DNA of 64,000 nt, taken from positions 1,984,001-2,048,000 of the forward strand of contig NC_016112.1 in assembly GCF_000968535.2 (NCBI RefSeq). The letters run 5' to 3'. The translations under genes were made by a program, and so were the position numbers. Below the pieces are notes generated by a model, which did not search any database, was not told the DNA's origin, and saw only the letters and a list, made by a program, of their open reading frames with translations. Shown piece by piece: positions 1 to 64,000 of the stretch (its first letter is position 1; every line of letters starts with the position of its first letter). This stretch comes from Methylotuvimicrobium alcaliphilum 20Z (GTDB taxonomy: Bacteria; Pseudomonadota; Gammaproteobacteria; Methylococcales; Methylomonadaceae).

Positions 1-95
1 TACATCCTGGCATGCAAAAAATATTGATTGATTGCGGTTAGTTCGTTTTCCAAAACCTGGTTGAGATATTCGATGACTTTTGTGTCTCCTTTCAT
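1..95 (-). CDS. bfr: Bacterioferritin, N-terminal part (cut by window edge)
   Basis: Reading the minus strand from an ATG at 95 gives 31 codons that begin [13 protein letters not shown] and continue through [15 protein letters not shown]. This is the conserved N-terminus of haem-containing ferritins; it includes the first ferroxidase-site glutamate (in NELTAINQ) and is close to the E. coli Bfr N-terminus as I recall it. The protein stores iron as a 24-mer shell. The gene continues beyond base 1. A GAG lies about 6 nt before the start as a weak ribosome site. It lies downstream of bfd on the same strand, which fits a shared iron-storage and iron-release role, although a repeat element separates the two. 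Confidence 0.9.
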
Positions 96-104
96 GGCGG
101 CTCC

Positions 105-123
105 GATAATGATAATGAGATGG
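105..123 (-). promoter_or_regulatory. Possible Fur box at bfr start
   Basis: GATAATGATAAT at 105-116 matches the first two hexamers of the Fur consensus (GATAATGATAATCATTATC), while the third part is poor. It lies about 10-25 bp upstream of the bfr start codon on the minus strand. Iron-dependent control would suit a ferritin, but only two of the three half-units fit. Confidence 0.35.
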
Positions 124-222
124 TTGATGTTCGGAAAAGAGTAGCGCGATTGGCTCAAGGCTTCAAGGAAATTAAGGGGCAAGCATAAAATGACTTCCCT
201 GAATGGTTCCCTTACTCTGCAT

Positions 223-363
223 CACTGCCATTAAGTTAAGCTGTCATAAAAATAAGTAATTCTTGCATTTAGGCTCTAATGTACCTTAAAAGCTTGCCAT
301 CCATGGCACTGGATTCCGCCAGTCCATGGCGGAATGACGGTTACCCTTAACTTAATGGCAGTG
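223..363. repeat. Palindromic repeat element (family R6, divergent centre)
   Basis: It is bounded by inverted ends CACTGCCATTAAGTTAAG and CTTAACTTAATGGCAGTG. The same ends flank repeats at 5267-5400 and 13490-13622, but here the interior is different and holds a smaller palindrome around CCATGGCACTGGATTCCGCC. A related sequence lies near 41700-41815. It fills the space between bfr and bfd. No gene is visible in 96-450. Confidence 0.75.
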
Positions 364-450
364 GCGCAGAGCCTGGGAACGATGAAAGCAAAAAACGGGC
401 AAACCGATGGAGGTCAAGCATCGGTTTGCCCGGTAACAGCAAGTAATCGA

Positions 451-648
451 TCAGGCGAAAGCAGCTTGCGGCATCAACTGTTGTTCGGCATGGCTTTCGT
501 CGAGAATTTGTTTGACGTGGCGGCTGCATTTGCCGCATACACTGCCGACGCCTAGACACTGATTCAGGTGTTTGCGTGAACAGTGGCCGTTTTCAATAGC
601 GGATTTGATTTGCTTATCGGTAACCGCCTTACAGACACAAACATACAT
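451..648 (-). CDS. bfd: Bacterioferritin-associated ferredoxin
   Basis: A 65-residue protein starting MYVCVCKAVTD. Cysteines at 4, 6, 38 and 41 give the Cys-x-Cys ... Cys-x2-Cys arrangement that binds the [2Fe-2S] cluster of the Bfd (BFD-like [2Fe-2S]) family. Bfd donates electrons to bacterioferritin to release stored iron, and its presence on the same strand upstream of bfr agrees. The length is normal for the family. Confidence 0.93.
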   Translation of the reverse strand: MYVCVCKAVTDKQIKSAIENGHCSRKHLNQCLGVGSVCGKCSRHVKQILDESHAEQQLMPQAAFA

Positions 649-680
649 AAGTCATGCTCCAATAAATGTTGGTTATGTAA

Positions 681-699
681 ATAATAACAATTCTCATTA
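681..699 (-). promoter_or_regulatory. Candidate Fur box upstream of bfd
   Basis: The sequence ATAATAACAATTCTCATTA, about 35-50 bp upstream of the bfd start, resembles an A+T-rich Fur operator (NAT(A/T)AT-type hexamers around an ATTCTCATT core). bfd is repressed by iron through Fur in several proteobacteria, so the placement is sensible. The match was made by eye. Confidence 0.5.
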
Positions 700-745
700 G
701 AATGTAAAGCGGTTTTTTTGGATTTGAGTAATTGATCGCAAATCG

Positions 746-896
746 AAGGTTAGGGGAAAGGTTAAAGGTTAAAGGTTAAAGGTTAAAGGTTAAAGGTTAA
801 AGGTTAAAGGTGAAAGGTTAAAGGTGAAAGGTGAAAGAGGAAAGAGGAAAGAGGAAAGAGGAAAGAGGAAAGGTGTAAGGTGTAAGGTGTAAGGTG
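746..896. repeat. Heptanucleotide tandem repeat (GGTTAAA)n with variants
   Basis: About 20 tandem units of 7 bp run through this stretch. They start as GGTTAAA, change to GGTGAAA, then to GAGGAAA, then to GGTGTAA. The array lies between the bfd promoter region and the stop codon of putA, so it is in the 3' untranslated region of putA. The ordered succession of variants suggests slippage-driven expansion. Confidence 0.95.
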
Positions 897-908
897 GCTA
901 TTTGGTGT

Positions 909-3900
909 TTAGCGTAAGTCTTGGTTCAGTAGACTGGCATTGCCGCCGATTGCGGCGGTATTGATTGTGACGGTTTGCTCGACGGCAAAGCGTTTTAGAT
1001 AATCGGGTCCGCCGGCTTTCGGGCCGGTTCCGGACAGGCCCATGCCTCCGAAGGGTTGTACGCCTACCGTCGCGCCGATCATGTTGCGGTTGATATAGAG
1101 ATTACCGACTTTGGCTTGTTGTTGAATCTTGCGTGCCGTTGCGTTGATTCGGCTGTGAATGCCCAGCGTCAAGCCGTAACCGGTGGCATTGATGTCGTCG
1201 ATTACTTGCTCAAGGGTATTGCTAGAATAGCGGACGATGTGCAGTATCGGGCCGAACACTTCTTCGGTCAGTTGCGCAAGCGAGTCGATTTCGATCAATG
1301 TTGGGGGAAAATAAGTCCCATCCGGCAATTCGGGCGGTAACGGCGATTGAAATAAAATGCCGGCATGTTGACGCATGGCTTCAACATGAGCGTTTAATTT
1401 ATCCAATGCCTTACGGTCGATGACCGGGCCGATATCGGTTGCATAATGGCCCGGATCGCCGATCGTCAACTGCTGCATCGCGCCGATCAGAAGTTCGATG
1501 ATTTTATCGGCGGTTTCGTGGGGCAAGAATAATACCCGCAAGGCCGAGCATCGCTGGCCGGCGCTATTGAACGCGGATTGCACTGCATCCAGTACCAGTT
1601 GTTCCTTATGTGCCGACGTGTCGGCTATCATTGCATTTTGACCGCCGGTCTCGGCGATCAACGGCACGATATCGGCGTGTTCGGCGAGCTGTCGATTGAT
1701 CGAACGCGCCGTTTCGGTAGAACCGGTAAACGCGACGCCGGCAATACGCGGATCCCGAAGTAACAGGGGCCCTATTTCAGAACCGATGCCCGGCACGAAA
1801 TTCAATACCGGGCCCGGAATGCCGGCTTGATGCAGAAGTTTGACGCAAGCTGCGGCGGTGAGCGAAGTTGCTTCGGCCGGTTTAGCCACGACCGTATTGC
1901 CGGCCGCTAGCGCCGCTGCGATTTGGCCGGTAAAAATGGCAATCGGAAAATTCCACGGGCTGATGCATAAAAATACGCCGCGGCCGTAATAAGTCAAAAA
2001 ATTATCCTCGCCGCATGGCCCGGGTAAAGCCATCGGTCGGTCGAACAACTCAAGGGCGCGTGCGGCATAGTAGCGGCAAAAATCGACCGCTTCTCTGACG
2101 TCGGCCAAAGCGTCTTTGATTGTTCTGCCGCCTTCGCTGACGCATAAAGAGACTAGTTCGGTACGGTTATACTCCAACAAATCGGCAGCATTGTTAAGAT
2201 AGCGCGCTCGTTTTTGCACGTTAGTCGAACGCCATGCATCAAAAGCCTTTGAAGCTGTGTCGAGAGCGTCGGCAACGGTATCGGCACCGCAAAATGCAAC
2301 GGTACCGACTTTATGCGAATGATTGGCGGGGTTTACGATAACCCGTTCGCTACCCGACAGACATTTTCCGTTAATCAACGGGCCGGCATGATGAGAGAGG
2401 CCGGATAATTCGTCGAGACTTTTTTGCAACGAGTACAACTGTTCGGTATCGGCCAGATTGAAGCCTTCCGAATTGCGCCTTTCCTTACCGAATAGATCGA
2501 CCGGCAGCGGTACGCTGGTTTTCTCGAAATCATTGAGTCCAAGCCAGAAAGAGACTGGATTTTGCACGATGCGTTCAATGTCGATATCGGGGTTTTCGAT
2601 TTGATTGACGAAAGAGGTATTCGCGCCGTTTTCCAGCAAACGCCTAACCAGATAAGGCAATAGTTCTTGATAATGGCCGATCGGCGCATAAATCCGGCAC
2701 GGAATAGACCAATTCGGGTGCGTCGCCAAATTTTGATAAAGCGCTTCGCCCATGCCGTGCAGGCGCTGAAATTCGTAATCTTTACGATTGCCAGCCATTT
2801 GCCTGATCGCGGCGACGGTATGGGCATTATGTGTCGCGAATTGTGGATAAAATATGTCGGGTTCTATCAATAATCGTGTTGCGCAAGCCAGATAAGAAAT
2901 GTCGGTCGCCGATTTTCGCGTGAACACAGGGTAACCCGTAAGTCCTTGCTCCTGATCGCGTTTAATTTCTGTGTCCCAGTACGCGCCTTTGACTAATCGG
3001 ACCGGAATCTTCTTATGCTCTGTTTTGGCCAGAGCCGAAAGCCAAGCGATGACATGCGGCGCCCGTTTTTGATAGGCTTGTACCGCAAGGCCTAGTCCAG
3101 GCCATCCTTTTAAACTCGGATGAGTGAAGACCGCCTCGAAAATCGTCAGCGATAGACTCAAGCGTTCCGATTCTTCGGCATCGACCGTCAATGTTAATCC
3201 GCCTTGCCGCGCGTATTGAGCCAACGTGAGTAGTTTTGCAGTCAATTCCGGGGTAGCCCTTTGGTGTTGCAACGCTTCATAGCGGGGACAAAGTGCCGAT
3301 AGTTTGACCGAAACGCCCGGTTTTTCGAACAACGATTCACCGTCGGATTCTTGAGACAGTTGCCGGATCGCATCGAGATAGGCCGAGAAATAACGCTCCG
3401 CGTCCGAGGCGGTGACCGCCGCTTCGCCGAGCATATCGAAGGAATAACGGTATTCGGAATACTTTTGGCTGGCATGCAGCGCCTCGAAAATCGTTTCAGC
3501 CATGACGAATTGCGAGCCTAAAAAATGCATTGCTTTTTGCAACGCCAGACGGATGACAGGTTGACCTAAACGCCCGAGCAAATACTCGAATACTTGTGCC
3601 TCGTCAGCCTTGATATAGCGTTCGAATAAACCGGTCACTAGTAAAGCGCCGGTCGATAAGTTAACCAGCATCGAGTCGCTATGGTGGAGATGCGTTTGCC
3701 AATCGGCCGAAGATAATTTATCGGCGAGAAAACGGTCTTGTGTCGCGCTATCCGGTATGCGTAATAGGGCTTCGGCAATGCTCATCAATACCACGCCTTC
3801 TTCGCTATTGAGCCGGTATTCATGCATAAAGGCATCGACAACGGATTGCTTGTCTTTATCGGCCCGGATCTGTTCAACCAGTAAACGAGCCAGCGCTTCG

Positions 3901-4019
3901 GCTTCGGCGGGATTATAATCGGTCAAGCCAACCATTAATTCGATTACGCTAGCAGTTTCATCGTTCAAGTAGGCTTGATCGATAGCTTTGCGCAAGGTTG
4001 ATAAAGAAAGACTAACCAT
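909..4019 (-). CDS. putA: Bifunctional proline dehydrogenase / glutamate-semialdehyde dehydrogenase
   Basis: A 1036-residue protein that oxidises proline to glutamate in two steps. The proline dehydrogenase (FAD, TIM-barrel) domain spans about 235-490 and shows VSVKLSALCPRYE, VRLVKGAYWDTEI, FATHNAH and RLLENGANTSFV. The aldehyde dehydrogenase domain spans about 545-1010, with SPWNFP near 687, AETGGQ with its glutamate near 790, and the catalytic cysteine in SAGQRCSA near 824. It starts directly with the alpha-helical arm and lacks the N-terminal ribbon-helix-helix repressor domain of E. coli PutA, so it is the shorter non-DNA-binding type. No transporter partner (putP) is adjacent. Confidence 0.96.
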   Translation of the reverse strand: MVSLSLSTLRKAIDQAYLNDETASVIELMVGLTDYNPAEAEALARLLVEQIRADKDKQSVVDAFMHEYRLNSEEGVVLMSIAEALLRIPDSATQDRFLADKLSSADWQTHLHHSDSMLVNLSTGALLVTGLFERYIKADEAQVFEYLLGRLGQPVIRLALQKAMHFLGSQFVMAETIFEALHASQKYSEYRYSFDMLGEAAVTASDAERYFSAYLDAIRQLSQESDGESLFEKPGVSVKLSALCPRYEALQHQRATPELTAKLLTLAQYARQGGLTLTVDAEESERLSLSLTIFEAVFTHPSLKGWPGLGLAVQAYQKRAPHVIAWLSALAKTEHKKIPVRLVKGAYWDTEIKRDQEQGLTGYPVFTRKSATDISYLACATRLLIEPDIFYPQFATHNAHTVAAIRQMAGNRKDYEFQRLHGMGEALYQNLATHPNWSIPCRIYAPIGHYQELLPYLVRRLLENGANTSFVNQIENPDIDIERIVQNPVSFWLGLNDFEKTSVPLPVDLFGKERRNSEGFNLADTEQLYSLQKSLDELSGLSHHAGPLINGKCLSGSERVIVNPANHSHKVGTVAFCGADTVADALDTASKAFDAWRSTNVQKRARYLNNAADLLEYNRTELVSLCVSEGGRTIKDALADVREAVDFCRYYAARALELFDRPMALPGPCGEDNFLTYYGRGVFLCISPWNFPIAIFTGQIAAALAAGNTVVAKPAEATSLTAAACVKLLHQAGIPGPVLNFVPGIGSEIGPLLLRDPRIAGVAFTGSTETARSINRQLAEHADIVPLIAETGGQNAMIADTSAHKEQLVLDAVQSAFNSAGQRCSALRVLFLPHETADKIIELLIGAMQQLTIGDPGHYATDIGPVIDRKALDKLNAHVEAMRQHAGILFQSPLPPELPDGTYFPPTLIEIDSLAQLTEEVFGPILHIVRYSSNTLEQVIDDINATGYGLTLGIHSRINATARKIQQQAKVGNLYINRNMIGATVGVQPFGGMGLSGTGPKAGGPDYLKRFAVEQTVTINTAAIGGNASLLNQDLR

Positions 4020-4146
4020 AGAAAGTTTACGTTATTGTGCGAACGAATTAACTATTTTAAGAAAAAGATCTGCCGATAACATATTAAGTTGAATCCTTGG
4101 TATTTTTTATACTCCAAAAAATGTTTGTCCACAAATAACTGTTGTA

Positions 4147-5145
4147 TTGATGATTAGATTTTCGAGAATTTTGTTTGTTGTGCTTTTAAGTTGGCTCGTC
4201 GGGTGCGCACCGGTCGTTTATAAGCCAGGTCAACCCGTCATAGAAGCGCTATTGCTGGAAGATCGCTATATCACACCGGACGGCTCCTGGTTGCCGGTCA
4301 GAAAATGGCTGCCGGAGCCGGGCCAAACGAAGGCTGTATTGATCGCTTTACACGGTTTCAACGATTACAGCCGCTTTTTCGAGGAGCCTGGGGCATTTCT
4401 GAAAGAAAAAGGAATCGCCAGTTATGCCTACGATCAACGCGGTTTCGGTCAAAGCCCGCGTCGGGGCTTGTGGAGCGGTATCGATGCGTATACTGAGGAC
4501 CTGGATTTGTTTGTCAGACTCATAAAAAGCAAGCATCCGGGGCTGCCGGTTTATCTTTTGGGCGAAAGCATGGGCGGAGCCGTCATCATAGCGGCTATGT
4601 CTCGCGAGGAGGCGGTGCCGGTCAGTGGTTTAATTTTATCGGCGCCTGCCGTTTGGTCCCGCGAAACGATGCCGTGGTATCAACGCAGTTTGTTGTGGCT
4701 GATGTCCCATACGATGCCCTGGATGACGTTGACCGGCCGGGGCTTGAAAATACAAGCCTCGGATAATATCGAAATGCTTCGGGAGTTGGGCAGGGATCCG
4801 CTGGTGATCAAGGAAACTCGCGTCGAAACGATTCATGGCCTAACCGATTTGATGGATTCTGCATCCAATAACGCTCAGAATATTCGTGTCGATACCTTGA
4901 TGCTGTATGGTGAAAAGGACGAAGTCATACCAAAGCAGCCGACGCTACGTTTTTTGCGGGATTTTCTCGACACCGAAGGAGGCGATAGAACCGTTGCTTT
5001 CTACGAGAACGGCTATCACATGCTGTTGCGCGATTTGCAGGCGAAAGTGATTTGGCGGGATATCGCTGCATGGGTCAAGGCATCGCACAAGCCTTTGCCA
5101 TCAGGAGCCGATCAGCGCGATTGGCGAATGTTGGCGAAAAGATAA
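4147..5145 (+). CDS. Alpha/beta-hydrolase lipoprotein, monoacylglycerol-lipase-like
   Basis: A 332-residue protein of the lysophospholipase / serine hydrolase (Hydrolase_4) family. The N-terminus has a lipoprotein signal ending LVGC near residue 20, so it is probably anchored to a membrane facing the periplasm. HGFNDYSRFF forms the oxyanion-side loop, GESMGG holds the nucleophilic serine, YGEKDEVIP carries the acid residue, and GYHMLLRD the catalytic histidine. The substrate is unknown; monoacylglycerols or lysophospholipids are the family norm. It is transcribed away from putA and stands alone. Confidence 0.85.
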   Translation: MMIRFSRILFVVLLSWLVGCAPVVYKPGQPVIEALLLEDRYITPDGSWLPVRKWLPEPGQTKAVLIALHGFNDYSRFFEEPGAFLKEKGIASYAYDQRGFGQSPRRGLWSGIDAYTEDLDLFVRLIKSKHPGLPVYLLGESMGGAVIIAAMSREEAVPVSGLILSAPAVWSRETMPWYQRSLLWLMSHTMPWMTLTGRGLKIQASDNIEMLRELGRDPLVIKETRVETIHGLTDLMDSASNNAQNIRVDTLMLYGEKDEVIPKQPTLRFLRDFLDTEGGDRTVAFYENGYHMLLRDLQAKVIWRDIAAWVKASHKPLPSGADQRDWRMLAKR

Positions 5146-5266
5146 ACCTAGAAAAAGTATTTTGCCATGAAGATCATGAAGAAAAAAACGGTAAATCAAT
5201 GATTTATTTTTCCTACGCAAATTATTTTTGCTCTCCAAATGCTCATGAAGGACTGGCAGTAGGCCT

Positions 5267-5400
5267 CACTGCCATTAAGTTAAGGATTTTTCCGTTCGCC
5301 CTGAGCCTGTCGAAGGGTGAATGGAAAAATCCTGGGTCGATAAGTTAAGTCGTCCATGGTTCGACAGGCTCACCACGAACGGCTTAACTTAATGGCAATG
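5267..5400. repeat. Palindromic repeat element, family R6
   Basis: It is bounded by CACTGCCATTAAGTTAAG and its inverse, and encloses two inverted copies of TTCGACAGGCTCA-type sequence. A near copy lies at 13490-13622 in the opposite orientation, and a partial relative at 7809-7969. It lies downstream of the hydrolase gene. Confidence 0.85.
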
Positions 5401-5690
5401 GGCAGTAGCCCTGCAAATGAAAGTACGAGGGGTGGGTGAGAGTGCGGTCATTCGCCCGACAGGGCGCCGTGAACCCAGCACCTAAATTCCATAGGTCTTT
5501 GGCAATGATTCAAAATCATGGCTTAATTTAGGTGCTGGATGAATTATCCAAGATAGTTAACCATAGTCAATGGACTATGGAATTTAGGTGCTGGGTGAAT
5601 ACGTCCATGTAGGTTCGACGGCGGCTCCCTGCCGCCGACGCCTGTCGGTCGAGCAACCACACTCTCTTCGGAGCCGCATTTTCTCTGCTG
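5395..5690. repeat. Composite repeat (family R4 with R3 inserted)
   Basis: The stretch starts with ATGGCAATGGGCAG and ends near TTCGGAGCCGC. Its core GCGCCGTGAA/TACGTCCATGTAGG is shared with repeats near 8700, 12070, 12150 and 21380. It is split at TGAA by an insert at 5474-5595 that begins CCCAGCACCTAAATT and ends with the inverse. Here the R3 insert is longer than the 65-bp form and appears to be two overlapping copies. The rest of 5146-5836 holds no gene I can support. Confidence 0.7.
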
Positions 5691-5782
5691 AGCTTCGTAT
5701 ATCGAAAAATTAGAAAAGGAGTCCGAATCTGTGAGCTTTCGCAGTAAAAGGTTGTTAAAATTTTAGAGTAGGCCGTTAAAAG

Positions 5783-5821
5783 ACTTCATGAACTTCATGG
5801 TTAAACTGCCGAATTTAGGTT
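5783..5821. repeat. Short dispersed repeat (family R8)
   Basis: Contains CTTCATGGTTAAACTGCC followed by GAATTTAGG. Near copies occur at 13790-13826 and 57361-57399. All three lie close to gene ends. No protein is encoded; origin and role are unknown. Confidence 0.65.
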
Positions 5822-5836
5822 TATACGCCCGGGGAA

Positions 5837-7159
5837 CTATCGAACCGGCGTCAATTCCCGAGTGTTTTTGATGAAAACAAAACTGTCGTAACGCCGCGCG
5901 ACGCGCGAGCCGACATACTGGCCGTAGTCCCGTCTTGGATCGTAAATCACCCCGATCGCACGGTTTCCAATCAGTTGATCGAGCGCTTCGTGGCGCCGTT
6001 CTTCGTCGCCGAACATCAAATAAAACGCTTCCGGTTCGAGCCTTGCCAAGACTTCCTCGATGCTGCCTGGCTGCGCTTTGGGTATGGTCATGATCGACAT
6101 CGGCGCGCCCCAATTAGCCCCGGCATTTACCTTGCCTTGATCGGTTCCGAAACCCACGATATATACCTGCTCCGCGCCGAGCGATTGCCGGCTCAATTGA
6201 CCGATATTCAAGGTTTCTCGCAGAATCATCGTGGTTTTGCTGGCATCGCCGACATGCGTGTTGTGCGCCCAAACGATGCCTTTTGCTTCGGGACCATGAC
6301 GTTCGAGCAAGCCCTCGACCGATACCCACATGTGTTTGGCACGGCTATTCCAGGCATCGGGTCCTTCGCGGATCGCCAAGCGGAAAAAATCCTCGGCATT
6401 CTTGATGACCAGGGCTTTTTGCCTGGCTCGAAAACGGATTTTAGGGTCGTTATCAGCGGCTTCGGGCTTTAGATCTTGAATGATTTTAAGGACTTCTGCC
6501 AACTCTTTTTCGCATGAAAAACCGCCTCGCGCCGTGGCTCTCGCGTACATCCATTCATCACGGTCGTACTCCTTGAAACAGTTCAGCCGGCGTTCGATTT
6601 CGGGAAGCTGCTCGGGAAAATACGCGCCGGTTAGTGCTAGTAGGTCGTCTATCGCTTCCCATTGCCCGTAGACATCCATGCCGAACAAGCCGATTTTATC
6701 CGATTCCGGACGGGTTTTGTTGAATTCGCGAAGCCATTCGGCCAAGGCCTCAATGTCCCGGTTCGCCCACATCCATTGCGGCCAGCGGGCGAAGGTTTTG
6801 AGCACATCGACAGCCGTCGTGCCCGGCTTGGATCGGCCTTTGACATAGTCGTTGAGTCGATAGAGCGAAGGCCAATCGCCTTCGACGGCAATGAATGAAA
6901 AGCCTTTTTCGGTAATCAAGCGCTTGGAAATTTCGCTGCGCCAATGGTAGAACTCATGCGTACCGTGCGTCGATTCGCCGAGTAAGACCAATTTTTTATC
7001 GCCGGCGGTTTCGATTAAACGGTTGAGGTCCGAATTTTGCTTGAGAGTAATGGCTTTCGGCGCTAAATAAGCCGACAAAGACTCGGATTCGGCATGCGCG
7101 AGCGTTACGCAGAACAATAAAAAGACCGGAAAAAACAAAAAATGCGTGATGATTTTCAT
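5837..7159 (-). CDS. Secreted erythromycin-esterase-like protein
   Basis: A 440-residue protein from the ATG at 7159, chosen because it begins a clear signal peptide (MKIITHFLFFPVFLLFC ending AHAES) and sits 2 bp after the stop of the upstream gene; a start 12 codons earlier would overlap it. LGESTHGTHEFYHWR and the following EGDWP are the conserved metal/histidine motifs of the erythromycin esterase superfamily (EreA-like, also TraB/ChaN-type folds). EreA and EreB hydrolyse the macrolide lactone, but most chromosomal relatives have no known substrate, so resistance should not be assumed. Likely periplasmic or exported. Confidence 0.8.
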   Translation of the reverse strand: MKIITHFLFFPVFLLFCVTLAHAESESLSAYLAPKAITLKQNSDLNRLIETAGDKKLVLLGESTHGTHEFYHWRSEISKRLITEKGFSFIAVEGDWPSLYRLNDYVKGRSKPGTTAVDVLKTFARWPQWMWANRDIEALAEWLREFNKTRPESDKIGLFGMDVYGQWEAIDDLLALTGAYFPEQLPEIERRLNCFKEYDRDEWMYARATARGGFSCEKELAEVLKIIQDLKPEAADNDPKIRFRARQKALVIKNAEDFFRLAIREGPDAWNSRAKHMWVSVEGLLERHGPEAKGIVWAHNTHVGDASKTTMILRETLNIGQLSRQSLGAEQVYIVGFGTDQGKVNAGANWGAPMSIMTIPKAQPGSIEEVLARLEPEAFYLMFGDEERRHEALDQLIGNRAIGVIYDPRRDYGQYVGSRVARRYDSFVFIKNTRELTPVR

Positions 7160-7160
7160 A

Positions 7161-7736
7161 TTATCTAAGAGATTTGAGATGCCGAATGAAAGCAAGTCGG
7201 AATCGGTTTATCGATAAGAATAACGATGATTTCTTAAGGGCTTGAACCCAATTTTTCGGTAATAGTTTCTCAAATTTTTGTTTCAAATTGACGATTTGGC
7301 CAACGATGCGTTGATGCATCGCGCTTGCCTTGATTGAATCGATAATCCGCATTAAAAATTCATAGGATATCTTGAACCAAACAAATGTTAAGAGCTTGGC
7401 TTTGGCAATGCGAAAAAGCCAGAAAGTAAATGCAGCAATTGGAATTTTACCGATATAAAGGGTAATGCCAAAAGCTAGACTACCTTTGGCAAGCAAGCCG
7501 ATTGCGATAAAGCCGAGTAGCTCGACCTGAATGAATAAAAACAGAAAAACGCACAGAAGCGCGTAGCGATTCAAGTCGACAACCGAGGATTCTATTCGTT
7601 GCAAAACCTTCAGGCTATGGACAAACCTAAAAACCGGAATAGCAATCGTATCCCAGATCAGCTCTTCCAGTAGAATATAAATAAAAACCCAAAAGCCTAA
7701 GAATAAATTGCTGATTTTCTTTATAAGTTTTGCCAT
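7161..7736 (-). CDS. Hypothetical membrane protein
   Basis: A 191-residue protein starting MAKLIKKISNLFLGFW, counted from the ATG at 7736 because the longer reading begins with TTG. It has an amphipathic or hydrophobic N-terminus, at least two hydrophobic stretches in the middle (CVFLFLFIQVELLGFIAIGL and the following 25 residues), and a basic C-terminus. I do not recognise the family. It ends 2 bp before the start of the esterase-like gene and is probably co-transcribed with it. Confidence 0.7.
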   Translation of the reverse strand: MAKLIKKISNLFLGFWVFIYILLEELIWDTIAIPVFRFVHSLKVLQRIESSVVDLNRYALLCVFLFLFIQVELLGFIAIGLLAKGSLAFGITLYIGKIPIAAFTFWLFRIAKAKLLTFVWFKISYEFLMRIIDSIKASAMHQRIVGQIVNLKQKFEKLLPKNWVQALKKSSLFLSINRFRLAFIRHLKSLR

Positions 7737-7808
7737 AGAAAAGCCGGTGTGCAAAAGTAATCAAGCGTTGGGTGAAAAAATTAGAAAAGCGTATGTTTTT
7801 TGGCTTCC

Positions 7809-7969
7809 CACTTAAAACGGGATAAAAGTACTAAGGATTAACCGTTCGCCCTGAGCTTGTCGTAGGGTGGATGGTTAATCCGCCCATGGTTCGACAGGGC
7901 TCTCCTGAGCGCAGCCGAAGGGCTCACCACAAACGGATTAACTTTAAACTGTCCCGCGTTAAGTGAGTA
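7809..7969. repeat. Inverted repeat element related to family R6
   Basis: The outer arms CACTTAA...CGGGATAAAAGT and ACTTTAAACTGTCCCG...TTAAGTG are roughly inverted. The interior holds CGTTCGCCCTGAGCTTGTCG and an inverted copy near GGTTCGACAGGGCTC. It fills the gap upstream of the small membrane protein gene. Confidence 0.65.
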
Positions 7970-7979
7970 GCCGATTTTT

Positions 7980-8249
7980 TTAAACAGTGCAAGCCGAGAC
8001 GATTTCGCCTTTGTTGTTCAATATCAGTTTTAAACGGCCATAGCAAGATTTTTGATCGCATTGGCATCCTGAACCTTCCATGATGCTTTCAAGGAATGTG
8101 ACATAAATCAACAATTCGCCGGGTTGCCGGTCCAAAACCTCATACTGTATCGATTCGTTTATAATCCACCCGTTTTGGCTGCAAAAATCAGTCAAGACAT
8201 GGGTGTTTTCCAAAAATTTTTTTATCGGGTCGTCTTTCGTATTAATCAT
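7980..8249 (-). CDS. Small hypothetical protein
   Basis: An 89-residue reading from the ATG at 8249, which has GGGAG about 9 nt upstream on the minus strand; a longer reading begins with TTG at 8291. The C-terminal half holds a compact cysteine group, GCQCDQKSCYGRL, which could bind a metal, followed by a short beta-like tail. I do not recognise the family. Confidence 0.6.
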   Translation of the reverse strand: MINTKDDPIKKFLENTHVLTDFCSQNGWIINESIQYEVLDRQPGELLIYVTFLESIMEGSGCQCDQKSCYGRLKLILNNKGEIVSACTV

Positions 8250-8400
8250 CGCTGCCGCTCCCAGTGATTCGTTGTCGATTAAGATAAACAACCGGAACGA
8301 CTAAAGCAATTGACTGAATGGAATAAAGTCGAATCGGGTTTCAAGTATTGTTGACTCCTATCCGGTCGAAGAAACGGGCTGTTTCCAGAAGGTGCGAAAG

Positions 8401-8566
8401 GTATATACCCATCGCACTTCAAATTTCGGCATTGACGCGTGGAGGTGCCGGGGTGTTCGGCAAAGGCTTTGACAGCAGGGATGCTGTCACAGAGCCTACA
8501 TGGACGTATTCACGGCGTCCTTTGACGGACACCCCGGCGCCGAAATTTGACCAGCAAAGGGTATAA
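8401..8566 (+). repeat. Dispersed palindromic repeat, family R1 (copy 1)
   Basis: The element runs from TATACCCATCGCACTTCA to GACCAGCAAAGGGTATA. Its core reads GCCTACATGGACGTATTC followed by ACGGCGTCC, flanked by inverted arms GGTGCCGGGGTGT / ACACCCCGGCGCC. It is nearly identical to the copy at 46182-46348 and clearly related to copies at 18562, 20011, 33811, 52077 and 58071. It lies between two minus-strand genes. Confidence 0.9.
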
Positions 8567-8640
8567 ATGCTTTTTTACTGTGAAAGTTCGTAAATTTGGA
8601 TTCATTATCTAATTTTTCGATATACAAATCTCTGTTCTGG

Positions 8641-8790
8641 CAATGCCGGTTCCGGAGAGGGTGCGGTTGCTCGATCGACAGGCGTTGGCGGCAGGATAGC
8701 CGCCATCGAGCCTACATGGACGTATTAACGGCGTCCTGTCGGGCGAGTGACCGCGCCCTCCCCACGTCTCGTACTTTCATTTGCCGGGGT
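8641..8790. repeat. Dispersed palindromic repeat (R4-like)
   Basis: Shares the GAGCCTACATGGACGTATTA / ACGGCGTCCTGTC core with the R1 and R4 elements, but has different arms (GGAGAGGGTGCGG / CCGCGCCCTCC). The AGTACG...TTTCATTTGC edge also occurs, inverted, near 5410. It lies just downstream of mtaB. No gene is visible in 8250-8837 apart from these repeats. Confidence 0.65.
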
Positions 8791-8837
8791 GATTGCCGGG
8801 CTTTCATGAACGTTAGGTTTAACGCTGAAGAAATTTC

Positions 8838-10130
8838 CTAAACCAGTGTCGCAACTAAATGATTGTTATCGGTCGCCATTAGCTTGGCATCGACAATTCG
8901 GTTTTCTATCGCTTCTGGTTCGTCGACCTCACAGCCGACGCGCAGATAATTCGGCGTATAACCGAAAATCCGATGTTTACCGTTGTCGAGGGGCTCGGTT
9001 TGGCTTTCCCAGAGCACCGGCGTTGTTCGCCCGATGTTTTCCGATTGAAATTGCCGCTTCATCGTTTCGGTCAATTCATGTAGCTCTCGACTGCGTTGTT
9101 TTTTGACCGCTTCCGGGATTTGATTCGGTAGCGTAGAGGCTTTCGTACCTTCGCGTCGCGAATAGGCGAAAATATGAATATGCCCGAAACCGGTGTTTTC
9201 GATGAAATCGAAGCTTTCATGCCATTCTTGCTCGGTTTCGCCCGGGAAACCGACGATGATGTCGGTCGTGATGTTGAAGTGCGGAACCGCGGTTCTCAAG
9301 CCGGTCACGATTTCACTGAACTCTTCGGTTTTGCAGCGTCTGGCCATGCGTCGCAGCACCGAATCCGAACCGCTTTGCAACGGCAGATGCAGATGCGGCA
9401 TCAGGCGAGGATTATCGAAAAGCTCGACAAAATCGTTCGGCAACTCCCAAGGCTCCAGAGAACCCAGCCTAAGTCTCGGAATTTCGGTATCGCTAAGAAT
9501 CGCTTTGATCAAGTCGGACAGACTTTGATCGGAATCGGAATCGGAGCCGTAACCGCCGAGATGCACGCCGGTGATGACGGCTTCATTGATGCCTTGACTA
9601 TAAAGCGTATTGATTTCGTCGACGATTTCTCGTATCGGTCGGCTTTTTTCCTCGCCACGAGCAACCGTCACGATACAAAACGTGCAACGGTAACGGCAGC
9701 CGTCTTGTACTTTGATAAACGCACGTTGACGGCCGCGGCTGAATAATGAGACTTCGCCGGGTTCGGTCGACATGGCCGGCATGCTGTCCATGTTCAGTTC
9801 GGTCAGGGTTTTGGCGACCAGACTTTCTTTGTCTTGATTTCCGATGACGAGATCGACGCCCATCAACTGCTCGGCTTCTTCGCGGTTGAGTGTGGCGTAA
9901 CAGCCGCTGACGACCAGTTTGGCAGCCGGATTGGCCCTGTGTATGCGCCGAATTAATTGACGCGATTTACGTGCCGCGTCTTGCGTAACCGCGCATGAAT
10001 TGATCACGATCAGATTCGCGTTCTCGGCCTGGCGCGTGATTTGATGGCCTTTTTGTTGAAAGGCCTGGGCCCAAGTTTCGAGCTCGGCTTCATTGAGACG
10101 GCAGCCCAATGTTTTAAGATGTACGTACAT
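8838..10130 (-). CDS. mtaB: tRNA methylthiotransferase MtaB
   Basis: A 430-residue radical-SAM protein. The start is the ATG at 10130 (MYVHLKTLGCRLNEAE); the longer reading upstream is not MtaB-like. The UPF0004 domain has cysteines in TLGC, INSCAVT and VSGCYA that bind the auxiliary [4Fe-4S] cluster. CRYRCTFC is the CxxxCxxC radical-SAM motif, and a TRAM domain ends the protein. MtaB adds the 2-methylthio group to t6A37 of ANN-decoding tRNAs. The start overlaps the stop of the upstream membrane protein by one base (TAATG), suggesting translational coupling. Confidence 0.93.
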   Translation of the reverse strand: MYVHLKTLGCRLNEAELETWAQAFQQKGHQITRQAENANLIVINSCAVTQDAARKSRQLIRRIHRANPAAKLVVSGCYATLNREEAEQLMGVDLVIGNQDKESLVAKTLTELNMDSMPAMSTEPGEVSLFSRGRQRAFIKVQDGCRYRCTFCIVTVARGEEKSRPIREIVDEINTLYSQGINEAVITGVHLGGYGSDSDSDQSLSDLIKAILSDTEIPRLRLGSLEPWELPNDFVELFDNPRLMPHLHLPLQSGSDSVLRRMARRCKTEEFSEIVTGLRTAVPHFNITTDIIVGFPGETEQEWHESFDFIENTGFGHIHIFAYSRREGTKASTLPNQIPEAVKKQRSRELHELTETMKRQFQSENIGRTTPVLWESQTEPLDNGKHRIFGYTPNYLRVGCEVDEPEAIENRIVDAKLMATDNNHLVATLV

Positions 10131-11359
10131 TATCCAAAAAACCAATAGGTAATGAGTATGGCGGCTAAGATGCCGAAAAAGTCGGCTATTATCCCACAAG
10201 CGGCCGCATGGCGAATATTTTTGATGCCGACCGCGCCGAAATATATGGCTAAAACATAAAAGGTCGTTTCGGTGCTGCCTTGCACGATAGAAGCCAGACG
10301 CCCCGCGAATGAGTCGGCGCCGAGCGTTTGCATCGTATCGATCATCATCGCCCGCGCGCCGCTGCCGCTGAACGGTTTGATCAACGCGGTCGGCAATGCG
10401 TCGATGAAACGGTCGTCCCAAGACAGCATTTTGACCAGTGCTCTAACCCCTTCAGCCACCAAATCCAATGCGCCGCTCGCGCGAAACACGCCGATGCCGA
10501 CCAGCATCGCGACCAGGTATGGAATGATGCCGATTGCGGTCTGAAAGCCTTCCTTCGCGCCTTCGATGAAGGCTTCATAAGCGTCGATGCGTCGATAAAC
10601 GGCGCCGCCGATAAACACAACGACCAACGTGAACAGAATGATGTTGCTGATAAGTGCGGACTGTTCGAGCATTTGTTCCTTAGGTAGCCGGTAAAAATAT
10701 CCGACCACGATAGCAATCATTAAACTGAAACCGCCCAGATATAATGCAACGACTCGATCGAACAAGTTGATTTTCTGAACCGCAGCGACAGCAATCAAGC
10801 CTGCCACGGTTGAAAAATAAGTGGCAATCAGTATAGGAATGAAGACATCGGTCGGATTAGCGGCACCCAATTGCGCTCGGTACGTGAAAATCGTCACCGG
10901 AAACAAAGTGACCGCCGAAGTGTTAATGACTAGGAACAAAATTTGTGCGTTACTCGCGCTATTCGGGTTAGGATTCAAGGTCTGCAGTTCCTTCATTGCC
11001 TTGATGCCGAGCGGTGTAGCGGCATTGTCGAGACCGAGCATGTTCGCGGCGATATTCATGACCATTGCGCCCAAGGCCGGATGGTTTTTCGGTACTTCAG
11101 GCATCAGGCGCGTGAACAGCGGCGTCAAGCCGCGCGTTAGTAGGAGCATGAAGCCGCTACGTTCTCCGATACGCATGATACCGAGCCATAAGCTCAAAAC
11201 GCCGGTCAAACCTAACGATATTTCAAAAGCAGTTTTTGAAAGCGCGAACATCGAAGACATGATGCGCTCGAAAACCTGATGGTCGCCCATAACGATTAGT
11301 TTGATGACGGCCGTCATGAAGGCGCTCAAAAAAAAGAAAATCCAGATGATGTTCAGCAT
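10130..11359 (-). CDS. SpmA/SpmB-like fused membrane protein (nucleoside recognition domains)
   Basis: A 409-residue integral membrane protein. The N-terminal half (LNIIWIFFFLSAFMTAVI, then NMLGLDNAATPLGIKAM and INTSAVTLFPVTIF) resembles spore maturation protein A. The C-terminal half (GIIPYLVAMLVGIGVFRASG, then GSTETTFYVLAIYFGAVGI) resembles SpmB. Both belong to the nucleoside-recognition/Gate family of unknown transport role. The fused form is common in non-sporulating proteobacteria. It precedes mtaB with a one-base overlap, though a functional link is not obvious. Confidence 0.85.
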   Translation of the reverse strand: MLNIIWIFFFLSAFMTAVIKLIVMGDHQVFERIMSSMFALSKTAFEISLGLTGVLSLWLGIMRIGERSGFMLLLTRGLTPLFTRLMPEVPKNHPALGAMVMNIAANMLGLDNAATPLGIKAMKELQTLNPNPNSASNAQILFLVINTSAVTLFPVTIFTYRAQLGAANPTDVFIPILIATYFSTVAGLIAVAAVQKINLFDRVVALYLGGFSLMIAIVVGYFYRLPKEQMLEQSALISNIILFTLVVVFIGGAVYRRIDAYEAFIEGAKEGFQTAIGIIPYLVAMLVGIGVFRASGALDLVAEGVRALVKMLSWDDRFIDALPTALIKPFSGSGARAMMIDTMQTLGADSFAGRLASIVQGSTETTFYVLAIYFGAVGIKNIRHAAACGIIADFFGILAAILITYWFFG

Positions 11360-11582
11360 GATCGGCGATGGTGTTATCGCGGGGTTCGGAGGACATTAGA
11401 ATTGCCGAAGTATAGCATGTACCGATTAGCGATAAAGCAGAGGCGCAACGTAAGGCAATGCAGGAGCAAAAATCGATCGACTATCCTGATGCCGTCTTAC
11501 GTTAATACCGCAATCTGAAGTAAAAAAGACACAGATGAATTGAGGAAAGTTTGTTTGAGCTAATTCTAACTGAGATAAATCG

Positions 11583-11612
11583 GGAAAAAGAGGGCTGCCT
11601 CCAGGCAGCCCT
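11583..11612 (-). terminator. Rho-independent terminator on the minus strand
   Basis: A perfect 10-bp stem, AGGGCTGCCT / AGGCAGCCCT with a 2-nt loop, is followed on the minus strand by CTTTTTC. No gene lies immediately upstream; the nearest minus-strand gene ends at 12347, 735 bp away across repeat DNA. It may terminate that transcript or a lost or small RNA gene. Confidence 0.6.
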
Positions 11613-11744
11613 AAAGTGGGGGCCAATCGAAAATTCACTATCTATATATTGCGATATTTAGGTTCAAAGCCTAAAATCAAAAAAGATAGCGGTTACAATT
11701 GTTTCAGACGTTATCGTTTTAAACTGCGATTTTGTCCGCAGAAT

Positions 11745-12290
11745 AAACCTTTCGCACTTCAAACTTTGGTAGTGCCCGAGGAGGCGCCGGAGTGTCCGAT
11801 CCCTCACCTAGCGTTAGGTGCTGGGTGAATGCAGATTTTGCATTTACGCTACGGATGGCGTGTATTAGGGCAATGCAGGGCAGAAAAATGCTCCTGCATT
11901 TTCTGCATTCATTACATCCATGTAACTCAGCAATTGCCGAGGAGCAAAAATCTGCCCTGCTGCCGACATTCTCGCTAGCCACAACCATACCTTCATAAAG
12001 TTAGGAATATGCACAAATCTACTTCTACAAGTTTTAGGCATTGTGGTGGTTCGGCGACTCGTTTGACAGGACGCCGTGAACCCAGCACCTAAATTATCCA
12101 AGATAGTTAACCATAGCCAATGGGCTATGGAATTTAGGTGCTGGGTGAATACATCCATGTAGGCTCGACGGCGGCTATCAGATTGCCATGGATGGCATGA
12201 ATGCGGATTTTGCAGGAGCAAAAATCTGCCCTGCCGCCGACGCCTGTCAATCGAGCCACCGAACCCCCTTTCAGCATTTGTCGAAGTTAT
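11745..12290. repeat. Mosaic of dispersed repeats (R1, R3, R4 fragments)
   Basis: Begins with an R1 edge (CTTTCGCACTTCAAACTTT), passes into a degenerate R3 end near 11815 and short repeats around GCAGGGCAGAAAAATGC. It then holds an R4 copy (from GGAATATGCACAAA near 12006 to CATGCTCGTTCCTTAG near 12309). The R4 core is interrupted by a complete 65-bp R3 insert. No gene is supported in 11360-12346; open readings here are all in repeat DNA. Confidence 0.7.
12081..12145. mobile_element. 65-bp miniature palindromic element R3 (copy in R4)
   Basis: Exactly 65 bp, with 15-bp inverted ends CCCAGCACCTAAATT / AATTTAGGTGCTGGG. It is flanked on both sides by TGAA, a 4-bp target duplication; the uninterrupted R4 at 21381 reads CGCCGTGAATACG with a single TGAA. 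Other copies lie at 27014-27078 (flanked by TAAA) and, in extended form, at 5474-5595. Confidence 0.85.
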
Positions 12291-12346
12291 TTCATGCTCG
12301 TTCCTTAGTCATATTTTGAGTATAAAAGGAGTAAATTATTTCGTGT

Positions 12347-13297
12347 TCATTCCTTAGCTTTTTGCATGACCATGGCTACGGCCGCGGCTCGCGTGACAAC
12401 GCCGAGTTTTTCGAAGATATGCTCTAAATGCTTGTTCACGGTGCGTGGGCTACTGCCGAGGATTATGCCGATTTCTTTGTTGGTTTTGCCGCGGGAAATC
12501 CACATCAGTATTTCCGCTTCTCTTAATGTAAGACCCAAGGAGTCTTTCAGCGACTCAAGATTCCAATCTCGTGAGCCTGCGCGTTGTTGCAAAAGCAATA
12601 GGAATTCATGGGAGTCCGCGCTTCGAGAGAGTTTGATCGATAAATTGCCGAGTGTGTGATCTATTTCCGAAGGTAATTCCCGACCTATATGGTTAGCCTG
12701 AATTTGTTCTCGGAGCCATCCCGAAATCGGTTGCGGAGGTAGTACGCCGATTTCTACTTTCCGGCTTGATTCAAGTTTTTCGGTTAATTGGCTCAACAAT
12801 GTTTCCGCGCATGGTGTCAGCCAAGTAATCCGTCCGGACCTATCCACAGTTAAAGCGGCGAACGGGGCATGTTTCAACGCGGTTTTGGCGCGGCTGATTG
12901 TTCTGGCTTGGGTCAGATGAACATCGACTCGTGCCAAAACTTCGGTCGGTTTGATCGGTTTGACAATATAGTCCAGGCCGCCTTCGTCGAAGCCCCTTAA
13001 TAGATTATCCAGCTCGCCCAGTCCGGTCATGAACAAAATAGGAATGTCGGTTGTGGCCGGATTGCTCTTTATTTTTCGACAGGTTTCGAAACCGTCGATT
13101 CCCGGCATGACGACATCGAGCAAAATAATATCGGGGTGCAAAAAACCGATTTGCTCGAGTGCGGAATGCCCGTCGATGGCGACCAACACCCGGTACCCGG
13201 CTTCCGAGAGCGTGTCGGATAAAAACGCCAAATTACCGGGCGTATCGTCGATGATCAATACTGTGCCCTTATTAACGGAATGATTTGCCGCAGTCAT
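12347..13297 (-). CDS. LuxR-type response regulator (module 1)
   Basis: 316 residues. The receiver domain (1-125) shows LIIDDT acidic residues, the phosphorylatable aspartate in LLDVVMPGIDG, and the lysine in IVKPIK. A PAS-like or spacer segment (about 140-235) follows. The C-terminal helix-turn-helix of the LuxR/NarL type (LTLREAEILMWISRGKTNK, then NKHLEHIFEKLGV) should bind DNA. It closely resembles the regulator at 22594-23511. Both are transcribed after a permease-kinase, the likely phosphodonor. Here a 556-bp repeat-filled gap separates regulator and kinase, whereas the second pair overlaps by 4 bp. Target genes are unknown; the urea/amide operons are the obvious candidates. Confidence 0.9.
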   Translation of the reverse strand: MTAANHSVNKGTVLIIDDTPGNLAFLSDTLSEAGYRVLVAIDGHSALEQIGFLHPDIILLDVVMPGIDGFETCRKIKSNPATTDIPILFMTGLGELDNLLRGFDEGGLDYIVKPIKPTEVLARVDVHLTQARTISRAKTALKHAPFAALTVDRSGRITWLTPCAETLLSQLTEKLESSRKVEIGVLPPQPISGWLREQIQANHIGRELPSEIDHTLGNLSIKLSRSADSHEFLLLLQQRAGSRDWNLESLKDSLGLTLREAEILMWISRGKTNKEIGIILGSSPRTVNKHLEHIFEKLGVVTRAAAVAMVMQKAKE

Positions 13298-13489
13298 AAT
13301 TTAAAATTGATTCCAAGCCATTTTGGTAAATGTTAAATGCAGGCCCATAAACCTAAAAAAGCGTTTCACCATGAATAACATGAAGAATATGAATTTAATT
13401 CAATAACTTGCTATGAATTTGTATGGATCATTCACTCGCCCAAGGTAAATATTCAGTCCCCTAGCAACTATCGTTCCCACGCTCTGCGT

Positions 13490-13622
13490 CACTGCCATTA
13501 AGTTAAGCCGTTCGTGGTGAGCCTGTCGAACCATGGACGGCTTAACTTATCGACCCAGGCTTTTCCATTCACCTTTCGACAGGCTCAGGGCGAACGGAAA
13601 AATCCTTAACTTAATGGCAGTG
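13490..13622. repeat. R6 palindromic element inside another repeat (R7)
   Basis: Inverted ends CACTGCCATTAAGTTAAG as in the other R6 copies. It is flanked by ACGCTCTGCGT on both sides (13478-13488 and 13623-13633), a direct repeat consistent with target duplication within a GTTCCCACGCTC...GAGCGTGGGAACG palindrome (R7, about 13470-13720). R7-like sequence also flanks the R6 at 223-363. Apart from these, 13298-13853 is without a gene. Confidence 0.75.
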
Positions 13623-13789
13623 ACGCTCTGCGTGGGAACGCCTGAGTACCGCTCCAGCGGTACGAGACGCTAGAGCGTCTCGGTCTTCATTACCACGCTG
13701 GAGCGTGGGAACGATAGGGGGATGTGAATAATTACCACTCAAGATGTTAGCGAGAACGCTTAGGTAATATATTGAAATTCTACAGGAAC

Positions 13790-13826
13790 TTCATGTGCTT
13801 CATGGTCAAATTGCTGAATTTAGGAT
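13790..13826. repeat. Short dispersed repeat (family R8, copy 2)
   Basis: TTCATGTGCTTCATGGTCAA then ATTGCTGAATTTAGG, a near match to copies at 5783 and 57361. It lies 28 bp downstream of the stop codon of the first permease-kinase. Confidence 0.6.
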
Positions 13827-13853
13827 AAAGGCTGAATATTCATAATCGCAAGT

Positions 13854-16800
13854 TCAAATCTTATCGATCGAATCGGTCTTCACTAGCGTAATTTCAACAT
13901 CATTACTCGATAACAGCAGTTTTTTGATTTCCCCGATTTTAAATTCGTAGGCCAATTTTTTTATTTTGGCGACGAATAGCGCGTATTCCGAAGCTAAAAG
14001 GTCTAATCGAGTCTTCAATCCAGTTAAATCGCCGATTCGAACGAATCCGGCGAGTTCGTCGATTACTTGTTGCGGGGGGAATACGATCGCATTATTTGCC
14101 GACTGATTCAAAACAAGCGTGTCATCATTCTGGTGAATCCATTCCAGCGAGAGATGCAGTCCAAGTTTGTATAATAATTCGCGAATTTTTACCGGCTTCG
14201 AGAGAAAATCGTTGCAACCGGCGTTGATAGCGGCGACTCGGTCCGTCAAATAGGCGTTAGCACTCAGTACAACGATGGGGTGTTTATAGCCTTTCTCGCG
14301 TAGCACAGTAGCGGTTGCTAAACCGTCGATATCCGGCATCGAAAGATCGAGCAGAATGAGGTCGGGAGGATTGTCCGAAACGATGTCGATACAAACTCCA
14401 CCGGATTCGGCTTCATCCATGACGAAACCGAGGGGTTCCAGAATCGAGACGATTAGATCGCGATGTTCAGCCTGATCGTCGACGACGAGCAAGCGTTTGC
14501 GGCGTCCCGAGTAGCCTTGGACGTCATTATCTCTGACGGCTTCCGGCGTCGCGCCTTGATTCGGTAAAAACAGGCGTACCGTGAATGCAGAGCCCCGACC
14601 GGGTTCGCTCGTAACCGACAGTTCTCCTCCCATGATTTCGGCGAAAATTTTGCTGATCGTAAGCCCGAGTCCGCTGCCTGAAACGGCATTGCCGCTACTG
14701 TCGTGTATCCGTGTGAAGGGTTGGAAGATGTTTTGCAAATGTTTCGGCTCGATGCCTTTGCCGGTGTCGATGACTTGAAAGTTGGCGACCTCGCCGCTGT
14801 AACCGATGCGGAAGATGATACCTCCCGTTTCTGTGAACTTGACGGCGTTACTCAGCAAATTAATCAGAATTTGTCCGACCCGTTTTTCATCGCCGCGAAT
14901 TCGCTGGGGCAGGGAATGGGTGAACTGGCAGCAAAACGATAAACCTTTCGATTCGGCCTGGGGTTTGTAGACCCGCACTAAATGATCGATAAAAGCCGGA
15001 AAATGAAACGGCGCCGATTTAATTTCGAATTTACGCGCCTCGATACTCGCAATATCGAGGATATCTTCGACTAGCGATGACAAATGTTCGCCGCTCCGTT
15101 TTAATGTTTCGACCGCTTGGCGGCGGCGTTCGGGTATTTCCGTGTCTTTATGAAGAATATAAGCGTAACCGATGATGCTATTGAGGGGTGTTCTGATTTC
15201 ATGGCTCATGTTACTCAAAAAACGGCTTTTTGCGCTATTGGCAGCGTCGGCCATTTTTAAGGCTTGGGCTAGTTTCACGTCGGTCTTTTTGTGTTCCTCG
15301 ATTTCCATCAACAATAATTGCGTTTGTTTAGCCGTTTCTTCATGGGCGACGCGGCGGCTCTCATCGTTCAAAATCAGCCACCAGGTACACAAACCGATAA
15401 AAACCAACAACGATGCATAAATCTTGACGAAATTTTCCAGTAGCAGTCGAAAAGCAGGCAAATAAGGTTGGGCGGTCAACAAATCCTGATAATAAATGAT
15501 GCCGATAAAAATACTGGTAAGTACCGTCAGAAACAAAAACAGCAGGCCAAAGCGCTGTAATCGCAAACGAGCCTGTAGCGATAGCGTTTTCGGCAGAAAG
15601 CGCCGGGCCACTATTTCCAAATAATCGTCGAGTCGTGCTCCGGGTTTGCAAGCATCCAGACATCGCGCTTCGAGCGTGCAACACAACGAACAAATACTGC
15701 CTAGATAGGCTGGACAATAGGCGATGTCTTCCTGCTCGAATGTGTTGCCGCAAATGCTGCAGTGTTGATGAGACGCCTTGTTGTTTTCGTCCCGGTCGCG
15801 AGCCAGATAATGTTTAGGCCTGGAAACGACTGCGATGAGAGGAACAAGAATAAAGGCTAGGCCAAGCGAAATAAACGCCGAGAAAGCGCGCGGATAATCG
15901 CCGAAGGCGCCAAGGTAGGCCAGTATCGAAACGATCGACGCGCATAAGGTTGCGATAATGCCGACCGGATTGAGGTCGGGCAGGTAGGCGCGCTTGAATT
16001 CGACGATTTTGGGGCTGAGGCCCAACGGCTTATTGATCATCAATTCGGCGGCAACCGCGCTGATCCAAGCGATCGAGATATTGGAAAACAAACCCAACAC
16101 TTTTTCCAAAGCGCCGAAAACGCCGAACTCCATCAACAATAACGCGATCGAGACATTGAATACTAACCAAACGACGCGTCCGGGATGACTGTGCGTCACT
16201 CGCGAAAAAAAATTCGACCAGGCGAGCGAGCCGGCATAGGCGTTGGTTACGTTGATTTTTATTTGGCAGATGACGACGAACAGCGTCGTGACGGCGAGCG
16301 CAATCGCAGGATTGCCGAACAGATCGTTATAAGCGATCAAATACATTTGCGTCGGTTCGTGTGCGTGCTCCGGTGCGATACCGTTACGCAGTGCGAGATG
16401 TGCGAGCAAAGCCCCGCCTAATTGTCTGAGCATGCCGAATAATACCCAGCCGGGACCGGCGGCAATGGTACCGAACCACCAACGAAAGCGGTTCTGTCGA
16501 GTTTTTTCGGGCATGAAACGCAAAAAGTCGACTTGTTCGCCGATTTGAGCGACCATCGAAAAAGCCACCGTCGCGGCGCTGCCGAACAATAGCCAGTCGA
16601 AATCGCGTCCGCTGCCGGCGATCCAAAAATAGGTTTTGAGTGTCAGTAGCGCTTCGGGTTCGTGCCGGTAAACGGCGATATAAGGCGCGATCAACAAAAT
16701 CAGCCAGATCGGCTGAGTCCATAGTTGCAGCCGGCTGATCGTCGTGATTCCGAATGCGACCAACGGTATTACGATCACCGCGCTGATGACATGGGCCAAT

Positions 16801-17255
16801 GCGATCGGGATTTGAAAATAGAGTTCGAGTGCGAGCGACATGATCGACGCTTCGAGTGCAAAAAGCGTGAAGGTAAACGAGGCATAAATCAACGAGGTAA
16901 CGGTCGAGCCGATATAGCCGAAACCGGCGCTACGAGTCAGTAAATCGATGTCGATGTTATACCGGGCGGCATAATAACTTATGGGAAAACCGGTGATGAA
17001 GATGACTAGGCCAACCACTGAAATAGCCCAGAACGCGTTGGTAAATCCGTAATTGATAGACAGAAAACCGCCGATGGCTTCCAAAACCAGAAACGAAGTC
17101 GATCCGAAGGCCGTATTGGCCACTTGGAACTCGGACCATTTGCGGAAACTACGCGGCGCAAAACGAAGCGCATAATCTTCTAGAGATTCGTTAGCGACCC
17201 AAGCGTTATAGTCGCGGCGAATTTTCGAGATATTCTGATGAATCGGGGCGCTCAT
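13854..17255 (-). CDS. Hybrid histidine kinase with NCS1-type permease sensor (module 1)
   Basis: 1133 residues. About 1-485 form a multi-pass membrane region resembling NCS1 cytosine/purine/allantoin permeases (RSAGFGYIGSTVTSLIYASF; INVTNAYAGSLAWSNFFSR). Residues 499-536 hold a cysteine motif, C-x2-C-x11-C-x7-C-x2-CC-x5-C-x3-C, identical in spacing in the paralogue at 23508-26930. Two further membrane helices (about 567-632) lead through a coiled segment to HisKA (SHEIRTP, His near 685), HATPase (NLLSNAVKF, DTGKGIEP, GSGLGLTISK) and a receiver domain (VVDDQ; phospho-Asp near 970 in LLDLSMPD). The design is that of a transporter-derived sensor ('transceptor'), comparable in idea to CbrA but with a different transporter family. 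The ligand is unknown; a nitrogenous small molecule is inferred. Confidence 0.88.
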   Translation of the reverse strand: MSAPIHQNISKIRRDYNAWVANESLEDYALRFAPRSFRKWSEFQVANTAFGSTSFLVLEAIGGFLSINYGFTNAFWAISVVGLVIFITGFPISYYAARYNIDIDLLTRSAGFGYIGSTVTSLIYASFTFTLFALEASIMSLALELYFQIPIALAHVISAVIVIPLVAFGITTISRLQLWTQPIWLILLIAPYIAVYRHEPEALLTLKTYFWIAGSGRDFDWLLFGSAATVAFSMVAQIGEQVDFLRFMPEKTRQNRFRWWFGTIAAGPGWVLFGMLRQLGGALLAHLALRNGIAPEHAHEPTQMYLIAYNDLFGNPAIALAVTTLFVVICQIKINVTNAYAGSLAWSNFFSRVTHSHPGRVVWLVFNVSIALLLMEFGVFGALEKVLGLFSNISIAWISAVAAELMINKPLGLSPKIVEFKRAYLPDLNPVGIIATLCASIVSILAYLGAFGDYPRAFSAFISLGLAFILVPLIAVVSRPKHYLARDRDENNKASHQHCSICGNTFEQEDIAYCPAYLGSICSLCCTLEARCLDACKPGARLDDYLEIVARRFLPKTLSLQARLRLQRFGLLFLFLTVLTSIFIGIIYYQDLLTAQPYLPAFRLLLENFVKIYASLLVFIGLCTWWLILNDESRRVAHEETAKQTQLLLMEIEEHKKTDVKLAQALKMADAANSAKSRFLSNMSHEIRTPLNSIIGYAYILHKDTEIPERRRQAVETLKRSGEHLSSLVEDILDIASIEARKFEIKSAPFHFPAFIDHLVRVYKPQAESKGLSFCCQFTHSLPQRIRGDEKRVGQILINLLSNAVKFTETGGIIFRIGYSGEVANFQVIDTGKGIEPKHLQNIFQPFTRIHDSSGNAVSGSGLGLTISKIFAEIMGGELSVTSEPGRGSAFTVRLFLPNQGATPEAVRDNDVQGYSGRRKRLLVVDDQAEHRDLIVSILEPLGFVMDEAESGGVCIDIVSDNPPDLILLDLSMPDIDGLATATVLREKGYKHPIVVLSANAYLTDRVAAINAGCNDFLSKPVKIRELLYKLGLHLSLEWIHQNDDTLVLNQSANNAIVFPPQQVIDELAGFVRIGDLTGLKTRLDLLASEYALFVAKIKKLAYEFKIGEIKKLLLSSNDVEITLVKTDSIDKI

Positions 17256-17594
17256 TGATAATCAGGCATGCAGTTTCAGCTTAGACAGCAAGTCATTGAA
17301 TAATGAATAAATTAAGCAATTTATATGCCGTAATTGTCATAAGCTGTTTATAAGTCGCCCGGCACCCGATCGGTGCGCATGTGTCAAATAACGGCGGTGG
17401 CGTGTATTGATATGGTGCGAATGACGAAAAAACGCACATTCTTAGTGCTACGGAAGAGGGCGGTGGGCGGAGTGCGGTTTTTCTATGCCTTGTGCATATC
17501 GAATATCGTGATCATGCGACTCTCCCGAAAGGGAGAGTGCAGGGGTAAACTTTCATAAATCGGAAATTTAACGAGCGAGCGCTATAATTCCGAA
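17256..17594. other. Intergenic region with a short hairpin
   Basis: No gene seen. The only structure noted is a perfect 8-bp hairpin with GAAA loop (ACTCTCCC/GGGAGAGT, 17519-17538), not followed by a T-run on either strand. The promoter of the kinase gene should lie in 17256-17400, but I could not assign boxes. Confidence 0.5.
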
Positions 17595-18362
17595 TTATTT
17601 TCTTTCATGGCCAAGTTTCAAAATAACGGGCGAACCTTGGTTATGGATCGTAATTTGTTTATAGCTTTTCTTTTCGGCGTTAACGTCATTTGTCTCGGAG
17701 GGCACTGGCTTGCCTGGTTCGGTTTGCGTTTCCGGCTCTTCAACGGTTTCGATCAAAACATCCGGTGCCCAGCTCGGACTGGTGGCTTGAAGCGCATCTG
17801 CACGTTCTTCCGGTTGAACTTTGAGCGATTTCAGCAAATTCAGGCAAACGGTGCTCACTTGGTCGATCAATCGCGAGCGTTTTTCGCCCCCTGATAGCGG
17901 TTTAGCGATAAATTCCATCGTATAGTCCGCCGACTCGGTGCTGTTCGCGGTCGAGATTAGCGAGCAGGTGATCGGCACGATTTCCGCTTTTTGAAAGTTT
18001 ACCGCTCGCGGGTCGGAATTTCCGGCAGTAAATGAAAAGCCGGTTGGGGTGCTACCGTGCTTGACGGCTTCGATCGTTGCCTGCATCCGATGGCCGGCGG
18101 GTTTATCGGCATCGCTGCCGATGGTATAACCCCACTCGTTTAAATGGCTTGCAATTGTTTCGGCCATTTCATGATTCGCCGTGTCATCGGCTTGATAGCC
18201 GGCCGCTTCGATATCGATTTCGAAAAAGATTTGCTTTACCGAAGCGGCATCGATCGGCACTCGTTTCATATCCGGGCCTATCGTGCATCCGATTAAGGTT
18301 GTCGAGATAACCGAAAGAGCGATGAAAACGCTTGATTTTAGGTGATGCAACGGTTCGATCAT
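17595..18362 (-). CDS. Putative lipoprotein
   Basis: A 255-residue protein from the ATG at 18362, preferred because it starts the signal sequence (MIEPLHHLKSSVFIALSV, then TLIGCTI with the lipobox cysteine near 26). The mature part is soluble, with a segment VKQIFFEIDIEAAGYQADDT and a low-complexity acidic tail rich in E, T and P. I recognise no domain. Likely attached to the periplasmic face of a membrane. It stands between repeats and the permease-kinase, with no clear operon partner. Confidence 0.7.
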   Translation of the reverse strand: MIEPLHHLKSSVFIALSVISTTLIGCTIGPDMKRVPIDAASVKQIFFEIDIEAAGYQADDTANHEMAETIASHLNEWGYTIGSDADKPAGHRMQATIEAVKHGSTPTGFSFTAGNSDPRAVNFQKAEIVPITCSLISTANSTESADYTMEFIAKPLSGGEKRSRLIDQVSTVCLNLLKSLKVQPEERADALQATSPSWAPDVLIETVEEPETQTEPGKPVPSETNDVNAEKKSYKQITIHNQGSPVILKLGHERK

Positions 18363-18561
18363 GGCTATCCTGTGATTGATAAAAATAAATTCTACTTCTT
18401 TTCGCATTTCAAATTTTGGCGTAATCGCTCCCACTCGCTTAGGGACGGTTCAAGGGAGAGGGAAGCCAAAAACGAAAATGGGTGCGATCACTGAAAAATA
18501 AGCAACAGCGATGCCAAATTAAATTCGATCGCTTGATTACCGATTTGTTTATCAGCGATTT

Positions 18562-18722
18562 TATACCTTTCACACTTCAAATTTCGGCAGTGCCCGAGGA
18601 GGCGCCGGGGCGTCCGACAAAGGCTTTGCCAGCATGGAGCTGGCATAGAGCCTACATGGACGTATTCACGGCGTCCTTTGGCGGACACCCCAGTGCCGAA
18701 TTATGATCTACGATGGGTATAG
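18562..18722 (+). repeat. Dispersed palindromic repeat, family R1 (copy 2)
   Basis: Runs from TATACCTTTCACACTTCAAA to GATCTACGATGGGTATAG and contains GCCAGCATGGAGCTGGC and the CATGGACGTATTCACGGCG core. It lies just upstream of the lipoprotein gene in the same interval as 18363-19054, which otherwise holds no gene. Confidence 0.9.
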
Positions 18723-19054
18723 TATCGAATCATTCGGCATATCGACACGCAAAAAGTATGCTTTCGTTACGGTTTTGGCCGGTACACTGTGGACGTGTTT
18801 AATAAAGTCTGAAGCACTTTAGAATGTCTACCGGTTTTTCGGTATACGTCATTTACCCGATAGGCCAAATAAAACGAAAAGGAAACGAAAAGGGGTCAGG
18901 TTACTTTTTTTGATTGATGGCGGCCAATAAGAGTAGTACCCCGGTCTCTTTTTTCAGATTGATGTCATGATTATGATCATGTGAAAAAACTTTCCGACTA
19001 ATTTCAATCCGCAACTAAAATGGTTGTTTTCGAATTGTCGCGGCCAAATTAAAC

Positions 19055-19972
19055 ATGAAAAAGCAATCGTTTACTTTTGAACAAATTCATATTGAAGTCG
19101 CACGAAATGCTTCCGACGACTTCAACCTGTTTCACGACAAACACAAATGGTTGCAGATTACTCATAACCCATTCAAAGGCCCCATCGTGCTGGGTTTTCA
19201 GTTGAATACGCTGATCGAATACCAGATGCGCCTGTACCGCGAGGCTCAGCATGAGGAGCAGATCATAGTTGATAAGCAATTGCGATTTAGCAATTACCAG
19301 ATTACTTTCGTCAATGCCTTACGGCCGAGCCAGGAATTTTCTCTGGAAATTAAAAAAACCTTGATCAACACGATTCCCGATTTGACGTTGACTAACCGAG
19401 TCGTTATTAAGTCGCAAGGCAAAACGATTTTGCTCGGCTATAAAAAAGAAACCCAAGCTCCGCTGTTTCTTGCAAATACTGATTTAAACGGCTTGCCGGA
19501 TCTGAATACGGTTGCAGATAAAACTCTGGTTCCGGGCAGCGATTACTTTTTAATGCGAAAATGGATGCATAACGGCAATGTCAAAAATTTTTTGTCGGGT
19601 TCTTTGGCCGAGCAATCCGATTATTTTGACGAACTAGCCGAAGTTGCCCATTATCCTGAAATATTCCCTTGTAGCTTAACTTCCGGAGTCTTACTGGAAA
19701 AGGCTCAACTTGAGAATCACGATTTCAAGGCTAATCCAATGGTTTATACCTCGCATGAGTTATCTATCGACCGTCATTGGGTCGGGCAACTGAAAAACAA
19801 CGATAAAGTTTACATATTGGTCAAACAACTGCCGGAGTCCAAGGATAATACACTCAATAACACTAGAATCTTGTTGCGTTCTTACGAATGTTACGGGGTG
19901 CTGGAAAATAAAGAGATTCTATTTAGAATCAAACTAAATTTGGTGCCGTTGGAGGAAATCTTAAAAATTTGA
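19055..19972 (+). CDS. MaoC/hot-dog-like protein of unknown function
   Basis: 305 residues, ATG start, no signal peptide. Residues 17-50 (ASDDFNLFHDKHKW, then NPFKGPIVLGFQLNTLIE) resemble the hydratase motif of MaoC-like hot-dog domains, in which an Asp/His pair acts on enoyl thioesters. The rest may be a second, degenerate hot-dog unit. An acyl-thioester dehydratase or binding role is possible but unproven. The gene is isolated between two R1-containing regions. Confidence 0.65.
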   Translation: MKKQSFTFEQIHIEVARNASDDFNLFHDKHKWLQITHNPFKGPIVLGFQLNTLIEYQMRLYREAQHEEQIIVDKQLRFSNYQITFVNALRPSQEFSLEIKKTLINTIPDLTLTNRVVIKSQGKTILLGYKKETQAPLFLANTDLNGLPDLNTVADKTLVPGSDYFLMRKWMHNGNVKNFLSGSLAEQSDYFDELAEVAHYPEIFPCSLTSGVLLEKAQLENHDFKANPMVYTSHELSIDRHWVGQLKNNDKVYILVKQLPESKDNTLNNTRILLRSYECYGVLENKEILFRIKLNLVPLEEILKI

Positions 19973-20010
19973 AATTGAAAAGTTAACGGGGGAGTCGGTA
20001 GTAATCCTTA

Positions 20011-20168
20011 ATATGCCTTTCGCACTTCAAATTTCGGCAGCGTCTAAGGAGGCTCCGGGGGCTCGACAAAGGTTTTGCCAGCATGGAGCCGGCATAGAGC
20101 CTATATGGACGTATTCACGGCGTCCTTTGACGGACACCCCGGCGCCGAATTTTGATCTACGATGAGTA
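20011..20168 (+). repeat. Dispersed palindromic repeat, family R1 (copy 3)
   Basis: From ATGCCTTTCGCACTTCAAA to TTTTGATCTACGATGAGTA, with the same core and arms as the other R1 copies. It occupies most of the gap 19973-20258. Confidence 0.9.
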
Positions 20169-20258
20169 AATAGTATTAATTGTTAAGTTAAGTTCGAGTT
20201 AACATAAACAATCGAGAATCCGAACTTCTGTAAATTTACGAAGGTTTAATGAAATCCA

Positions 20259-21113
20259 GTGTCAGGAAAAAAACGTTTGTGGTTGTTATTGCCGTTGTTA
20301 CTGTTGTCCGGATGGATTGCATGGCATTTTCCTGATTACTCGCCTTTAAAAAGCGGAATAGAAACGGAGTGGGATCTGAGTCGTTATCAACCGATTGAGC
20401 CTGCTCGCCATGTCGACGGCATCCAAGAAAATCTCTCGGGCATCACCTATCATCCGCCATCGGGTCTGCTTTATGCGGTGACCAATAGACCCTGTAAGGT
20501 TCATGTTCTCAATAAAAATGGCGAGTTGCAGCGGACAATTGATTTACCCGGTTTTCGGGATACCGAGTCCATAACCTACCTGTATGATAACTTTTTTGTG
20601 ATTGCCGAAGAAAATCTCTACAACCTGATGCGGGTGGAAATCACTGAAGCTACGGAATCGATAACGCACGATCAGGCAGTCAGGTTTAATCTGGCAGAAG
20701 AAGATGATGACAATAACGGTATCGAAGGCGTAGCGTGGTCGCAACAATTTGGCTTATTTGCAGTGAATGAAACGCCTCCTACCCTTTTGCATCAGCCAGT
20801 TGACGAATGGGGTATGGGGGTAGATTTGTCAGGATTATTGTCTATGCGACTGAAGGTAAGGGATTATGCCGGATTGAGCGTATTACCGGGGAAGGAAGAC
20901 AAGTTATTGATATTGAGTGAATCCTCCGACAGTCTGCATGTCGTCGACATGCAGGGGCGGGAATTATCGCGGCTCAGTTTACGCGCAGGAAAATTAGGAT
21001 TGATTGGCTGGTTATGGCAACCGGAAGGTGTGGCCGTTGATAATGACGGCCGAATTTATGTAGTCGGAGAGCCGAATCAATTTCTGGTTCTGGAGCGGCG
21101 TCCGGATCGATAG
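20259..21113 (+). CDS. SdiA-regulated-like beta-propeller protein
   Basis: 284 residues beginning with a GTG codon; the ATG 10 bp upstream is in another frame and soon closes. An N-terminal hydrophobic segment (LWLLLPLLLLSGWIAW) anchors or exports it. The body (ENLSGITYHPPSGLLYAVT, FRDTESITYL, NNGIEGVAW, PEGVAVDNDGRIYVVGEP) has the repeated blades of the SdiA-regulated (YjiK-like) family, whose biochemical role is unknown. Confidence 0.8.
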   Translation: MSGKKRLWLLLPLLLLSGWIAWHFPDYSPLKSGIETEWDLSRYQPIEPARHVDGIQENLSGITYHPPSGLLYAVTNRPCKVHVLNKNGELQRTIDLPGFRDTESITYLYDNFFVIAEENLYNLMRVEITEATESITHDQAVRFNLAEEDDDNNGIEGVAWSQQFGLFAVNETPPTLLHQPVDEWGMGVDLSGLLSMRLKVRDYAGLSVLPGKEDKLLILSESSDSLHVVDMQGRELSRLSLRAGKLGLIGWLWQPEGVAVDNDGRIYVVGEPNQFLVLERRPDR

Positions 21114-21131
21114 GCTTCGCAGAAAATCGCC

Positions 21132-21495
21132 TTAGGAATATGCACAAAATAACTTATACAAGTAGTAGGCTTTGTGGCGGTTTGGTCAGCAATTCCCAAT
21201 TTGGAGATCAAAAAGGGTGTGGGGTATGCTTGGCGAGGATGTCGGCAGCAGGGAGCTGCCGCCAAGCCCCCATGGATGGGTCTACGGCGTTCCTCGACAG
21301 GCATACCCCGCACCCTAAAATCGGCGAAACTGCTCAAACTGGGAATTGCTGCGGTTTGGTGACTCGCTTGACAGGACGCCGTGAATACGTCCGTGTAGGC
21401 TTGACGGCGGCTTATCCCTGCCGCCGACACCTGTCAATCGAGCCACCAAACCCCCTTCCAACAGTTGTCTAAGTTATTTCATGCTCGTTCCTTAA
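21132..21495. repeat. Dispersed repeat R4 interrupted by a 165-bp miniature element
   Basis: Begins GGAATATGCACAAAATAAC and ends CATGCTCGTTCCTTAAC, matching the R4 copy at about 12006-12309. It is interrupted at CGGTTTGGT by the R2 element. No protein-coding gene is supported between 21114 and 21736. Confidence 0.8.
21187..21351 (+). mobile_element. 165-bp miniature inverted-repeat element R2 (copy 1)
   Basis: Exactly 165 bp with inverted ends CAGCAATTCCCAATTTG / CAAACTGGGAATTGCTG. It is flanked by the 9-bp direct repeat CGGTTTGGT (21178-21186 and 21352-21360). It does not encode a transposase, so it would need one in trans. The interior has the same CATGGATGGGTCTACGGCG-type core as the other repeat families. 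Confidence 0.9.
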
Positions 21496-21633
21496 CAAGT
21501 ATTGGAGAACATTCGGCGTGGGCGATAAAAAATAGGCAGGGCGCTATGTGCCCGCTCGTTGGAAGGGTTGCGCAAAAATAAGCTCACCTACTTACCTGTC
21601 GAAGTCTGCGAATTAGTCTTGAAAAGTAACCTG

Positions 21634-21692
21634 ACCCCTTTTCGCTTTTCGGTCGGAAAAGTAACCTGACCCCTTTTCGTGACCCCTTTTCT
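21634..21692. repeat. Short direct repeats GAAAAGTAACCTGACCCCTT
   Basis: Two copies, 21634-21656 and 21657-21679 approximately, plus a third partial one. An inverted copy (AAAAGGGGTCAGGTTAC) lies at about 18890. They lie just upstream of the cheB-like gene. Such sequences often mark edges of REP-associated transposase units, but none is seen here. Confidence 0.6.
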
Positions 21693-21736
21693 TCTTGGTA
21701 TAGGATGGTTGTTTGTCGACAATTAAAGAGGTACTC

Positions 21737-22396
21737 ATGATACACGATAGATACGGAGCCGTTAATGAATCAGAAACTTCAGGGGTAGCAAACGGCAACA
21801 GAGTAAACGAAGCGGTTTCCTTGGAGAACGATTTTCCTGTCGTTTGTGTGGGCGGTTCGGCGGGCGGGCTCGACGCTTATATTAGGTTGTTGCAAAATCT
21901 GCCGGCAAACCTAGGCGTAGCTATCGTCATTGTTAATCACATCACAAAAATGCCGACCATGCTGCATGAAGTTCTGCCGACTTATACCACCATGCCTGTT
22001 GAGCTAATCACGGAAAGTCTGCAAATGAAACCTAACCGCGTGTTTATCATTCCAGCCAATCGGGATTTACACGTCACCGATGGACAGTTTCATTTAAAGC
22101 CAATATCGAAGCCTCATGGTTGGCCCGATGTCATCACGGTATTTCTACGCTCATTGACGGAGCATTGGGACGGTAAGCTGATTGCTGTGATTGTCTCTGG
22201 CTATGATGGTGACGGAGCTGACGCGCTTTGCGGCATCAAAGAAGTCGGCGGCATCACCATTGCTCAAAAGCTTGATACCGCTATTCAGCCAGACATGCCG
22301 GAGACAGCAATTGCGAGTGGCTGCATCGATTTTGTTCTGTCACCGGAAAATATCGCTCAAAAACTTGTGCGCATTGCTAGAAATGAGGTGTTGTGA
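21737..22396 (+). CDS. Stand-alone CheB-type methylesterase
   Basis: About 219 residues from the ATG at 21737, which has AGAGG 7 nt upstream; an in-frame TTG 8 codons earlier is less likely. The CheB methylesterase catalytic domain shows the serine in VGGSAGGLDA, the histidine in VNHITK and the aspartate in SGYDGDGADAL. There is no N-terminal receiver domain, and no chemotaxis gene is nearby. Such orphan domains occur in CheB/CheR-linked signalling proteins. Its neighbour on the opposite strand is the second response regulator, ending about 200 bp away and converging on it. Confidence 0.85.
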   Translation: MIHDRYGAVNESETSGVANGNRVNEAVSLENDFPVVCVGGSAGGLDAYIRLLQNLPANLGVAIVIVNHITKMPTMLHEVLPTYTTMPVELITESLQMKPNRVFIIPANRDLHVTDGQFHLKPISKPHGWPDVITVFLRSLTEHWDGKLIAVIVSGYDGDGADALCGIKEVGGITIAQKLDTAIQPDMPETAIASGCIDFVLSPENIAQKLVRIARNEVL

Positions 22397-22593
22397 CAGC
22401 CGGTAAGTCATTGCCAATTTCGGATCTTCGATCAATCTGATGCTGCCTCATTCCTGATTGTACCGACAGTGTTACTTTCCAAATCTGGGGCCAAGCCTTA
22501 CATTTAGCATTATCTTTACCCCCCTATCTTTTTGCTTGCCTGTAGTACGCAATTTAATTTTTGGGAGGCGATAGCAAAATGTATAAACCGGCA

Positions 22594-23511
22594 TCACGAT
22601 TTCAGATATTTCAATGCCATCACTGCGGCGCTGGTGCGGTTTTCCACGTTCATTTTTTTAAACACTTGCTCTAGATGTTTGTTGACGGTGCGAGGGCTCA
22701 TTTCGAGGATTGATCCAATCTCGCGGTTGGTTTTACCTTTGGCTATCCAAAGCAGTACTTCGGATTCGCGCTCTGTTAAAAAAAGGTTGGCTCGTAATAT
22801 TTCCTCTTCAGTTGCGCGTTCCGAATCAACGATTCGTATCAGATGTTCTTTGTTACCGGTTTGACCGATATATTTCATTTCAAGAGATTTTGTTTCCAGG
22901 TTTACCGTTTGCCCTTTTTCTCTGTTGTATTGAGGCGATAGCATGAGTCTGAGCGGTTTTATCAACGATTCATCGAGCTGTTCGGTATTCAAGCCGGAGT
23001 CCGAGAATAATTGAACGGCTTGTGGAGTGGCCCAAAGCAAGCGGCCGTTAGAATCGATCGAAAATAAATATTGTCCTGCCGAATCCAATGCGGCGCGGGC
23101 GCTTTTTGTTAATCTGGCATTTGCCAAATGAACCCGCATTCTTGCGATGAGTTCCTCTCCTTTTACCGGTTTCGTGACGTAATCGACTCCGCCGGCTTCC
23201 AATCCTTTAACGATGCTTTCAGAATCCGACAAACCGGTCATGAAAACAACGGGAATATCGGCCGAATTGCGATGTTGTTTAAGTTTTTTGCAGGTCTCGA
23301 AGCCGTCCATGTTGGGCATAAGCGCGTCCAACAAGATAATGTCGGGATTGATATTGTTTAGGATTGTTAGTGCTTGCGAACCTTCCAGTGCAACTAAGAC
23401 GGCAAATCCCGCTCTATCCAATGTGTCGTTGAGCATGCTCAGCGTGTCCGGCGAATCGTCGACGACCAGCACGACATCTTTTTTCAATTCTAACGGGCGT
23501 GTCGGATTCAT
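22594..23511 (-). CDS. LuxR-type response regulator (module 2)
   Basis: 305 residues, paralogous to 12347-13297. The receiver has VVDDSPDT, phospho-Asp in LLDALMPNMDG and VTKPVKGEE. A PAS-like middle (SAGQYLFSIDSNGRLLWATP) precedes a LuxR helix-turn-helix (LTERESEVLLWIAKGKTNR, then NKHLEQVFKKMNV). Its ATG overlaps the TGA of the kinase by 4 bp (ATGA), so the two are translated together and are very probably cognate partners. The DNA targets are unknown; the adjacent divergent amide/urea transporter is the first candidate. Confidence 0.92.
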   Translation of the reverse strand: MNPTRPLELKKDVVLVVDDSPDTLSMLNDTLDRAGFAVLVALEGSQALTILNNINPDIILLDALMPNMDGFETCKKLKQHRNSADIPVVFMTGLSDSESIVKGLEAGGVDYVTKPVKGEELIARMRVHLANARLTKSARAALDSAGQYLFSIDSNGRLLWATPQAVQLFSDSGLNTEQLDESLIKPLRLMLSPQYNREKGQTVNLETKSLEMKYIGQTGNKEHLIRIVDSERATEEEILRANLFLTERESEVLLWIAKGKTNREIGSILEMSPRTVNKHLEQVFKKMNVENRTSAAVMALKYLKS

Positions 23512-26500
23512 AGCATTTCTTCAAGGCAAGTAACGAGTTCATCGAATCGGTAGTTTTTAACAAGGCTTGTAAGGCGATCGGCATGTTGCTTGTTTAGTTT
23601 TCGATCTTCTTCTAAGCCTTTCAAGAAACTGAGTAATTCGTTCATATAGCCGATTTTAGCGAGCTGGATCATCGTTTCTCGATCCGATCGATCGAGCATT
23701 CGGTAGGGTAGCAACGTTATTTCGGACTTACTTTCGATTTTACTAGGTGAAGCGCTTTCACTCGCTAAGAGAGGGGGTATTTTCCCTTCATCGGAAAAAG
23801 AGTCGCCGGTGCTGTAGACCCAACGAATCGGCAAATATTTTTGGATCAGATCCATCATATCGGTCAATTTTATCGGTTTGACGAGATAAGCATCGTAGGG
23901 TAGATGTTCCGCGAATATCGAATTCGGTTGATGGGCATTAGCGGAAACCATGATTACGGTTGCCGATGGAATTTGGCTTCGAATGCGACCGGCCAATTCC
24001 CAACCGCTCATGCCGGGCATGGCTATATCCAATAAAAAAAGTTGGGGCTTTTTTTTGCAATATTGCAACATATCCAGGCAAGTAAAGCCGTCTTGAGCTT
24101 GAAACACGTTGAATCCCAGAGGAGACAGCATGTCAACTAACAAGCCGCGATGACTGGGATCGTCGTCGACGATGAAAATCGTCTGCTCGATGCCTTGATA
24201 GCCGCTGGGTATGGCGGCAGGTAGGCTGTGCGGTGCTTTTATGGCGTTGACACTGGAAAGCATTAAAGAAACTTTGAAAAGACTGCCTTGATTGGGACTG
24301 CTTTTTATGGTGATTTCTCCGCCTAGTATATCGGTCAAGAAGCGCGTAATCGTCAGGCCAAGGCCTGTGCCGGAAATGTAAGGCGCTCCGGCTTTTCGAA
24401 TTCTTTCGAAAGGTTGAAAGATTTTTTCAATATTTTCCGGTTCGATGCCTTCACCGGTGTCCTTGATCGAAAAGACGGCGACTTGGTTGCGATAGGATAC
24501 TGAAAAATATACTTCGCCCTGATGCGTATATTTAACGGCGTTCGAAATCAAATTGATCAATATTTGGCGTAAGCGTTTTTCATCGGTTCGAATGGTTTTC
24601 GGTAAAGGTGTCAACTGTTCGTGCACGAATTGAATACCTTTGGCTGTAGACTGAACCTTAAACATATTCACGATTTGATCGAGCATCGCGATAAAATCGA
24701 CATCGTTCTTAGAAAGTTGCAGTCGGCCGGCTTCTATTCTGGAAATATCCAATAGACCTTCGATAATATCCGCCAGATGTTCGCTGCTGCGTCGAATGAC
24801 CGACAAAGCGTCTCTCCGGTTGCCGGGAATGGCTTTATCTTTCTCCAGTAGTTGAGCATAGCCGAGTATCGCATTGAGCGGAGACCTCAATTCGTGGCTA
24901 ATACCGGTTAGATAACGGCTCTTTGCTTGATTCGCGGCTTCCGCTACCTCTTTCGCTTGTTGCAGCTTAAGATCGGTCATTTGATGGGCCTCGATTTCAG
25001 CAATCAACAGATCGGTTTGATTGCGGGATTCCTCCAGCGCCAGTTTTCTGCTTTCATGAAGTAGAGAGAACATCCACGATACGACGCCTGAAATAATCAA
25101 CAAGATGAAGAAAATATTGATTAGGGCATTGGTGATCACGGCTTTATCGATAGTTTCGTCCGACGTAATCTGGAAATAAATCAGCGCAAGCAAGGAGGAC
25201 ATCAAAATGCCGGTAAGTACAAACAAGCCGAAAAAGTTTCCTAGCCTTGCCGTGACGATTCCGCTCCAAGCGTCCGGCATGATTTTGTTCAATGCCGAGG
25301 AAATTTGATCCGCCATGCCGGCATTGGTTTTACACATATCGTGACACCGGCTGTCGAGCGAGCAGCATAGCGAGCAGATCGCTCCGGCATAGGCCGGACA
25401 GAGCGACATGTCTTCGGGCTCGAAGTGATGTTCGCAAATACAACAAACCTGGTCGGGATTTTTGCCGGCATTCTCCGGATCCCTGGCGATGTAATAACGT
25501 CCATTCGTCAACCAAGCAATCAAGGGCGTACAAAAAAAAGTAAGGGCTAATGTGAGATAAGGCGACATAGCTTGAAAGTTAATACCGAACAAGCCGCTAT
25601 AAGCGATCAAACCAATCAAAGAGGCGGTCAGCATAGAACCGATACCGACCGGGTTGATATCGTATAAATGAGCCCTTTTGAACTCCATTTTTCGGGGTCT
25701 TAGGCCAAGAGGGAGATTGATAGTCAAATCGGCTACCAATGAACCGACCCAAGCAATAGCGATGATTGCAAACAAGCCAAGGATTTCTTTAAGTGCATGG
25801 TAAATTCCTAGTTCCATCAGCATCAGTGCGATGACGACATTGAAAACCAACCAAACCACGCGTCCGGGATGATTTTGAGTCGTTCTGGAAAAAAAATTAG
25901 ACCATGCGATGGACCCGGCATAGGCGTTCGTCACATTGATTTTCAGTTGCGAGAATATGACAAATATGCCGGTCAATAATAACGGCAGTTCCGGGGATGA
26001 GGTCAAATAGCCGAATGCGGTCAGATACATGTGATTCGGGTCAGATGCTTGCTCAAAGCCGATGCCGTGCTCGATAGCCAAAACGGCAAGAAACGAGCCG
26101 ATGAGGATTTTAGCCATTCCGGGGAAAATCCAGCCGGGGCCGCCGGAAATCAAAGCGGCCCACCAGGTAAGCTTGTTCTGATTGTTTTTTTCGGGCAGAA
26201 ATCTGAGAAAGTCGACTTGTTCGCCGACTTGAGCAATCAAGGAAAACGCAACGACGGATGCAGCGCCGAAAGCCGTTATATCAAAGCCTTCTGTCGCCGT
26301 TATCGGCTTATACCCTGTCCAGAGAGCCATCGCATCGTCCGATTTAAGAGCGATACAGACCAGAGGAATGATTTGAAGCGCGATCCAAAGCGGGTGAGTC
26401 CATACTTGAAATCGGCTGATTAGCGTAATGCCATGCGTGACTAGAGGGATAACGACCAAAGAGCTAATAAGATAACCGATAGATAATGGGATATTTAGCG

Positions 26501-26930
26501 TGAGCTCCAGCGCCATTGAGAGAATGGTGGCTTCCAGTGCAAAAAAAATGAAAGTGAACGACGCATAAATCAATGAAGTGACCGTGGATCCGATATAGCC
26601 GAATCCCGCTCCGCGGGTTAGAAGATCGATGTCCGTGCCCAGTTTGGCGGCGTGATAGCTGATCGGTAAACCGGTTAAAAAAATGATCGCACCGACGGTT
26701 AAAACGGCCGAAACCGCATTGACGAATCCGTAGGTCAAGGTCAAGGTGCCGCCGATCGCTTCGAGCGCGAGAAACGAGATTCCACCCAGCGCAGTCAACG
26801 ATACTTGCCATTCGGACCATTTCCTGGATTTTTTAGCGGTAAAGCGGAGCGCATAATCTTCGAGCGTTTGATTGGCGACCCACCGGTTGTAATTGCGCCG
26901 TACTCGAAAGATTTTTTGTTGGCCGTTCAT
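23508..26930 (-). CDS. Hybrid histidine kinase with NCS1-type permease sensor (module 2)
   Basis: 1140 residues, same order of parts as the kinase at 13854-17255: NCS1-like permease (GAGFGYIGSTVTSLIYASF; KINVTNAYAGSIAWSNFFSR), the eight-cysteine motif (CCICEHH...CPAYAGAICSLCC...CHDMC), two extra helices, HisKA with SHELRSP, HATPase (LINLISNAVKYT; DTGEGIEP; GTGLGLTITR), and a receiver with LLDIAMPGMSG. The N-terminal TLEDYALRF segment is also shared. A conserved membrane transporter core with both kinase and receiver suggests a phosphorelay sensor of a transported nitrogen compound. The gene is divergent from the amide/urea transporter operon. Its start codon lies only 12 bp from a miniature element. 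Confidence 0.9.
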   Translation of the reverse strand: MNGQQKIFRVRRNYNRWVANQTLEDYALRFTAKKSRKWSEWQVSLTALGGISFLALEAIGGTLTLTYGFVNAVSAVLTVGAIIFLTGLPISYHAAKLGTDIDLLTRGAGFGYIGSTVTSLIYASFTFIFFALEATILSMALELTLNIPLSIGYLISSLVVIPLVTHGITLISRFQVWTHPLWIALQIIPLVCIALKSDDAMALWTGYKPITATEGFDITAFGAASVVAFSLIAQVGEQVDFLRFLPEKNNQNKLTWWAALISGGPGWIFPGMAKILIGSFLAVLAIEHGIGFEQASDPNHMYLTAFGYLTSSPELPLLLTGIFVIFSQLKINVTNAYAGSIAWSNFFSRTTQNHPGRVVWLVFNVVIALMLMELGIYHALKEILGLFAIIAIAWVGSLVADLTINLPLGLRPRKMEFKRAHLYDINPVGIGSMLTASLIGLIAYSGLFGINFQAMSPYLTLALTFFCTPLIAWLTNGRYYIARDPENAGKNPDQVCCICEHHFEPEDMSLCPAYAGAICSLCCSLDSRCHDMCKTNAGMADQISSALNKIMPDAWSGIVTARLGNFFGLFVLTGILMSSLLALIYFQITSDETIDKAVITNALINIFFILLIISGVVSWMFSLLHESRKLALEESRNQTDLLIAEIEAHQMTDLKLQQAKEVAEAANQAKSRYLTGISHELRSPLNAILGYAQLLEKDKAIPGNRRDALSVIRRSSEHLADIIEGLLDISRIEAGRLQLSKNDVDFIAMLDQIVNMFKVQSTAKGIQFVHEQLTPLPKTIRTDEKRLRQILINLISNAVKYTHQGEVYFSVSYRNQVAVFSIKDTGEGIEPENIEKIFQPFERIRKAGAPYISGTGLGLTITRFLTDILGGEITIKSSPNQGSLFKVSLMLSSVNAIKAPHSLPAAIPSGYQGIEQTIFIVDDDPSHRGLLVDMLSPLGFNVFQAQDGFTCLDMLQYCKKKPQLFLLDIAMPGMSGWELAGRIRSQIPSATVIMVSANAHQPNSIFAEHLPYDAYLVKPIKLTDMMDLIQKYLPIRWVYSTGDSFSDEGKIPPLLASESASPSKIESKSEITLLPYRMLDRSDRETMIQLAKIGYMNELLSFLKGLEEDRKLNKQHADRLTSLVKNYRFDELVTCLEEML

Positions 26931-26942
26931 GCAACAAAGCTC

Positions 26943-27176
26943 CAGCAGTTCCCGGTTTGGGCATTTTCGCCGATCTTAGGGTGTGGGGTATGCCTGTCGA
27001 GGAACGCCGTAAACCCAGCACCTAAATTACCCAAAATAGTTAACCATAGCCAATGAACTATGGAATTTAGGTGCTGGGTAAACCCATCCATGGGGGCTTG
27101 GCGGCAGCTCCCCGCTGCCGACATCCTCGCCAAGCACATCCCACACCCTTTTTGATCCCCAAATTGGGAATTGCTG
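26943..27176 (-). mobile_element. Miniature element R2 (copy 2) carrying a nested R3
   Basis: Inverted ends CAGCAGTTCCCGGTTTG / CAAATTGGGAATTGCTG, and a 9-bp duplication ACAAAGCTC at 26934-26942 and 27177-27185. It is 234 bp, that is 165 plus 69. The extra 69 bp is one 65-bp R3 element (27014-27078) and a 4-bp TAAA duplication. The left duplication includes the GAG of the kinase ribosome-binding site. Confidence 0.9.
27014..27078. mobile_element. 65-bp miniature element R3 nested in R2
   Basis: Same inverted ends CCCAGCACCTAAATT / AATTTAGGTGCTGGG and same length as 12081-12145. Flanked by TAAA duplications (the unoccupied R2 reads CCGTAAACCCATCC at 52373). Insertion after R2 is therefore certain in order. 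Confidence 0.9.
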
Positions 27177-27374
27177 ACAAAGCTCATGGCTTGAATCGAT
27201 CGATGCCGATGGGTGTTGGGTTGCTGAAAAGTACTCTTGTCGACTTTATGTCTATTGAATTCATAACGAAATATACTCGTTGGAATGGCTTGCTACATGC
27301 TAAAAATATAATAATAAATCAGCATGTTATGAAATTTATATTGGAAGATTAACAGCTAGCTATAGAGAAGGGCA

Positions 27375-27390
27375 TACGTCAAATGACGTA
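27375..27390. promoter_or_regulatory. Candidate operator palindrome upstream of amide/urea transporter 1
   Basis: TACGTCA-AA-TGACGTA, a 7-bp inverted repeat with 2-bp spacer. Its core GTCAAATGAC is the exact reverse complement of GTCATTTGAC at 41990-41999, upstream of the second uptake operon. It ends 92 bp before the ATG of the substrate-binding protein gene. It could be bound by the adjacent LuxR-type regulators, which use short inverted sites, or by another factor. Confidence 0.55.
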
Positions 27391-27481
27391 ACGCGGGTGA
27401 GCATCCGCCTAATGGTTAAACGAAGCGCTTTGCCGGACACTGTCAGCGAACCAAACAAAATTTAATTTGGAGAGCTTAAAC

Positions 27482-28762
27482 ATGTGTATCTTTAATTATG
27501 AAAGTGGGAGCCGGGACAATTCTCCGGTATTCAAGCGCCGGAGTTTTATTAAAACATTGATCGCTTTTCCGCTGGGTCTGATCTTGGCATCTTCCACCCT
27601 TAGTTGGGCCAACCCCCCGACAAGTGAGGTCAATACGACAGGATTGGCAGTGACCGACGATACGGTTACGGTCGGTATTTTGCACTCTGTTACCGGTACG
27701 ATGGCTATTAGCGAAACCGGATCGGTGCAAGCGGAAAAGCTTGCGATCGATCAGATAAACGCCATGGGTGGCGTGCTCGGCCGTAAGATCGAATACATTC
27801 AAGAGGACGGTGCCAGCGATTGGCCGACCTTCGCCGAAAAATCGAAAAAATTATTGGTCAACGATAAGGTCGCCGCCGTTTTCGGGTGTTGGACTTCGGC
27901 CTCGCGCAAGGCCGTTCTGCCTGTTTTCGAGCAATATAACGGCATGCTGTACTATCCGACTTTCTATGAAGGGCTCGAACAATCTCCGAATGTAATCTAT
28001 ACCGGCCAGGAAGCGACGCAACAAATCATCGCCGGTATCGATTGGGTGGTCAAGGAAAAAGGCGCAAAAACTTTTTACTTGCTGGGTTCGGATTATATCT
28101 GGCCCCGTACCTCCAATAAAATTGCTAGAAAACATATCGAAAAACTGGGATTAAAAGTTGTAGGCGAAGAATATTATCCGTTAGGGCACGCGCAGTTCAA
28201 TTCGGTGATCAACAAAATCAAGTTGAAAAAGCCGGATGTGATCTATGCCATCGTGGTTGGCGGTTCCAATGTTGCCTTCTATAAGCAGCTCAAGGCGGCC
28301 GGTATCGACTTGACTAAAGAAAAGCCGCTTCTATTGACGATTTCGGTGACCGAAGACGAAATTCTGGGTATCGGCGGTGAAAATATCGAAGGGGCTTATG
28401 CCGCGATGAAATATTTTCAAAGCCTCGACAATCCGAACAATCAAGCGTTCGTGCAAGCATTCAAAGACAAATGGGGTAAAGATATCGTGATAGGCGACGT
28501 TACCCAAGCAGCCTACTTGGGTCCCTGGTTATGGAAAGCTGCCGTCGAAAAAGCCGGTTCGTTCGATATCGATAAAATCCGTGCCGCATCGCCGGGTATC
28601 GAGTTGACGACCGCACCGGAAGGCTATGTTCGCATTCATGAAAATCATCACTTGTGGTCCAAGACTCGAGTCGGTTTAGCGCAAAAAGACGGTCAATATA
28701 AAGTCGTTTATGAAAGCGAGGAATTGATCGAACCGAACCCTTTCCCGGTAGGTTATCAATAA
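27482..28762 (+). CDS. Amide/urea ABC transporter substrate-binding protein
   Basis: 426 residues from the ATG at 27482, which has GGAGAG 7-12 nt upstream; a TTG five codons earlier is within that site. FKRRSFIKTLIAFPLGLIL is a twin-arginine-type export signal. The mature part (VTVGILHSVTGTMAISETGS, VAAVFGCWTSASRKAVLP, GSDYIWPRTSNKI) is the type I periplasmic binding fold of UrtA/FmdD proteins, which bind urea and short-chain amides. It heads an operon with two permeases, two ATPases and formamidase, so formamide, acetamide and urea are likely cargo. Confidence 0.92.
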   Translation: MCIFNYESGSRDNSPVFKRRSFIKTLIAFPLGLILASSTLSWANPPTSEVNTTGLAVTDDTVTVGILHSVTGTMAISETGSVQAEKLAIDQINAMGGVLGRKIEYIQEDGASDWPTFAEKSKKLLVNDKVAAVFGCWTSASRKAVLPVFEQYNGMLYYPTFYEGLEQSPNVIYTGQEATQQIIAGIDWVVKEKGAKTFYLLGSDYIWPRTSNKIARKHIEKLGLKVVGEEYYPLGHAQFNSVINKIKLKKPDVIYAIVVGGSNVAFYKQLKAAGIDLTKEKPLLLTISVTEDEILGIGGENIEGAYAAMKYFQSLDNPNNQAFVQAFKDKWGKDIVIGDVTQAAYLGPWLWKAAVEKAGSFDIDKIRAASPGIELTTAPEGYVRIHENHHLWSKTRVGLAQKDGQYKVVYESEELIEPNPFPVGYQ

Positions 28763-28799
28763 AACCTTTGACTCCGGCACGCGCCGTCAACATTCGAAA

Positions 28800-28828
28800 C
28801 CTCTCTCCCGGTATTTGAGGGAGAGAGG
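28800..28828 (+). promoter_or_regulatory. Intra-operon hairpin after the binding-protein gene
   Basis: A perfect 10-bp stem CCTCTCTCCC / GGGAGAGAGG with a 9-nt loop, between the first and second genes of the operon. No T-run follows. It probably protects the upstream mRNA from 3' decay, which would give more binding protein than permease; this effect is known for other ABC operons. Confidence 0.7.
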
Positions 28829-28869
28829 TAATTTAAAAAAGTCCGACCGTTAGCAAAGAGGATCGAGTC

Positions 28870-29796
28870 ATGTTTGAAGAATATTCAATGGCGGAACTGA
28901 CAGATATTTTATTCATGCAGGCTTTTGCCGGTTTGATTTTATTTTCGGTTTTAGTGCTCATGGCATTGGGATTGGCGATCATTTTCGGTCAGATGGGCGT
29001 CATCAATATGGCCCATGGCGAATTCATGATTTTGGGTGCCTATACAACCTATTTAACATCCCATATTTTCGAAACCTATTTGCCGGCTTTATTCGACGGC
29101 TACTTTTTTGTAGCGATGGCTCTGGCTTTCTTAGTGTGTTTCGCGCTGGGCGTGTTGGTCGAGTGGGGTATGATCCGGTTTCTATTTAAGCGGCCTCTCG
29201 ATACCTTATTGGCGACTTGGGGGCTCAGTTTGATTCTTCAACAATTGTACCGTACCGTTTTCGGCGCACGAGAAGTCGGCGTGACTCTTCCGGAATGGAT
29301 GATGGGATCGTATGCCATGACCGAAACGATAGAGGTACCGATCAATGGCATCTTCGTGATGGTTTTAACCTTGTTTATAGCGTCGGGCGTCTATTTCTTG
29401 ATGTTTCGCTCACTCTGGGGCAAGCAAGTGCGGGCCGTCGTTCAGAATAGACCCATGGCGGGCGCAGTCGGCATCGATACGGGGAAGGTCGACCGTTACA
29501 CGTTCGGCATCGGTTGCGGCATCGCCGGTATTGCTGGCAGCGCGTTCACGATGATCGGTTCGACAGGACCGACTTCGGGTCAGCTCTATATCGTCGATAC
29601 CTTTCTAGTCGTCGTATTCGGCGGAGCACAGAGCCTTATCGGCACGATCGCCTCCGCGTTTACGATTTCACAATCGCAATCGACTTTGGAATTTTTCTTG
29701 AGCGGATCTATGGCCAAGGTCATCACGCTTTTGATTGTCGTCGGCATACTGATGCTGCGTCCTCAAGGGCTTTTTGCTCTCAAAATTCGTCAATAA
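28870..29796 (+). CDS. Amide/urea ABC transporter permease (UrtB/LivH type)
   Basis: 308 residues, LivH family membrane protein with about eight helices. It shows LAIIFGQMGVINMAHGEFMI, EWGMIRFLFKRPLDTLLATW, RAVVQNRPMAGAVGIDT and GGAQSLIGTIASAFTIS, typical of the UrtB branch but without the long N-terminal domain present in the second UrtB at 46429. It forms the inner-membrane channel with the next gene product. Confidence 0.92.
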   Translation: MFEEYSMAELTDILFMQAFAGLILFSVLVLMALGLAIIFGQMGVINMAHGEFMILGAYTTYLTSHIFETYLPALFDGYFFVAMALAFLVCFALGVLVEWGMIRFLFKRPLDTLLATWGLSLILQQLYRTVFGAREVGVTLPEWMMGSYAMTETIEVPINGIFVMVLTLFIASGVYFLMFRSLWGKQVRAVVQNRPMAGAVGIDTGKVDRYTFGIGCGIAGIAGSAFTMIGSTGPTSGQLYIVDTFLVVVFGGAQSLIGTIASAFTISQSQSTLEFFLSGSMAKVITLLIVVGILMLRPQGLFALKIRQ

Positions 29797-29809
29797 GGGG
29801 GAGTTTCCT

Positions 29810-31093
29810 ATGCGGCAACGGAGCAATATTCGATTTATGTCAAGGCAGGAAGTGCTTGGCTATGTCATGTTGGCGGTCATCCTGTTAGCGATTATCCCGC
29901 TGTCTTTGGATGTATTTCGATTGAATTTGATCGGTAAATATCTGACCTATGCCTTTGTCGCGCTCGGCTTGGTTTTGTGTTGGGGTTACGGCGGCATTTT
30001 GAGCTTGGGGCAAGGAGTATTTTTCGGCTTGGGCGGCTATTGCATGGCTATGTTTCTCAAATTGGAAGCCAGCGATCCCGAGTCGACCAAAATTCAATCC
30101 ACTCCCGGCATACCCGATTTTATGGACTGGAATCAGATCACCGAATTGCCTTGGTGGTGGGAGCCTTTTCGGCAACTTCCTTTTGCGTTGTCGGCGATCG
30201 TTCTATTGCCGACGCTGTTTGCATTCATCATAGGCGTGGCGATGTTCAAGCGTCGGGTCGGCGGGGTTTATTTTGCGATCATCACGCAAGCCATCGCGGC
30301 GATCATGACCATTTTAATTATCGGCCAACAAGGCTATACGGGCGGAGTCAACGGTATCACCGATTTACGCACGTTGTTAGGTTGGGACATTCGTTCCGAT
30401 TCTGCCAAAGTGATTTTGTATTATGTCTGTTCGGCCGCTCTTTTTATATGTTTGTTACTTTCACAATTTATCCGTTATAAAAAACTAGGACGTATTCTGG
30501 TCGCGATGCGCGATCGAGAGGACAGAGTCCGGTTTTCCGGTTACGACGTAGCCAACTTCAAAATATTCGTATTTTGTCTGAGCGCAATGTTTTCTGCGAT
30601 CGGCGGCGCGATGTTCACGCTTCAGGTCGGTTTTATGTCGCCTTCCTTCGTCGGCATCGTTCCATCGATCGAAATGGTGATTTATTGCGCGGTGGGCGGC
30701 CGACTTTCCTTGCTTGGCGCAGTTTACGGTACGTTGTTGGTGAATTGGGCCAAAACGATATTTTCCGAGACATTTCCCGAGCTTTGGCTGTTTGCGATGG
30801 GAGCGCTGTTCATAGCGGTCGTGATGGCATTTCCGAATGGCTTGGCCAGTCTATTCAAACGCTACATCGAGCCGAAATTGCCTGCTTGGTATACCGGAAA
30901 AACCATTGATTTCGAACCGGAGACCTTGCGCACAAGTTTGTTGAAAGCAGGTGAGGATGAAAACATGTACCCTGACGTCTTGGCTTTGGAGGGAAACATA
31001 ACAGCTTCTCAACCCGCTCGTAAAACCGATATAACCGGAAAAGTTGCACCTCATTCTGATGAAAAGTTGGACGGAGGCGTATATGTCGACTAA
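29810..31093 (+). CDS. Amide/urea ABC transporter permease (UrtC/LivM type)
   Basis: 427 residues from the ATG at 29810, which follows GGGGGAG and avoids overlap with the previous gene. LivM-type motifs: LVLCWGYGGILSLGQGVFFG, GVYFAIITQAIAAIM, RVRFSGYDVANFKIFVF and GAVYGTLLVNWAKT. The C-terminus carries an unusual hydrophilic tail of about 70 residues after the last helix (from near YIEPKLPAWYTG), not present in the second UrtC. It overlaps the next gene by 11 bp. Confidence 0.9.
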   Translation: MRQRSNIRFMSRQEVLGYVMLAVILLAIIPLSLDVFRLNLIGKYLTYAFVALGLVLCWGYGGILSLGQGVFFGLGGYCMAMFLKLEASDPESTKIQSTPGIPDFMDWNQITELPWWWEPFRQLPFALSAIVLLPTLFAFIIGVAMFKRRVGGVYFAIITQAIAAIMTILIIGQQGYTGGVNGITDLRTLLGWDIRSDSAKVILYYVCSAALFICLLLSQFIRYKKLGRILVAMRDREDRVRFSGYDVANFKIFVFCLSAMFSAIGGAMFTLQVGFMSPSFVGIVPSIEMVIYCAVGGRLSLLGAVYGTLLVNWAKTIFSETFPELWLFAMGALFIAVVMAFPNGLASLFKRYIEPKLPAWYTGKTIDFEPETLRTSLLKAGEDENMYPDVLALEGNITASQPARKTDITGKVAPHSDEKLDGGVYVD

Positions 31094-31832
31094 GCACGAA
31101 GATTTCGTTTTAGCCGTCGAAGGGTTGACGGTTTCTTTCGACGGTTTCAAGGCGGTCAATGACTTGTCATTCTACGTCGACGAGGGGGAAATACGGGTCA
31201 TCATCGGTCCGAACGGCGCAGGAAAAACGACGGTACTCGATTTGATCTGCGGACGAACTCAAGCCACCTCCGGGTCGATCAAGTTTCGCGGAGAAGAGTT
31301 GACGCGAATGAAAGAACACCAAATCGTCCATCACGGCGTTGGACGAAAGTTTCAAAATCCTTCGATATACGACGATTTGAGTGTGTTTGAAAATCTTGAA
31401 ATTTCATACCCGCGAGGACGGTCCGTTTTCGGCTCGTTAATGTTTAAGCGCGACCGTGAAGTGATCGAAGAAGTCGAAAACATAGCTGAAATCATTTTTT
31501 TACAGAACGATCTCGATAAACCGGCCGGCTTATTGAGCCACGGACAAAAGCAATGGCTTGAGATCGGCATGTTGCTGATTCAAAAACCGGATTTATTGAT
31601 GCTGGATGAACCGGTTGCCGGCATGTCGGTTGCGGAACGCAAAAAAACCGCCGAACTGTTGAACCGGATTACCCAAGGCCGCTCGGTAATCGTCATCGAA
31701 CACGATATGCAGTTTGTCGAAGACATCGCTCATCGGGTTACCGTTATGCACCAAGGCAAGGTGCTGTCCGAAGGTTCGATGGAGCGAGTCAAAAACGATC
31801 CCAAAGTCATCGAAGTCTATCTCGGCCATTAA
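31083..31832 (+). CDS. Amide/urea ABC transporter ATPase (UrtD/LivG type)
   Basis: 249 residues from the ATG at 31083, with GGAGG about 7 nt upstream. Walker A GPNGAGKTT, signature LSHGQKQWLEIG, Walker B LLMLDEPVAG, H-loop VIEHDM. The LSHGQKQ signature is characteristic of the UrtD subfamily. It energises uptake together with the next ATPase. Confidence 0.93.
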   Translation: MSTKHEDFVLAVEGLTVSFDGFKAVNDLSFYVDEGEIRVIIGPNGAGKTTVLDLICGRTQATSGSIKFRGEELTRMKEHQIVHHGVGRKFQNPSIYDDLSVFENLEISYPRGRSVFGSLMFKRDREVIEEVENIAEIIFLQNDLDKPAGLLSHGQKQWLEIGMLLIQKPDLLMLDEPVAGMSVAERKKTAELLNRITQGRSVIVIEHDMQFVEDIAHRVTVMHQGKVLSEGSMERVKNDPKVIEVYLGH

Positions 31833-31856
31833 TCGGTCGAATCAGGAGAAAACAAA

Positions 31857-32546
31857 ATGCTGAGCGTTAAAGATTACCACGTGGCCTATGGGCAAAGCGA
31901 AGTGCTGCACGGATTGAATTTCGATGTAAAACCGAAAGAAATCGTAGCCGTGATGGGACGCAACGGCATGGGTAAGTCTACGTTGATGAAATCATTAATT
32001 GGAATGATCCCTGCCATAAAAGGCGAGGTTCAGCTTGACGACGTCGACTTGACGTTACTCAAAAGCCATCAGCGGGTTTCCAAAGGCCTGGGTTTCGTTC
32101 CGCAAGGGCGAATGATTTTTTCGACGATGACGGTCAAAGAAAATATTGAAACCGGTTTGACCAGTACCGGGGAAAAGATCGTTCCTAACGATCTCTACGA
32201 GTTATTTCCGGTACTCGAAGAGATGCGAAATCGCCGAGGCGGGAACTTATCCGGAGGACAGCAGCAGCAATTGGCAATCGCCAGGGCGTTGGCCAGCAAG
32301 CCTAAATTATTGCTGTTGGATGAACCGACCGAGGGCATTCAACCTTCGATCATTCGCGAGATGGCTCGGACGTTAAAAAAAATACGCGATACGCGCGGTT
32401 TATCGATTGTCGTGTCGGAGCAAGTGTTGAGTTTTGCGCTTGAAATCGCCGACCGCATCATCGTTCTCGAAAAGGGGGAAATCGTTCATCAGGAAGAGCG
32501 TGCAACGCTCAATGAAGCCAAGGTGGCGGCTTATTTATCGGTATGA
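31857..32546 (+). CDS. Amide/urea ABC transporter ATPase (UrtE/LivF type)
   Basis: 229 residues. Walker A GRNGMGKST, signature LSGGQQQQLAIARAL, Walker B LLLLDEPTEGIQPS, and a Q in place of the switch histidine (VVSEQVLSF), as is usual for UrtE. It lacks the 28-residue insertion seen in the second UrtE. It is followed after 35 bp by formamidase. Confidence 0.93.
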   Translation: MLSVKDYHVAYGQSEVLHGLNFDVKPKEIVAVMGRNGMGKSTLMKSLIGMIPAIKGEVQLDDVDLTLLKSHQRVSKGLGFVPQGRMIFSTMTVKENIETGLTSTGEKIVPNDLYELFPVLEEMRNRRGGNLSGGQQQQLAIARALASKPKLLLLDEPTEGIQPSIIREMARTLKKIRDTRGLSIVVSEQVLSFALEIADRIIVLEKGEIVHQEERATLNEAKVAAYLSV

Positions 32547-32581
32547 GTATTAATCATTAAAACTTTGTCAGGAGAAAGGCT

Positions 32582-33811
32582 ATGGCTGAAACCATTATCA
32601 AAATCGATTTAAGTAAATCACCTTATGAAAACGACATGATTCATAACCGGTGGCACCCGGACATACCGATGGTGGCGATGGTTAAACCGGGTGACGATTT
32701 CATCATCGAATCCTACGATTGGACCGGAGGACAAATTAACAACAACGATAGTGCCGATGATGTGCTCGACGTCGATTTGTCGAAAGTGCATTTTTTGTCC
32801 GGGCCGGTCGGTGTGGAAGGTGCAGAGCCCGGGGATTTGCTGGTCGTCGATATTCTCGATATCGGGGCATTTGAAAACAGTCAGTGGGGGTTTAACGGTT
32901 TTTTTTCAAAAAAGAACGGCGGCGGCTTTTTGACCGAGCATTTTCCCGAGGCGCAAAAATCGATTTGGGATTTTAACGGCATGTTTACGAAGTCTCGTCA
33001 TGTTCCCGGCGTCGAGTTTGCCGGTTTGATTCATCCCGGATTGATCGGCACTCTGCCTTCAAAAGAAATGCTGGATGAATGGAATACGCGGGAAAAAGCC
33101 CTTTACGATACGGAGCCTGACCGGGTACCGCCTTTGGCGACGTTGCCTTATGCCGATACGGCTCATATGGGGCGTATGAGCGGCGATGCTGGAAAAGCGG
33201 CGGCGGCCGAAGCGGCAAGAACGGTACCTCCCCGCGAGCATGGAGGAAACTGCGATATCAAAGATTTATCTCGGGGTTCGACGGTCTATTTTCCGGTTTA
33301 TGTTAAGAATGCCGGTCTTAGCTTGGGAGACTTGCATTTTAGTCAAGGCGACGGCGAAATCACATTTTGCGGTGCGATAGAAATGGCCGGTTGGACGCAT
33401 CTTCGGGTCGGTTTGATCAAAGACGGCATGAAAAAATACGGAATCAAAAATCCGATTTTCAAGCCCAGTCCGATCAAACCCCAGTATGACGACTATTTAA
33501 TCTTTGAAGGTATTTCGGTCGACGAGTCCGGCAAGCAACATTATCTCGATGTTCATATTGCTTACCGTCAGGCTTGTTTAAATGCGATCGAATATTTGAC
33601 AAAATTCGGTTATTCGAAAGCCCAAGCTTATGCCATTTTAGGTACTGCGCCGGTGCAAGGGCACATTAGCGGCGTCGTGGATATTCCGAATGCCTGCGCG
33701 ACGCTTTGGTTGCCGACCGATATCTTCGAATTCAACGTTAAGCCGAATTCGGAAGGGCCGAAAAAAGAGTTGTCCGGCGATGTCGACGTGCCGTTGTCAC
33801 CCGATCTGTAA
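32582..33811 (+). CDS. fmdA: Formamidase / acetamidase
   Basis: 409 residues of the FmdA/AmdA family, which hydrolyses formamide (and less well other short amides) to carboxylate and ammonia in the cytoplasm. Family features seen: HNRWHPDIP near the N-terminus, YDWTGGQI, LSGPVGVEGAEPGDLLVVDI, PPREHGGNCDIKDLSRG and LGDLHFSQGDGEI. The length matches the Methylophilus enzyme. It closes the transporter operon, which ties the transporter to amide use. Confidence 0.95.
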   Translation: MAETIIKIDLSKSPYENDMIHNRWHPDIPMVAMVKPGDDFIIESYDWTGGQINNNDSADDVLDVDLSKVHFLSGPVGVEGAEPGDLLVVDILDIGAFENSQWGFNGFFSKKNGGGFLTEHFPEAQKSIWDFNGMFTKSRHVPGVEFAGLIHPGLIGTLPSKEMLDEWNTREKALYDTEPDRVPPLATLPYADTAHMGRMSGDAGKAAAAEAARTVPPREHGGNCDIKDLSRGSTVYFPVYVKNAGLSLGDLHFSQGDGEITFCGAIEMAGWTHLRVGLIKDGMKKYGIKNPIFKPSPIKPQYDDYLIFEGISVDESGKQHYLDVHIAYRQACLNAIEYLTKFGYSKAQAYAILGTAPVQGHISGVVDIPNACATLWLPTDIFEFNVKPNSEGPKKELSGDVDVPLSPDL

Positions 33812-33973
33812 TATACTCATCGCAGATCAAAATTCGGCACCGGGGTGCCCGCCAAAGGACGCCGTGAATACATCCATGTAGGCTCTATGCCAGCATCCAT
33901 GCTGGCAAAGCCTTTGCCGAGCACCCCGATGCCTCCTTAGGCTCTGCAGAAATTTGAAGTGCGAAAGGTATAT
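33811..33973 (-). repeat. Dispersed palindromic repeat, family R1, between fmdA and fmdB
   Basis: An R1 element in reverse orientation, from ATACTCATCGCAGATCAAAA to GAAGTGCGAAAGGTATAT. It begins at the last base of the fmdA stop codon and ends just before the ribosome-binding site of fmdB (TAGGAGAATAGCG). Confidence 0.92.
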
Positions 33974-33991
33974 TAACTTAGGAGAATAGCG

Positions 33992-34384
33992 ATGCCGCTC
34001 TATGACTATAAATGCCCGAAACACGGCATTTTCCACGACTTAGCAACGTTCGAAGAAAGCAGCGCTCCACAGGCTTGTCCGCACTGCCAAACCTCGAGTC
34101 CGCGGATTATCATGATACCGCCCGAGGTGCTTGCAATGGCGCCGGACAAGCGTAAAGCAATGAGTATCAACGAACAATCGCGTCACGAACCGGTTTTCTC
34201 GACCGCAGACAGCCGGGAGGATCAAATCCTCGAACACAAGCACACCAAGAATTGCGGTTGCAATACAAACAAAGGTTTGCTTCTGAAGCATCCCGATCTC
34301 AGCAGTTTGAGGCAGCAAGTGGTGTTTATGCAAGACGGAAGTAAAGTCTTTCCATCGCAAAGGCCCTGGATGATCAGCCATTAA
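33992..34384 (+). CDS. fmdB: FmdB-type zinc-ribbon protein
   Basis: 130 residues with a good ribosome site. MPLYDYKCPKHG, then QACPHCQT, form the four-cysteine zinc ribbon of the FmdB (putative regulatory protein) family, named for the gene next to formamidase in Methylophilus. The tail is variable and includes a further pair of cysteines in NCGCNTNKG. It was proposed to regulate formamidase synthesis, but its mechanism is unsettled. Confidence 0.88.
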   Translation: MPLYDYKCPKHGIFHDLATFEESSAPQACPHCQTSSPRIIMIPPEVLAMAPDKRKAMSINEQSRHEPVFSTADSREDQILEHKHTKNCGCNTNKGLLLKHPDLSSLRQQVVFMQDGSKVFPSQRPWMISH

Positions 34385-34720
34385 GCGCGTTCAAGGCTCT
34401 TTTTCTCTTTATTCGTTTCCAAAGCCGGCCGTCTCTTGCTATCGAACGTAGTGGGAGACGGTTTACTTTATTATGGATGCTCTTTTAATTCCAATTGCTC
34501 ACCACTCTATATCGATGTGACGGGCCCAATTTCTATAATGGAATGGAAAAAGATTCGGGTTGCTTTTCTTATCGCATGCCATCAACCAAAAAAGTAACTC
34601 TCCCTTTTTCACGGCCCTTTTTTACGCCTCCTCCCTCCTTTTTTCTGGTGGACGAATAATTCGGTGTGAGCTAAGCTCTAGCGAATGACGCAATGAACAA
34701 GCGGAAAAAGCAAGGGGTAA
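34385..34720. other. Intergenic region, nothing recognised
   Basis: No gene, hairpin terminator or family repeat was recognised. The segment marks the passage from the amide operon into the cassette island. Confidence 0.5.
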
Positions 34721-35091
34721 ATGTCAAATGTAAGGTTTGACCCTAACTTTTTCGAAAAGCTTAGTTATAGGGATAAACTACGTCTTGCTCAATTGTTAAT
34801 ACAGGTGGCAAGAAAAGAAGAAGAAAATGCAAACCCACAAAATCGATCAGAATCAGAAATTACTGCAAAGAGTTTAAAACACAGGCGTTTGACGAAATTG
34901 ACACCATCAGCTACGTTGTTGAAAGGCTTTTGAAATTGAGACCGAGCAAGAAAAAGACGTTAGCCAATTCAATTAAGTCAATGTTTCAATTTCAGGGTGG
35001 CATTTCAGAGGCGGATATCGACGCAATTATCCATGGACTTGAAAAGCGTAAGAATATAAAAATTGAGCAAAATAGCGTCAGTTATTTATAA
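34721..35091 (+). pseudogene. Degenerate gene remnant
   Basis: A 70-codon reading from 34721 (MSNVRFDPNFFEKLSYRDKL) is followed in another frame by a longer conserved-looking stretch ending YL at 35091 (KTQAFDEIDTISYVVERLLK, then NSIKSMFQFQGGISEADIDA). The second part recalls the C-terminal tail of some PIN/NYN-type proteins. The change of frame falls at a run of A near 34876. It could also be two short genes. Confidence 0.35.
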
Positions 35092-35173
35092 TCGAATTCA
35101 CCTTGGCCATTGAGGTAAGTTTTTCTTGCCTTTAGGCTCTTCAATCCCCCCGCATCATTAACGGAGAAAATCT

Positions 35174-35380
35174 ATGGAACTCTCAGCAGTTTTAACGCCA
35201 ACCCCCGAAGGGGGGTATGTCGCCTTCAATCCGGAAACCGGCACAACTACGCAAGGGGAAACCGTTGAGGAAGCATTGACCAATTTGCGTGAGGCAACCG
35301 AGCTTTATCTGGAAGAATTTCCTCTTATTGTCGCGGGACGCCCTTTGCTGACCTCATTTCAAGTACCGGAACATGCCTAA
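35174..35380 (+). CDS. hicB: HicB-family antitoxin
   Basis: 68 residues; MELSAVLTPTPEGGYVAFNP and TQGETVEEALTNLREATELY are the partly degraded RNase H-like fold of HicB antitoxins. It starts after ACGGAGAAA and overlaps hicA by 8 bp. It is the reverse of the classic hicA-hicB order, but this order also occurs. It neutralises HicA and probably represses the operon. Confidence 0.9.
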   Translation: MELSAVLTPTPEGGYVAFNPETGTTTQGETVEEALTNLREATELYLEEFPLIVAGRPLLTSFQVPEHA

Positions 35381-35594
35381 ACTCCCGGTTGTGTCGGGAG
35401 CAGAGGTTGTAAGGGCTTTGCAGCGTTTGGGATTCGTGGTTGCACGGCAGCGTGGTAGCCATATCGTGATGCGGCGCGGGTCCTCGGGTTGCGTCGTGCC
35501 AAATCACGCCGAACTAAAAACTGGCACATTGGGCGGAGTTCTGAAACAAGCAGGTATTTCCGTAGATGAATTCGTTGAGGCGCTACATGCTTAA
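35373..35594 (+). CDS. hicA: HicA-family mRNA interferase toxin
   Basis: 73 residues with a double-stranded RNA-binding-like fold: GAEVVRALQRLGFVVARQRG, the catalytic histidine in GSHIVMRR, and VPNHAELKTGTLGGVLKQAG. HicA cleaves mRNA and tmRNA. The stop codon is inside the R'' box of an attC-like site, as expected for an integron cassette gene. Confidence 0.93.
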   Translation: MPKLPVVSGAEVVRALQRLGFVVARQRGSHIVMRRGSSGCVVPNHAELKTGTLGGVLKQAGISVDEFVEALHA

Positions 35595-35648
35595 CCATGC
35601 GCTCCAGCCGACTCCGCTAACGCTACGCCGCTGAGCTTTGCGTTATAC
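35589..35648 (+). other. attC-like recombination site 1 (60 bp)
   Basis: Starts with GCTTAAC, an exact fit to the R'' consensus RYYYAAC, and ends with GTTATAC, one mismatch to the R' consensus GTTRRRY. Between them are imperfect inverted boxes CGCTCCAGC / GCTGAGCTTTGCG and a short central stem. Size and position (immediately after the cassette gene) are those of integron attC sites. Confidence 0.7.
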
Positions 35649-35908
35649 ACAAATAGGAATCATCGTGGATTTATCAGAAGTAGTACCTTGGGGAAGATCC
35701 TTCAACGAGTACAAAGAAATGTTCTCGCTCTCAAGTGACGATCTTACAAAGAAGATACTTGGCTGTGGAGATGGGCCAGCTTGTTTTAATGCGGAATTGT
35801 CTGCCAACGGTGGTAACGTAATATCCATCGACCCGATATATCAGTTCAGCGCTTCTCAAATTCAGTCAAGGATTGAAGAGATTTATCCTAGCCTGTCGAA
35901 AGACTGAC

Positions 35909-37297
35909 TTAGTCCGTTATTATTTTCCCCGATTTTTGGCTTTTATGTTTAAAAAATTCTTGGCGCTTTTTTCTTACCGTATAAGGGATATTCTTCTCCT
36001 CCCAGCGTTCAAGATCTACTTGAGACGCTTTATTTAATGCCTGGTCAATCACCGCTTCTTTTCGACTGCCACATAAAGCAGGAATCAATAGCACGGAGCG
36101 ATTCATATCGGCTTGCGGACTGCGTTCAAGCATATATTTATAATTTCCAAACAGCGTTTCAATAATATCGCTACTGCTTAACAACGGCAGTTCGGTCAGC
36201 TCTGCTTGAATCTGCACATGCTTTTTTAACCAAGCTTGTAGGTGTGTTTTGACTTTAGAATTTCGCGGCAATGTTTTTGATAATTGGTAACATTGTTGGT
36301 AGGTGACTTTGTTAAGCCCTTTGTTTTTAATGATTTCCATCACCTCTGAAACTATTTTAGTCGTCAACGCGAAGCGCTCAATAAAGGGTTTCATCCGTAA
36401 AAAGCCCGGAAACACCATCCGTAATTTAGCTAACACGCTGCCTTTCTTCGCGCCGCCTTTAACGGCAAAGACATCCAGCATTTTAGCCCCCCATTCACCG
36501 AGTTTACTGATGCTTTGAAAACGCCCTTTAGTCCGTAATTTAGGGGGTGTCAAACAGGCAAATTCTGTCTGTCTCAGGCATTTCGCACCTTGACCCAGTG
36601 CCGCAGTAAAGGCTTTATAATCCGCTGTTTTTTCAAATTGACTTTTCAGCGCGCTGGCCATGCAGTGACCGATGTCATCAATGACGGGCACCGGTTTTTC
36701 TTGTTTGGCCGACCAATGTCGCACACCTTTTGCTAGCGTGTAGTCGCAGTCTTTAACAATCGCTTGAGGTACGCCGGCGATAGCAAAAATGTCCTCTAAG
36801 TCCTGGCAAACCGTCTGATGATTAACCGTTTCACGCACCTTAAGACCGATACATTCACAATCTTGCAATTGAATGGCGCTGCCGCGTTGGCGTAGAGACT
36901 GTGTTTTTACGCGGAGCACGACCAGTGCTTTTTTAGTCCCTATATCAATGGAGTAATCAATAATCGCAATCCAAGGCTCGCACGTTGGGCACACTTGGCG
37001 CAGTAACCCTAAACCAACGCGCAAACTCCAGTTAATCACCGAAGTAAAATGTGGCGTCCACGGTAATTCAAGCGATGTTTGTGAATGAAATAATTCAAGA
37101 ATGCGCGGAACGCTACGAAAAGAAACCACCGCATCAAGCACGATAAGCACGCATAAAAGTCGCGTTTGCTGAGCTTGTGTTATGTCAATAACCGTTGAAG
37201 TATTCGCGGGTACAACAGCAATATCCTGGGTTGCTAGGGTTGACTGATGCTCGAAGGTAATGTTTTTTTTGCTTCGACAAGCTGTTTTAACTGGCAA
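35909..37297 (-). CDS. Transposase, main reading frame
   Basis: 462 residues, DDE-type: candidates for the acidic triad are IAIIDYSIDIG, IVKDCDYTLAKG and SSDIIETLFGNYKYM. The first codon is TTG, which is unlikely to be the true start. It is in the -1 frame relative to the small ORF at 37234-37434 and is probably made as a fusion by frameshifting at a run of eight A. Confidence 0.85.
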   Translation of the reverse strand: MPVKTACRSKKNITFEHQSTLATQDIAVVPANTSTVIDITQAQQTRLLCVLIVLDAVVSFRSVPRILELFHSQTSLELPWTPHFTSVINWSLRVGLGLLRQVCPTCEPWIAIIDYSIDIGTKKALVVLRVKTQSLRQRGSAIQLQDCECIGLKVRETVNHQTVCQDLEDIFAIAGVPQAIVKDCDYTLAKGVRHWSAKQEKPVPVIDDIGHCMASALKSQFEKTADYKAFTAALGQGAKCLRQTEFACLTPPKLRTKGRFQSISKLGEWGAKMLDVFAVKGGAKKGSVLAKLRMVFPGFLRMKPFIERFALTTKIVSEVMEIIKNKGLNKVTYQQCYQLSKTLPRNSKVKTHLQAWLKKHVQIQAELTELPLLSSSDIIETLFGNYKYMLERSPQADMNRSVLLIPALCGSRKEAVIDQALNKASQVDLERWEEKNIPYTVRKKRQEFFKHKSQKSGKIITD

Positions 37298-37434
37298 TTA
37301 TTCCGTTTCAGTTCCGCTATTTTTTTCAAATGACGTTTTTGTGTTTTTCTAAGCTCACGAAGCTCAGCTGCGCGCTCAGTCGCTTTGTTTTTCCATTCAT
37401 CGCGGCTGTTTAGTAGTTTTGACATTTGAAGCAT
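37234..37434 (-). CDS. Transposase N-terminal reading frame
   Basis: 66 residues, basic and helical (DEWKNKATERAAELRELRKT), starting with ATG. It looks like a coiled-coil N-terminal piece of the transposase. The A8 run at about 37263-37270 lies within its overlap with the main frame, a typical -1 slippage site. Confidence 0.7.
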   Translation of the reverse strand: MLQMSKLLNSRDEWKNKATERAAELRELRKTQKRHLKKIAELKRNNCQLKQLVEAKKTLPSSISQP

Positions 37435-38167
37435 AGTATTTGGGGGATGGGTTAAAATAAGACCTATTTATACCGCATACAGCGATAATTTTAAATCCAC
37501 AAGCTGAGGAAATAAAATCACTGTAAAGTGAACAATTATAAGCCATTCAGGTGTGCTTCTTTTAGCTAAGTCATTGATTAGTCGCTTTATGAGCAAAATA
37601 AAAGCGGCTTAAGCTGTCGTTTTGGTCAAACGATTGCATCCAGAATGATTTTAAGTTATTGAATATTAATAAGGTATGTGATTTGATGCATGCGTTTCGA
37701 CAGCCTAGATTTATCCTCGGATAATGGAGCAAGTGTCAAAAAATAACGAAGACTATGTCTGGAAGAACATTTGCGACGTTAAAGAGCTTGGAGAAATTAG
37801 AATGGAGGCAATGAGGGTCTTCCTGAATGACTATGGAAATGCACAAGAAACCGGAAGGTATCTGAATGCCGCATTGCCAACACTGTCATTTGAGAATGCC
37901 GAGTTCGATTTAGCTTTATGTTCACATTATTTGTTCTTGTATAGCGACCATGTGAATCAGAAACAACACATTGAATCCATGAAAGAGTTGTGCCGTGTTG
38001 CCAAAGAGGTGCGAGTTTATCCGCTGTTGTCCATTAGTAACAATAAAATGTCTACGCATCTCGCGCCAGTCATGGAGGCGCTAGAAGAAGGCGGAATTAA
38101 CGTCTCTTTGGCGCCTGTAAAATATGAATTTCAAAAAGGTGCCACAGAAATGCTAGTGGCGAAATCT

Positions 38168-38230
38168 GTATAACACGGTGCTTCACCCGATTAAAAACCG
38201 CTATGCGGTTTTCGTCGGGTGAGCTAGGGG
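38168..38230 (+). other. attC-like site 2 (left part, interrupted)
   Basis: GTATAAC at 38168 partially fits the R'' box, and is followed by a strong hairpin, CACCCGA...AAACCGC / GCGGTTTTCGTCGGGTG. The same hairpin forms site 3 at 38815. The right end is missing because a group II intron remnant follows. Confidence 0.55.
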
Positions 38231-38243
38231 AAAGCGGGCTCAG

Positions 38244-38796
38244 GTGTTCGCAGTAACAGTAATTTAACCAGCGGGTTAAAGTCCCGTCCAAAGAGTTGTC
38301 CATACGCCTTGGTAGTACGCAGGAGCGGCGTTTGAGCAATCAAGGGTCGTGAGTTCCTAAACGGCAAAGATGCAGGCCGTAACGCAAGTGAACCTAGATG
38401 TAGCCTCGTAAACTTAATGCGGTTGCCGACCTCGTGCCTGTATCCCGACACAAGACGTTGTACGGGATATGAATCAAGTGCTATGGGGATGGTCGGGTTA
38501 CTTTTATTATCGAAACTCCAGCGCAGCCTTGAGTAAGGTTAAGCGCCATGCTGAAGAACGGCTCAGAATCCACCTGCGGAAACGACACAAAGTGAGTAAC
38601 TGGAAAACCAGCATGATTCGGTTTCCACGCCGAGTGTTGTATGAAGAGCATGGGTTATATAAAGTGCCCATTGTCGCTGGCTGGAAAACAGTGCATGCCC
38701 TGATGTGAAGAACATCGGAAAGCCGTGTGCGGGAAAATCGCATGCACGGTTTGATGAGGGAGGGCTGGTGAAAAAAAAACCAGCTCTCTACTCTAC
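38244..38796 (+). ncRNA. Group II intron remnant with truncated maturase
   Basis: Domain-I-like sequence (CCAGCGGGTTAAAGTCCCG) follows a possible 5' end GTGTTCG. Domain V is seen at about 38719-38752 (AGCCGTGTGCGGGAAAATCG, then CATGCACGGTT), and domain VI ends near CTCTACTCTAC. Inside, 38469-38708 encodes only the C-terminal maturase part (GWSGYFYYRNSSAALSKVKR...). The reverse transcriptase core is deleted, so it cannot move by itself. The limits are approximate. Confidence 0.8.
38469..38708 (+). pseudogene. Fragment of group II intron maturase
   Basis: 79 codons, MNQVLWGWSGYFYYRNSSAA and RLRIHLRKRHKVSN, matching the maturase/thumb end of intron-encoded proteins. The upstream reverse transcriptase motifs are absent. 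Confidence 0.85.
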
Positions 38797-38814
38797 CTTG
38801 CAGTCACGTATCCG

Positions 38815-38883
38815 GCCTAACTAGGCGCTTCACCCGACCCAAAACCGCAATGCGGTTTTCGTCGGGTGAGCTGGGTGTTACAC
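38815..38883 (+). other. attC-like recombination site 3 (69 bp)
   Basis: GCCTAAC (exact RYYYAAC) at 38815-38821 and GTTACAC at 38877-38883 bound a long stem (TCACCCGA...AAACCGC / GCGGTTTTCGTCGGGTGA). The stem is nearly identical to site 2. Confidence 0.7.
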
Positions 38884-38933
38884 GTTCATATCAAACTCTT
38901 GCTAAATACGGCATTGCCGTATAGTATGGTCTT

Positions 38934-39245
38934 ATGATATTTATCGAAACCAGTACATTTACAAAGATGCTTCCGAATTACCTCTCAGATGAAGAGTATC
39001 AGGGGTTGCAGACATATTTGATGCAAAAACCGGATGCTGGAGATATCGTTAAAGGATCTGGAGGTGTAAGAAAGGTTCGGTGGGCTTCTGAAGGTAAAGG
39101 AAAGAGTTCAGGTGTTCGTGCAATATACTATTGGAAAAAGCCTGATCATGAAATTTGGATGCTTACGATTTACAGTAAATCGGAGCGATCAACAATTCCA
39201 GGGCATATTTTGAAACAAATCGCTGAGGCAATAGATCATGACTAA
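38934..39245 (+). CDS. HigB-2/RelE-family toxin
   Basis: 103 residues, MIFIETSTFTKMLPNYLSDE, GSGGVRKVRWA, GVRAIYYWKKPDHEIWML; RelE-type ribosome-dependent mRNA interferase, close in style to HigB-2 of the Vibrio cholerae integron. It is in the toxin-first order, with the antitoxin start overlapping by 8 bp. Confidence 0.9.
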   Translation: MIFIETSTFTKMLPNYLSDEEYQGLQTYLMQKPDAGDIVKGSGGVRKVRWASEGKGKSSGVRAIYYWKKPDHEIWMLTIYSKSERSTIPGHILKQIAEAIDHD

Positions 39246-39525
39246 ACGAAATATCGGTCTTGAAATCTTGGATGGTATTAGAGAGATAAAAGAGCATAAT
39301 AATGGTAACTTGCAGTTAAAGGTGACAGAGCTTTCTGAGCCTTCTCCTCCTAAAATTATTCGGGCAAAACTAAAAATGTCACAATCTGCATTTGCTGGAT
39401 TGTTAGGTGTAAGCATGCGCACTCTTCAAGATTGGGAACAAGGCCGCAGAGAGCCACAAGGTCCTGCTGTTGCACTGCTTCGTATTGCGGAACAGCATCC
39501 CGAAGTTTTTGGGCAACTTCACTAA
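39238..39525 (+). CDS. HigA-2-type helix-turn-helix antitoxin
   Basis: 95 residues with a C-terminal Xre-type helix-turn-helix (SQSAFAGLLGVSMRTLQDWE, QGRREPQGPAVALLRIA). It binds the toxin through the N-terminal part and represses the operon. It is followed directly by an attC-like site. Confidence 0.92.
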   Translation: MTKRNIGLEILDGIREIKEHNNGNLQLKVTELSEPSPPKIIRAKLKMSQSAFAGLLGVSMRTLQDWEQGRREPQGPAVALLRIAEQHPEVFGQLH

Positions 39526-39527
39526 AC

Positions 39528-39606
39528 GTGTAACAAGTCGCAGCAGTTCGCGGCCTTTGGCCGCCGGACACTCGTAAACTCGCGCCGCTGTTCCAGGGCG
39601 TTAGTT
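39528..39606 (+). other. attC-like recombination site 4 (79 bp)
   Basis: GTGTAAC at 39528 and GTTAGTT at 39600 bound imperfect inverted boxes (GTCGCAGCAG / CGCCGCTGTT) and a central palindrome GCGGCCTTTGGCCGC. The site starts 3 bp after the antitoxin stop codon. Confidence 0.7.
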
Positions 39607-39733
39607 GTATCATCTAATTCCGCCGTCCTATCTGAAAAGGTAACTATTCAGCCCCCACAACAAAAATCGTAAAATCAGTCACTAAAAAATGGGAAAGCGG
39701 GGTCACCCATTAGCCTGTCGTAGGTCTCTCTCC

Positions 39734-39797
39734 GGCTAAACGGCCGTTCCCCGCTTATGCGCCCAGTAGCCGGCGCGGGTGAGTTTTAACGTTAGCT
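39734..39797 (+). other. Possible attC-like site 5
   Basis: GGCTAAAC at the left and GTTAGCT at the right, with inner TTCCCCGC / GCGGGTGAG. Weaker than the other sites. The 127 bp between sites 4 and 5 contain no gene. Confidence 0.4.
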
Positions 39798-39891
39798 ACT
39801 CAAAAACCATCATCCTCTCAAGTTTATGGAAAAATCGACGTAATTACATTATAGTTACGTTAAATTCAGGAGATAATGGGAGTGAAGTCAA

Positions 39892-40146
39892 ATGACTCAG
39901 CTAGTACGAATAGGGAATTCTCAAGGCATAAGGATTCCTAAGCCTTTGATTAAACAAGCTCATTTGGAAGGAAAAGAGTTAAAATTACAATTGGTTAACG
40001 GTGGTCTCCTCATAACCCCGGAAAATGGTGTTAGAGAAGGATGGAAAGAAGCTATAGAACAAACAATTTCGGCTCAGGGGCATGAGTCTCTAGATGATGA
40101 ATGGTTGGATTTCCCTCTCGACTCAGATGATGAACTGGACTGGTAA
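39892..40146 (+). CDS. MazE/AbrB-type antitoxin
   Basis: 84 residues. MTQLVRIGNSQGIRIPKPLI is the swapped-hairpin AbrB DNA-binding fold, and the acidic tail (DDEWLDFPLDSDDELDW) is the part that wraps the toxin. Preceded by GGGAG. It ends in a TAATG overlap with the toxin gene. Confidence 0.92.
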   Translation: MTQLVRIGNSQGIRIPKPLIKQAHLEGKELKLQLVNGGLLITPENGVREGWKEAIEQTISAQGHESLDDEWLDFPLDSDDELDW

Positions 40147-40463
40147 TGATACACCGATTTGAAGTTTGGCTCGCTGACCTCAATCCCACAAAAGGAACAG
40201 AGATCAATAAAACACGCCCTTGCGTAATAATTTCTCCCAATGAAATGTCAGCTTTGTCTACGGTCCTTATGGCTCCAATGACTACTAAGGGTTTTGAGTT
40301 TCCTTGTCGTGTTCAGTGTAAGTTCAAAGGAAAAAGTGGTCTGATCCTGCTGGATCAAATTAGGGCAGTTGATAAATCAAGGCTTGTTAAAAATCTTGGG
40401 GCAGTGAGTGCAAAGACACAAAAAGAACTGTGTTCGTGCTTACAAGAAATGTTTGAGTATTAA
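40146..40463 (+). CDS. MazF/PemK-family endoribonuclease toxin
   Basis: 105 residues; FEVWLADLNPTKGTEINKTR and RPCVIISPNEM contain the conserved Arg of the PemK fold, and LILLDQIRAVDKSRL the active-site loop. It cleaves mRNA at short motifs. After its stop, AGCTAACAATACAAATTC resembles the left half of an attC site with no clear right end. Confidence 0.93.
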   Translation: MIHRFEVWLADLNPTKGTEINKTRPCVIISPNEMSALSTVLMAPMTTKGFEFPCRVQCKFKGKSGLILLDQIRAVDKSRLVKNLGAVSAKTQKELCSCLQEMFEY

Positions 40464-40578
40464 ATGTAGCTAACAATACAAATTCACTCGGACAAATTTA
40501 CGCAACGTTTGTATTTCTGTTTCTCAAAATTTCGCAGGCATTGCTTCCCAACTGGTGCTCATTACTATATCTATAGGC

Positions 40579-40689
40579 ATCGAGTTTGCGGGAGCGCTGC
40601 ATCATGTGACCTTTCACGGCAACGCCCAAGAAAACATCTATCGGAACGATGTCGATCGGGAGCGGTTTTTGGTGTTGTTACAAGAAATA
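40579..40689 (+). pseudogene. Fragment of a REP-associated (IS200-like) transposase
   Basis: 37 codons, IEFAGALHHVTFHGNAQENI and YRNDVDRERFLVLLQEI, are the N-terminal end of TnpA-REP (RAYT) proteins, with the HVTFHGN histidine motif partly preserved. The rest is missing. It is the only trace of a REP-type transposase in this repeat-rich window. Confidence 0.8.
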
Positions 40690-40731
40690 CTGTTAATCGT
40701 TACTAATAGCATTTTGCCTAATTGGGTCCAT

Positions 40732-41226
40732 TTAATCCAAGCTGGACCGTATGTCGGCAATGGTGATAAACAGCTTGTTTTCGGCATCTCTAAAAGTAGT
40801 GAATCCATACTTTTCGTAAAAATGCTTGGCTCCGTCTTTGGCGTCAACGATAACTATCGGAAACCCGACGGAATCGCTTGCTTGAAGCAGTTTTTTGAGT
40901 GCGTCAAGGAGCAACCATTCACCGTAGCCTTTTCCTTTGTAACGCTCGTCGACAGCCAATCGAGCAATCAATCCACCAGAGATTGATGATGGATGTTTTT
41001 TCTGAAGCTGTGAAGGTAAAGCTTTTAAATCGACGGGAGTCATCGTTAGCGTATAAAAGCCAACAATTTTGGATTCGCTGGCTTCGTCTTCGAGTATGAA
41101 AGTCCTTGTACTGTCTTTCTTGGCTTGTTGACTAGCCATGACTTTTAGGTAGTTGTTTAAAGGTTCAACACCGCAATTGAATCGGTTTCTATCGTGTCTT
41201 GCTTTGTTTAAAAGTACGGTTCTCAT
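40732..41226 (-). CDS. GNAT-family acetyltransferase toxin
   Basis: 164 residues, RIARLAVDERYKGKGYGEWL (acetyl-CoA loop, written here as LIARLAVDERYKGKGYGEWL) and HFYEKYGF. This is the TacT/AtaT type, which acetylates the amino acid on charged tRNAs. Paired with a DUF1778 antitoxin, whose stop overlaps its start. Confidence 0.9.
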   Translation of the reverse strand: MRTVLLNKARHDRNRFNCGVEPLNNYLKVMASQQAKKDSTRTFILEDEASESKIVGFYTLTMTPVDLKALPSQLQKKHPSSISGGLIARLAVDERYKGKGYGEWLLLDALKKLLQASDSVGFPIVIVDAKDGAKHFYEKYGFTTFRDAENKLFITIADIRSSLD

Positions 41227-41498
41227 TATTGAGTTGTGTTCTCATAACGGGCAGCCGCTGCTTTTAAGTTACTGTTAGCCGTTGCAGGTTTATCAAGCGC
41301 ATCCATAAGCAACATGGCATCATGCTCAGTTAGTTTAAGTGCTTTGTCTTGTTCAATAATTTGTTTGGCTTTTTCAACTGCCGCGCTAAGGACAAATGAG
41401 TTAATACTAGGCATGCCGGATATAGCCGCAGCTCTAGTGAGTAAATCCTGAGTATCAATATCCACCCGAGCGGTGATACGAGGTAATATAGTCGCCAT
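41226..41498 (-). CDS. DUF1778 (ribbon-helix-helix) antitoxin
   Basis: 90 residues from the ATG at 41498 (GGAG 8 nt upstream); a longer start is possible. ITARVDIDTQDLLTRAAAIS and the SVLSAAVEKAKQ-like helix (SFVLSAAVEKAKQIIEQ) are typical of TacA-type antitoxins. It is the first gene of the pair. Confidence 0.9.
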   Translation of the reverse strand: MATILPRITARVDIDTQDLLTRAAAISGMPSINSFVLSAAVEKAKQIIEQDKALKLTEHDAMLLMDALDKPATANSNLKAAAARYENTTQ

Positions 41499-41512
41499 TA
41501 TGTTTCTCCTTT

Positions 41513-41527
41513 GTGCCAAAGTGGCAC
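41513..41527. promoter_or_regulatory. Palindromic operator of the GNAT toxin-antitoxin operon
   Basis: GTGCCA-AAG-TGGCAC, a perfect 6-bp inverted repeat with 3-bp spacer, 15-29 bp upstream of the antitoxin ATG. Ribbon-helix-helix antitoxins bind such sites to repress their own operon. Confidence 0.6.
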
Positions 41528-41689
41528 CTAGAAAATTATGTATGCAGTATTTAGTTGAGTCAAGCTATGTGTCTATTAGTGTTGGTTAGGGTGGGCTATA
41601 TCTTATGCTTAATAGTCACTTTATGGCGCAATTACTGCATTGTTCGTCATATCGGCATGAAATGCCGATATTCAAGTTATATCAGTGCG

Positions 41690-41815
41690 AAGGTACGAAT
41701 TGCCATCCACGGCACTGGATTTCTCCACAAATCCGTATGGAACGGATTTGCATTTACCCGAAGGGCTCCAGGCAGGATAGCCCGGAGTGAATCCCTGGCG
41801 GAATGACGCGTTATT
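41690..41815. repeat. Dispersed palindrome (GCCATCCACGGCACTGGATT type)
   Basis: Shares GCCATCCA(C/T)GGCACTGGATT and GGCGGAATGACG with the centre of the element at 223-363. The interval 41528-42099 has no gene. Confidence 0.5.
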
Positions 41816-41970
41816 TTCTTAATTTGGCGCTTATACCCGGCTAACCCCTTCTTCATGATCTTCATGGTGAAATGCTTTTTCTAGATTTATAGTTTCTATA
41901 ACGAATTTTTCCACTTTTGACTGCTTTTCACTCCCCCAACCGACAAGGAATGATTCGGTTTTTTCTTCTA

Positions 41971-41999
41971 TACGTCATTTAACTAATGAGTCATTTGAC
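41971..41999. promoter_or_regulatory. Candidate operator upstream of porin/urt operon 2
   Basis: TACGTCATTTAAC at 41971-41983, then GTCATTTGAC at 41990-41999; the two GTCATTT units are 16 bp apart. GTCA-TT-TGAC is an inverted repeat identical to the core upstream of transporter 1 (27379-27388). It lies about 100 bp before the porin ATG. A further TACGTCATTTAC is at 18846-18857. Confidence 0.5.
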
Positions 42000-42099
42000 T
42001 GATTGTTCAAATGATTCCGTCAAAGAATAATCGACAACAGCCTTATTCGGCTGCGCCGGTATAAACCGGTGCATTTTTTGACTCTTTGGGGGAATGATC

Positions 42100-43335
42100 A
42101 TGAAGACTGTTTACAAGCTAGGCAGCCACAAGCTAAAACACGGTTTTTTGACGTATCTGCTATTTGCGGCGTTATCGTTAAGCCATATACAGGAATCGCA
42201 GGCAGGAGCGACTTTTAAAATCGACGAAACTAAATGGTTGAGTCTCGGTGCCGGTTTAAGGACAAGTTTTACATCGGTAGAGTCGGTAGCGGACGGCAAT
42301 TGGTCGAACGATTTTTTCGTCGATAACATGCGTTTGTATCTGAACGCGCAGATTCACGAATACATCAAGCTGGAAATCAACTCGGAATGTCAAACTTGTA
42401 ACAATGGCGGTGAACTTCGTTTGTTAGATGCCATCGGTAAATTCGAATTTCATCCGATGGCGAATTTGTGGGTCGGGCGCATGCTGGTGCCGGCCGAACG
42501 TCGCGAAATGAACGGACCGTTTTACAGTGCCGTGCATAGCATTTATGTAACCGGCGACCGGATTAGCGGTACGCCGTTCGAGCCGGCCGATTTCAATACG
42601 ACGATACGTAACGACGGAACATCTGCGGGTTCTTTCGGCCGTGACGACGGTGTGACGTTTTGGGGTTCTGTTTGGGATGGCCGCGTTCAATACGCGTTAG
42701 GTATTTTCCAAGGGTTAAGAGGCGGAGCGAACAAGGATGACAATCTGCTCTATGCGCAACGTTTGGCTTTTAACTTCTGGGAAGTCGAAAAAAATCCCGG
42801 TTACTACACATCGGGGACCTATTACGGTAAGGGGGGCGACATTCTGACCTTGGCGGTTTCTAATCAATATCAGGAAGATGGCGTTGGTGTCCTTGGTGAT
42901 GCCGGTAATTTCAGGGGTACGGCGATCGATTTATTACTCGAAAAAGTATTGGGGAACGGCGGTGTCGTGACTCTGAACGGCGAATATAAGAATTACGGAA
43001 TCAATGGTTTCAGTATGGATAGCCGGAAAGCAGGGGGCGGGTTTGCGATGTTCGAAGGAAATGCCTACGACGTGAGCGGTATGTATTTATTTCCGCAAAC
43101 GATCGGTATCGGTCAATTTCAACCCTTCGTTCGTTATGTCAACGTCATGCCGAAAAATAGTCCGGATCGGAATATGTTCGAGGCCGGGGTGAATTATGTC
43201 ATCGACGGACATAACGCACGAATCGGTTTAAGTTGGCAATACGGCGACTTGATGACTAAAGGGCTCAATTACAGGGACGATGCGACAGGCGACCAAGTCA
43301 ATGCCTTCCTTCTTGGCTTTCAGTACCAAATCTAA
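42100..43335 (+). CDS. Outer-membrane porin of the FmdC type
   Basis: 411 residues from the second ATG (42100), which is 6 nt after GGGGGA; the ATG at 42094 abuts it. A signal peptide (LLFAALSLSHIQESQAGATF) is followed by alternating beta strands and a C-terminal aromatic-type end (LLGFQYQI). NSECQTCNNG has two cysteines likely to be disulfide-bonded. By position ahead of urtA and by resemblance to FmdC of Methylophilus, it would let urea or amides cross the outer membrane. Confidence 0.82.
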   Translation: MKTVYKLGSHKLKHGFLTYLLFAALSLSHIQESQAGATFKIDETKWLSLGAGLRTSFTSVESVADGNWSNDFFVDNMRLYLNAQIHEYIKLEINSECQTCNNGGELRLLDAIGKFEFHPMANLWVGRMLVPAERREMNGPFYSAVHSIYVTGDRISGTPFEPADFNTTIRNDGTSAGSFGRDDGVTFWGSVWDGRVQYALGIFQGLRGGANKDDNLLYAQRLAFNFWEVEKNPGYYTSGTYYGKGGDILTLAVSNQYQEDGVGVLGDAGNFRGTAIDLLLEKVLGNGGVVTLNGEYKNYGINGFSMDSRKAGGGFAMFEGNAYDVSGMYLFPQTIGIGQFQPFVRYVNVMPKNSPDRNMFEAGVNYVIDGHNARIGLSWQYGDLMTKGLNYRDDATGDQVNAFLLGFQYQI

Positions 43336-44024
43336 TTTCAATTTCATTGGGAATATACTATGAAGAAACTATCGAAAAATCTTAAATTATTGAGCATTGC
43401 GGCCGTTGTATCGTTTTTTTCGGTTACGGCTCCGGACGCTTCCGCCGAAGATACGATCAAGGTCGGCGTCTTACATTCGCTGTCCGGGACGATGGCGATT
43501 AGCGAAACCACGCTCAAAGATACGATGCTGATGCTGATCGAGGAGCAGAACAAAAAAGGCGGCTTGCTCGGCAAGAAACTCGAACCTGTCGTCGTCGACC
43601 CGGCCTCGAATTGGCCTCTGTTTGCCGAGAAAGCGCGCGAACTCTTGACCAAGGACAAGGTTGCGGCGATCTTCGGTTGCTGGACGTCGGTCTCGCGTAA
43701 ATCGGTGTTGCCGGTCGTCGAGGAATTGAACGGCTTGTTGTTCTATCCGGTGCAATACGAAGGCGAGGAATCGTCGAAAAACGTGTTTTACACCGGTGCC
43801 GCGCCGAATCAGCAAGCGATTCCGGCCGTCGATTATCTGATGAGCGACTTCGGCGCCGAACGTTGGGTGTTGGCAGGGACCGACTATGTTTATCCTCGCA
43901 CGACCAACAAAATTCTCGAAGCGTATCTGAAAGCCAAAGGCGTCGACGAAAAGGACATTATGATCAACTATACGCCGTTCGGTCACTCCGATTGGCAAAG
44001 TATCGTTTCTGACATCAAGAAATT

Positions 44025-45297
44025 GGCTCTATGTGAAATACAGTGGGTAATCAAATTTCAACTTTCCACATAGGAAGTAAATCATATTAATGAAATTGTT
44101 GATGTTGCGACAGCTCTGGCTCGCCGTTTAGCCAGCTGAATCTTACTATTGATGCCTTCAAGAATGCCGTTACTAATGAGTGATTCCACGAAATGCACAA
44201 TTCCCGACCAATGTCCTCGAACTGTGTTGGCGAACTTGATAAACGCTGGAATTTTGGCTGCGTCCACCTCATCGCACCATTGCCTCAAAAAAGCCTCCGC
44301 TGTCGGTTTGTCGGGCATTTCCCAGAGATCATTGAATAGCACTTTTAAGCGGTAAGCTTCGCCCAGCGTGGGGTACAGTTGTATCAGTTCATCCAGCTCT
44401 TTTTCTTTTTTGTCGGATAGGTTTTCCCGGTTCTTTAGAAAAGTGTATTTGTGACCTTTCAGAGCATCATGCTCTTTGCGTTCGGCAATGCGCACCTGAT
44501 TCATGGCCTCGTTCAATAATTTCACAACATGGAATCGGTCAAAGGTAATTTGTGCAGACGGGAATGATTCGGCAGCACCGGCAATAAATGACGGTGACAA
44601 ATCCATGCTGATTTGCTCCACCTGTTCTTTATCAACACCTTTATCTTCAAGGTGTTGCTGAATACTTTGCAGCGTTGCCTTACCCTTACCTTCAGTGACA
44701 TGAATTACGCGGGCTTCATCCAAATCAACGCCCAGCGTAACGTAATGATGGCCTTTTTTGGTCGAGGTTTCATCGACGCCCAGCTTGGTTATCGTGCTCG
44801 GATCATCGGCTGCTTTTGCCTTGCTAATCCAGTGATTAAAGATAGTCCAGATGCGCTGTGGATTGACCTTCAGTATCTCGGCGACTCGGTTGACCGGCAT
44901 TTCCCGCTCAATCAAGCGTAGCGCTAAGGCTTCGTATAACAGGGTAAAACCACTGCCTGGCCGTGCCCAAGGAACGTCAACAGTACGGACTTTGCCATCG
45001 GTCGTGGTAATGCCGGCACCGCACAATGGAGGTAACAGGTGTGTTCAAAAAAGCTCAAATGTTGCCATAGCCGCTCTACGGTATCATGCACTGGACAGAG
45101 GTTATTCGCGTCGTCTAAGAAGCGCGAGCCAGTCACGAAATCGATATGCAGATGAAGTTCGCTACGGGCCAATTCATCTGTAGAAAAGGTCACAGCTTTG
45201 ACCTGCCAAGGAGGTTGCAGGCCTAAAGCCATGCTGAATAAAGTTTCACTGTTCATGGCTATATTATTGCATTACCCACTACGAATCACATAGAGCC
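44025..45297 (-). mobile_element. ISL3-family insertion sequence, 1273 bp
   Basis: Inverted ends GGCTCTATGTGAAATACAGT / GGCTCTATGTGATTCGTAGT (about 25 bp with mismatches). It is flanked by the 8-bp duplication AAGAAATT (44017-44024 and 45298-45305), the size usual for ISL3 elements. It carries one transposase gene broken into two frames. Confidence 0.95.
44082..45256 (-). pseudogene. ISL3-family transposase in two reading frames
   Basis: The N-terminal part (44924-45256, MNSETLFSMALGLQPPWQVK, with the HCAVPA end) and the main part (44082-45026, TTDGKVRTVDVPWARPGSGF, then LGVDETSTKKGHHYVTLGVD and the DLSPSFIAGA region) are in different frames. ISL3 transposases are normally one chain of about 400 residues, and the join falls near HCAVP/ITTTDGK. 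No classic slippery run was found there, so this is probably a frameshift mutation and not a programmed shift. Confidence 0.8.
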
Positions 45298-46181
45298 AAG
45301 AAATTCGGTTCGGCCGGGAAGAAAACGGCGGTCGTGTCGACGATCAACGGCGATGCCAACATTCCTTTCTATAAAGAATTGGGTAATCAGGGTGTTTCCG
45401 CCGAGGACATTCCGGTCGTCGCGTTCTCGGTCGGCGAAGAGGAGTTGTCTGGCATCGATACCAAACCGTTGGTCGGTCATCTAGCCGCTTGGAATTATTT
45501 CATGAGTGTCGATACGACCAAGAACGCTGCATTCATCAAACAATGGCATGAGTTCATCAAGAACCCGAAACGCGTAACCAACGATCCGATGGAAGCGCAT
45601 TACATCGGTTTCAATATGTGGGTCAAGGCGGTCGAAAAGGCCGGTACAACAGATCCGGATGCAGTGCAAAAGGCGATCATCGGCGTCGAGGCTCCTAACT
45701 TGACCGGCGGTATTTCAAAAATGCTGCCGAATCATCACATCACCAAGCCGGTATTGATCGGCGAAATTCAGGAAGACGGGCAGTTCTTGACCGTTTGGCA
45801 AACCAATAAATTGGTTCCGGGCGATGCCTGGTCGGATTATCTGCCGGAGAGTAAGCCGATCATTGCCGATTGGACGCCACCTATTATGTGCGGCAACTTC
45901 AATACCGAAACAAAAAAATGTTCCGGGCAAAATTATTGACCGGGCAATATTGAAGTAGAGAGTAGGGTGCGAATTTAAGTTTGAGATTTCGCCCAAAATA
46001 ACTTCCTCCCTGAAAAGGCTATGTTTTCGTTAATAGCTGTAGTTGTTCCGATAAGGATTGAGGCGCGGGGCGGGTTATTCAACCCGCTCCGAACGTTTGG
46101 ATTTGCTTTGGGCATGGTCGAAATGTTAAGGACGTGGTTGCAAACCCCGTCCTGCATAGTGCCGAAATTTGATTAGCAAAG

Positions 46182-46348
46182 AGTATATACCCATCGCACT
46201 TCAAATTTCGGCATTGACGCATGGAGGCGCTGGGGTGTTCGGCAAAGGCTTTGACAGCAGGGATGCTGTCACAGAGCCTACATGGACGTATTCACGGCGT
46301 CCTTTGACGGACACCCCGGCGCCGAAATTTGACCAGCAAAGGGTATAT
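46182..46348 (+). repeat. Dispersed palindromic repeat, family R1, between urtA and urtB
   Basis: Almost identical over its length to 8401-8566. An additional R1 right end (GTGCCGAAATTTGATTAGC, 46159-46181) lies immediately before it. The rest of 45940-46428 is without a gene. Confidence 0.92.
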
Positions 46349-46428
46349 ATTCTTAATTGGTATCGCATACCGTTTGCAAAGTTACGCGGTGCGAGCCCTA
46401 CGATTGATCATTCATTTTAGGAATTATT

Positions 46429-48123
46429 ATGAAAGCGGATTCGTTCAAATGGCGGATGTCGTTGTTGGCTTTATTGATGCTATGCGTCCGGCCCGGTATT
46501 GCGTTGGATGAGTCGACCGCTGAAACGGCGGACAGTCAGGAAGTCTCGGAACAGCAAGCCGAAACGGTTCTCGATCCGTTTGCCGATGCGCTGGCGCGCT
46601 TAATTAGCGGTAGTATGAAGGAACGCGAGCAGGCAAGCGAGCAACTGAGCGTGACCGGACACTCCGAGGCTTTACCGATTCTGGAAGCCTTGTTGGACGG
46701 CCGCTTATATGCGTTACGCGATAAGCAAACGGCGGTTATCGCTACCGAAAGCGGACAAGGCTACCGGATTGCCGAGGCGTCGACCGGCAGCGACTTAGGT
46801 CTTGTCGAGCGCTCGGACTTGTCGAAAGTCAACATTACCAACAGTTTGCGCACCAAGCTACGCAAGAAAATATCTCTTCTTCAGTTGCAATCGGATGATG
46901 CTTCGGTCAGGCTCTCTGCGGTCAATGCGATGGTCAAGACTGCCGATGCAAAAACGCTGGAATTGTTGAAGGAGTACGAATCGACCGAATCAGACGAAGA
47001 TGTGCTCTCTTCGATGCGTCTGATTTTTGCACTAAACGATCTACAAAATAGCGACAAATCGGTTCGTCTGGACGCGATGGATACCTTGAAGGAATACAAT
47101 AGTCTCGAAGCCTATAACCGGCTGAGTGTTCTAGTCGAAAAGGATAGCGCCGGCAATTTCATCGAACAGGATGTCGAGGTAAGAAAAAAAGCCCAATCCG
47201 CGTTGAAAAAAATTGAAGCGAGATTGCAATTCTACAACAGTGTCGAAACGATGTTTTTCGGCCTGAGCCTCGGCGCAGTGTTGGTGCTGGCTGCGATCGG
47301 TTTGGCGATTACCTTCGGCGTGATGGGCGTAATCAACATGGCGCACGGCGAGTTGATGATGCTCGGCGCTTATACGACCTATGTGATGCAACAGATCATG
47401 CCAAATCATATCGGTCTGTCGGTGATTCTGGCGATTCCTGCGGCGTTTATGATTTCGGCTTTGGTCGGCGTCGCGATCGAACGCGGTATCATCCGGTTTT
47501 TATATGGGCGTCCGCTCGAAACCTTGCTGGCGACTTTCGGCATCAGTCTGTTTTTACAGCAAACGGTGCGTTCGATTTTTTCGCCGCTAAACCGTAGCGT
47601 CACGACGCCGGAATGGATGAGCGGTTCGTGGCAGATTAACGATTTTCTGTCCCTGACTTGGAATCGTTTTTACATCGTGCTGTTTTGTTTACTGGTGTTC
47701 GCGGCGCTATTGCAAATTCTTAAGAAGACACGGCTCGGCCTCGAAGTCAGAGCCGTTGCGCAAAACCGTAACATGGCCAAAGCGATGGGTATCCCGACCG
47801 CGCGGGTCGATGCGATGACCTTCGGGTTGGGCTCGGGCATCGCCGGTGTCGCGGGCGTCGCGTTGAGTCAGATCACCAATGTCGGACCGAATTTGGGTCA
47901 GAGTTATATCGTCGATTCGTTCATGGTCGTCGTATTCGGCGGTGTCGGCAATCTTTGGGGAACTTTGGTCGCCGGGTTCTCGCTCGGTATTGCTAACAAG
48001 ATGCTTGAGCCGCATGCCGGCGCGGTGCTCGCGAAGATTTTGGTGTTGGTGTTCATTATTTTGTTTATTCAAAAACGTCCTCGCGGGTTGTTTCCGCAAA
48101 AAGGCCGAGCGGCGGAGGCATGA
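46429..48123 (+). CDS. urtB: Urea ABC transporter permease UrtB, long form
   Basis: 564 residues. A signal peptide (SLLALLMLCVRPGIALDE) precedes a periplasmic domain of about 250 residues with HEAT-like helices (SDDASVRLSAVNAMVKTADA, NSDKSVRLDAMDTLKEYN). The LivH-type membrane domain follows (LAITFGVMGVINMAHGELMM, ERGIIRFLYGRPLETLLATF, RAVAQNRNMAKAMGIPT). The long N-terminal domain is normal for UrtB of urea transporters and absent from the paralogue at 28870. Confidence 0.94.
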   Translation: MKADSFKWRMSLLALLMLCVRPGIALDESTAETADSQEVSEQQAETVLDPFADALARLISGSMKEREQASEQLSVTGHSEALPILEALLDGRLYALRDKQTAVIATESGQGYRIAEASTGSDLGLVERSDLSKVNITNSLRTKLRKKISLLQLQSDDASVRLSAVNAMVKTADAKTLELLKEYESTESDEDVLSSMRLIFALNDLQNSDKSVRLDAMDTLKEYNSLEAYNRLSVLVEKDSAGNFIEQDVEVRKKAQSALKKIEARLQFYNSVETMFFGLSLGAVLVLAAIGLAITFGVMGVINMAHGELMMLGAYTTYVMQQIMPNHIGLSVILAIPAAFMISALVGVAIERGIIRFLYGRPLETLLATFGISLFLQQTVRSIFSPLNRSVTTPEWMSGSWQINDFLSLTWNRFYIVLFCLLVFAALLQILKKTRLGLEVRAVAQNRNMAKAMGIPTARVDAMTFGLGSGIAGVAGVALSQITNVGPNLGQSYIVDSFMVVVFGGVGNLWGTLVAGFSLGIANKMLEPHAGAVLAKILVLVFIILFIQKRPRGLFPQKGRAAEA

Positions 48124-49232
48124 GCATGAAGAGTCTATTTTTCGGGAGTCTATTTTTCAGTAACGATAAGACGGCGAATGTCGTGCTGTTTTCGTTGATC
48201 GCGCTGATCGTACTGGTGCCGCTCTGCAATGCGATTTTTCCAAGCGCTTCGGCGCTGCATTTTTCCGCATATACCGTTTCTTTGCTCGGCAAGTATTTGA
48301 CATTCGCTTTGCTGGGCTTATCGCTCGATCTAGTATGGGGGTATTGCGGCATCCTAGCGCTCGGTCATGGCGCTTTTTTCGCATTGGGCGGTTATGCGAT
48401 GGGGATGTATTTGATGCGCCAAATTGGTGAGCGAGGCGTCTACGGCGATCCGGTTTTGCCCGATTTCATGGTGTTTTTAGACTGGAAAGAACTCCCGTGG
48501 TACTGGTACGGTTTCGATCAATTCTGGTTCGCGCTGCCGATGGTGTTTTTGGCACCGGGTGTGTTGGCGTTCGTGTTCGGTTGGCTCGCATTCCGTTCGC
48601 GGGTGACAGGCGTGTATTTGTCGATTATTACGCAGGCTTTGACTTATGCGTTGATGTTGGCGTTTTTTCGCAATGAAATGGGCTTCGGCGGTAACAACGG
48701 CCTGACCGATTTCAAGGACATTCTCGGTTTCAACATACAATCCGAAGCGGTCAGAGTGGCGCTATTCATGATTTCCGGACTTGCCTTAATCGGTGCATTT
48801 TTGCTGTCGAGATGGATTGCTTGTACCAAATTGGGTCGCGTCGTGACTGCGGTGCGCGATCATGAGGCGCGCGTGCGCTTTTTGGGCTATCGTGTCGAAA
48901 TGTTCAAGCTATGGATATTCGTGTTTGCGGCGATGCTGGCCGGACTCGCCGGGGCGTTGTATGTGCCGCAGGTCGGCATTATCAACCCGAGCGAATTTTC
49001 GCCATTGAACTCATTGGAAATCGTCGTTTGGGTCGCGATCGGCGGGCGAGGTACGCTGTACGGCGCGATCATCGGCGCGATGCTGGTCAATTACGGTAAA
49101 ACGGTGTTGACCGGTTTACTTCCGGAAATCTGGTTGTTTACATTGGGCGCGACTTTCGTCTTAGTAACGGTATTCATGCCGAATGGCTTGGCAGGCTTGT
49201 TGCTTAAGAAACGCGAGGAGATGCATACATGA
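48120..49232 (+). CDS. urtC: Urea ABC transporter permease UrtC
   Basis: 370 residues; LivM family with LDLVWGYCGILALGHGAFFA, GVYLSIITQALTYALMLAFF and RVRFLGYRVEMFKLWIFVF. Its start overlaps urtB by 4 bp (ATGA), and its end overlaps urtD by 4 bp. No extended C-terminal tail, unlike the first UrtC. Confidence 0.94.
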   Translation: MSMKSLFFGSLFFSNDKTANVVLFSLIALIVLVPLCNAIFPSASALHFSAYTVSLLGKYLTFALLGLSLDLVWGYCGILALGHGAFFALGGYAMGMYLMRQIGERGVYGDPVLPDFMVFLDWKELPWYWYGFDQFWFALPMVFLAPGVLAFVFGWLAFRSRVTGVYLSIITQALTYALMLAFFRNEMGFGGNNGLTDFKDILGFNIQSEAVRVALFMISGLALIGAFLLSRWIACTKLGRVVTAVRDHEARVRFLGYRVEMFKLWIFVFAAMLAGLAGALYVPQVGIINPSEFSPLNSLEIVVWVAIGGRGTLYGAIIGAMLVNYGKTVLTGLLPEIWLFTLGATFVLVTVFMPNGLAGLLLKKREEMHT

Positions 49233-50047
49233 ACAAGCCGTTGATGGATCGTTACAAAACCTTCGATTTCGTTAGAAAGCCGGTCAAGCCTGGCGAACTC
49301 GACGTGTCGCACAAAACGATACTCTATTTTGAAGACGTCAGCGTCAGTTTCGACGGTTTCAAGGCCTTGAATAATCTGTCCTTATATATCGACAACGGCG
49401 AATTGCGTTGCCTGATCGGACCGAACGGAGCCGGCAAGACGACGCTGATGGATGTGATTACCGGCAAGACGAAACCCGATAGCGGTTCGGTATTTTTCGG
49501 TCAAACCATCGATTTGCTTGAAATGGATGAGCCTGCGATCGCTCAAGCCGGCATCTGCCGCAAGTTTCAAAAACCGAGCGTGTTCGAAAATTTGAGTGTG
49601 TTCGAAAATTTGGAATTGGCGATGAAGGCGGACAAGGGCGCCTGGCCGGCGCTGTTTGCAAGGCTGAAGGGCGAGCATCGCGATCGTATCGAAGAGGTGT
49701 TGACGACGATCGGTCTGACCGAACACTGCGCACAACTAGCCGGGATCTTGTCGCATGGACAAAAGCAATGGCTGGAGATCGGCATGTTGTTGATGCAGGA
49801 GCCGAAGGTAATGCTGGTCGACGAGCCGGTCGCCGGCATGACGCATCAGGAAATCGACCGCACCGCCGAATTGCTGCTGTCGTTGCAGGGCAAGCATTCG
49901 ATTGTCGTGGTCGAACACGACATGGAATTCGTCCGCTCGATCGCACGCAAGGTCACGGTGTTGCATGAAGGTTCGGTATTGACTGAGGGCACGATGGACG
50001 AAGTACAAAACGACCCGCGCGTTATCCAAGTGTATCTGGGGGACTAA
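49229..50047 (+). CDS. urtD: Urea ABC transporter ATPase UrtD
   Basis: 272 residues; an additional 25-30 residue N-terminal segment precedes the fold. Walker A GPNGAGKTT, signature LSHGQKQWLEIG, Walker B VMLVDEPVAG, VVEHDMEFVRSIA. It ends TAATG with urtE. Confidence 0.94.
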   Translation: MNKPLMDRYKTFDFVRKPVKPGELDVSHKTILYFEDVSVSFDGFKALNNLSLYIDNGELRCLIGPNGAGKTTLMDVITGKTKPDSGSVFFGQTIDLLEMDEPAIAQAGICRKFQKPSVFENLSVFENLELAMKADKGAWPALFARLKGEHRDRIEEVLTTIGLTEHCAQLAGILSHGQKQWLEIGMLLMQEPKVMLVDEPVAGMTHQEIDRTAELLLSLQGKHSIVVVEHDMEFVRSIARKVTVLHEGSVLTEGTMDEVQNDPRVIQVYLGD

Positions 50048-50829
50048 TGCTGAACATTAATTCATTGAATCAATACTACCGCGAGAGCCATACGCTGTGG
50101 GATTTGCAATTGTCGGTGCCCGAAGGGAGTTGCGTCTGCCTGATGGGACGCAACGGCGTCGGTAAAACAACCTTGCTGAAATGTATCATGGGTTTGATTC
50201 CAGTGCGCAGCGGCGAAATGCTGTTCGACGGCGTCGATCTCGCACCGCTGAAACCCGAGCAACGCGCCGAACTCGGCATCGGTTTTGTGCCGCAAGGCCG
50301 TGAAATTTTTCCACTACTGACGGTCGAGGAAAACCTGAAAATCGGTTTGCGCGCGGCGCGTAGACACGGCATTAAAAAAGTGCCGGAGCATATTTTCGAG
50401 ATATTCCCGGTTTTGAAGCAGATGTTAGGGCGACGCGGCGGCGATCTGTCCGGCGGCCAACAGCAGCAATTGGCGATCGGGCGGGCCTTGGTGCTCAATC
50501 CGAGATTGCTGATTCTGGACGAGCCGACAGAAGGCATACAGCCGAACATCGTTAGCGAAATCGGCGACGTGATCATTCGGCTTAATAAGGCAAAAGGCAT
50601 TAAAACGCCGTTAGTCAAGGAGGCTGCCGAGGTTAAGAATGAGGTGCGTGAAGCGATCAAAATAATCAACCGCGAAATGGGTGTCACGGTTCTGCTGGTC
50701 GAACAAAAACTGCCGTTCGCGCGCAAGGTCGCCGATCGTTTCTGTATCCTGGAACGCGGACGCAGTGTTGCGTCGGGCGCGATGGACGAATTGGACGAAA
50801 CGAAGGTCAAGCGTTATTTGACGGTGTGA
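50047..50829 (+). CDS. urtE: Urea ABC transporter ATPase UrtE with an insertion
   Basis: 260 residues, about 28 more than usual. Walker A GRNGVGKTT, signature LSGGQQQQLAIGRAL, Walker B LLILDEPTEGIQPN, switch VEQKLPFARKVADR. The additional residues lie between Walker B and the switch (KAKGIKTPLVKEAAEVKNEV, then REAIKIIN). The insertion is charged and helical and does not break the frame. Confidence 0.92.
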   Translation: MLNINSLNQYYRESHTLWDLQLSVPEGSCVCLMGRNGVGKTTLLKCIMGLIPVRSGEMLFDGVDLAPLKPEQRAELGIGFVPQGREIFPLLTVEENLKIGLRAARRHGIKKVPEHIFEIFPVLKQMLGRRGGDLSGGQQQQLAIGRALVLNPRLLILDEPTEGIQPNIVSEIGDVIIRLNKAKGIKTPLVKEAAEVKNEVREAIKIINREMGVTVLLVEQKLPFARKVADRFCILERGRSVASGAMDELDETKVKRYLTV

Positions 50830-51057
50830 CGATGGTAAAAGCACATCGGCACGCATTGTGGTAGCGAAGTTTCAGATCGTGATTTCGGAGCCGGGAAGGT
50901 TGCTCTCTTTCCCACTCTCGGGCGCTCATCGTTATACACAAATATCGGTAAACTTGCTGAACAAAGGTCATCGTATACCCGGCAACGGTGCTGTTTGATA
51001 AATCTGCGGATATTGAACATCAGTGGCTTCGAAATCGCGACGAAGGCGTCGCTCCCA

Positions 51058-51824
51058 GTGCGCCCAGGAGGGCACAAAATCAGCAGGGTGTAAGTCCCTG
51101 TCGGCGTAAGCCATAACGTCGTAGCTGAAAGTAACTGCGTCACCGCGAGGTGGGGTGGAGAGCAACTGGAGGCAAAAGAGCAGTCCGCAGTAAAGCGAAT
51201 CCGATTCGGCGGGGTAAGGCGGCGAGTCCCCTGGGAGTCGACGAAGCCTGAAAACCATCATTTACGTTGTTGTGGCAGATAAAACGATAAATGGGCCTAC
51301 CTTGTGGTTGGGAGTGGAATGTTCAGAAGGTATTGTGAAGAAACTGGGGAGACCTGTTACGGAGGTGACCGTGGCAGGAGTCAGAACCCTTATATTACCG
51401 TAAGTCGAGGAAGCTCAAGGCAAGGCGAGGACAGTGTGGCACCGCTGGGAAACCAGGCGGAAACAGAGAAAACAAACACGAGCCTAAACCGAGAGGGGAA
51501 AAGATGGTAAAAGCCGGCTAGCAAAACCGGCCATAGGAAAGAAGGGTAGGAAGGTGGAAACGAGGTAGCGTTCGGTGTCACGGCCATTAAGCCAACCTCA
51601 GGTAAAAGGCTTAAAGAGGCTCAGCCGTTGAAGGGAGCCGAAGGTAACGAATCAAACCGAGTTTGCGGGCTGACGTGGTAACGCGGAGTAATGGGGTTCA
51701 CCAATTAATAACACCATTGCTCACCAGCTTGTCCCGATGAGGAAACCACCGACTGGAGAGCCGTGTGCGGGAGAACCGCATGCACGGTTCGGAGGGAGGG
51801 GAGAGAAATCTTCCCTACCCCTAT
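51058..51824 (+). ncRNA. Group II intron without a reading frame
   Basis: About 767 bp. Starts with GTGCGCC, fitting the GUGYG 5' consensus, followed by domain I (AATCAGCAGGGTGTAAGTCC). Domain V is at about 51755-51795 (GAGCCGTGTGCGGGAGAACC, GCATGCACGGTTC), and domain VI ends CTTCCCTACCCCTAT. There is no maturase; at the position expected for one, a short ATG reading stops after a few codons. It could splice only with a maturase supplied in trans. Confidence 0.85.
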
Positions 51825-52076
51825 CAAGGGGGTAGGATGCTCTGCGGGAGCGATCCCCAGATCGCGATTTAGAAGTCGGGAACGTTGGGCGACAAAAAAT
51901 GGTATCGAGGCCTCATTGGCTAAGATTGCAAAACGGTAATTTTTGACTTCTGGATAACGATGAGCGCTCCGGCATGGGAATGCAGATCTGGGGCGAGTAA
52001 ATATGCCCCGATATGGGTTCCCACGGAGGACCGTGGGAACCAGAAAAAACTCTGCGCCCCAGCGCCTCTGCGCGAG

Positions 52077-52236
52077 ATATACCCATCGTATATCAAAATT
52101 CGGCGCCGGGGTGTCCGTCAAAGGACGCCGTGAATACGTCCCTGTAGGCTCTGTGCCAGCTCCATGCTGGCAAAGCCTTTGTCGAACACCCCGGCGCCTC
52201 CTCGGGCATTGCCGAAATTTGAAGTGTGAAAGGTAT
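52077..52236 (-). repeat. Dispersed palindromic repeat, family R1, upstream of ureJ
   Basis: Reverse orientation, from ATATACCCATCGTATATCAA to GAAGTGTGAAAGGTATAA. It ends about 18 bp before the ureJ start, so the promoter of the urease operon lies within or beyond the element. Confidence 0.92.
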
Positions 52237-52253
52237 AAAACAACTATCTTAAG

Positions 52254-53021
52254 GTGAAAATGATGATAAACAACAAACACACTGTTACGCTATTCGCTTC
52301 AATATTTCCACCAATTCCCAATTTGAGAAATTTCGCCGTATTCAGGATGCGGGGTATGCCTGTCGAGGAACGCCGTAAACCCATCCATGGGGGCTTGGCG
52401 GCGGCTCCCTGCCGCCGACATCCTCGCCAAGCACGCCCCGCACCCTTTTTTATCCTCAAATTGGGAATTGCTGCAATATTTCTATTGCCGATACCGGCAT
52501 TCGCGCATCTCGGCATCGATGCCGATCATGGGTTCGGCGAAGGGTTTATTCATCCGTTTCTCGGCCCGGATCACCTGCTCGTGATGATTGCGGTCGGCCT
52601 GTGGGCTTTCGGTCTTGGCGGGCGGGCTCGTTGGCTGTTGCCCTTGATTTTCTTGTCCGCCATGGTCGCCGGGGCGGGTTTGGCATTCGCTGGTATTTCG
52701 GTGGCTTATCCCGAGCTCTGGGTGGTACTATCGGTGCTCGTGTCGGGTGTCATCGTGCTGCGCGATTGGCGATTTTCGTTGACGCAGGCTTGCTTCGTGG
52801 CGGCCCTGTTCGCATTGAGCCACGGCTACGTGCATGCATTGGAAATCGGTCCCGATGCGGACCGGACTCGTTATGCCTTGGGCTTTTTGCTTTCAACCGC
52901 ATCGTTGCATGGCATCGGCTTGGCGACAGGTTTATTGAGTCCCGTGATTTTGAAATGGACCCGAGCCGCAGTCGCCGTCTCGTGCGCGGCGGTAGGTTTG
53001 ACGCTATTGCTCGGTGCTTGA
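52254..53021 (+). CDS. ureJ: HupE/UreJ-family membrane protein with in-frame miniature element
   Basis: 255 residues. The last 180 are the HupE/UreJ family (HLGIDADHGFGEGFIHPFLG, PDHLLVMIAVGLWAFGLGG, LSHGYVHALE, ASLHGIGLATGLL), probably a nickel-uptake or urease accessory membrane protein. The N-terminal TLFASIF is separated from LLPIPAFAH by 58 codons made of a 165-bp R2 element and its 9-bp duplication. Removing both would give a normal signal peptide (ASIFLLPIPAFAHLG). The interrupted form keeps the frame and gains a new hydrophobic stretch (APFFILKLGIAAIFLLPIP). Whether the protein is still exported is unknown. Confidence 0.9.
   Translation: MKMMINNKHTVTLFASIFPPIPNLRNFAVFRMRGMPVEERRKPIHGGLAAAPCRRHPRQARPAPFFILKLGIAAIFLLPIPAFAHLGIDADHGFGEGFIHPFLGPDHLLVMIAVGLWAFGLGGRARWLLPLIFLSAMVAGAGLAFAGISVAYPELWVVLSVLVSGVIVLRDWRFSLTQACFVAALFALSHGYVHALEIGPDADRTRYALGFLLSTASLHGIGLATGLLSPVILKWTRAAVAVSCAAVGLTLLLGA
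52309..52473 (-). mobile_element. 165-bp miniature element R2 (copy 3) inside ureJ
   Basis: Ends CACCAATTCCCAATTTG / CAAATTGGGAATTGCTG. Flanked by CAATATTTC on both sides (52300-52308 and 52474-52482). The length, 165 bp, equals copy 1. 165 plus 9 is a multiple of 3, and the element has no stop in this frame. Confidence 0.95.
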
Positions 53022-53025
53022 ACCG

Positions 53026-53874
53026 ATGTACAGCGACGGATGCGCGGCGACCGAAGCCGGGATCGATTCGCGCCAGGGCTGGCAGGCTGAGCTGCGACTC
53101 GGTTTTGCGAAGAACGAGAGCAGAACGGTATTGCGACACAGGGCTCACCGCGGCCCGTTGACGGTGCAGCGGCCTTTTTATCCGGAAGGCGATGTGTGTC
53201 ATTTGTATTTGCTGCATCCGCCGGGCGGCGTCGTTGCCGGAGACCGGTTGACGATCGAAGTTAAAGCCGAACACGGCAGTCACGCCTTGATCACGACGCC
53301 GGCCGCCGGCAAGTTTTACCGAAGCGAAGGCGACTGCGCGTCACAGTCGGTCACGATGACGATCGAAGAGAATGCGGTCTTGGAATGGCTGCCGCAAGAA
53401 ACGATCGTCTACGAAGGTGCGCGATTTACTTCCGAAACGACGATAAAGATCGATACCGGCTCGCGATTCATCGCATGGGAAGTCATCGTATTGGGCCGCC
53501 CCGCATCCGGCGAAGGTTTTGAATTGGGTGAAGCCTTGTTGAATTGGCGCATAGTCCTTGGAGACCAACCGATTTATTTGGAGCGTTTGCGATTGGACGC
53601 GCAAGCCTTCGCGGCACGTTGGGGCTTGAGCCGGCATTCGTCTTGCGGAACCTTGTTTGCTTATCCTGCTTCGGCAGAAGTTTTGGAGATCGTGCGAAAC
53701 GTGATCGGCGAAGCACCTGGACGCGGCGTCACACGCATCGATGATTTGTTGATTTGCCGCGCATTGGATCATAGAGCCGATAAACTGCGCGATTTTTTCA
53801 ACGAAGTCTGGACTTCGATTCGCGAGGCGACGGTAGGCCGCAAAGCTTGTATGCCGCGCATCTGGGCGACGTGA
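53026..53874 (+). CDS. ureD: Urease accessory protein UreD
   Basis: 282 residues from the ATG at 53026; a GTG four codons earlier overlaps the ureJ stop. GWQAELRLGFAKNESRTVL, then GPLTVQRPFYPEGDVCHLYL and TPAAGKFYRS are characteristic. UreD binds apo-urease and with UreF and UreG assembles the nickel site. Confidence 0.94.
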   Translation: MYSDGCAATEAGIDSRQGWQAELRLGFAKNESRTVLRHRAHRGPLTVQRPFYPEGDVCHLYLLHPPGGVVAGDRLTIEVKAEHGSHALITTPAAGKFYRSEGDCASQSVTMTIEENAVLEWLPQETIVYEGARFTSETTIKIDTGSRFIAWEVIVLGRPASGEGFELGEALLNWRIVLGDQPIYLERLRLDAQAFAARWGLSRHSSCGTLFAYPASAEVLEIVRNVIGEAPGRGVTRIDDLLICRALDHRADKLRDFFNEVWTSIREATVGRKACMPRIWAT

Positions 53875-53902
53875 ATACAAAATCCGATATCAAGGATAAA
53901 TT

Positions 53903-54205
53903 ATGCAATTGACACCACGCGAAAAAGACAAATTACTGCTTTTTACGGCCGCATTGTTGGCCGAACGGCGTAAGGACAGGGGCTTGAAGCTCAATTATCC
54001 GGAAGCGGTCGCCTATATTTCTGCCGCGATCATGGAAGGCGCCAGGGACGGGCGAACCGTCGCCGAATTGATGGAATACGGCAGAACGCTGCTGAATAAA
54101 GAAGACGTGATGGACGGCGTTTGCGAAATGCTGCCCGAAGTACAGGTCGAAGCGACTTTTCCGGATGGGACCAAACTGGTCACGGTCCATAATCCGATCG
54201 AATAG
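53903..54205 (+). CDS. ureA: Urease gamma subunit
   Basis: 100 residues, [20 protein letters not shown] and [20 protein letters not shown]; full length for the family. Structural part of the (UreABC)3 enzyme. Confidence 0.97.
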
Positions 54206-54213
54206 GAGATAAC

Positions 54214-54534
54214 ATGATTCCCGGTGAAATCATTACGGCCGACGGCGATCTTGAAATAAATGCCGGACGCGAGGCGATCCGGCTGCTGATCGCGAACAGC
54301 GGCGACCGTCCGATTCAGGTCGGCTCGCATTATCATTTTTTTGAGACCAATCCGGCCTTGAAATTCGATCGCGACAAGGCTCGCGGCTACCGGCTCGATA
54401 TTCCGGCCGGTACAGCGGTGCGCTTCGAACCCGGTCAGCAACGCGAAGTGCAATTGGTGCCTTTTGCAGGCATGCGCAGAATTTACGGTTTTCGCCAGCA
54501 AATCATGGGCGCATTGGAGGACAGTCATGAGTAA
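54214..54534 (+). CDS. ureB: Urease beta subunit
   Basis: 106 residues, [20 protein letters not shown] and [16 protein letters not shown]; preceded by AGGAG. It overlaps ureC by 8 bp. Confidence 0.97.
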
Positions 54535-56230
54535 ATTGAGCCGTCGGGCTTATGCCGATATGTTCGGTCCGACTACCGGAGACCGCGTGCGTTTGGCCGA
54601 TAGCGAATTGTTTCTCGAAGTCGAGAAAGACCTGACGATCTACGGCGACGAGGTCAAATTCGGCGGCGGCAAGGTGATTCGCGACGGCATGGGACAGAGT
54701 CAGGCCGGCTCGCAAACCGCGATGGATCTGGTGATTACGAATGCATTGATCGTCGATCATTGGGGCATCGTCAAGGCCGACGTCGGCATCAAAAATGGCC
54801 GTATCGCCGCGATCGGGAAGGCCGGTAATCCCGACGTGCAAGAAGGTGTCGACATCATCATCGGGCCCGGCACCGAGATCATTGCAGGGGAAGGGCAGAT
54901 ACTGACCGCCGGCGGCATCGACGCGCACATTCATTTCATTTGTCCGCAGCAGGTCGACGAAGCGCTGATGTCCGGCGTCACGACGATGCTCGGCGGCGGT
55001 ACGGGGCCCGCGACCGGCACCAATGCGACGACTTGCACGCCGGGGCCGTGGAACATTCACCGCATGCTGCAGGCCTTGGACGGATTGCCGATGAATTTCG
55101 GTCTGCTCGGCAAGGGCAATGCGAGTCTTCCTGAAGCGCTCGAAGAACAAATCCGCGCCGGCGCGATGGGTTTGAAACTGCATGAGGACTGGGGCACGAC
55201 GCCGGCCGCGATCGATTGTTGTTTGTCGGTGGCCGAGCGTTTCGACGTGCAGGTCGCGATCCATACCGATACCTTGAACGAGTCGGGTTTCGTCGAAGAT
55301 ACGATCGCCGCATTCAAGGGCCGGACGATTCATACTTACCATACCGAAGGCGCCGGCGGCGGCCACGCGCCGGATATCATCAAGGCCTGCGGTCAGGCCA
55401 ATGTCCTACCGTCGTCGACCAATCCGACTCGGCCCTATACGATCAATACCGTCGACGAGCATCTGGACATGCTGATGGTTTGCCATCATCTCGATCCGGG
55501 CATACCCGAGGATGTCGCATTCGCCGAATCGCGCATCCGCCGCGAAACGATCGCGGCCGAGGATATTCTGCACGATCTCGGCGCGTTTTCAATGATTTCG
55601 TCCGATTCCCAGGCGATGGGGCGAGTTGGCGAAGTGATCACGCGGACCTGGCAGACCGCGCACAAAATGAAGGTGCAGCGCGGCAGTCTTCCGGGAGACA
55701 ATGCGCGCCACGACAATTTTCGCATCAAGCGCTATATCGCCAAATACACGATCAATCCGGCAATCAGTCATGGTATCTCGCATGAGGTCGGTTCGGTCGA
55801 AGTCGGTAAATTAGCCGATCTGGTGCTCTGGCAGCCGGCTTTTTTCGGAGTCAAACCCAGTTTGATATTGAAAGGTGGTTTCATCGCTGCCGCGCCGATG
55901 GGCGATCCTAATGCGTCGATTCCGACGCCGCAGCCGGTTCATTACCGGCCAATGTTCGGTTCGTTCGGACAAGCTGCAGCGTCGACATCGATGATGTTTT
56001 TATCGCAAGCGGCTGTCGTCGCGGGGCTGGCCGATAATATTCGGCTCGGGAAGCGCATCGGCGTTACTCGCGGGACGCGTTCGGTCGGCAAGCATTCGAT
56101 GATACATAATCATTATCAACCGGTCATCGAAGTCGACCCGCAAACCTACGTGGTTCGCGCCGATGGGGTGTTGCTTACCTGTGAGCCTGCGGACGTGTTG
56201 CCCTTCGCTCAACGTTATTTTCTATTTTGA
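54527..56230 (+). CDS. ureC: Urease alpha subunit (catalytic)
   Basis: 567 residues from the ATG at 54527. Nickel ligands and catalytic residues are present: HIHF (134, 136), the carbamylated lysine 217 in [37 protein letters not shown], the catalytic histidine in [15 protein letters not shown] and the aspartate in SSDSQAMGR. It hydrolyses urea to ammonia and carbamate. All essential residues I could check are intact. Confidence 0.98.
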
Positions 56231-56234
56231 GATT

Positions 56235-56666
56235 ATGCTGAAACTTACCGAATTTGCTAGTTCCGACGTGACTCCCGTCGATGTGCTGACGCTGCCTTTC
56301 GAAACGCGGCAGAAATGCCGTTTCCATGCCGTGACCGAAGGCGGCGTAGAAGTCTGCCTGTTTTTACCGCGCGGCCATTTGCTTCGCTCTGGATTGGTGC
56401 TGACCGGGCCCGACCGCTTCAATGTCTTGGTCGACGCCGCCCCAGAACCGTTGTCGGTCGTGCGCAGCAACGAACCATTGCGGTTTGCGCGCGCTTGTTA
56501 CCACTTGGGCAACCGCCATGTCTCGCTGCAGATATTGCCGGGCGAATTGCGTTATTTGAGCGATCATGTACTCGATCACATGATCGAAGGCTTGGGTTTG
56601 ACCGTGACCCGCGCGGAATTGCCGTTCGAGCCGGAAGCCGGCGCTTATCGCACCCATGATCACTGA
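56235..56666 (+). CDS. ureE: Urease accessory protein UreE
   Basis: 143 residues from the ATG at 56235. The C-terminal tail ends RTHDH, so the His-rich nickel tail of some UreE proteins is reduced to two histidines. The central histidine in [10 protein letters not shown] is conserved. It passes nickel to UreG. It overlaps ureF by 11 bp. Confidence 0.93.
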
Positions 56667-57330
56667 TCTGGCTTTGCTGCGCCTGTTGCAATTAGTAAGC
56701 CCGGGCTTGCCGATCGGTATGTACAGTTATTCTCAGGGTTTCGAAGGCGCGGTCGAGGACGGTTTGATCAAGAACGACGCAGATGCTGAAGAATGGCTTT
56801 CCGGTATGTTAGTCAACAGTTTACAGTATATCGATTTACCGATTTTGGTGCGTTTACATACGGCTTGGCAGAGTCGCGATTTCGATAATGTTTCGCGTTG
56901 GAGCCAGGTCTTGAAGGCTTATCGCGAAACCGCTGAGCTTCGATTTGAGGATAAGCAAACCGGACAAGCTCTCGCGCGATTATTGACCGACTTGAATATC
57001 GACGAAGCCAGAGACTGGCGACGTCGACCCGACGCCACGCTCGCGGCGCTTTTCGCATTGGCGGCCGTGCAGTGGCAAATAACGATGCGTGATGCGTTAT
57101 TAGGTTATGTTTGGAGTTGGCTAGAAAACCAGGTTGTATGTGCAGTTAAATTGGTGCCTTTGGGTCAAGTGGCTGGCCAGCGCTTGTTGGGCGAATTGGC
57201 TCGAATGCTCCCTGCTGTAGTCGATCAAGCTTTATTGATTGCCGACGACGATATCGGCGGTAGTGCGTTCGGTCTCGCGTTGGCCAGCAGCCGTCATGAA
57301 ATGCAATATTCTCGCTTGTTTCGTTCTTGA
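56656..57330 (+). CDS. ureF: Urease accessory protein UreF
   Basis: 224 residues, [20 protein letters not shown] and [20 protein letters not shown]. It controls the GTPase activity of UreG in the assembly complex. Confidence 0.94.
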
Positions 57331-57360
57331 TCCGAGGATGGAGCTCTGTTGGGAAAGGTA

Positions 57361-57399
57361 TTCATGTGCTTCATAGTTAAACTGCCGAATTTAGGATTA
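57361..57399. repeat. Short dispersed repeat (family R8, copy 3) between ureF and ureG
   Basis: TTCATGTGCTTCATAGTTAA then ACTGCCGAATTTAGG. It sits in the only sizeable gap of the urease operon (57331-57437) and is the same repeat as at 5783 and 13790. Confidence 0.65.
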
Positions 57400-57437
57400 A
57401 TGATCCTGTTAACTTTCTTATTGAGTGGAAAATAACA

Positions 57438-58055
57438 ATGAGCGATAGACATGTTTTAAGAGTCGGTATCGGCGGTCCGGTCGGCTCCGGAAAAACCGCA
57501 TTGGTCGATGCACTGTGCAAACGCATGCGCGACGATTTCGAAATCGGTGTCGTCACGAATGACATTTATACCCGTGAGGATCAGCAGTTTTTGATTCGTA
57601 GTCAGGCTTTACCGGAAGAGCGGATTCTTGGAGTCGAGACCGGCGGTTGTCCGCATACTGCGATTCGCGAGGATGCGTCGATGAATCTGGCCGCGGTCGA
57701 AGAATTATGCGAACGCTGGGACAATCTCGATTTCGTGTTGGTCGAAAGCGGAGGAGACAACCTGAGCGCGACGTTCAGCCCGGAACTGGCCGACTTGACG
57801 ATTTATGTTATCGATGTCTCGGCCGGCGACAAGATTCCGCGCAAGGGCGGTCCCGGCATCACACGTTCGGATCTGCTAGTGATTAACAAAATCGATTTAG
57901 CGCCCTATGTCGGCGCGTCATTGGAAGTGATGGATCGCGATGCGAAAAAAATGCGCGGCGACCGGCCTTTCGTGTTTACCAATTTGAAAACCGGCGAAGG
58001 ATTGGATTTAGTTGATGCGTTTATCGTTCGAGCAGGGATGCTGCAATCAGTGTGA
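57438..58055 (+). CDS. ureG: Urease accessory GTPase UreG
   Basis: 205 residues. P-loop [15 protein letters not shown], nickel-binding [19 protein letters not shown] (Cys-Pro-His), [26 protein letters not shown]. Complete and of normal length. Confidence 0.97.
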
Positions 58056-58070
58056 TCACGGATACCGAAA

Positions 58071-58326
58071 ATATACCTTTCGCACTTCAAATTTCGGCAG
58101 TGCCGGAGGCGGCCTCGGGTGCTCGGTCTATTTTTGCTCCTCGGCAATTGCTCCTGCATTGCCCTAATACACGCCATCCGTGGCGTAATACAAAATCGAC
58201 ATTCACGACATCCATGTCGATCGCAAAGGCTTTGCCAGCATGGAGCTGGCATAGAGCTTACATGGATATATTTACGGCGTCTTTTGACGAGCACCCAGGT
58301 GCCGAATTTTGATCTACTATGGGTAT
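58071..58326 (+). repeat. Dispersed palindromic repeat R1 with extra internal sequence
   Basis: R1 edges as elsewhere (TATACCTTTCGCACTTCAAA; TTTTGATCTACTATGGGTAT). About 95 bp is inserted between CTCGGTC and TCGCAAAGGC, with the same ATTTTTGCTCCTCGGCAATTG motif found in the mosaic at 11935. It separates the urease operon from dapA. Confidence 0.85.
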
Positions 58327-58473
58327 TAGTTGAGATAAAGCGTAGGTAAGGAGTCTTGAGGCAATAAACGAGAAGTTCATATTCTGCGGTGATTTTAAAA
58401 GATGGGATTTGTCTGTTTGCTTGTTATAATGCTCGGTATTTTTACAATTGCTTAACAGGTTCGAGAGATTGGG

Positions 58474-59349
58474 ATGATTCAAGGCAGTATCGTAGCGCTG
58501 GTTACACCGATGATGGAAAATGGTTCGATTGACAAGGACAGCTTAAAAAAATTGATCGAATTTCATATCGATCAAGGTACGGACTCGATTGTTGCAGTCG
58601 GTACGACAGGCGAGTCGGCAACGCTCGACGAAGACGAGCATTGCGATTTTATTAAATCGGTTGTCGATTATGCCGGCGGCAGGATTCCAATCATCGCCGG
58701 GACCGGCGCCAATTCGACGACCGAGGCGATCGAATTAACGAAAAGAGCAAAAGAGGTCGGTGCCGATGCGTGTCTTCTGGTGACGCCTTACTATAACAAA
58801 CCGACACAAGAAGGTTTGTATTTACATTTTAAGGTCGTTGCCGAGGCGGTCGATATTCCGCAAATTCTTTATAATGTCCCGGGACGCACGGCTTGCGATA
58901 TGCTGCCGGAAACGGTGGCTCGCTTGTCTGTTATCGACAATATTGTCGGTATTAAGGAGGCTTCCGGTAAATTGGAAAGGGTTAAGCGCTTACGCGACTT
59001 GTGCGGCGAAAAATTTGCCTTGTATACCGGCGATGATGCGACAAGTTGTGAGTTTTGTTTACTAGGCGGTAATGGCACGATCACTGTCACCGGTAATGTT
59101 GCGCCGAGATTAGTCCATGAAATGATAACCGCCGCGATCGACGGCGATCGCGAGACCGCCTTGGCCATTGATGCAAAACTAACCGGATTGCACAAACAAT
59201 TATTTATTCAATCGAATCCGATACCAGTCAAATGGGCATTGAAGGAAATGGGTTTGATTCGAAAAGGTATCCGTTTGCCGTTAACTTGGCTGACCGAAGA
59301 TTGTTACGACGTAGTGCGTGGAGCCATGCGTCAAGCGGAGTTACTTTGA
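58474..59349 (+). CDS. dapA: 4-Hydroxy-tetrahydrodipicolinate synthase
   Basis: 291 residues. Schiff-base lysine in [12 protein letters not shown], catalytic tyrosine in [29 protein letters not shown]. First step of the diaminopimelate/lysine branch. Followed 5 bp later by bamC, the common gammaproteobacterial order. Confidence 0.97.
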
Positions 59350-59354
59350 AATTC

Positions 59355-59987
59355 ATGAAGCGCATCTTTGCCGCTTTACTATGCCTGATCATTCTACCCT
59401 TTCTGGCGGGTAGCGGTTGTAGCACGATCAAAAGCTGGTTTCCCGATAAAGAAAAAGATTACCAATTTAGAACCGAAATACCGGAATTGGTGTTGCCTAA
59501 GGAATTGGCTATTCAAAAAGTTGAAAGACCTGCAAGAATTCCGAGGGTCGATCTAAGGCATGTCGATACCACTCAAGTGGTCGATGACATCGACAAGGTC
59601 ACCCAAGTCGAGCGGGTCGCCACTGCCGATGCGGTCGTGCTAAGGATTAATGAACCCGTCGGTAAGTCCTGGCGTATCGTCGGCAAAGCTTTGGCAAGAC
59701 AGTCAATTGAAATCGTTGCGCGTGACAGATCGCTGGCAACCTATATCGTGCAGTACGATCCTGAAGAACAGAAAGTGACTGACGATTCCTTTTGGGATGA
59801 GATTCTGTTCGTTTTCGGTCTGTACGGGTCCAACGAGAAAGAGTACCGCATCAGACTAATCGAGTACGAACAATTTACCGATGTCATGGTGAGGGATGAG
59901 ACCAATAAAGCCGTATCAAGCGGTGATGGCCTGACTTTGTTGCAGACTATTCAACAAGCGATTGAAGACGATTTAGCAGGTCAATAG
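59355..59987 (+). CDS. bamC: Outer-membrane assembly lipoprotein BamC
   Basis: 210 residues from the ATG at 59355. Lipoprotein signal ending near AGSGC. ELVLPKELAIQKVERPARIP, VDTTQVVDDIDKVTQV and the DDSFWDEILFVFGLYG segment agree with BamC (NlpB), an accessory part of the BAM complex. The lipobox is not a strong match. The order dapA-bamC supports the call. Confidence 0.85.
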   Translation: MKRIFAALLCLIILPFLAGSGCSTIKSWFPDKEKDYQFRTEIPELVLPKELAIQKVERPARIPRVDLRHVDTTQVVDDIDKVTQVERVATADAVVLRINEPVGKSWRIVGKALARQSIEIVARDRSLATYIVQYDPEEQKVTDDSFWDEILFVFGLYGSNEKEYRIRLIEYEQFTDVMVRDETNKAVSSGDGLTLLQTIQQAIEDDLAGQ

Positions 59988-60165
59988 TCGGCTTTCGACT
60001 TGTTAGGTTTCAATCTTTCTCCAAGAAAATTACGAAATTGATCAATCCATTTTTTCTTTTCCCTTAATCAAGCGATTTAGTCTTTTTCGAGACGTCCAGG
60101 ACATTATCTTCTTGACTTTCTGTATCGTTACCTTGATTTGAACCTTATTTCATAACGGATTCCCC

Positions 60166-63100
60166 ATGTTAAAAATTCCAGGAACATCCGCGCTATCCGC
60201 ATTTCGCATCGAAAAATTACTTGCCCGTCTCCAAGAGATAGCGCCAACCATCAATGGTATTTCGGCTTCTTACATTCATTTTGTCGAACTCGAACGTGCG
60301 ATTGGCACTAGCGAGCAAACGCTATTAAACCGCCTGTTAGCCTATGGAAGCAGCACCGCAGGATCGTCTCCTGACGGATTGCGTTTAACAGTCATTCCCC
60401 GGCCTGGCACGATTTCTCCTTGGTCCAGCAAAGCAACAGAAATCGCGCAGCGTTGCGGCTTGGAATCGGTCTGTCGCATCGAAAGGGGAATTGAATATAC
60501 GATACTGTCCGAAGGTGAACTAAACGATCAAATTCAAAATCGCATTTCGGCTCTTGTGCATGACCGCATGACGCAAACGGTCGTTAACAGCGAATCAATG
60601 ACTGAAGCGATTTTATTTGCCCATCACGAACCTAAACCGTTCCAAACCGTACCGGTAATTGAATCCGGTAGCGAAGCCTTGGTCAAAGCCAATACCGAGC
60701 TCGGGTTGGCGTTAAGCCCCGATGAAATCGATTATTTGACCGAAAGCTTTCAAGCATTGGAGCGCAATCCGACCGATGTCGAGTTGATGATGTTCGCTCA
60801 AGCCAATTCGGAGCATTGTCGGCATAAGATATTCAATGCCGCATGGACCATCGACGGTATCGAACAGGCCGAATCTTTGTTCAAAATGATTCGGCATACC
60901 GCCGAACAAAGCCCTGAAGGTATTTTGTCGGCATACTCCGATAACGCCTCGGTCGTAGAAGGTGCTAAAACGCCGGTGTTCATCCGCAATGCGTTGACCG
61001 GCGAATATGCCTATGTCGACGAAGACGCGCACATATTGATGAAGGTCGAGACCCATAATCACCCGACTGCAATATCTCCGCATCCAGGCGCGGCGACCGG
61101 TTCGGGGGGCGAGATTCGCGACGAAGGCGCAACCGGTCGAGGTTCTGCGACCAAGGCCGGTTTGACCGGTTTTAGCGTTTCTCATCTAAGAGTTCCGGGT
61201 TTCGAGCAGCCTTGGGAAGACGACAACGGTAAACCGGGACGCCTTGCATCTGCGTTGGAAATCATGCTCGAGGGTCCGATTGGCGGTGCGGCATTCAATA
61301 ATGAATTCGGGCGCCCGAATCTGGCCGGTTATTTCCGCAGCTTCGAACAAACCGCACCGGGCGGTGATGAAAACACGCTCCACGGTTATCACAAGCCGAT
61401 CATGATTGCCGGCGGCATGGGCAATATTCGCCCGATGCTGGTTGAGAAACAACCGATACCGGCGGGTTCGTTGATCATCATCCTGGGAGGGCCTGCGATG
61501 CTGATCGGCTTGGGCGGCGGCGCCGCTTCATCGCAGACTTCGGGCGAGGCTGCCGAGGAACTGGATTTTGCCTCGGTGCAACGTGAAAATCCCGAAATGC
61601 AACGACGCTGTCAGGAAGTCATCAATCATTGCAATGCCTTGGGCGAGGATACGCCCATCGTCTCGATACACGACATCGGTGCCGGCGGCCTGTCGAATGC
61701 CGTGCCGGAGATCGTTCACGACTGCGAACGGGGCGGGCGCTTCGAATTGCGCGACGTCAATATCGCCGATCGCGGCATGTCGCCGATGCAGATATGGTGC
61801 AACGAGGCGCAAGAGCGTTATGTCATAGCAATCAAGCCGGAGTCGCTGGAATTGTTCAAATCGTTCTGCGAACGCGAGCATTGCTTGTATGCCGTGATCG
61901 GCACCGCAACCGATGAAGAGCATTTGCAACTGAGCGACCGTTTGTTCGGCGACAGACCGGTCGATTTACCGATGTCGGTGTTGTTTGGCAAGCCGCCGAA
62001 AATGCATCGAACTGTCGAGCATGTCAAACTCGATTTGTCGCCGTTGGACTTAGCCGGCATCGAGCTTGACGAAGCTGTCAAGCGCGTATTGTCCTTCCCG
62101 GCTGTCGCCGATAAGAGCTTTTTGATCCATATCGGCGATCGTTCGATCACAGGTTTAGTTGCGCGCGACCAAATGGTCGGCCCTTGGCAAGTGCCGGTCG
62201 CCGATGTCGCGGTCACCGCTTCGGGCTTTTTCGCGTCGACCGGCGAAGCGATGGCAATAGGCGAAAGAACGCCGTTGGCGGTCATCGACGCACCGGCATC
62301 GGGCCGAATTGCGGTCGGCGAAGCGTTGACCAATCTTGCCGCAGCGCGTATCGGATCGTTGGGCAATATTAAATTATCCGCGAATTGGATGGCGGCAGCC
62401 GGCAGTTCCGGCCAGGATGCCGCGCTGTTCGATACCGTCAAGGCGGTCGGAAAGGAACTTTGCCCGGCATTGGGTATCGCGATTCCGGTCGGCAAGGATT
62501 CGTTGTCGATGAAAACCGTTTGGCAACAAGACGGCCGCGAGAAAACCATGACCTCGCCGGTATCGTTGATCGTAACCGCGTTCGCGCCGGTGGTCGATAT
62601 AGAGAAAACCTTGACGCCACGATTGCGCGACGAGCCTTCGGTCTTGATCTTGATCGACTTAGGGCAGGGCAAGAATCGTTTAGGTGCTTCGGTATTTGCA
62701 CAGGTATATAAACAACTGGGCGATAGTTGCCCGGATTTGGACGATCCTGCGTTATTCAAGTCCTTCTTCAACGCGATTCAGGACTTGAATAGCCGAGGCA
62801 AATTGCTGGCTTATCATGACCGTTCCGATGGCGGTCTATTGGCCACGATCTCCGAAATGATGTTCGCCGGAAGGCTCGGCGCCAATGTGGATTTGTCCGG
62901 CTTAGGGAAGGATGCCTTATCGGCCTTGTTCAATGAAGAACTCGGAGCGGTTATACAAGTCAGGGAAAGCGATAGCGCCGAAATTATGGACCTGTTGGCG
63001 CAAGCCGGCCTCGATGCGTGTGTGCATCGAATCGGCTCGGTTACGAAACAAGCCGACTTGACGATCAATTTTGCCGGGCAGAAGCTTTATTCGGCCTCTC

Positions 63101-64000
63101 GAGCCGAATTGCAACGCTACTGGTCTGAACTGAGTTATCGAATGCAAGCGTTAAGGGATAATCCGGATTGCGCACGCGAACAATTCGAACGGATCGTCGA
63201 CGATAACGATCCCGGCCTCAATGCCGCGTTAACCTTCGACAGCAACGAAGATGTTTGCACTCCGTTTATCGGCAAGTCGAAGCCTAGGGTGGCGATTTTA
63301 CGCGAGCAGGGCGTCAACGGTCATGTCGAAATGGCCGCTGCGTTCGATAGGGCCGGATTCTCCGCGATCGATGTGCACATGACGGATATCATTGCCGGTC
63401 GAGTTAGCCTGAAAGATTTCAGAGGCCTTGCGGCTTGCGGCGGATTTTCTTACGGCGATGTGCTCGGCGCCGGCGGCGGTTGGGCCAAATCGATTCTGTT
63501 CAACCCGCGCGCCCGCGATGAGTTCGCGGCGTTTTTCGAACGCGAGGACACGTTCGGTCTCGGAGTTTGCAACGGTTGTCAAATGATGTCGGGGCTCAAG
63601 GAGATTATTCCGGGTGCCGAACACTGGCCTCGTTTCTTGAGGAACTATTCCGAGCAATTCGAGGCGCGCGTTGCATTGGTTGAGGTTCAGGATTCGCCGT
63701 CCATTCTGTTGACCGGCATGGCGGGATCGAGAATGCCGGTCGTGATCGCGCATGGCGAGGGCCGAGCAGATTTTGACGGCGACCCGGCTGAGGCGATGAA
63801 AAACGGTGCGGTATCGTTGTGTTACGTCGATAATTTCGGTGAAAAAACGACGCAATTTCCGGCCAATCCAAACGGTTCGCCATTGGGCATAACCGGTTTA
63901 ACCAATCGGGACGGCCGCTTTACGATCATGATGCCGCATCCGGAAAGATGTTTCAGAACCGTGCAAAATTCGTGGCATCCCGACGATTGGAGCGAATACG
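60166..64000 (+). CDS. purL: Phosphoribosylformylglycinamidine synthase (C-terminus cut)
   Basis: Reading from the ATG at 60166 is open to the window end: 1278 codons of the roughly 1295 usual. Starts [20 protein letters not shown]. Synthetase motifs [20 protein letters not shown] and [13 protein letters not shown] (seen as [13 protein letters not shown]), and a glutaminase domain with the nucleophile in [11 protein letters not shown] and the final [11 protein letters not shown]. It makes FGAM in purine synthesis. Only about 15-20 residues should be missing. It lies 178 bp after bamC, and no riboswitch was recognised upstream. Confidence 0.97.

Follow-up and report, generated by a model that had tools for sequence, protein, structure and literature searches.

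It is on the reverse strand of the window, by which we mean the whole stretch of 64,000 nucleotides that was analysed, where the two large kinase genes HK1 and HK2 are located (Table 1). An earlier note on this DNA had described them as open reading frames of 1133 and 1140 residues, paralogous and with every part in the same order, and this was borne out, with 486 of 1045 positions identical in BLASTP (47%) along nearly the whole chain. The kinase and receiver domains named there were also recovered, namely HisKA, HATPase_c and one REC in each protein (Pfam, above cut-offs), and the catalytic residues H679 (117/121), N793 (118/121), D968 (118/121) and K1018 (117/121; HK2 numbering) are kept across the family, counted in an alignment of 121 members that is a redundant set and includes the window pair. 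By domain content and catalytic residues, HK1 and HK2 are hybrid sensor histidine kinases; a search for an Hpt domain serving a four-step relay gave no match in either of them (Pfam, 0.01).

Each kinase gene is followed by that of a LuxR-type regulator, RR1 or RR2, the two being 40% identical, in keeping with their reported paralogy, and both fit the NarL/FixJ type, with a REC and a C-terminal GerE (LuxR) domain. The start of RR2 overlaps the stop of HK2 by 4 bases, and RR1 falls outside the interval covered by the earlier note (13854-26930). The product of the gene upstream of HK1, called Lpp after its lipobox-like start, has no Pfam or NCBIfam match, and is a frequent HK1 companion in Methylococcales, where 27 of 41 sets (the window and 40 other regions) contain its cluster.

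The amide/urea uptake operon from which the second kinase-regulator pair is divergent was identified by curated models as urtABCDE-fmdA-fmdB, and it is the presumed partner of HK2. FmdB is the putative positive regulator of the fmdCABDEF cluster of Methylophilus methylotrophus. Beyond what had been noticed earlier, a presumed urea operon, porin-urtABCDE-ure, could be assigned to HK1 as well, judging by its Methylococcales orthologues; in the window, HK1 lies about 25 kb from this operon, with the block containing HK2 in between. The porin-like protein scores 65.9 bits against the ExtI porin model, under the cut-off of 150, and porin homologues stand before urtA in Methylococcales. In the urease block, the HupE_UreJ and UreD models were matched, UreC (TIGR01792) and UreG (TIGR00101) were above cut-off, and ORF 56656-57330, which had no model match at 1e-60, we take to be UreF.

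Table 1. Genes and candidate operators of the locus, in window positions
Feature	Position	Strand	Description
RR1	12347..13297	-	Response_reg and GerE, Pfam above cut-off; presumed HK1 partner
HK1	13854..17255	-	1133 aa; NCS1-type membrane domain, eight-Cys module, 2 TM, HisKA, HATPase_c, REC
Lpp	17595..18434	-	upstream of HK1, same direction
TACGTCATTTACCCGA	18845..18860	+	possible operator relic upstream of Lpp-HK1-RR1; 4 mismatches; weak
RR2	22594..23511	-	REC and LuxR (GerE), Pfam above cut-off; presumed HK2 partner
HK2	23508..26930	-	1140 aa; hybrid kinase: NCS1-type membrane domain (about 1-480), eight-Cys module (496-533), two further helices (from 561), HisKA (669-735), HATPase_c (782-890), REC (918-1029), then C-terminal helices
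TACGTCAAATGACGTA	27375..27390	+	palindrome between HK2 and urtA; proposed RR2 operator (candidate)
urtA, fmd-linked	27467..28762	+	urea/amide ABC binding protein; TIGR03407 559 bits (cut-off 492.75)
urtB, fmd-linked	28870..29796	+	TIGR03409 397.2 bits (250.3)
urtC, fmd-linked	29774..31093	+	TIGR03408 455.3 bits (296.2)
urtD, fmd-linked	31044..31832	+	TIGR03411 381.7 bits (304.1)
urtE, fmd-linked	31857..32546	+	TIGR03410 329.9 bits (285.8)
fmdA	32582..33811	+	formamidase; NF045496 781.2 bits (500)
fmdB	33992..34384	+	FmdB-type zinc-ribbon protein (RPWMISH); NF053663 129.1 bits (120), TIGR02605 41.9 (31.3)
TACGTCATTTAACTAA-TGAGTCATTTGACTGA	41971..42002	+	tandem operator-like element upstream of porin-urt-ure; palindrome variant
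Porin-like gene	42094..43335	+	first gene of urease-linked urt operon; weak NCBIfam ExtI porin match
urtA, urease-linked	43360..45939	+	split into two ORFs; TIGR03407 part matches 1-188 and 196-361
Transposase ORF	44082-45026	-	ISL3-type, within urease-linked urtA; DDE_Tnp_ISL3
urtB, urtC, urtD, urtE, urease-linked	46429..50829	+	TIGR03409, TIGR03408, TIGR03411, TIGR03410 above cut-off
Urease block	52254..58055	+	HupE/UreJ, UreD, UreC, UreG, other genes

The membrane half and the eight-cysteine module

That the N-terminal half is an NCS1-type permease, as had been proposed, stood as a remote homology with a bridging permease and a predicted fold behind it, but not as a direct match to the family model. 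PF02133 gave no match to HK1 or HK2 in Pfam at 0.01 and none at E<=1 in a direct search of 45 N-terminal halves of the family, for which a PDB profile search also returned 0 matches at E<=1. The NCBIfam cytosine permease model NF008241, for which no cut-off is given, matched 16 of these 45 at E<=1, the best at 4.4e-7. In profile-profile comparison (hhalign), the N-terminal half aligned with eight NCS1 proteins at 97.1% probability over 400 columns, against 4.8% over 84 columns for a control of eight SLC5 proteins, and the SLC5 domain PF00474 had no Pfam match in HK1, HK2 or the N-terminal halves. The bridge is L229, a stand-alone permease matched both by the profile of the kinase family (2.8e-42) and by PF02133 (36.4 bits, cut-off 23.5). 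Beside the L229 gene lies a carbon-nitrogen hydrolase gene.

Since the Foldseek matches of the full-length model were kinase entries in all 50 best rows, the N-terminal half was modelled alone. The resulting AlphaFold model of HK2 1-640 (pLDDT 79.6, pTM 0.80) shows the 12-helix core in full, with a break in TM1, and its ranks 1-5 against the PDB were all CodB and Mhp1, with a TM-score by target of 0.66-0.78 and an identity of 16-19%. The membrane domain is thus predicted, by model and not by a solved structure, to have the 12-helix LeuT-type fold, nearest to CodB and Mhp1. Profile-profile comparison, the bridging permease and the AlphaFold model agree in making the N-terminal half a remote NCS1 permease relative.

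The eight-cysteine module reported earlier is formed in HK2 numbering by C496, C499, C511, C519, C522, C523, C529 and C533, with the same order in HK1; all eight stand in columns at least 97% conserved among the 121 family members, and are invariant in a 49-row alignment. Among the candidates scored per genome in 397 genomes, no match to the module was found outside the family. Zinc-finger homology was considered and rejected, the 15 weak PDB profile matches (best E 0.012) being mostly zinc fingers aligned only across the first CxxC. The module would lie in the cytoplasm and probably binds metal.

Gene linkage and a candidate operator

Co-occurrence with urt, fmd and ure genes, put forward earlier as a check on nitrogen-compound sensing, was found in an even phylum sample, where urt, fmdA or urease genes lie beside 66 of 68 testable homologues. 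The kinase family is present in at least 65 of 397 evenly sampled genomes, and since 3, 4 or up to 18 first-look candidates were scored per genome, the family counts are lower bounds. UrtA accompanies the kinase in 64 of 65 genomes, vs. 129 of the 332 others (Fisher p=1e-21), and was not found in 4 of 73 kinase-bearing genomes. At the 80 nearest GTDB loci, urtA is divergently upstream in 72 by script, and in 75 after three over-long ORFs were read. Of 40 Methylococcales regions, 22 have a porin gene, a urtA of urease type or both, and 12 show none of the urt, fmdA, porin and ure genes, seven of the latter being HK1-type and five belonging to a deep subclade (L137-L141). Gene linkage as such fits urea, amides or ammonium equally well as the putative ligand.

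New in this analysis is the palindrome TACGTCAWWTGACGTA, which stands upstream of many linked operons. With two mismatches or fewer, it was present in 31 of 55 linked operon promoters, taken upstream of urtA or the porin gene, vs. 0/55 shuffles, which permuted blocks of two bases and are a crude null. It was absent at this threshold from all 20 urtA promoters picked as controls from the 129 kinase-free UrtA genomes (18 from the window's own class), the best of which has 5 mismatches. In 18 of the 55 linked promoters, 8 from family f63 and 5 from f53, the match was no better than in shuffles (at least 5 mismatches). The same held for 72 of the 118 regions upstream of kinase genes, in part owing to Lpp, which lies in between at HK1-type loci.

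In the window, the copy between HK2 and urtA is the only perfect one in the 4.8 Mb genome, where 0.0045 are expected under uniform bases. The tandem element before the porin-like gene is the sole genomic match to the long tandem pattern; the porin-promoter pattern was derived from the same 22 sequences that it scored, and the score is therefore descriptive. The possible relic before Lpp is similar to parts of the operator seen at Methylococcales porin promoters. A scan of the window gave 2 palindrome matches vs. 0.75 expected, equalled in 19/100 shuffles; the weight of the palindrome comes from its position, perfection and conservation and not from this count. Genome-wide, 37 places with three mismatches or fewer vs. 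47 for a reversed control are at chance level, and no wider regulon is claimed for this reason. We also claim no promoter from a sigma-70 scan of 26800-27600, which found 2 sites, both on the minus strand, vs. 1.4 in shuffles.

Proposed sensing of urea and amides

We infer that the permease domain senses a nitrogen compound, and it is likely, in our judgement, that HK1 and HK2 represent a new family, widespread in Proteobacteria, whose sensors for urea or short-chain amides derive from a transporter, as a variation on CbrA and the Amt kinases, and act through regulator-palindrome control of uptake and hydrolase. The 12-helix domain of NCS1 type and CodB/Mhp1 fold would bind either urea or one of the short-chain amides (formamide, acetamide), perhaps transporting it too, and the conformational change would reach the HisKA/HATPase core by way of the eight-cysteine module and the two further membrane helices, with their coiled coil. 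H679 would then hand its phosphoryl group to the partner regulator of LuxR type, the built-in REC working as a brake or sink, and the regulator would bind the palindrome TACGTCA-N2-TGACGTA upstream of urtA or the porin gene, turning on high-affinity uptake and the matching hydrolase, HK2/RR2 acting on urtABCDE-fmdAB and HK1/RR1 on porin-urtABCDE-ure.

The membrane domain might instead be primarily an active transporter, that is, a dual-function transceptor like CbrA with histidine, with the flux setting the kinase activity. The predicted CodB/Mhp1 fold, with its broken TM1 and complete core, would suit such a role, as would the N-x-x-N-x-Y motif in TM8 which, read by eye, the kinase family has in common with the stand-alone permease; against it, transport by the kinase would be redundant beside the adjoining high-affinity ABC uptake system, the fusion of the membrane half to varied output domains suggests a sensor, and E57, E133, E237, D240, R243 and K330 are invariant in 121/121 family members (counted within the family only), all of which leaves the transceptor possible, though doubtful.

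Rather less probable is a kinase that senses general nitrogen status, through ammonium or another cue, and for which the urt, ure and fmd genes are simply targets. NCS1 relatives are carriers of uncharged nitrogenous solutes, and the stand-alone L229 adjoins its carbon-nitrogen hydrolase gene, both of which speak for a substrate sensor, as does the tracking of kinase phylogeny by operon type, with 6 changes vs. 19-31 in 300 label shuffles on a quick tree. These same six or so switches mean, on the other hand, that one family serves amide-type and urease-type operons, as a general cue would allow. Ammonia also represses the M. methylotrophus cluster, according to the available part of its description (PMC10781810). 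That the linkage comes from co-transfer of a cassette and not from regulation is most improbable, given that the divergent arrangement is kept in 52/55 urtA-containing regions and that the palindrome occurs with operons of both types and in none of the 20 urtA promoters examined from kinase-free genomes, even if the HK2 block, compared with Methylococcales relatives, has the look of an insertion separating HK1-Lpp from porin-urt-ure and may move as a unit.

Known transporter-kinases and other outputs

Few transporter-fused sensor kinases have been characterised, and none based on NCS1 was found in the mainly open-access literature examined; among the matches listed, no title or abstract beginning named a histidine kinase joined to NCS1. 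The SLC5-STAC kinases (CbrA, CrbS, RpuS) combine a transporter domain and a histidine kinase in one fused chain, some being hybrid with an adjoining LuxR-type regulator, and control the use of the carried compound, as described in the accessible parts of two papers (PMC13022988, PMC9100948). HK1 and HK2 are like them in the fusion, the hybrid layout and the neighbouring regulator, and unlike them in having an NCS1 and not an SLC5 membrane half, in holding the eight-cysteine module and two helices where, compared by position, STAC/PAS would be, and in going with urea/amide genes and not with histidine, acetate or pyruvate use. In Ks-Amt5, an ammonium transporter domain is directly fused to a kinase of DHp and CA parts and acts as a sensor (PMC5764959, in the part available); there too, a nutrient transporter fold is reused in a kinase-fused sensor, whereas HK1 and HK2 have NCS1, the cysteine module, two extra helices and REC, and belong to a large family. 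From CodB and Mhp1, which the HK2 1-640 model resembles, they differ in the attached kinase, the low identity and the missing PF02133 match. MxaY/MxaB, which forms the lanthanide switch in a related methanotroph, was set aside on description only, the available text having neither the word "transmembrane" nor a transporter domain, as was the ammonia sensor GrtK, by its partial description.

The fmdCABDEF amide/urea cluster of M. methylotrophus is substrate-induced, and the available part of its description names a putative positive regulator and no sensor kinase (PMC10781810), unlike the window operon with its attached kinase-regulator pair. The family may supply the sensor that is missing where substrate induces the use of urea and formamide, a matter of relevance to nitrogen cycling and to biotechnology with formamide or urea as the nitrogen source. 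Its common occurrence, defined neighbourhood and candidate operator also make it well suited to a clear test of the way in which a transporter fold is turned into a receptor. Urea genes of Ectopseudomonas include a hybrid histidine kinase and a LuxR-family regulator, the membrane domain being unnamed in the figure legend (PMC13296017).

In the deep Methylococcales subclade, the membrane half is joined to other outputs, in some cases GGDEF-EAL, and some of these forms also have PAS/GAF. For a wider reading the balance is about even: NCS1, the eight cysteines and two helices would make up a new input module of the membrane, portable in the way that MASE or SLC5-STAC are, with urea or a short-chain amide as its ancestral signal; the kinase forms would run a conserved regulon through one palindrome in Alpha- and Gammaproteobacteria, the GGDEF-EAL forms would feed cyclic-di-GMP, and the cysteine module would contribute a further input, from metal or redox state. 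One distant relative, L140, carries an Hpt domain.

The paired kinases and the nature of their membrane half

The two hybrid kinases, HK1 and HK2, are 47% identical over 1045 aligned columns, and in both of them Pfam names HisKA, HATPase_c and one receiver, and no domain in residues 1-660. The 3' neighbour of each kinase is a regulator with a receiver and a LuxR-type HTH (RR1 and RR2, 40% identical), RR1 lying beyond the coordinates of the earlier note, whose description of two paralogous kinases of 1133 and 1140 residues, each with a paralogous LuxR-type regulator, is borne out. The N-terminal half has two matches in the 20Z genome, and the nearest public genome among the matches listed is that of Methylomicrobium sp. 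wino1 (97% over the best-matching segment).

Coordinates of the features discussed, in the window or in the locus named
Feature	Sequence	Position	Strand	Remark
HK1	window	13854-17255	-	complete ORF, 1133 codons
HK2	window	23508-26930	-	complete ORF, 1140 codons
Weaker palindrome copy	window	18845		upstream of Lpp-HK1
Genes between both systems	window	19055-22396		305-aa, SdiA-regulated family and CheB-methylesterase-only proteins
Perfect TACGTCAWWTGACGTA site	window	27375-27390		76 bases to predicted urtA start
Tandem form	window	41971-42002
porin-urt-ure operon	window	42094-58055		about 25 kb from HK1, HK2/urt-fmd block between
Urease-linked urtA	window	43360-45939		split; halves match UrtA positions 1-188 and 196-361
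ISL3-type transposase ORF	window	44082-45026	-	splits urease-linked urtA
Urease-linked UrtB	window	46429-48120		UrtB match begins at residue 273
Family ORF	L137	6227-10846
Non-hybrid NCS1 kinase	L222	6949-10756
Non-hybrid NCS1 kinase	L226	6901-10847
Stand-alone permease	L229	9249-12465		497 residues; adjoins gene with two carbon-nitrogen hydrolase stretches

The same note had read the N-terminal half as an NCS1-type permease. Across a diverse set of 45 N-halves, PF02133 (Pfam) gave no match at E<=1, so that a plain domain search alone would have spoken against this reading. The cytosine permease model of NCBIfam matched 16 of the 45 at E<=1 (best 4.4e-7), and the alignment of the 45 N-halves gave 97.1% over 400 columns against eight NCS1 proteins, themselves picked by PF02133, vs. 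4.8% over 84 columns against eight SLC5 proteins as the control. The stand-alone permease L229 matches the family profile (2.8e-42) and also PF02133, at 36.4 bits above the cut-off of 23.5. An AlphaFold model of HK2 1-640, a prediction built from 29 sequences (pLDDT 79.6, pTM 0.80), has CodB and Mhp1 as its five best PDB matches (TM-score by target 0.66-0.78), followed by further LeuT-fold transporters. The N-half is therefore taken to be a divergent NCS1 branch, an assignment that failed by direct PF02133 match and held by the permease model, the alignment, L229 and the fold. L229, close to the kinase family, is its only non-kinase match (1/397 genomes), and its genus has further copies.

In the predicted layout of HK2, a 12-helix core is followed by the eight-cysteine module, a small hairpin with short helices, from which two long helices (561-588 and 596-639) run into the kinase. 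Every one of the eight cysteine columns is at least 97% conserved among 121 family members, and in the membrane half six residues, all of them charged (E57, E133, E237, D240, R243 and K330), are invariant in 121/121. Across 397 genomes the module profile gave 72 matches at E<=0.001, all within open frames of at least 894 residues, and genome by genome these are as many as the family matches, with the sole exception of G319, which has a stand-alone permease without the module. Given this agreement, the module looks like a hallmark of the kinase family, within the up to 18 candidates scored per genome; it may bind metal.

Nitrogen-compound genes around the kinases

In the 80 nearest GTDB loci, as read by script, a divergent urtA lies upstream in 72, fmdA is present in 67 and a regulator adjoins the kinase in 78. 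As to the eight loci where urtA was missed, three have an over-long ORF listed as UrtA in the expected place (L038, L043, L084), three start at a contig end (L042, L065, L079), L083 carries urease and urt genes on the opposite side, and L018 shows none. Since close relatives of HK2 are over-represented among these loci, an even sample was drawn from the phylum, comprising 397 genomes with a completeness of at least 90%; 65 of them hold the family, with 73 matches. Two matches are those of 20Z; regions were obtained for the other 71, of which 68 are testable after leaving out L229 (no kinase) and L171 and L228 (contig edges). The co-occurrence of homologues with urt, fmd or ure genes, for which the earlier note proposed a survey, was observed, with urt, fmdA or ureC present in 66/68 of these regions (up to 20 kb each): 38 with urt and fmdA, 10 with urt, 6 with urt and ureC, 7 with ureC, 2 with fmdA, and 3 with urtA alone, 6.5-7 kb upstream. 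In the two exceptions, urtA lies about 10 kb past the kinase on the same contig, just beyond the region (L190), or about 61 kb off (L213). Of the 55 regions that hold urtA, 52 have it upstream in divergent orientation. UrtA (E<=1e-60) occurs in 64/65 kinase-bearing genomes, counted by hand from tables, vs. 129/332 others (p=1e-21), and within Methylococcales in 69/73 vs. 28/78 (p=4e-15).

HK2 stands beside urtABCDE-fmdAB, and HK1, too, presumably has a partner operon, namely the porin-urt-ure operon. Among 40 Methylococcales regions taken around members of the family, HK1-type kinases often sit with RR1 and Lpp, the gene upstream of HK1, divergent from a porin gene and then second-type urt genes, whose UrtA shares about 40% identity with that of the fmd-linked operon. 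Porin, second-type urtA or both are found in 22/40, urt and ure genes in L125, and fmd-type urtA in L136, L142, L143 and L156; L119, from the same genus, repeats the arrangement of the window and is cut at its edge. Porin, urt, fmd and ure are all missing from 12/40 (7 HK1-type, 5 of a deep subclade), and in three of these seven (L120, L130, L158) a urtA match lies at a distance of 10-18 kb. By comparison with these relatives, the window seems to hold two systems, one inserted within the other.

The urease-linked UrtB has a long N-terminal extension with a HEAT-like match below cut-off. Among the 40 regions, all three genes between both systems were found only in L119; the 305-aa protein, which has no family match, is also present in L009.

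A candidate operator

A dyad count over the upstream regions of 44 non-redundant kinases yielded the palindrome TACGTCAWWTGACGTA. In a redundant set of 118 kinase-upstream regions, 24 carry it with at most one mismatch (shuffles: none with three or fewer) and 72 with at least five. For the operon promoters of the even sample, 31/55 carry it with at most two mismatches vs. 0/55 shuffles, and 18/55 with at least five, 8 of these from family f63 and 5 from f53. The best match in 20 urtA promoters of kinase-free genomes, chosen out of 129 and 18 of them from the window's class, has five mismatches. The window site is the single perfect one in the 20Z genome, the next-best having two mismatches. 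Methylococcales porin promoters have a tandem form, typically ATACGTCAWWTGACTGATgAGTCA..., and the long pattern of the window copy matches no other place in the 20Z genome. A dimeric NarL-type regulator would be expected to bind an inverted repeat with halves of seven bases, and a core site common to RR1 and RR2 fits the likeness of these two paralogues; TACGTCAWWTGACGTA is a candidate operator shared by both.

Output swapping and the putative signal

HK1 and HK2 fall into separate supported clades of a quick tree of 90 N-halves, in which several forks stay open and several branches are long. On this tree, 6 changes suffice for operon type (fmd or ure) vs. 19-31 in 300 label shuffles, over 79 labelled rows in which the window HK1 was labelled ure by our own reading. 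The deep Methylococcales subclade L137-L141, in whose five regions no urt, fmdA or ure genes were found, keeps the same NCS1-Cys8 membrane half with other outputs, namely GGDEF-EAL in L137, L138 and L139 (EAL split across two ORFs in the last), HisKA-HATPase-REC-Hpt in L140, and PAS with HATPase_c in L141. L222 and L226, with fmdA in the region, are non-hybrid. Outputs swapped behind a constant membrane half are the pattern that one expects of a sensor.

Most likely candidates for its ligand are urea or a short-chain amide; the ligand-bound membrane half would gate the kinase, and the regulator would then induce the uptake and hydrolysis genes. The fmd amide/urea cluster of Methylophilus methylotrophus is reported to be induced by substrate (PMC10781810). 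Alternatively, ammonium or some general cue for nitrogen could be the ligand. The kinases, as read here from sequence, resemble CbrA and RpuS (PMC13022988, PMC9100948) and Ks-Amt5 (PMC5764959), sensors built from a transporter; unlike the SLC5-STAC family, they lack the SLC5 feature tested. They form a large family of probable transporter-derived sensors outside SLC5-STAC, and we did not find it named in the literature searched. Next after each of the L222 and L226 kinases comes a gene of about 420 codons, which in L222 carries REC, a weak HisKA and HATPase_c in place of the LuxR regulator.
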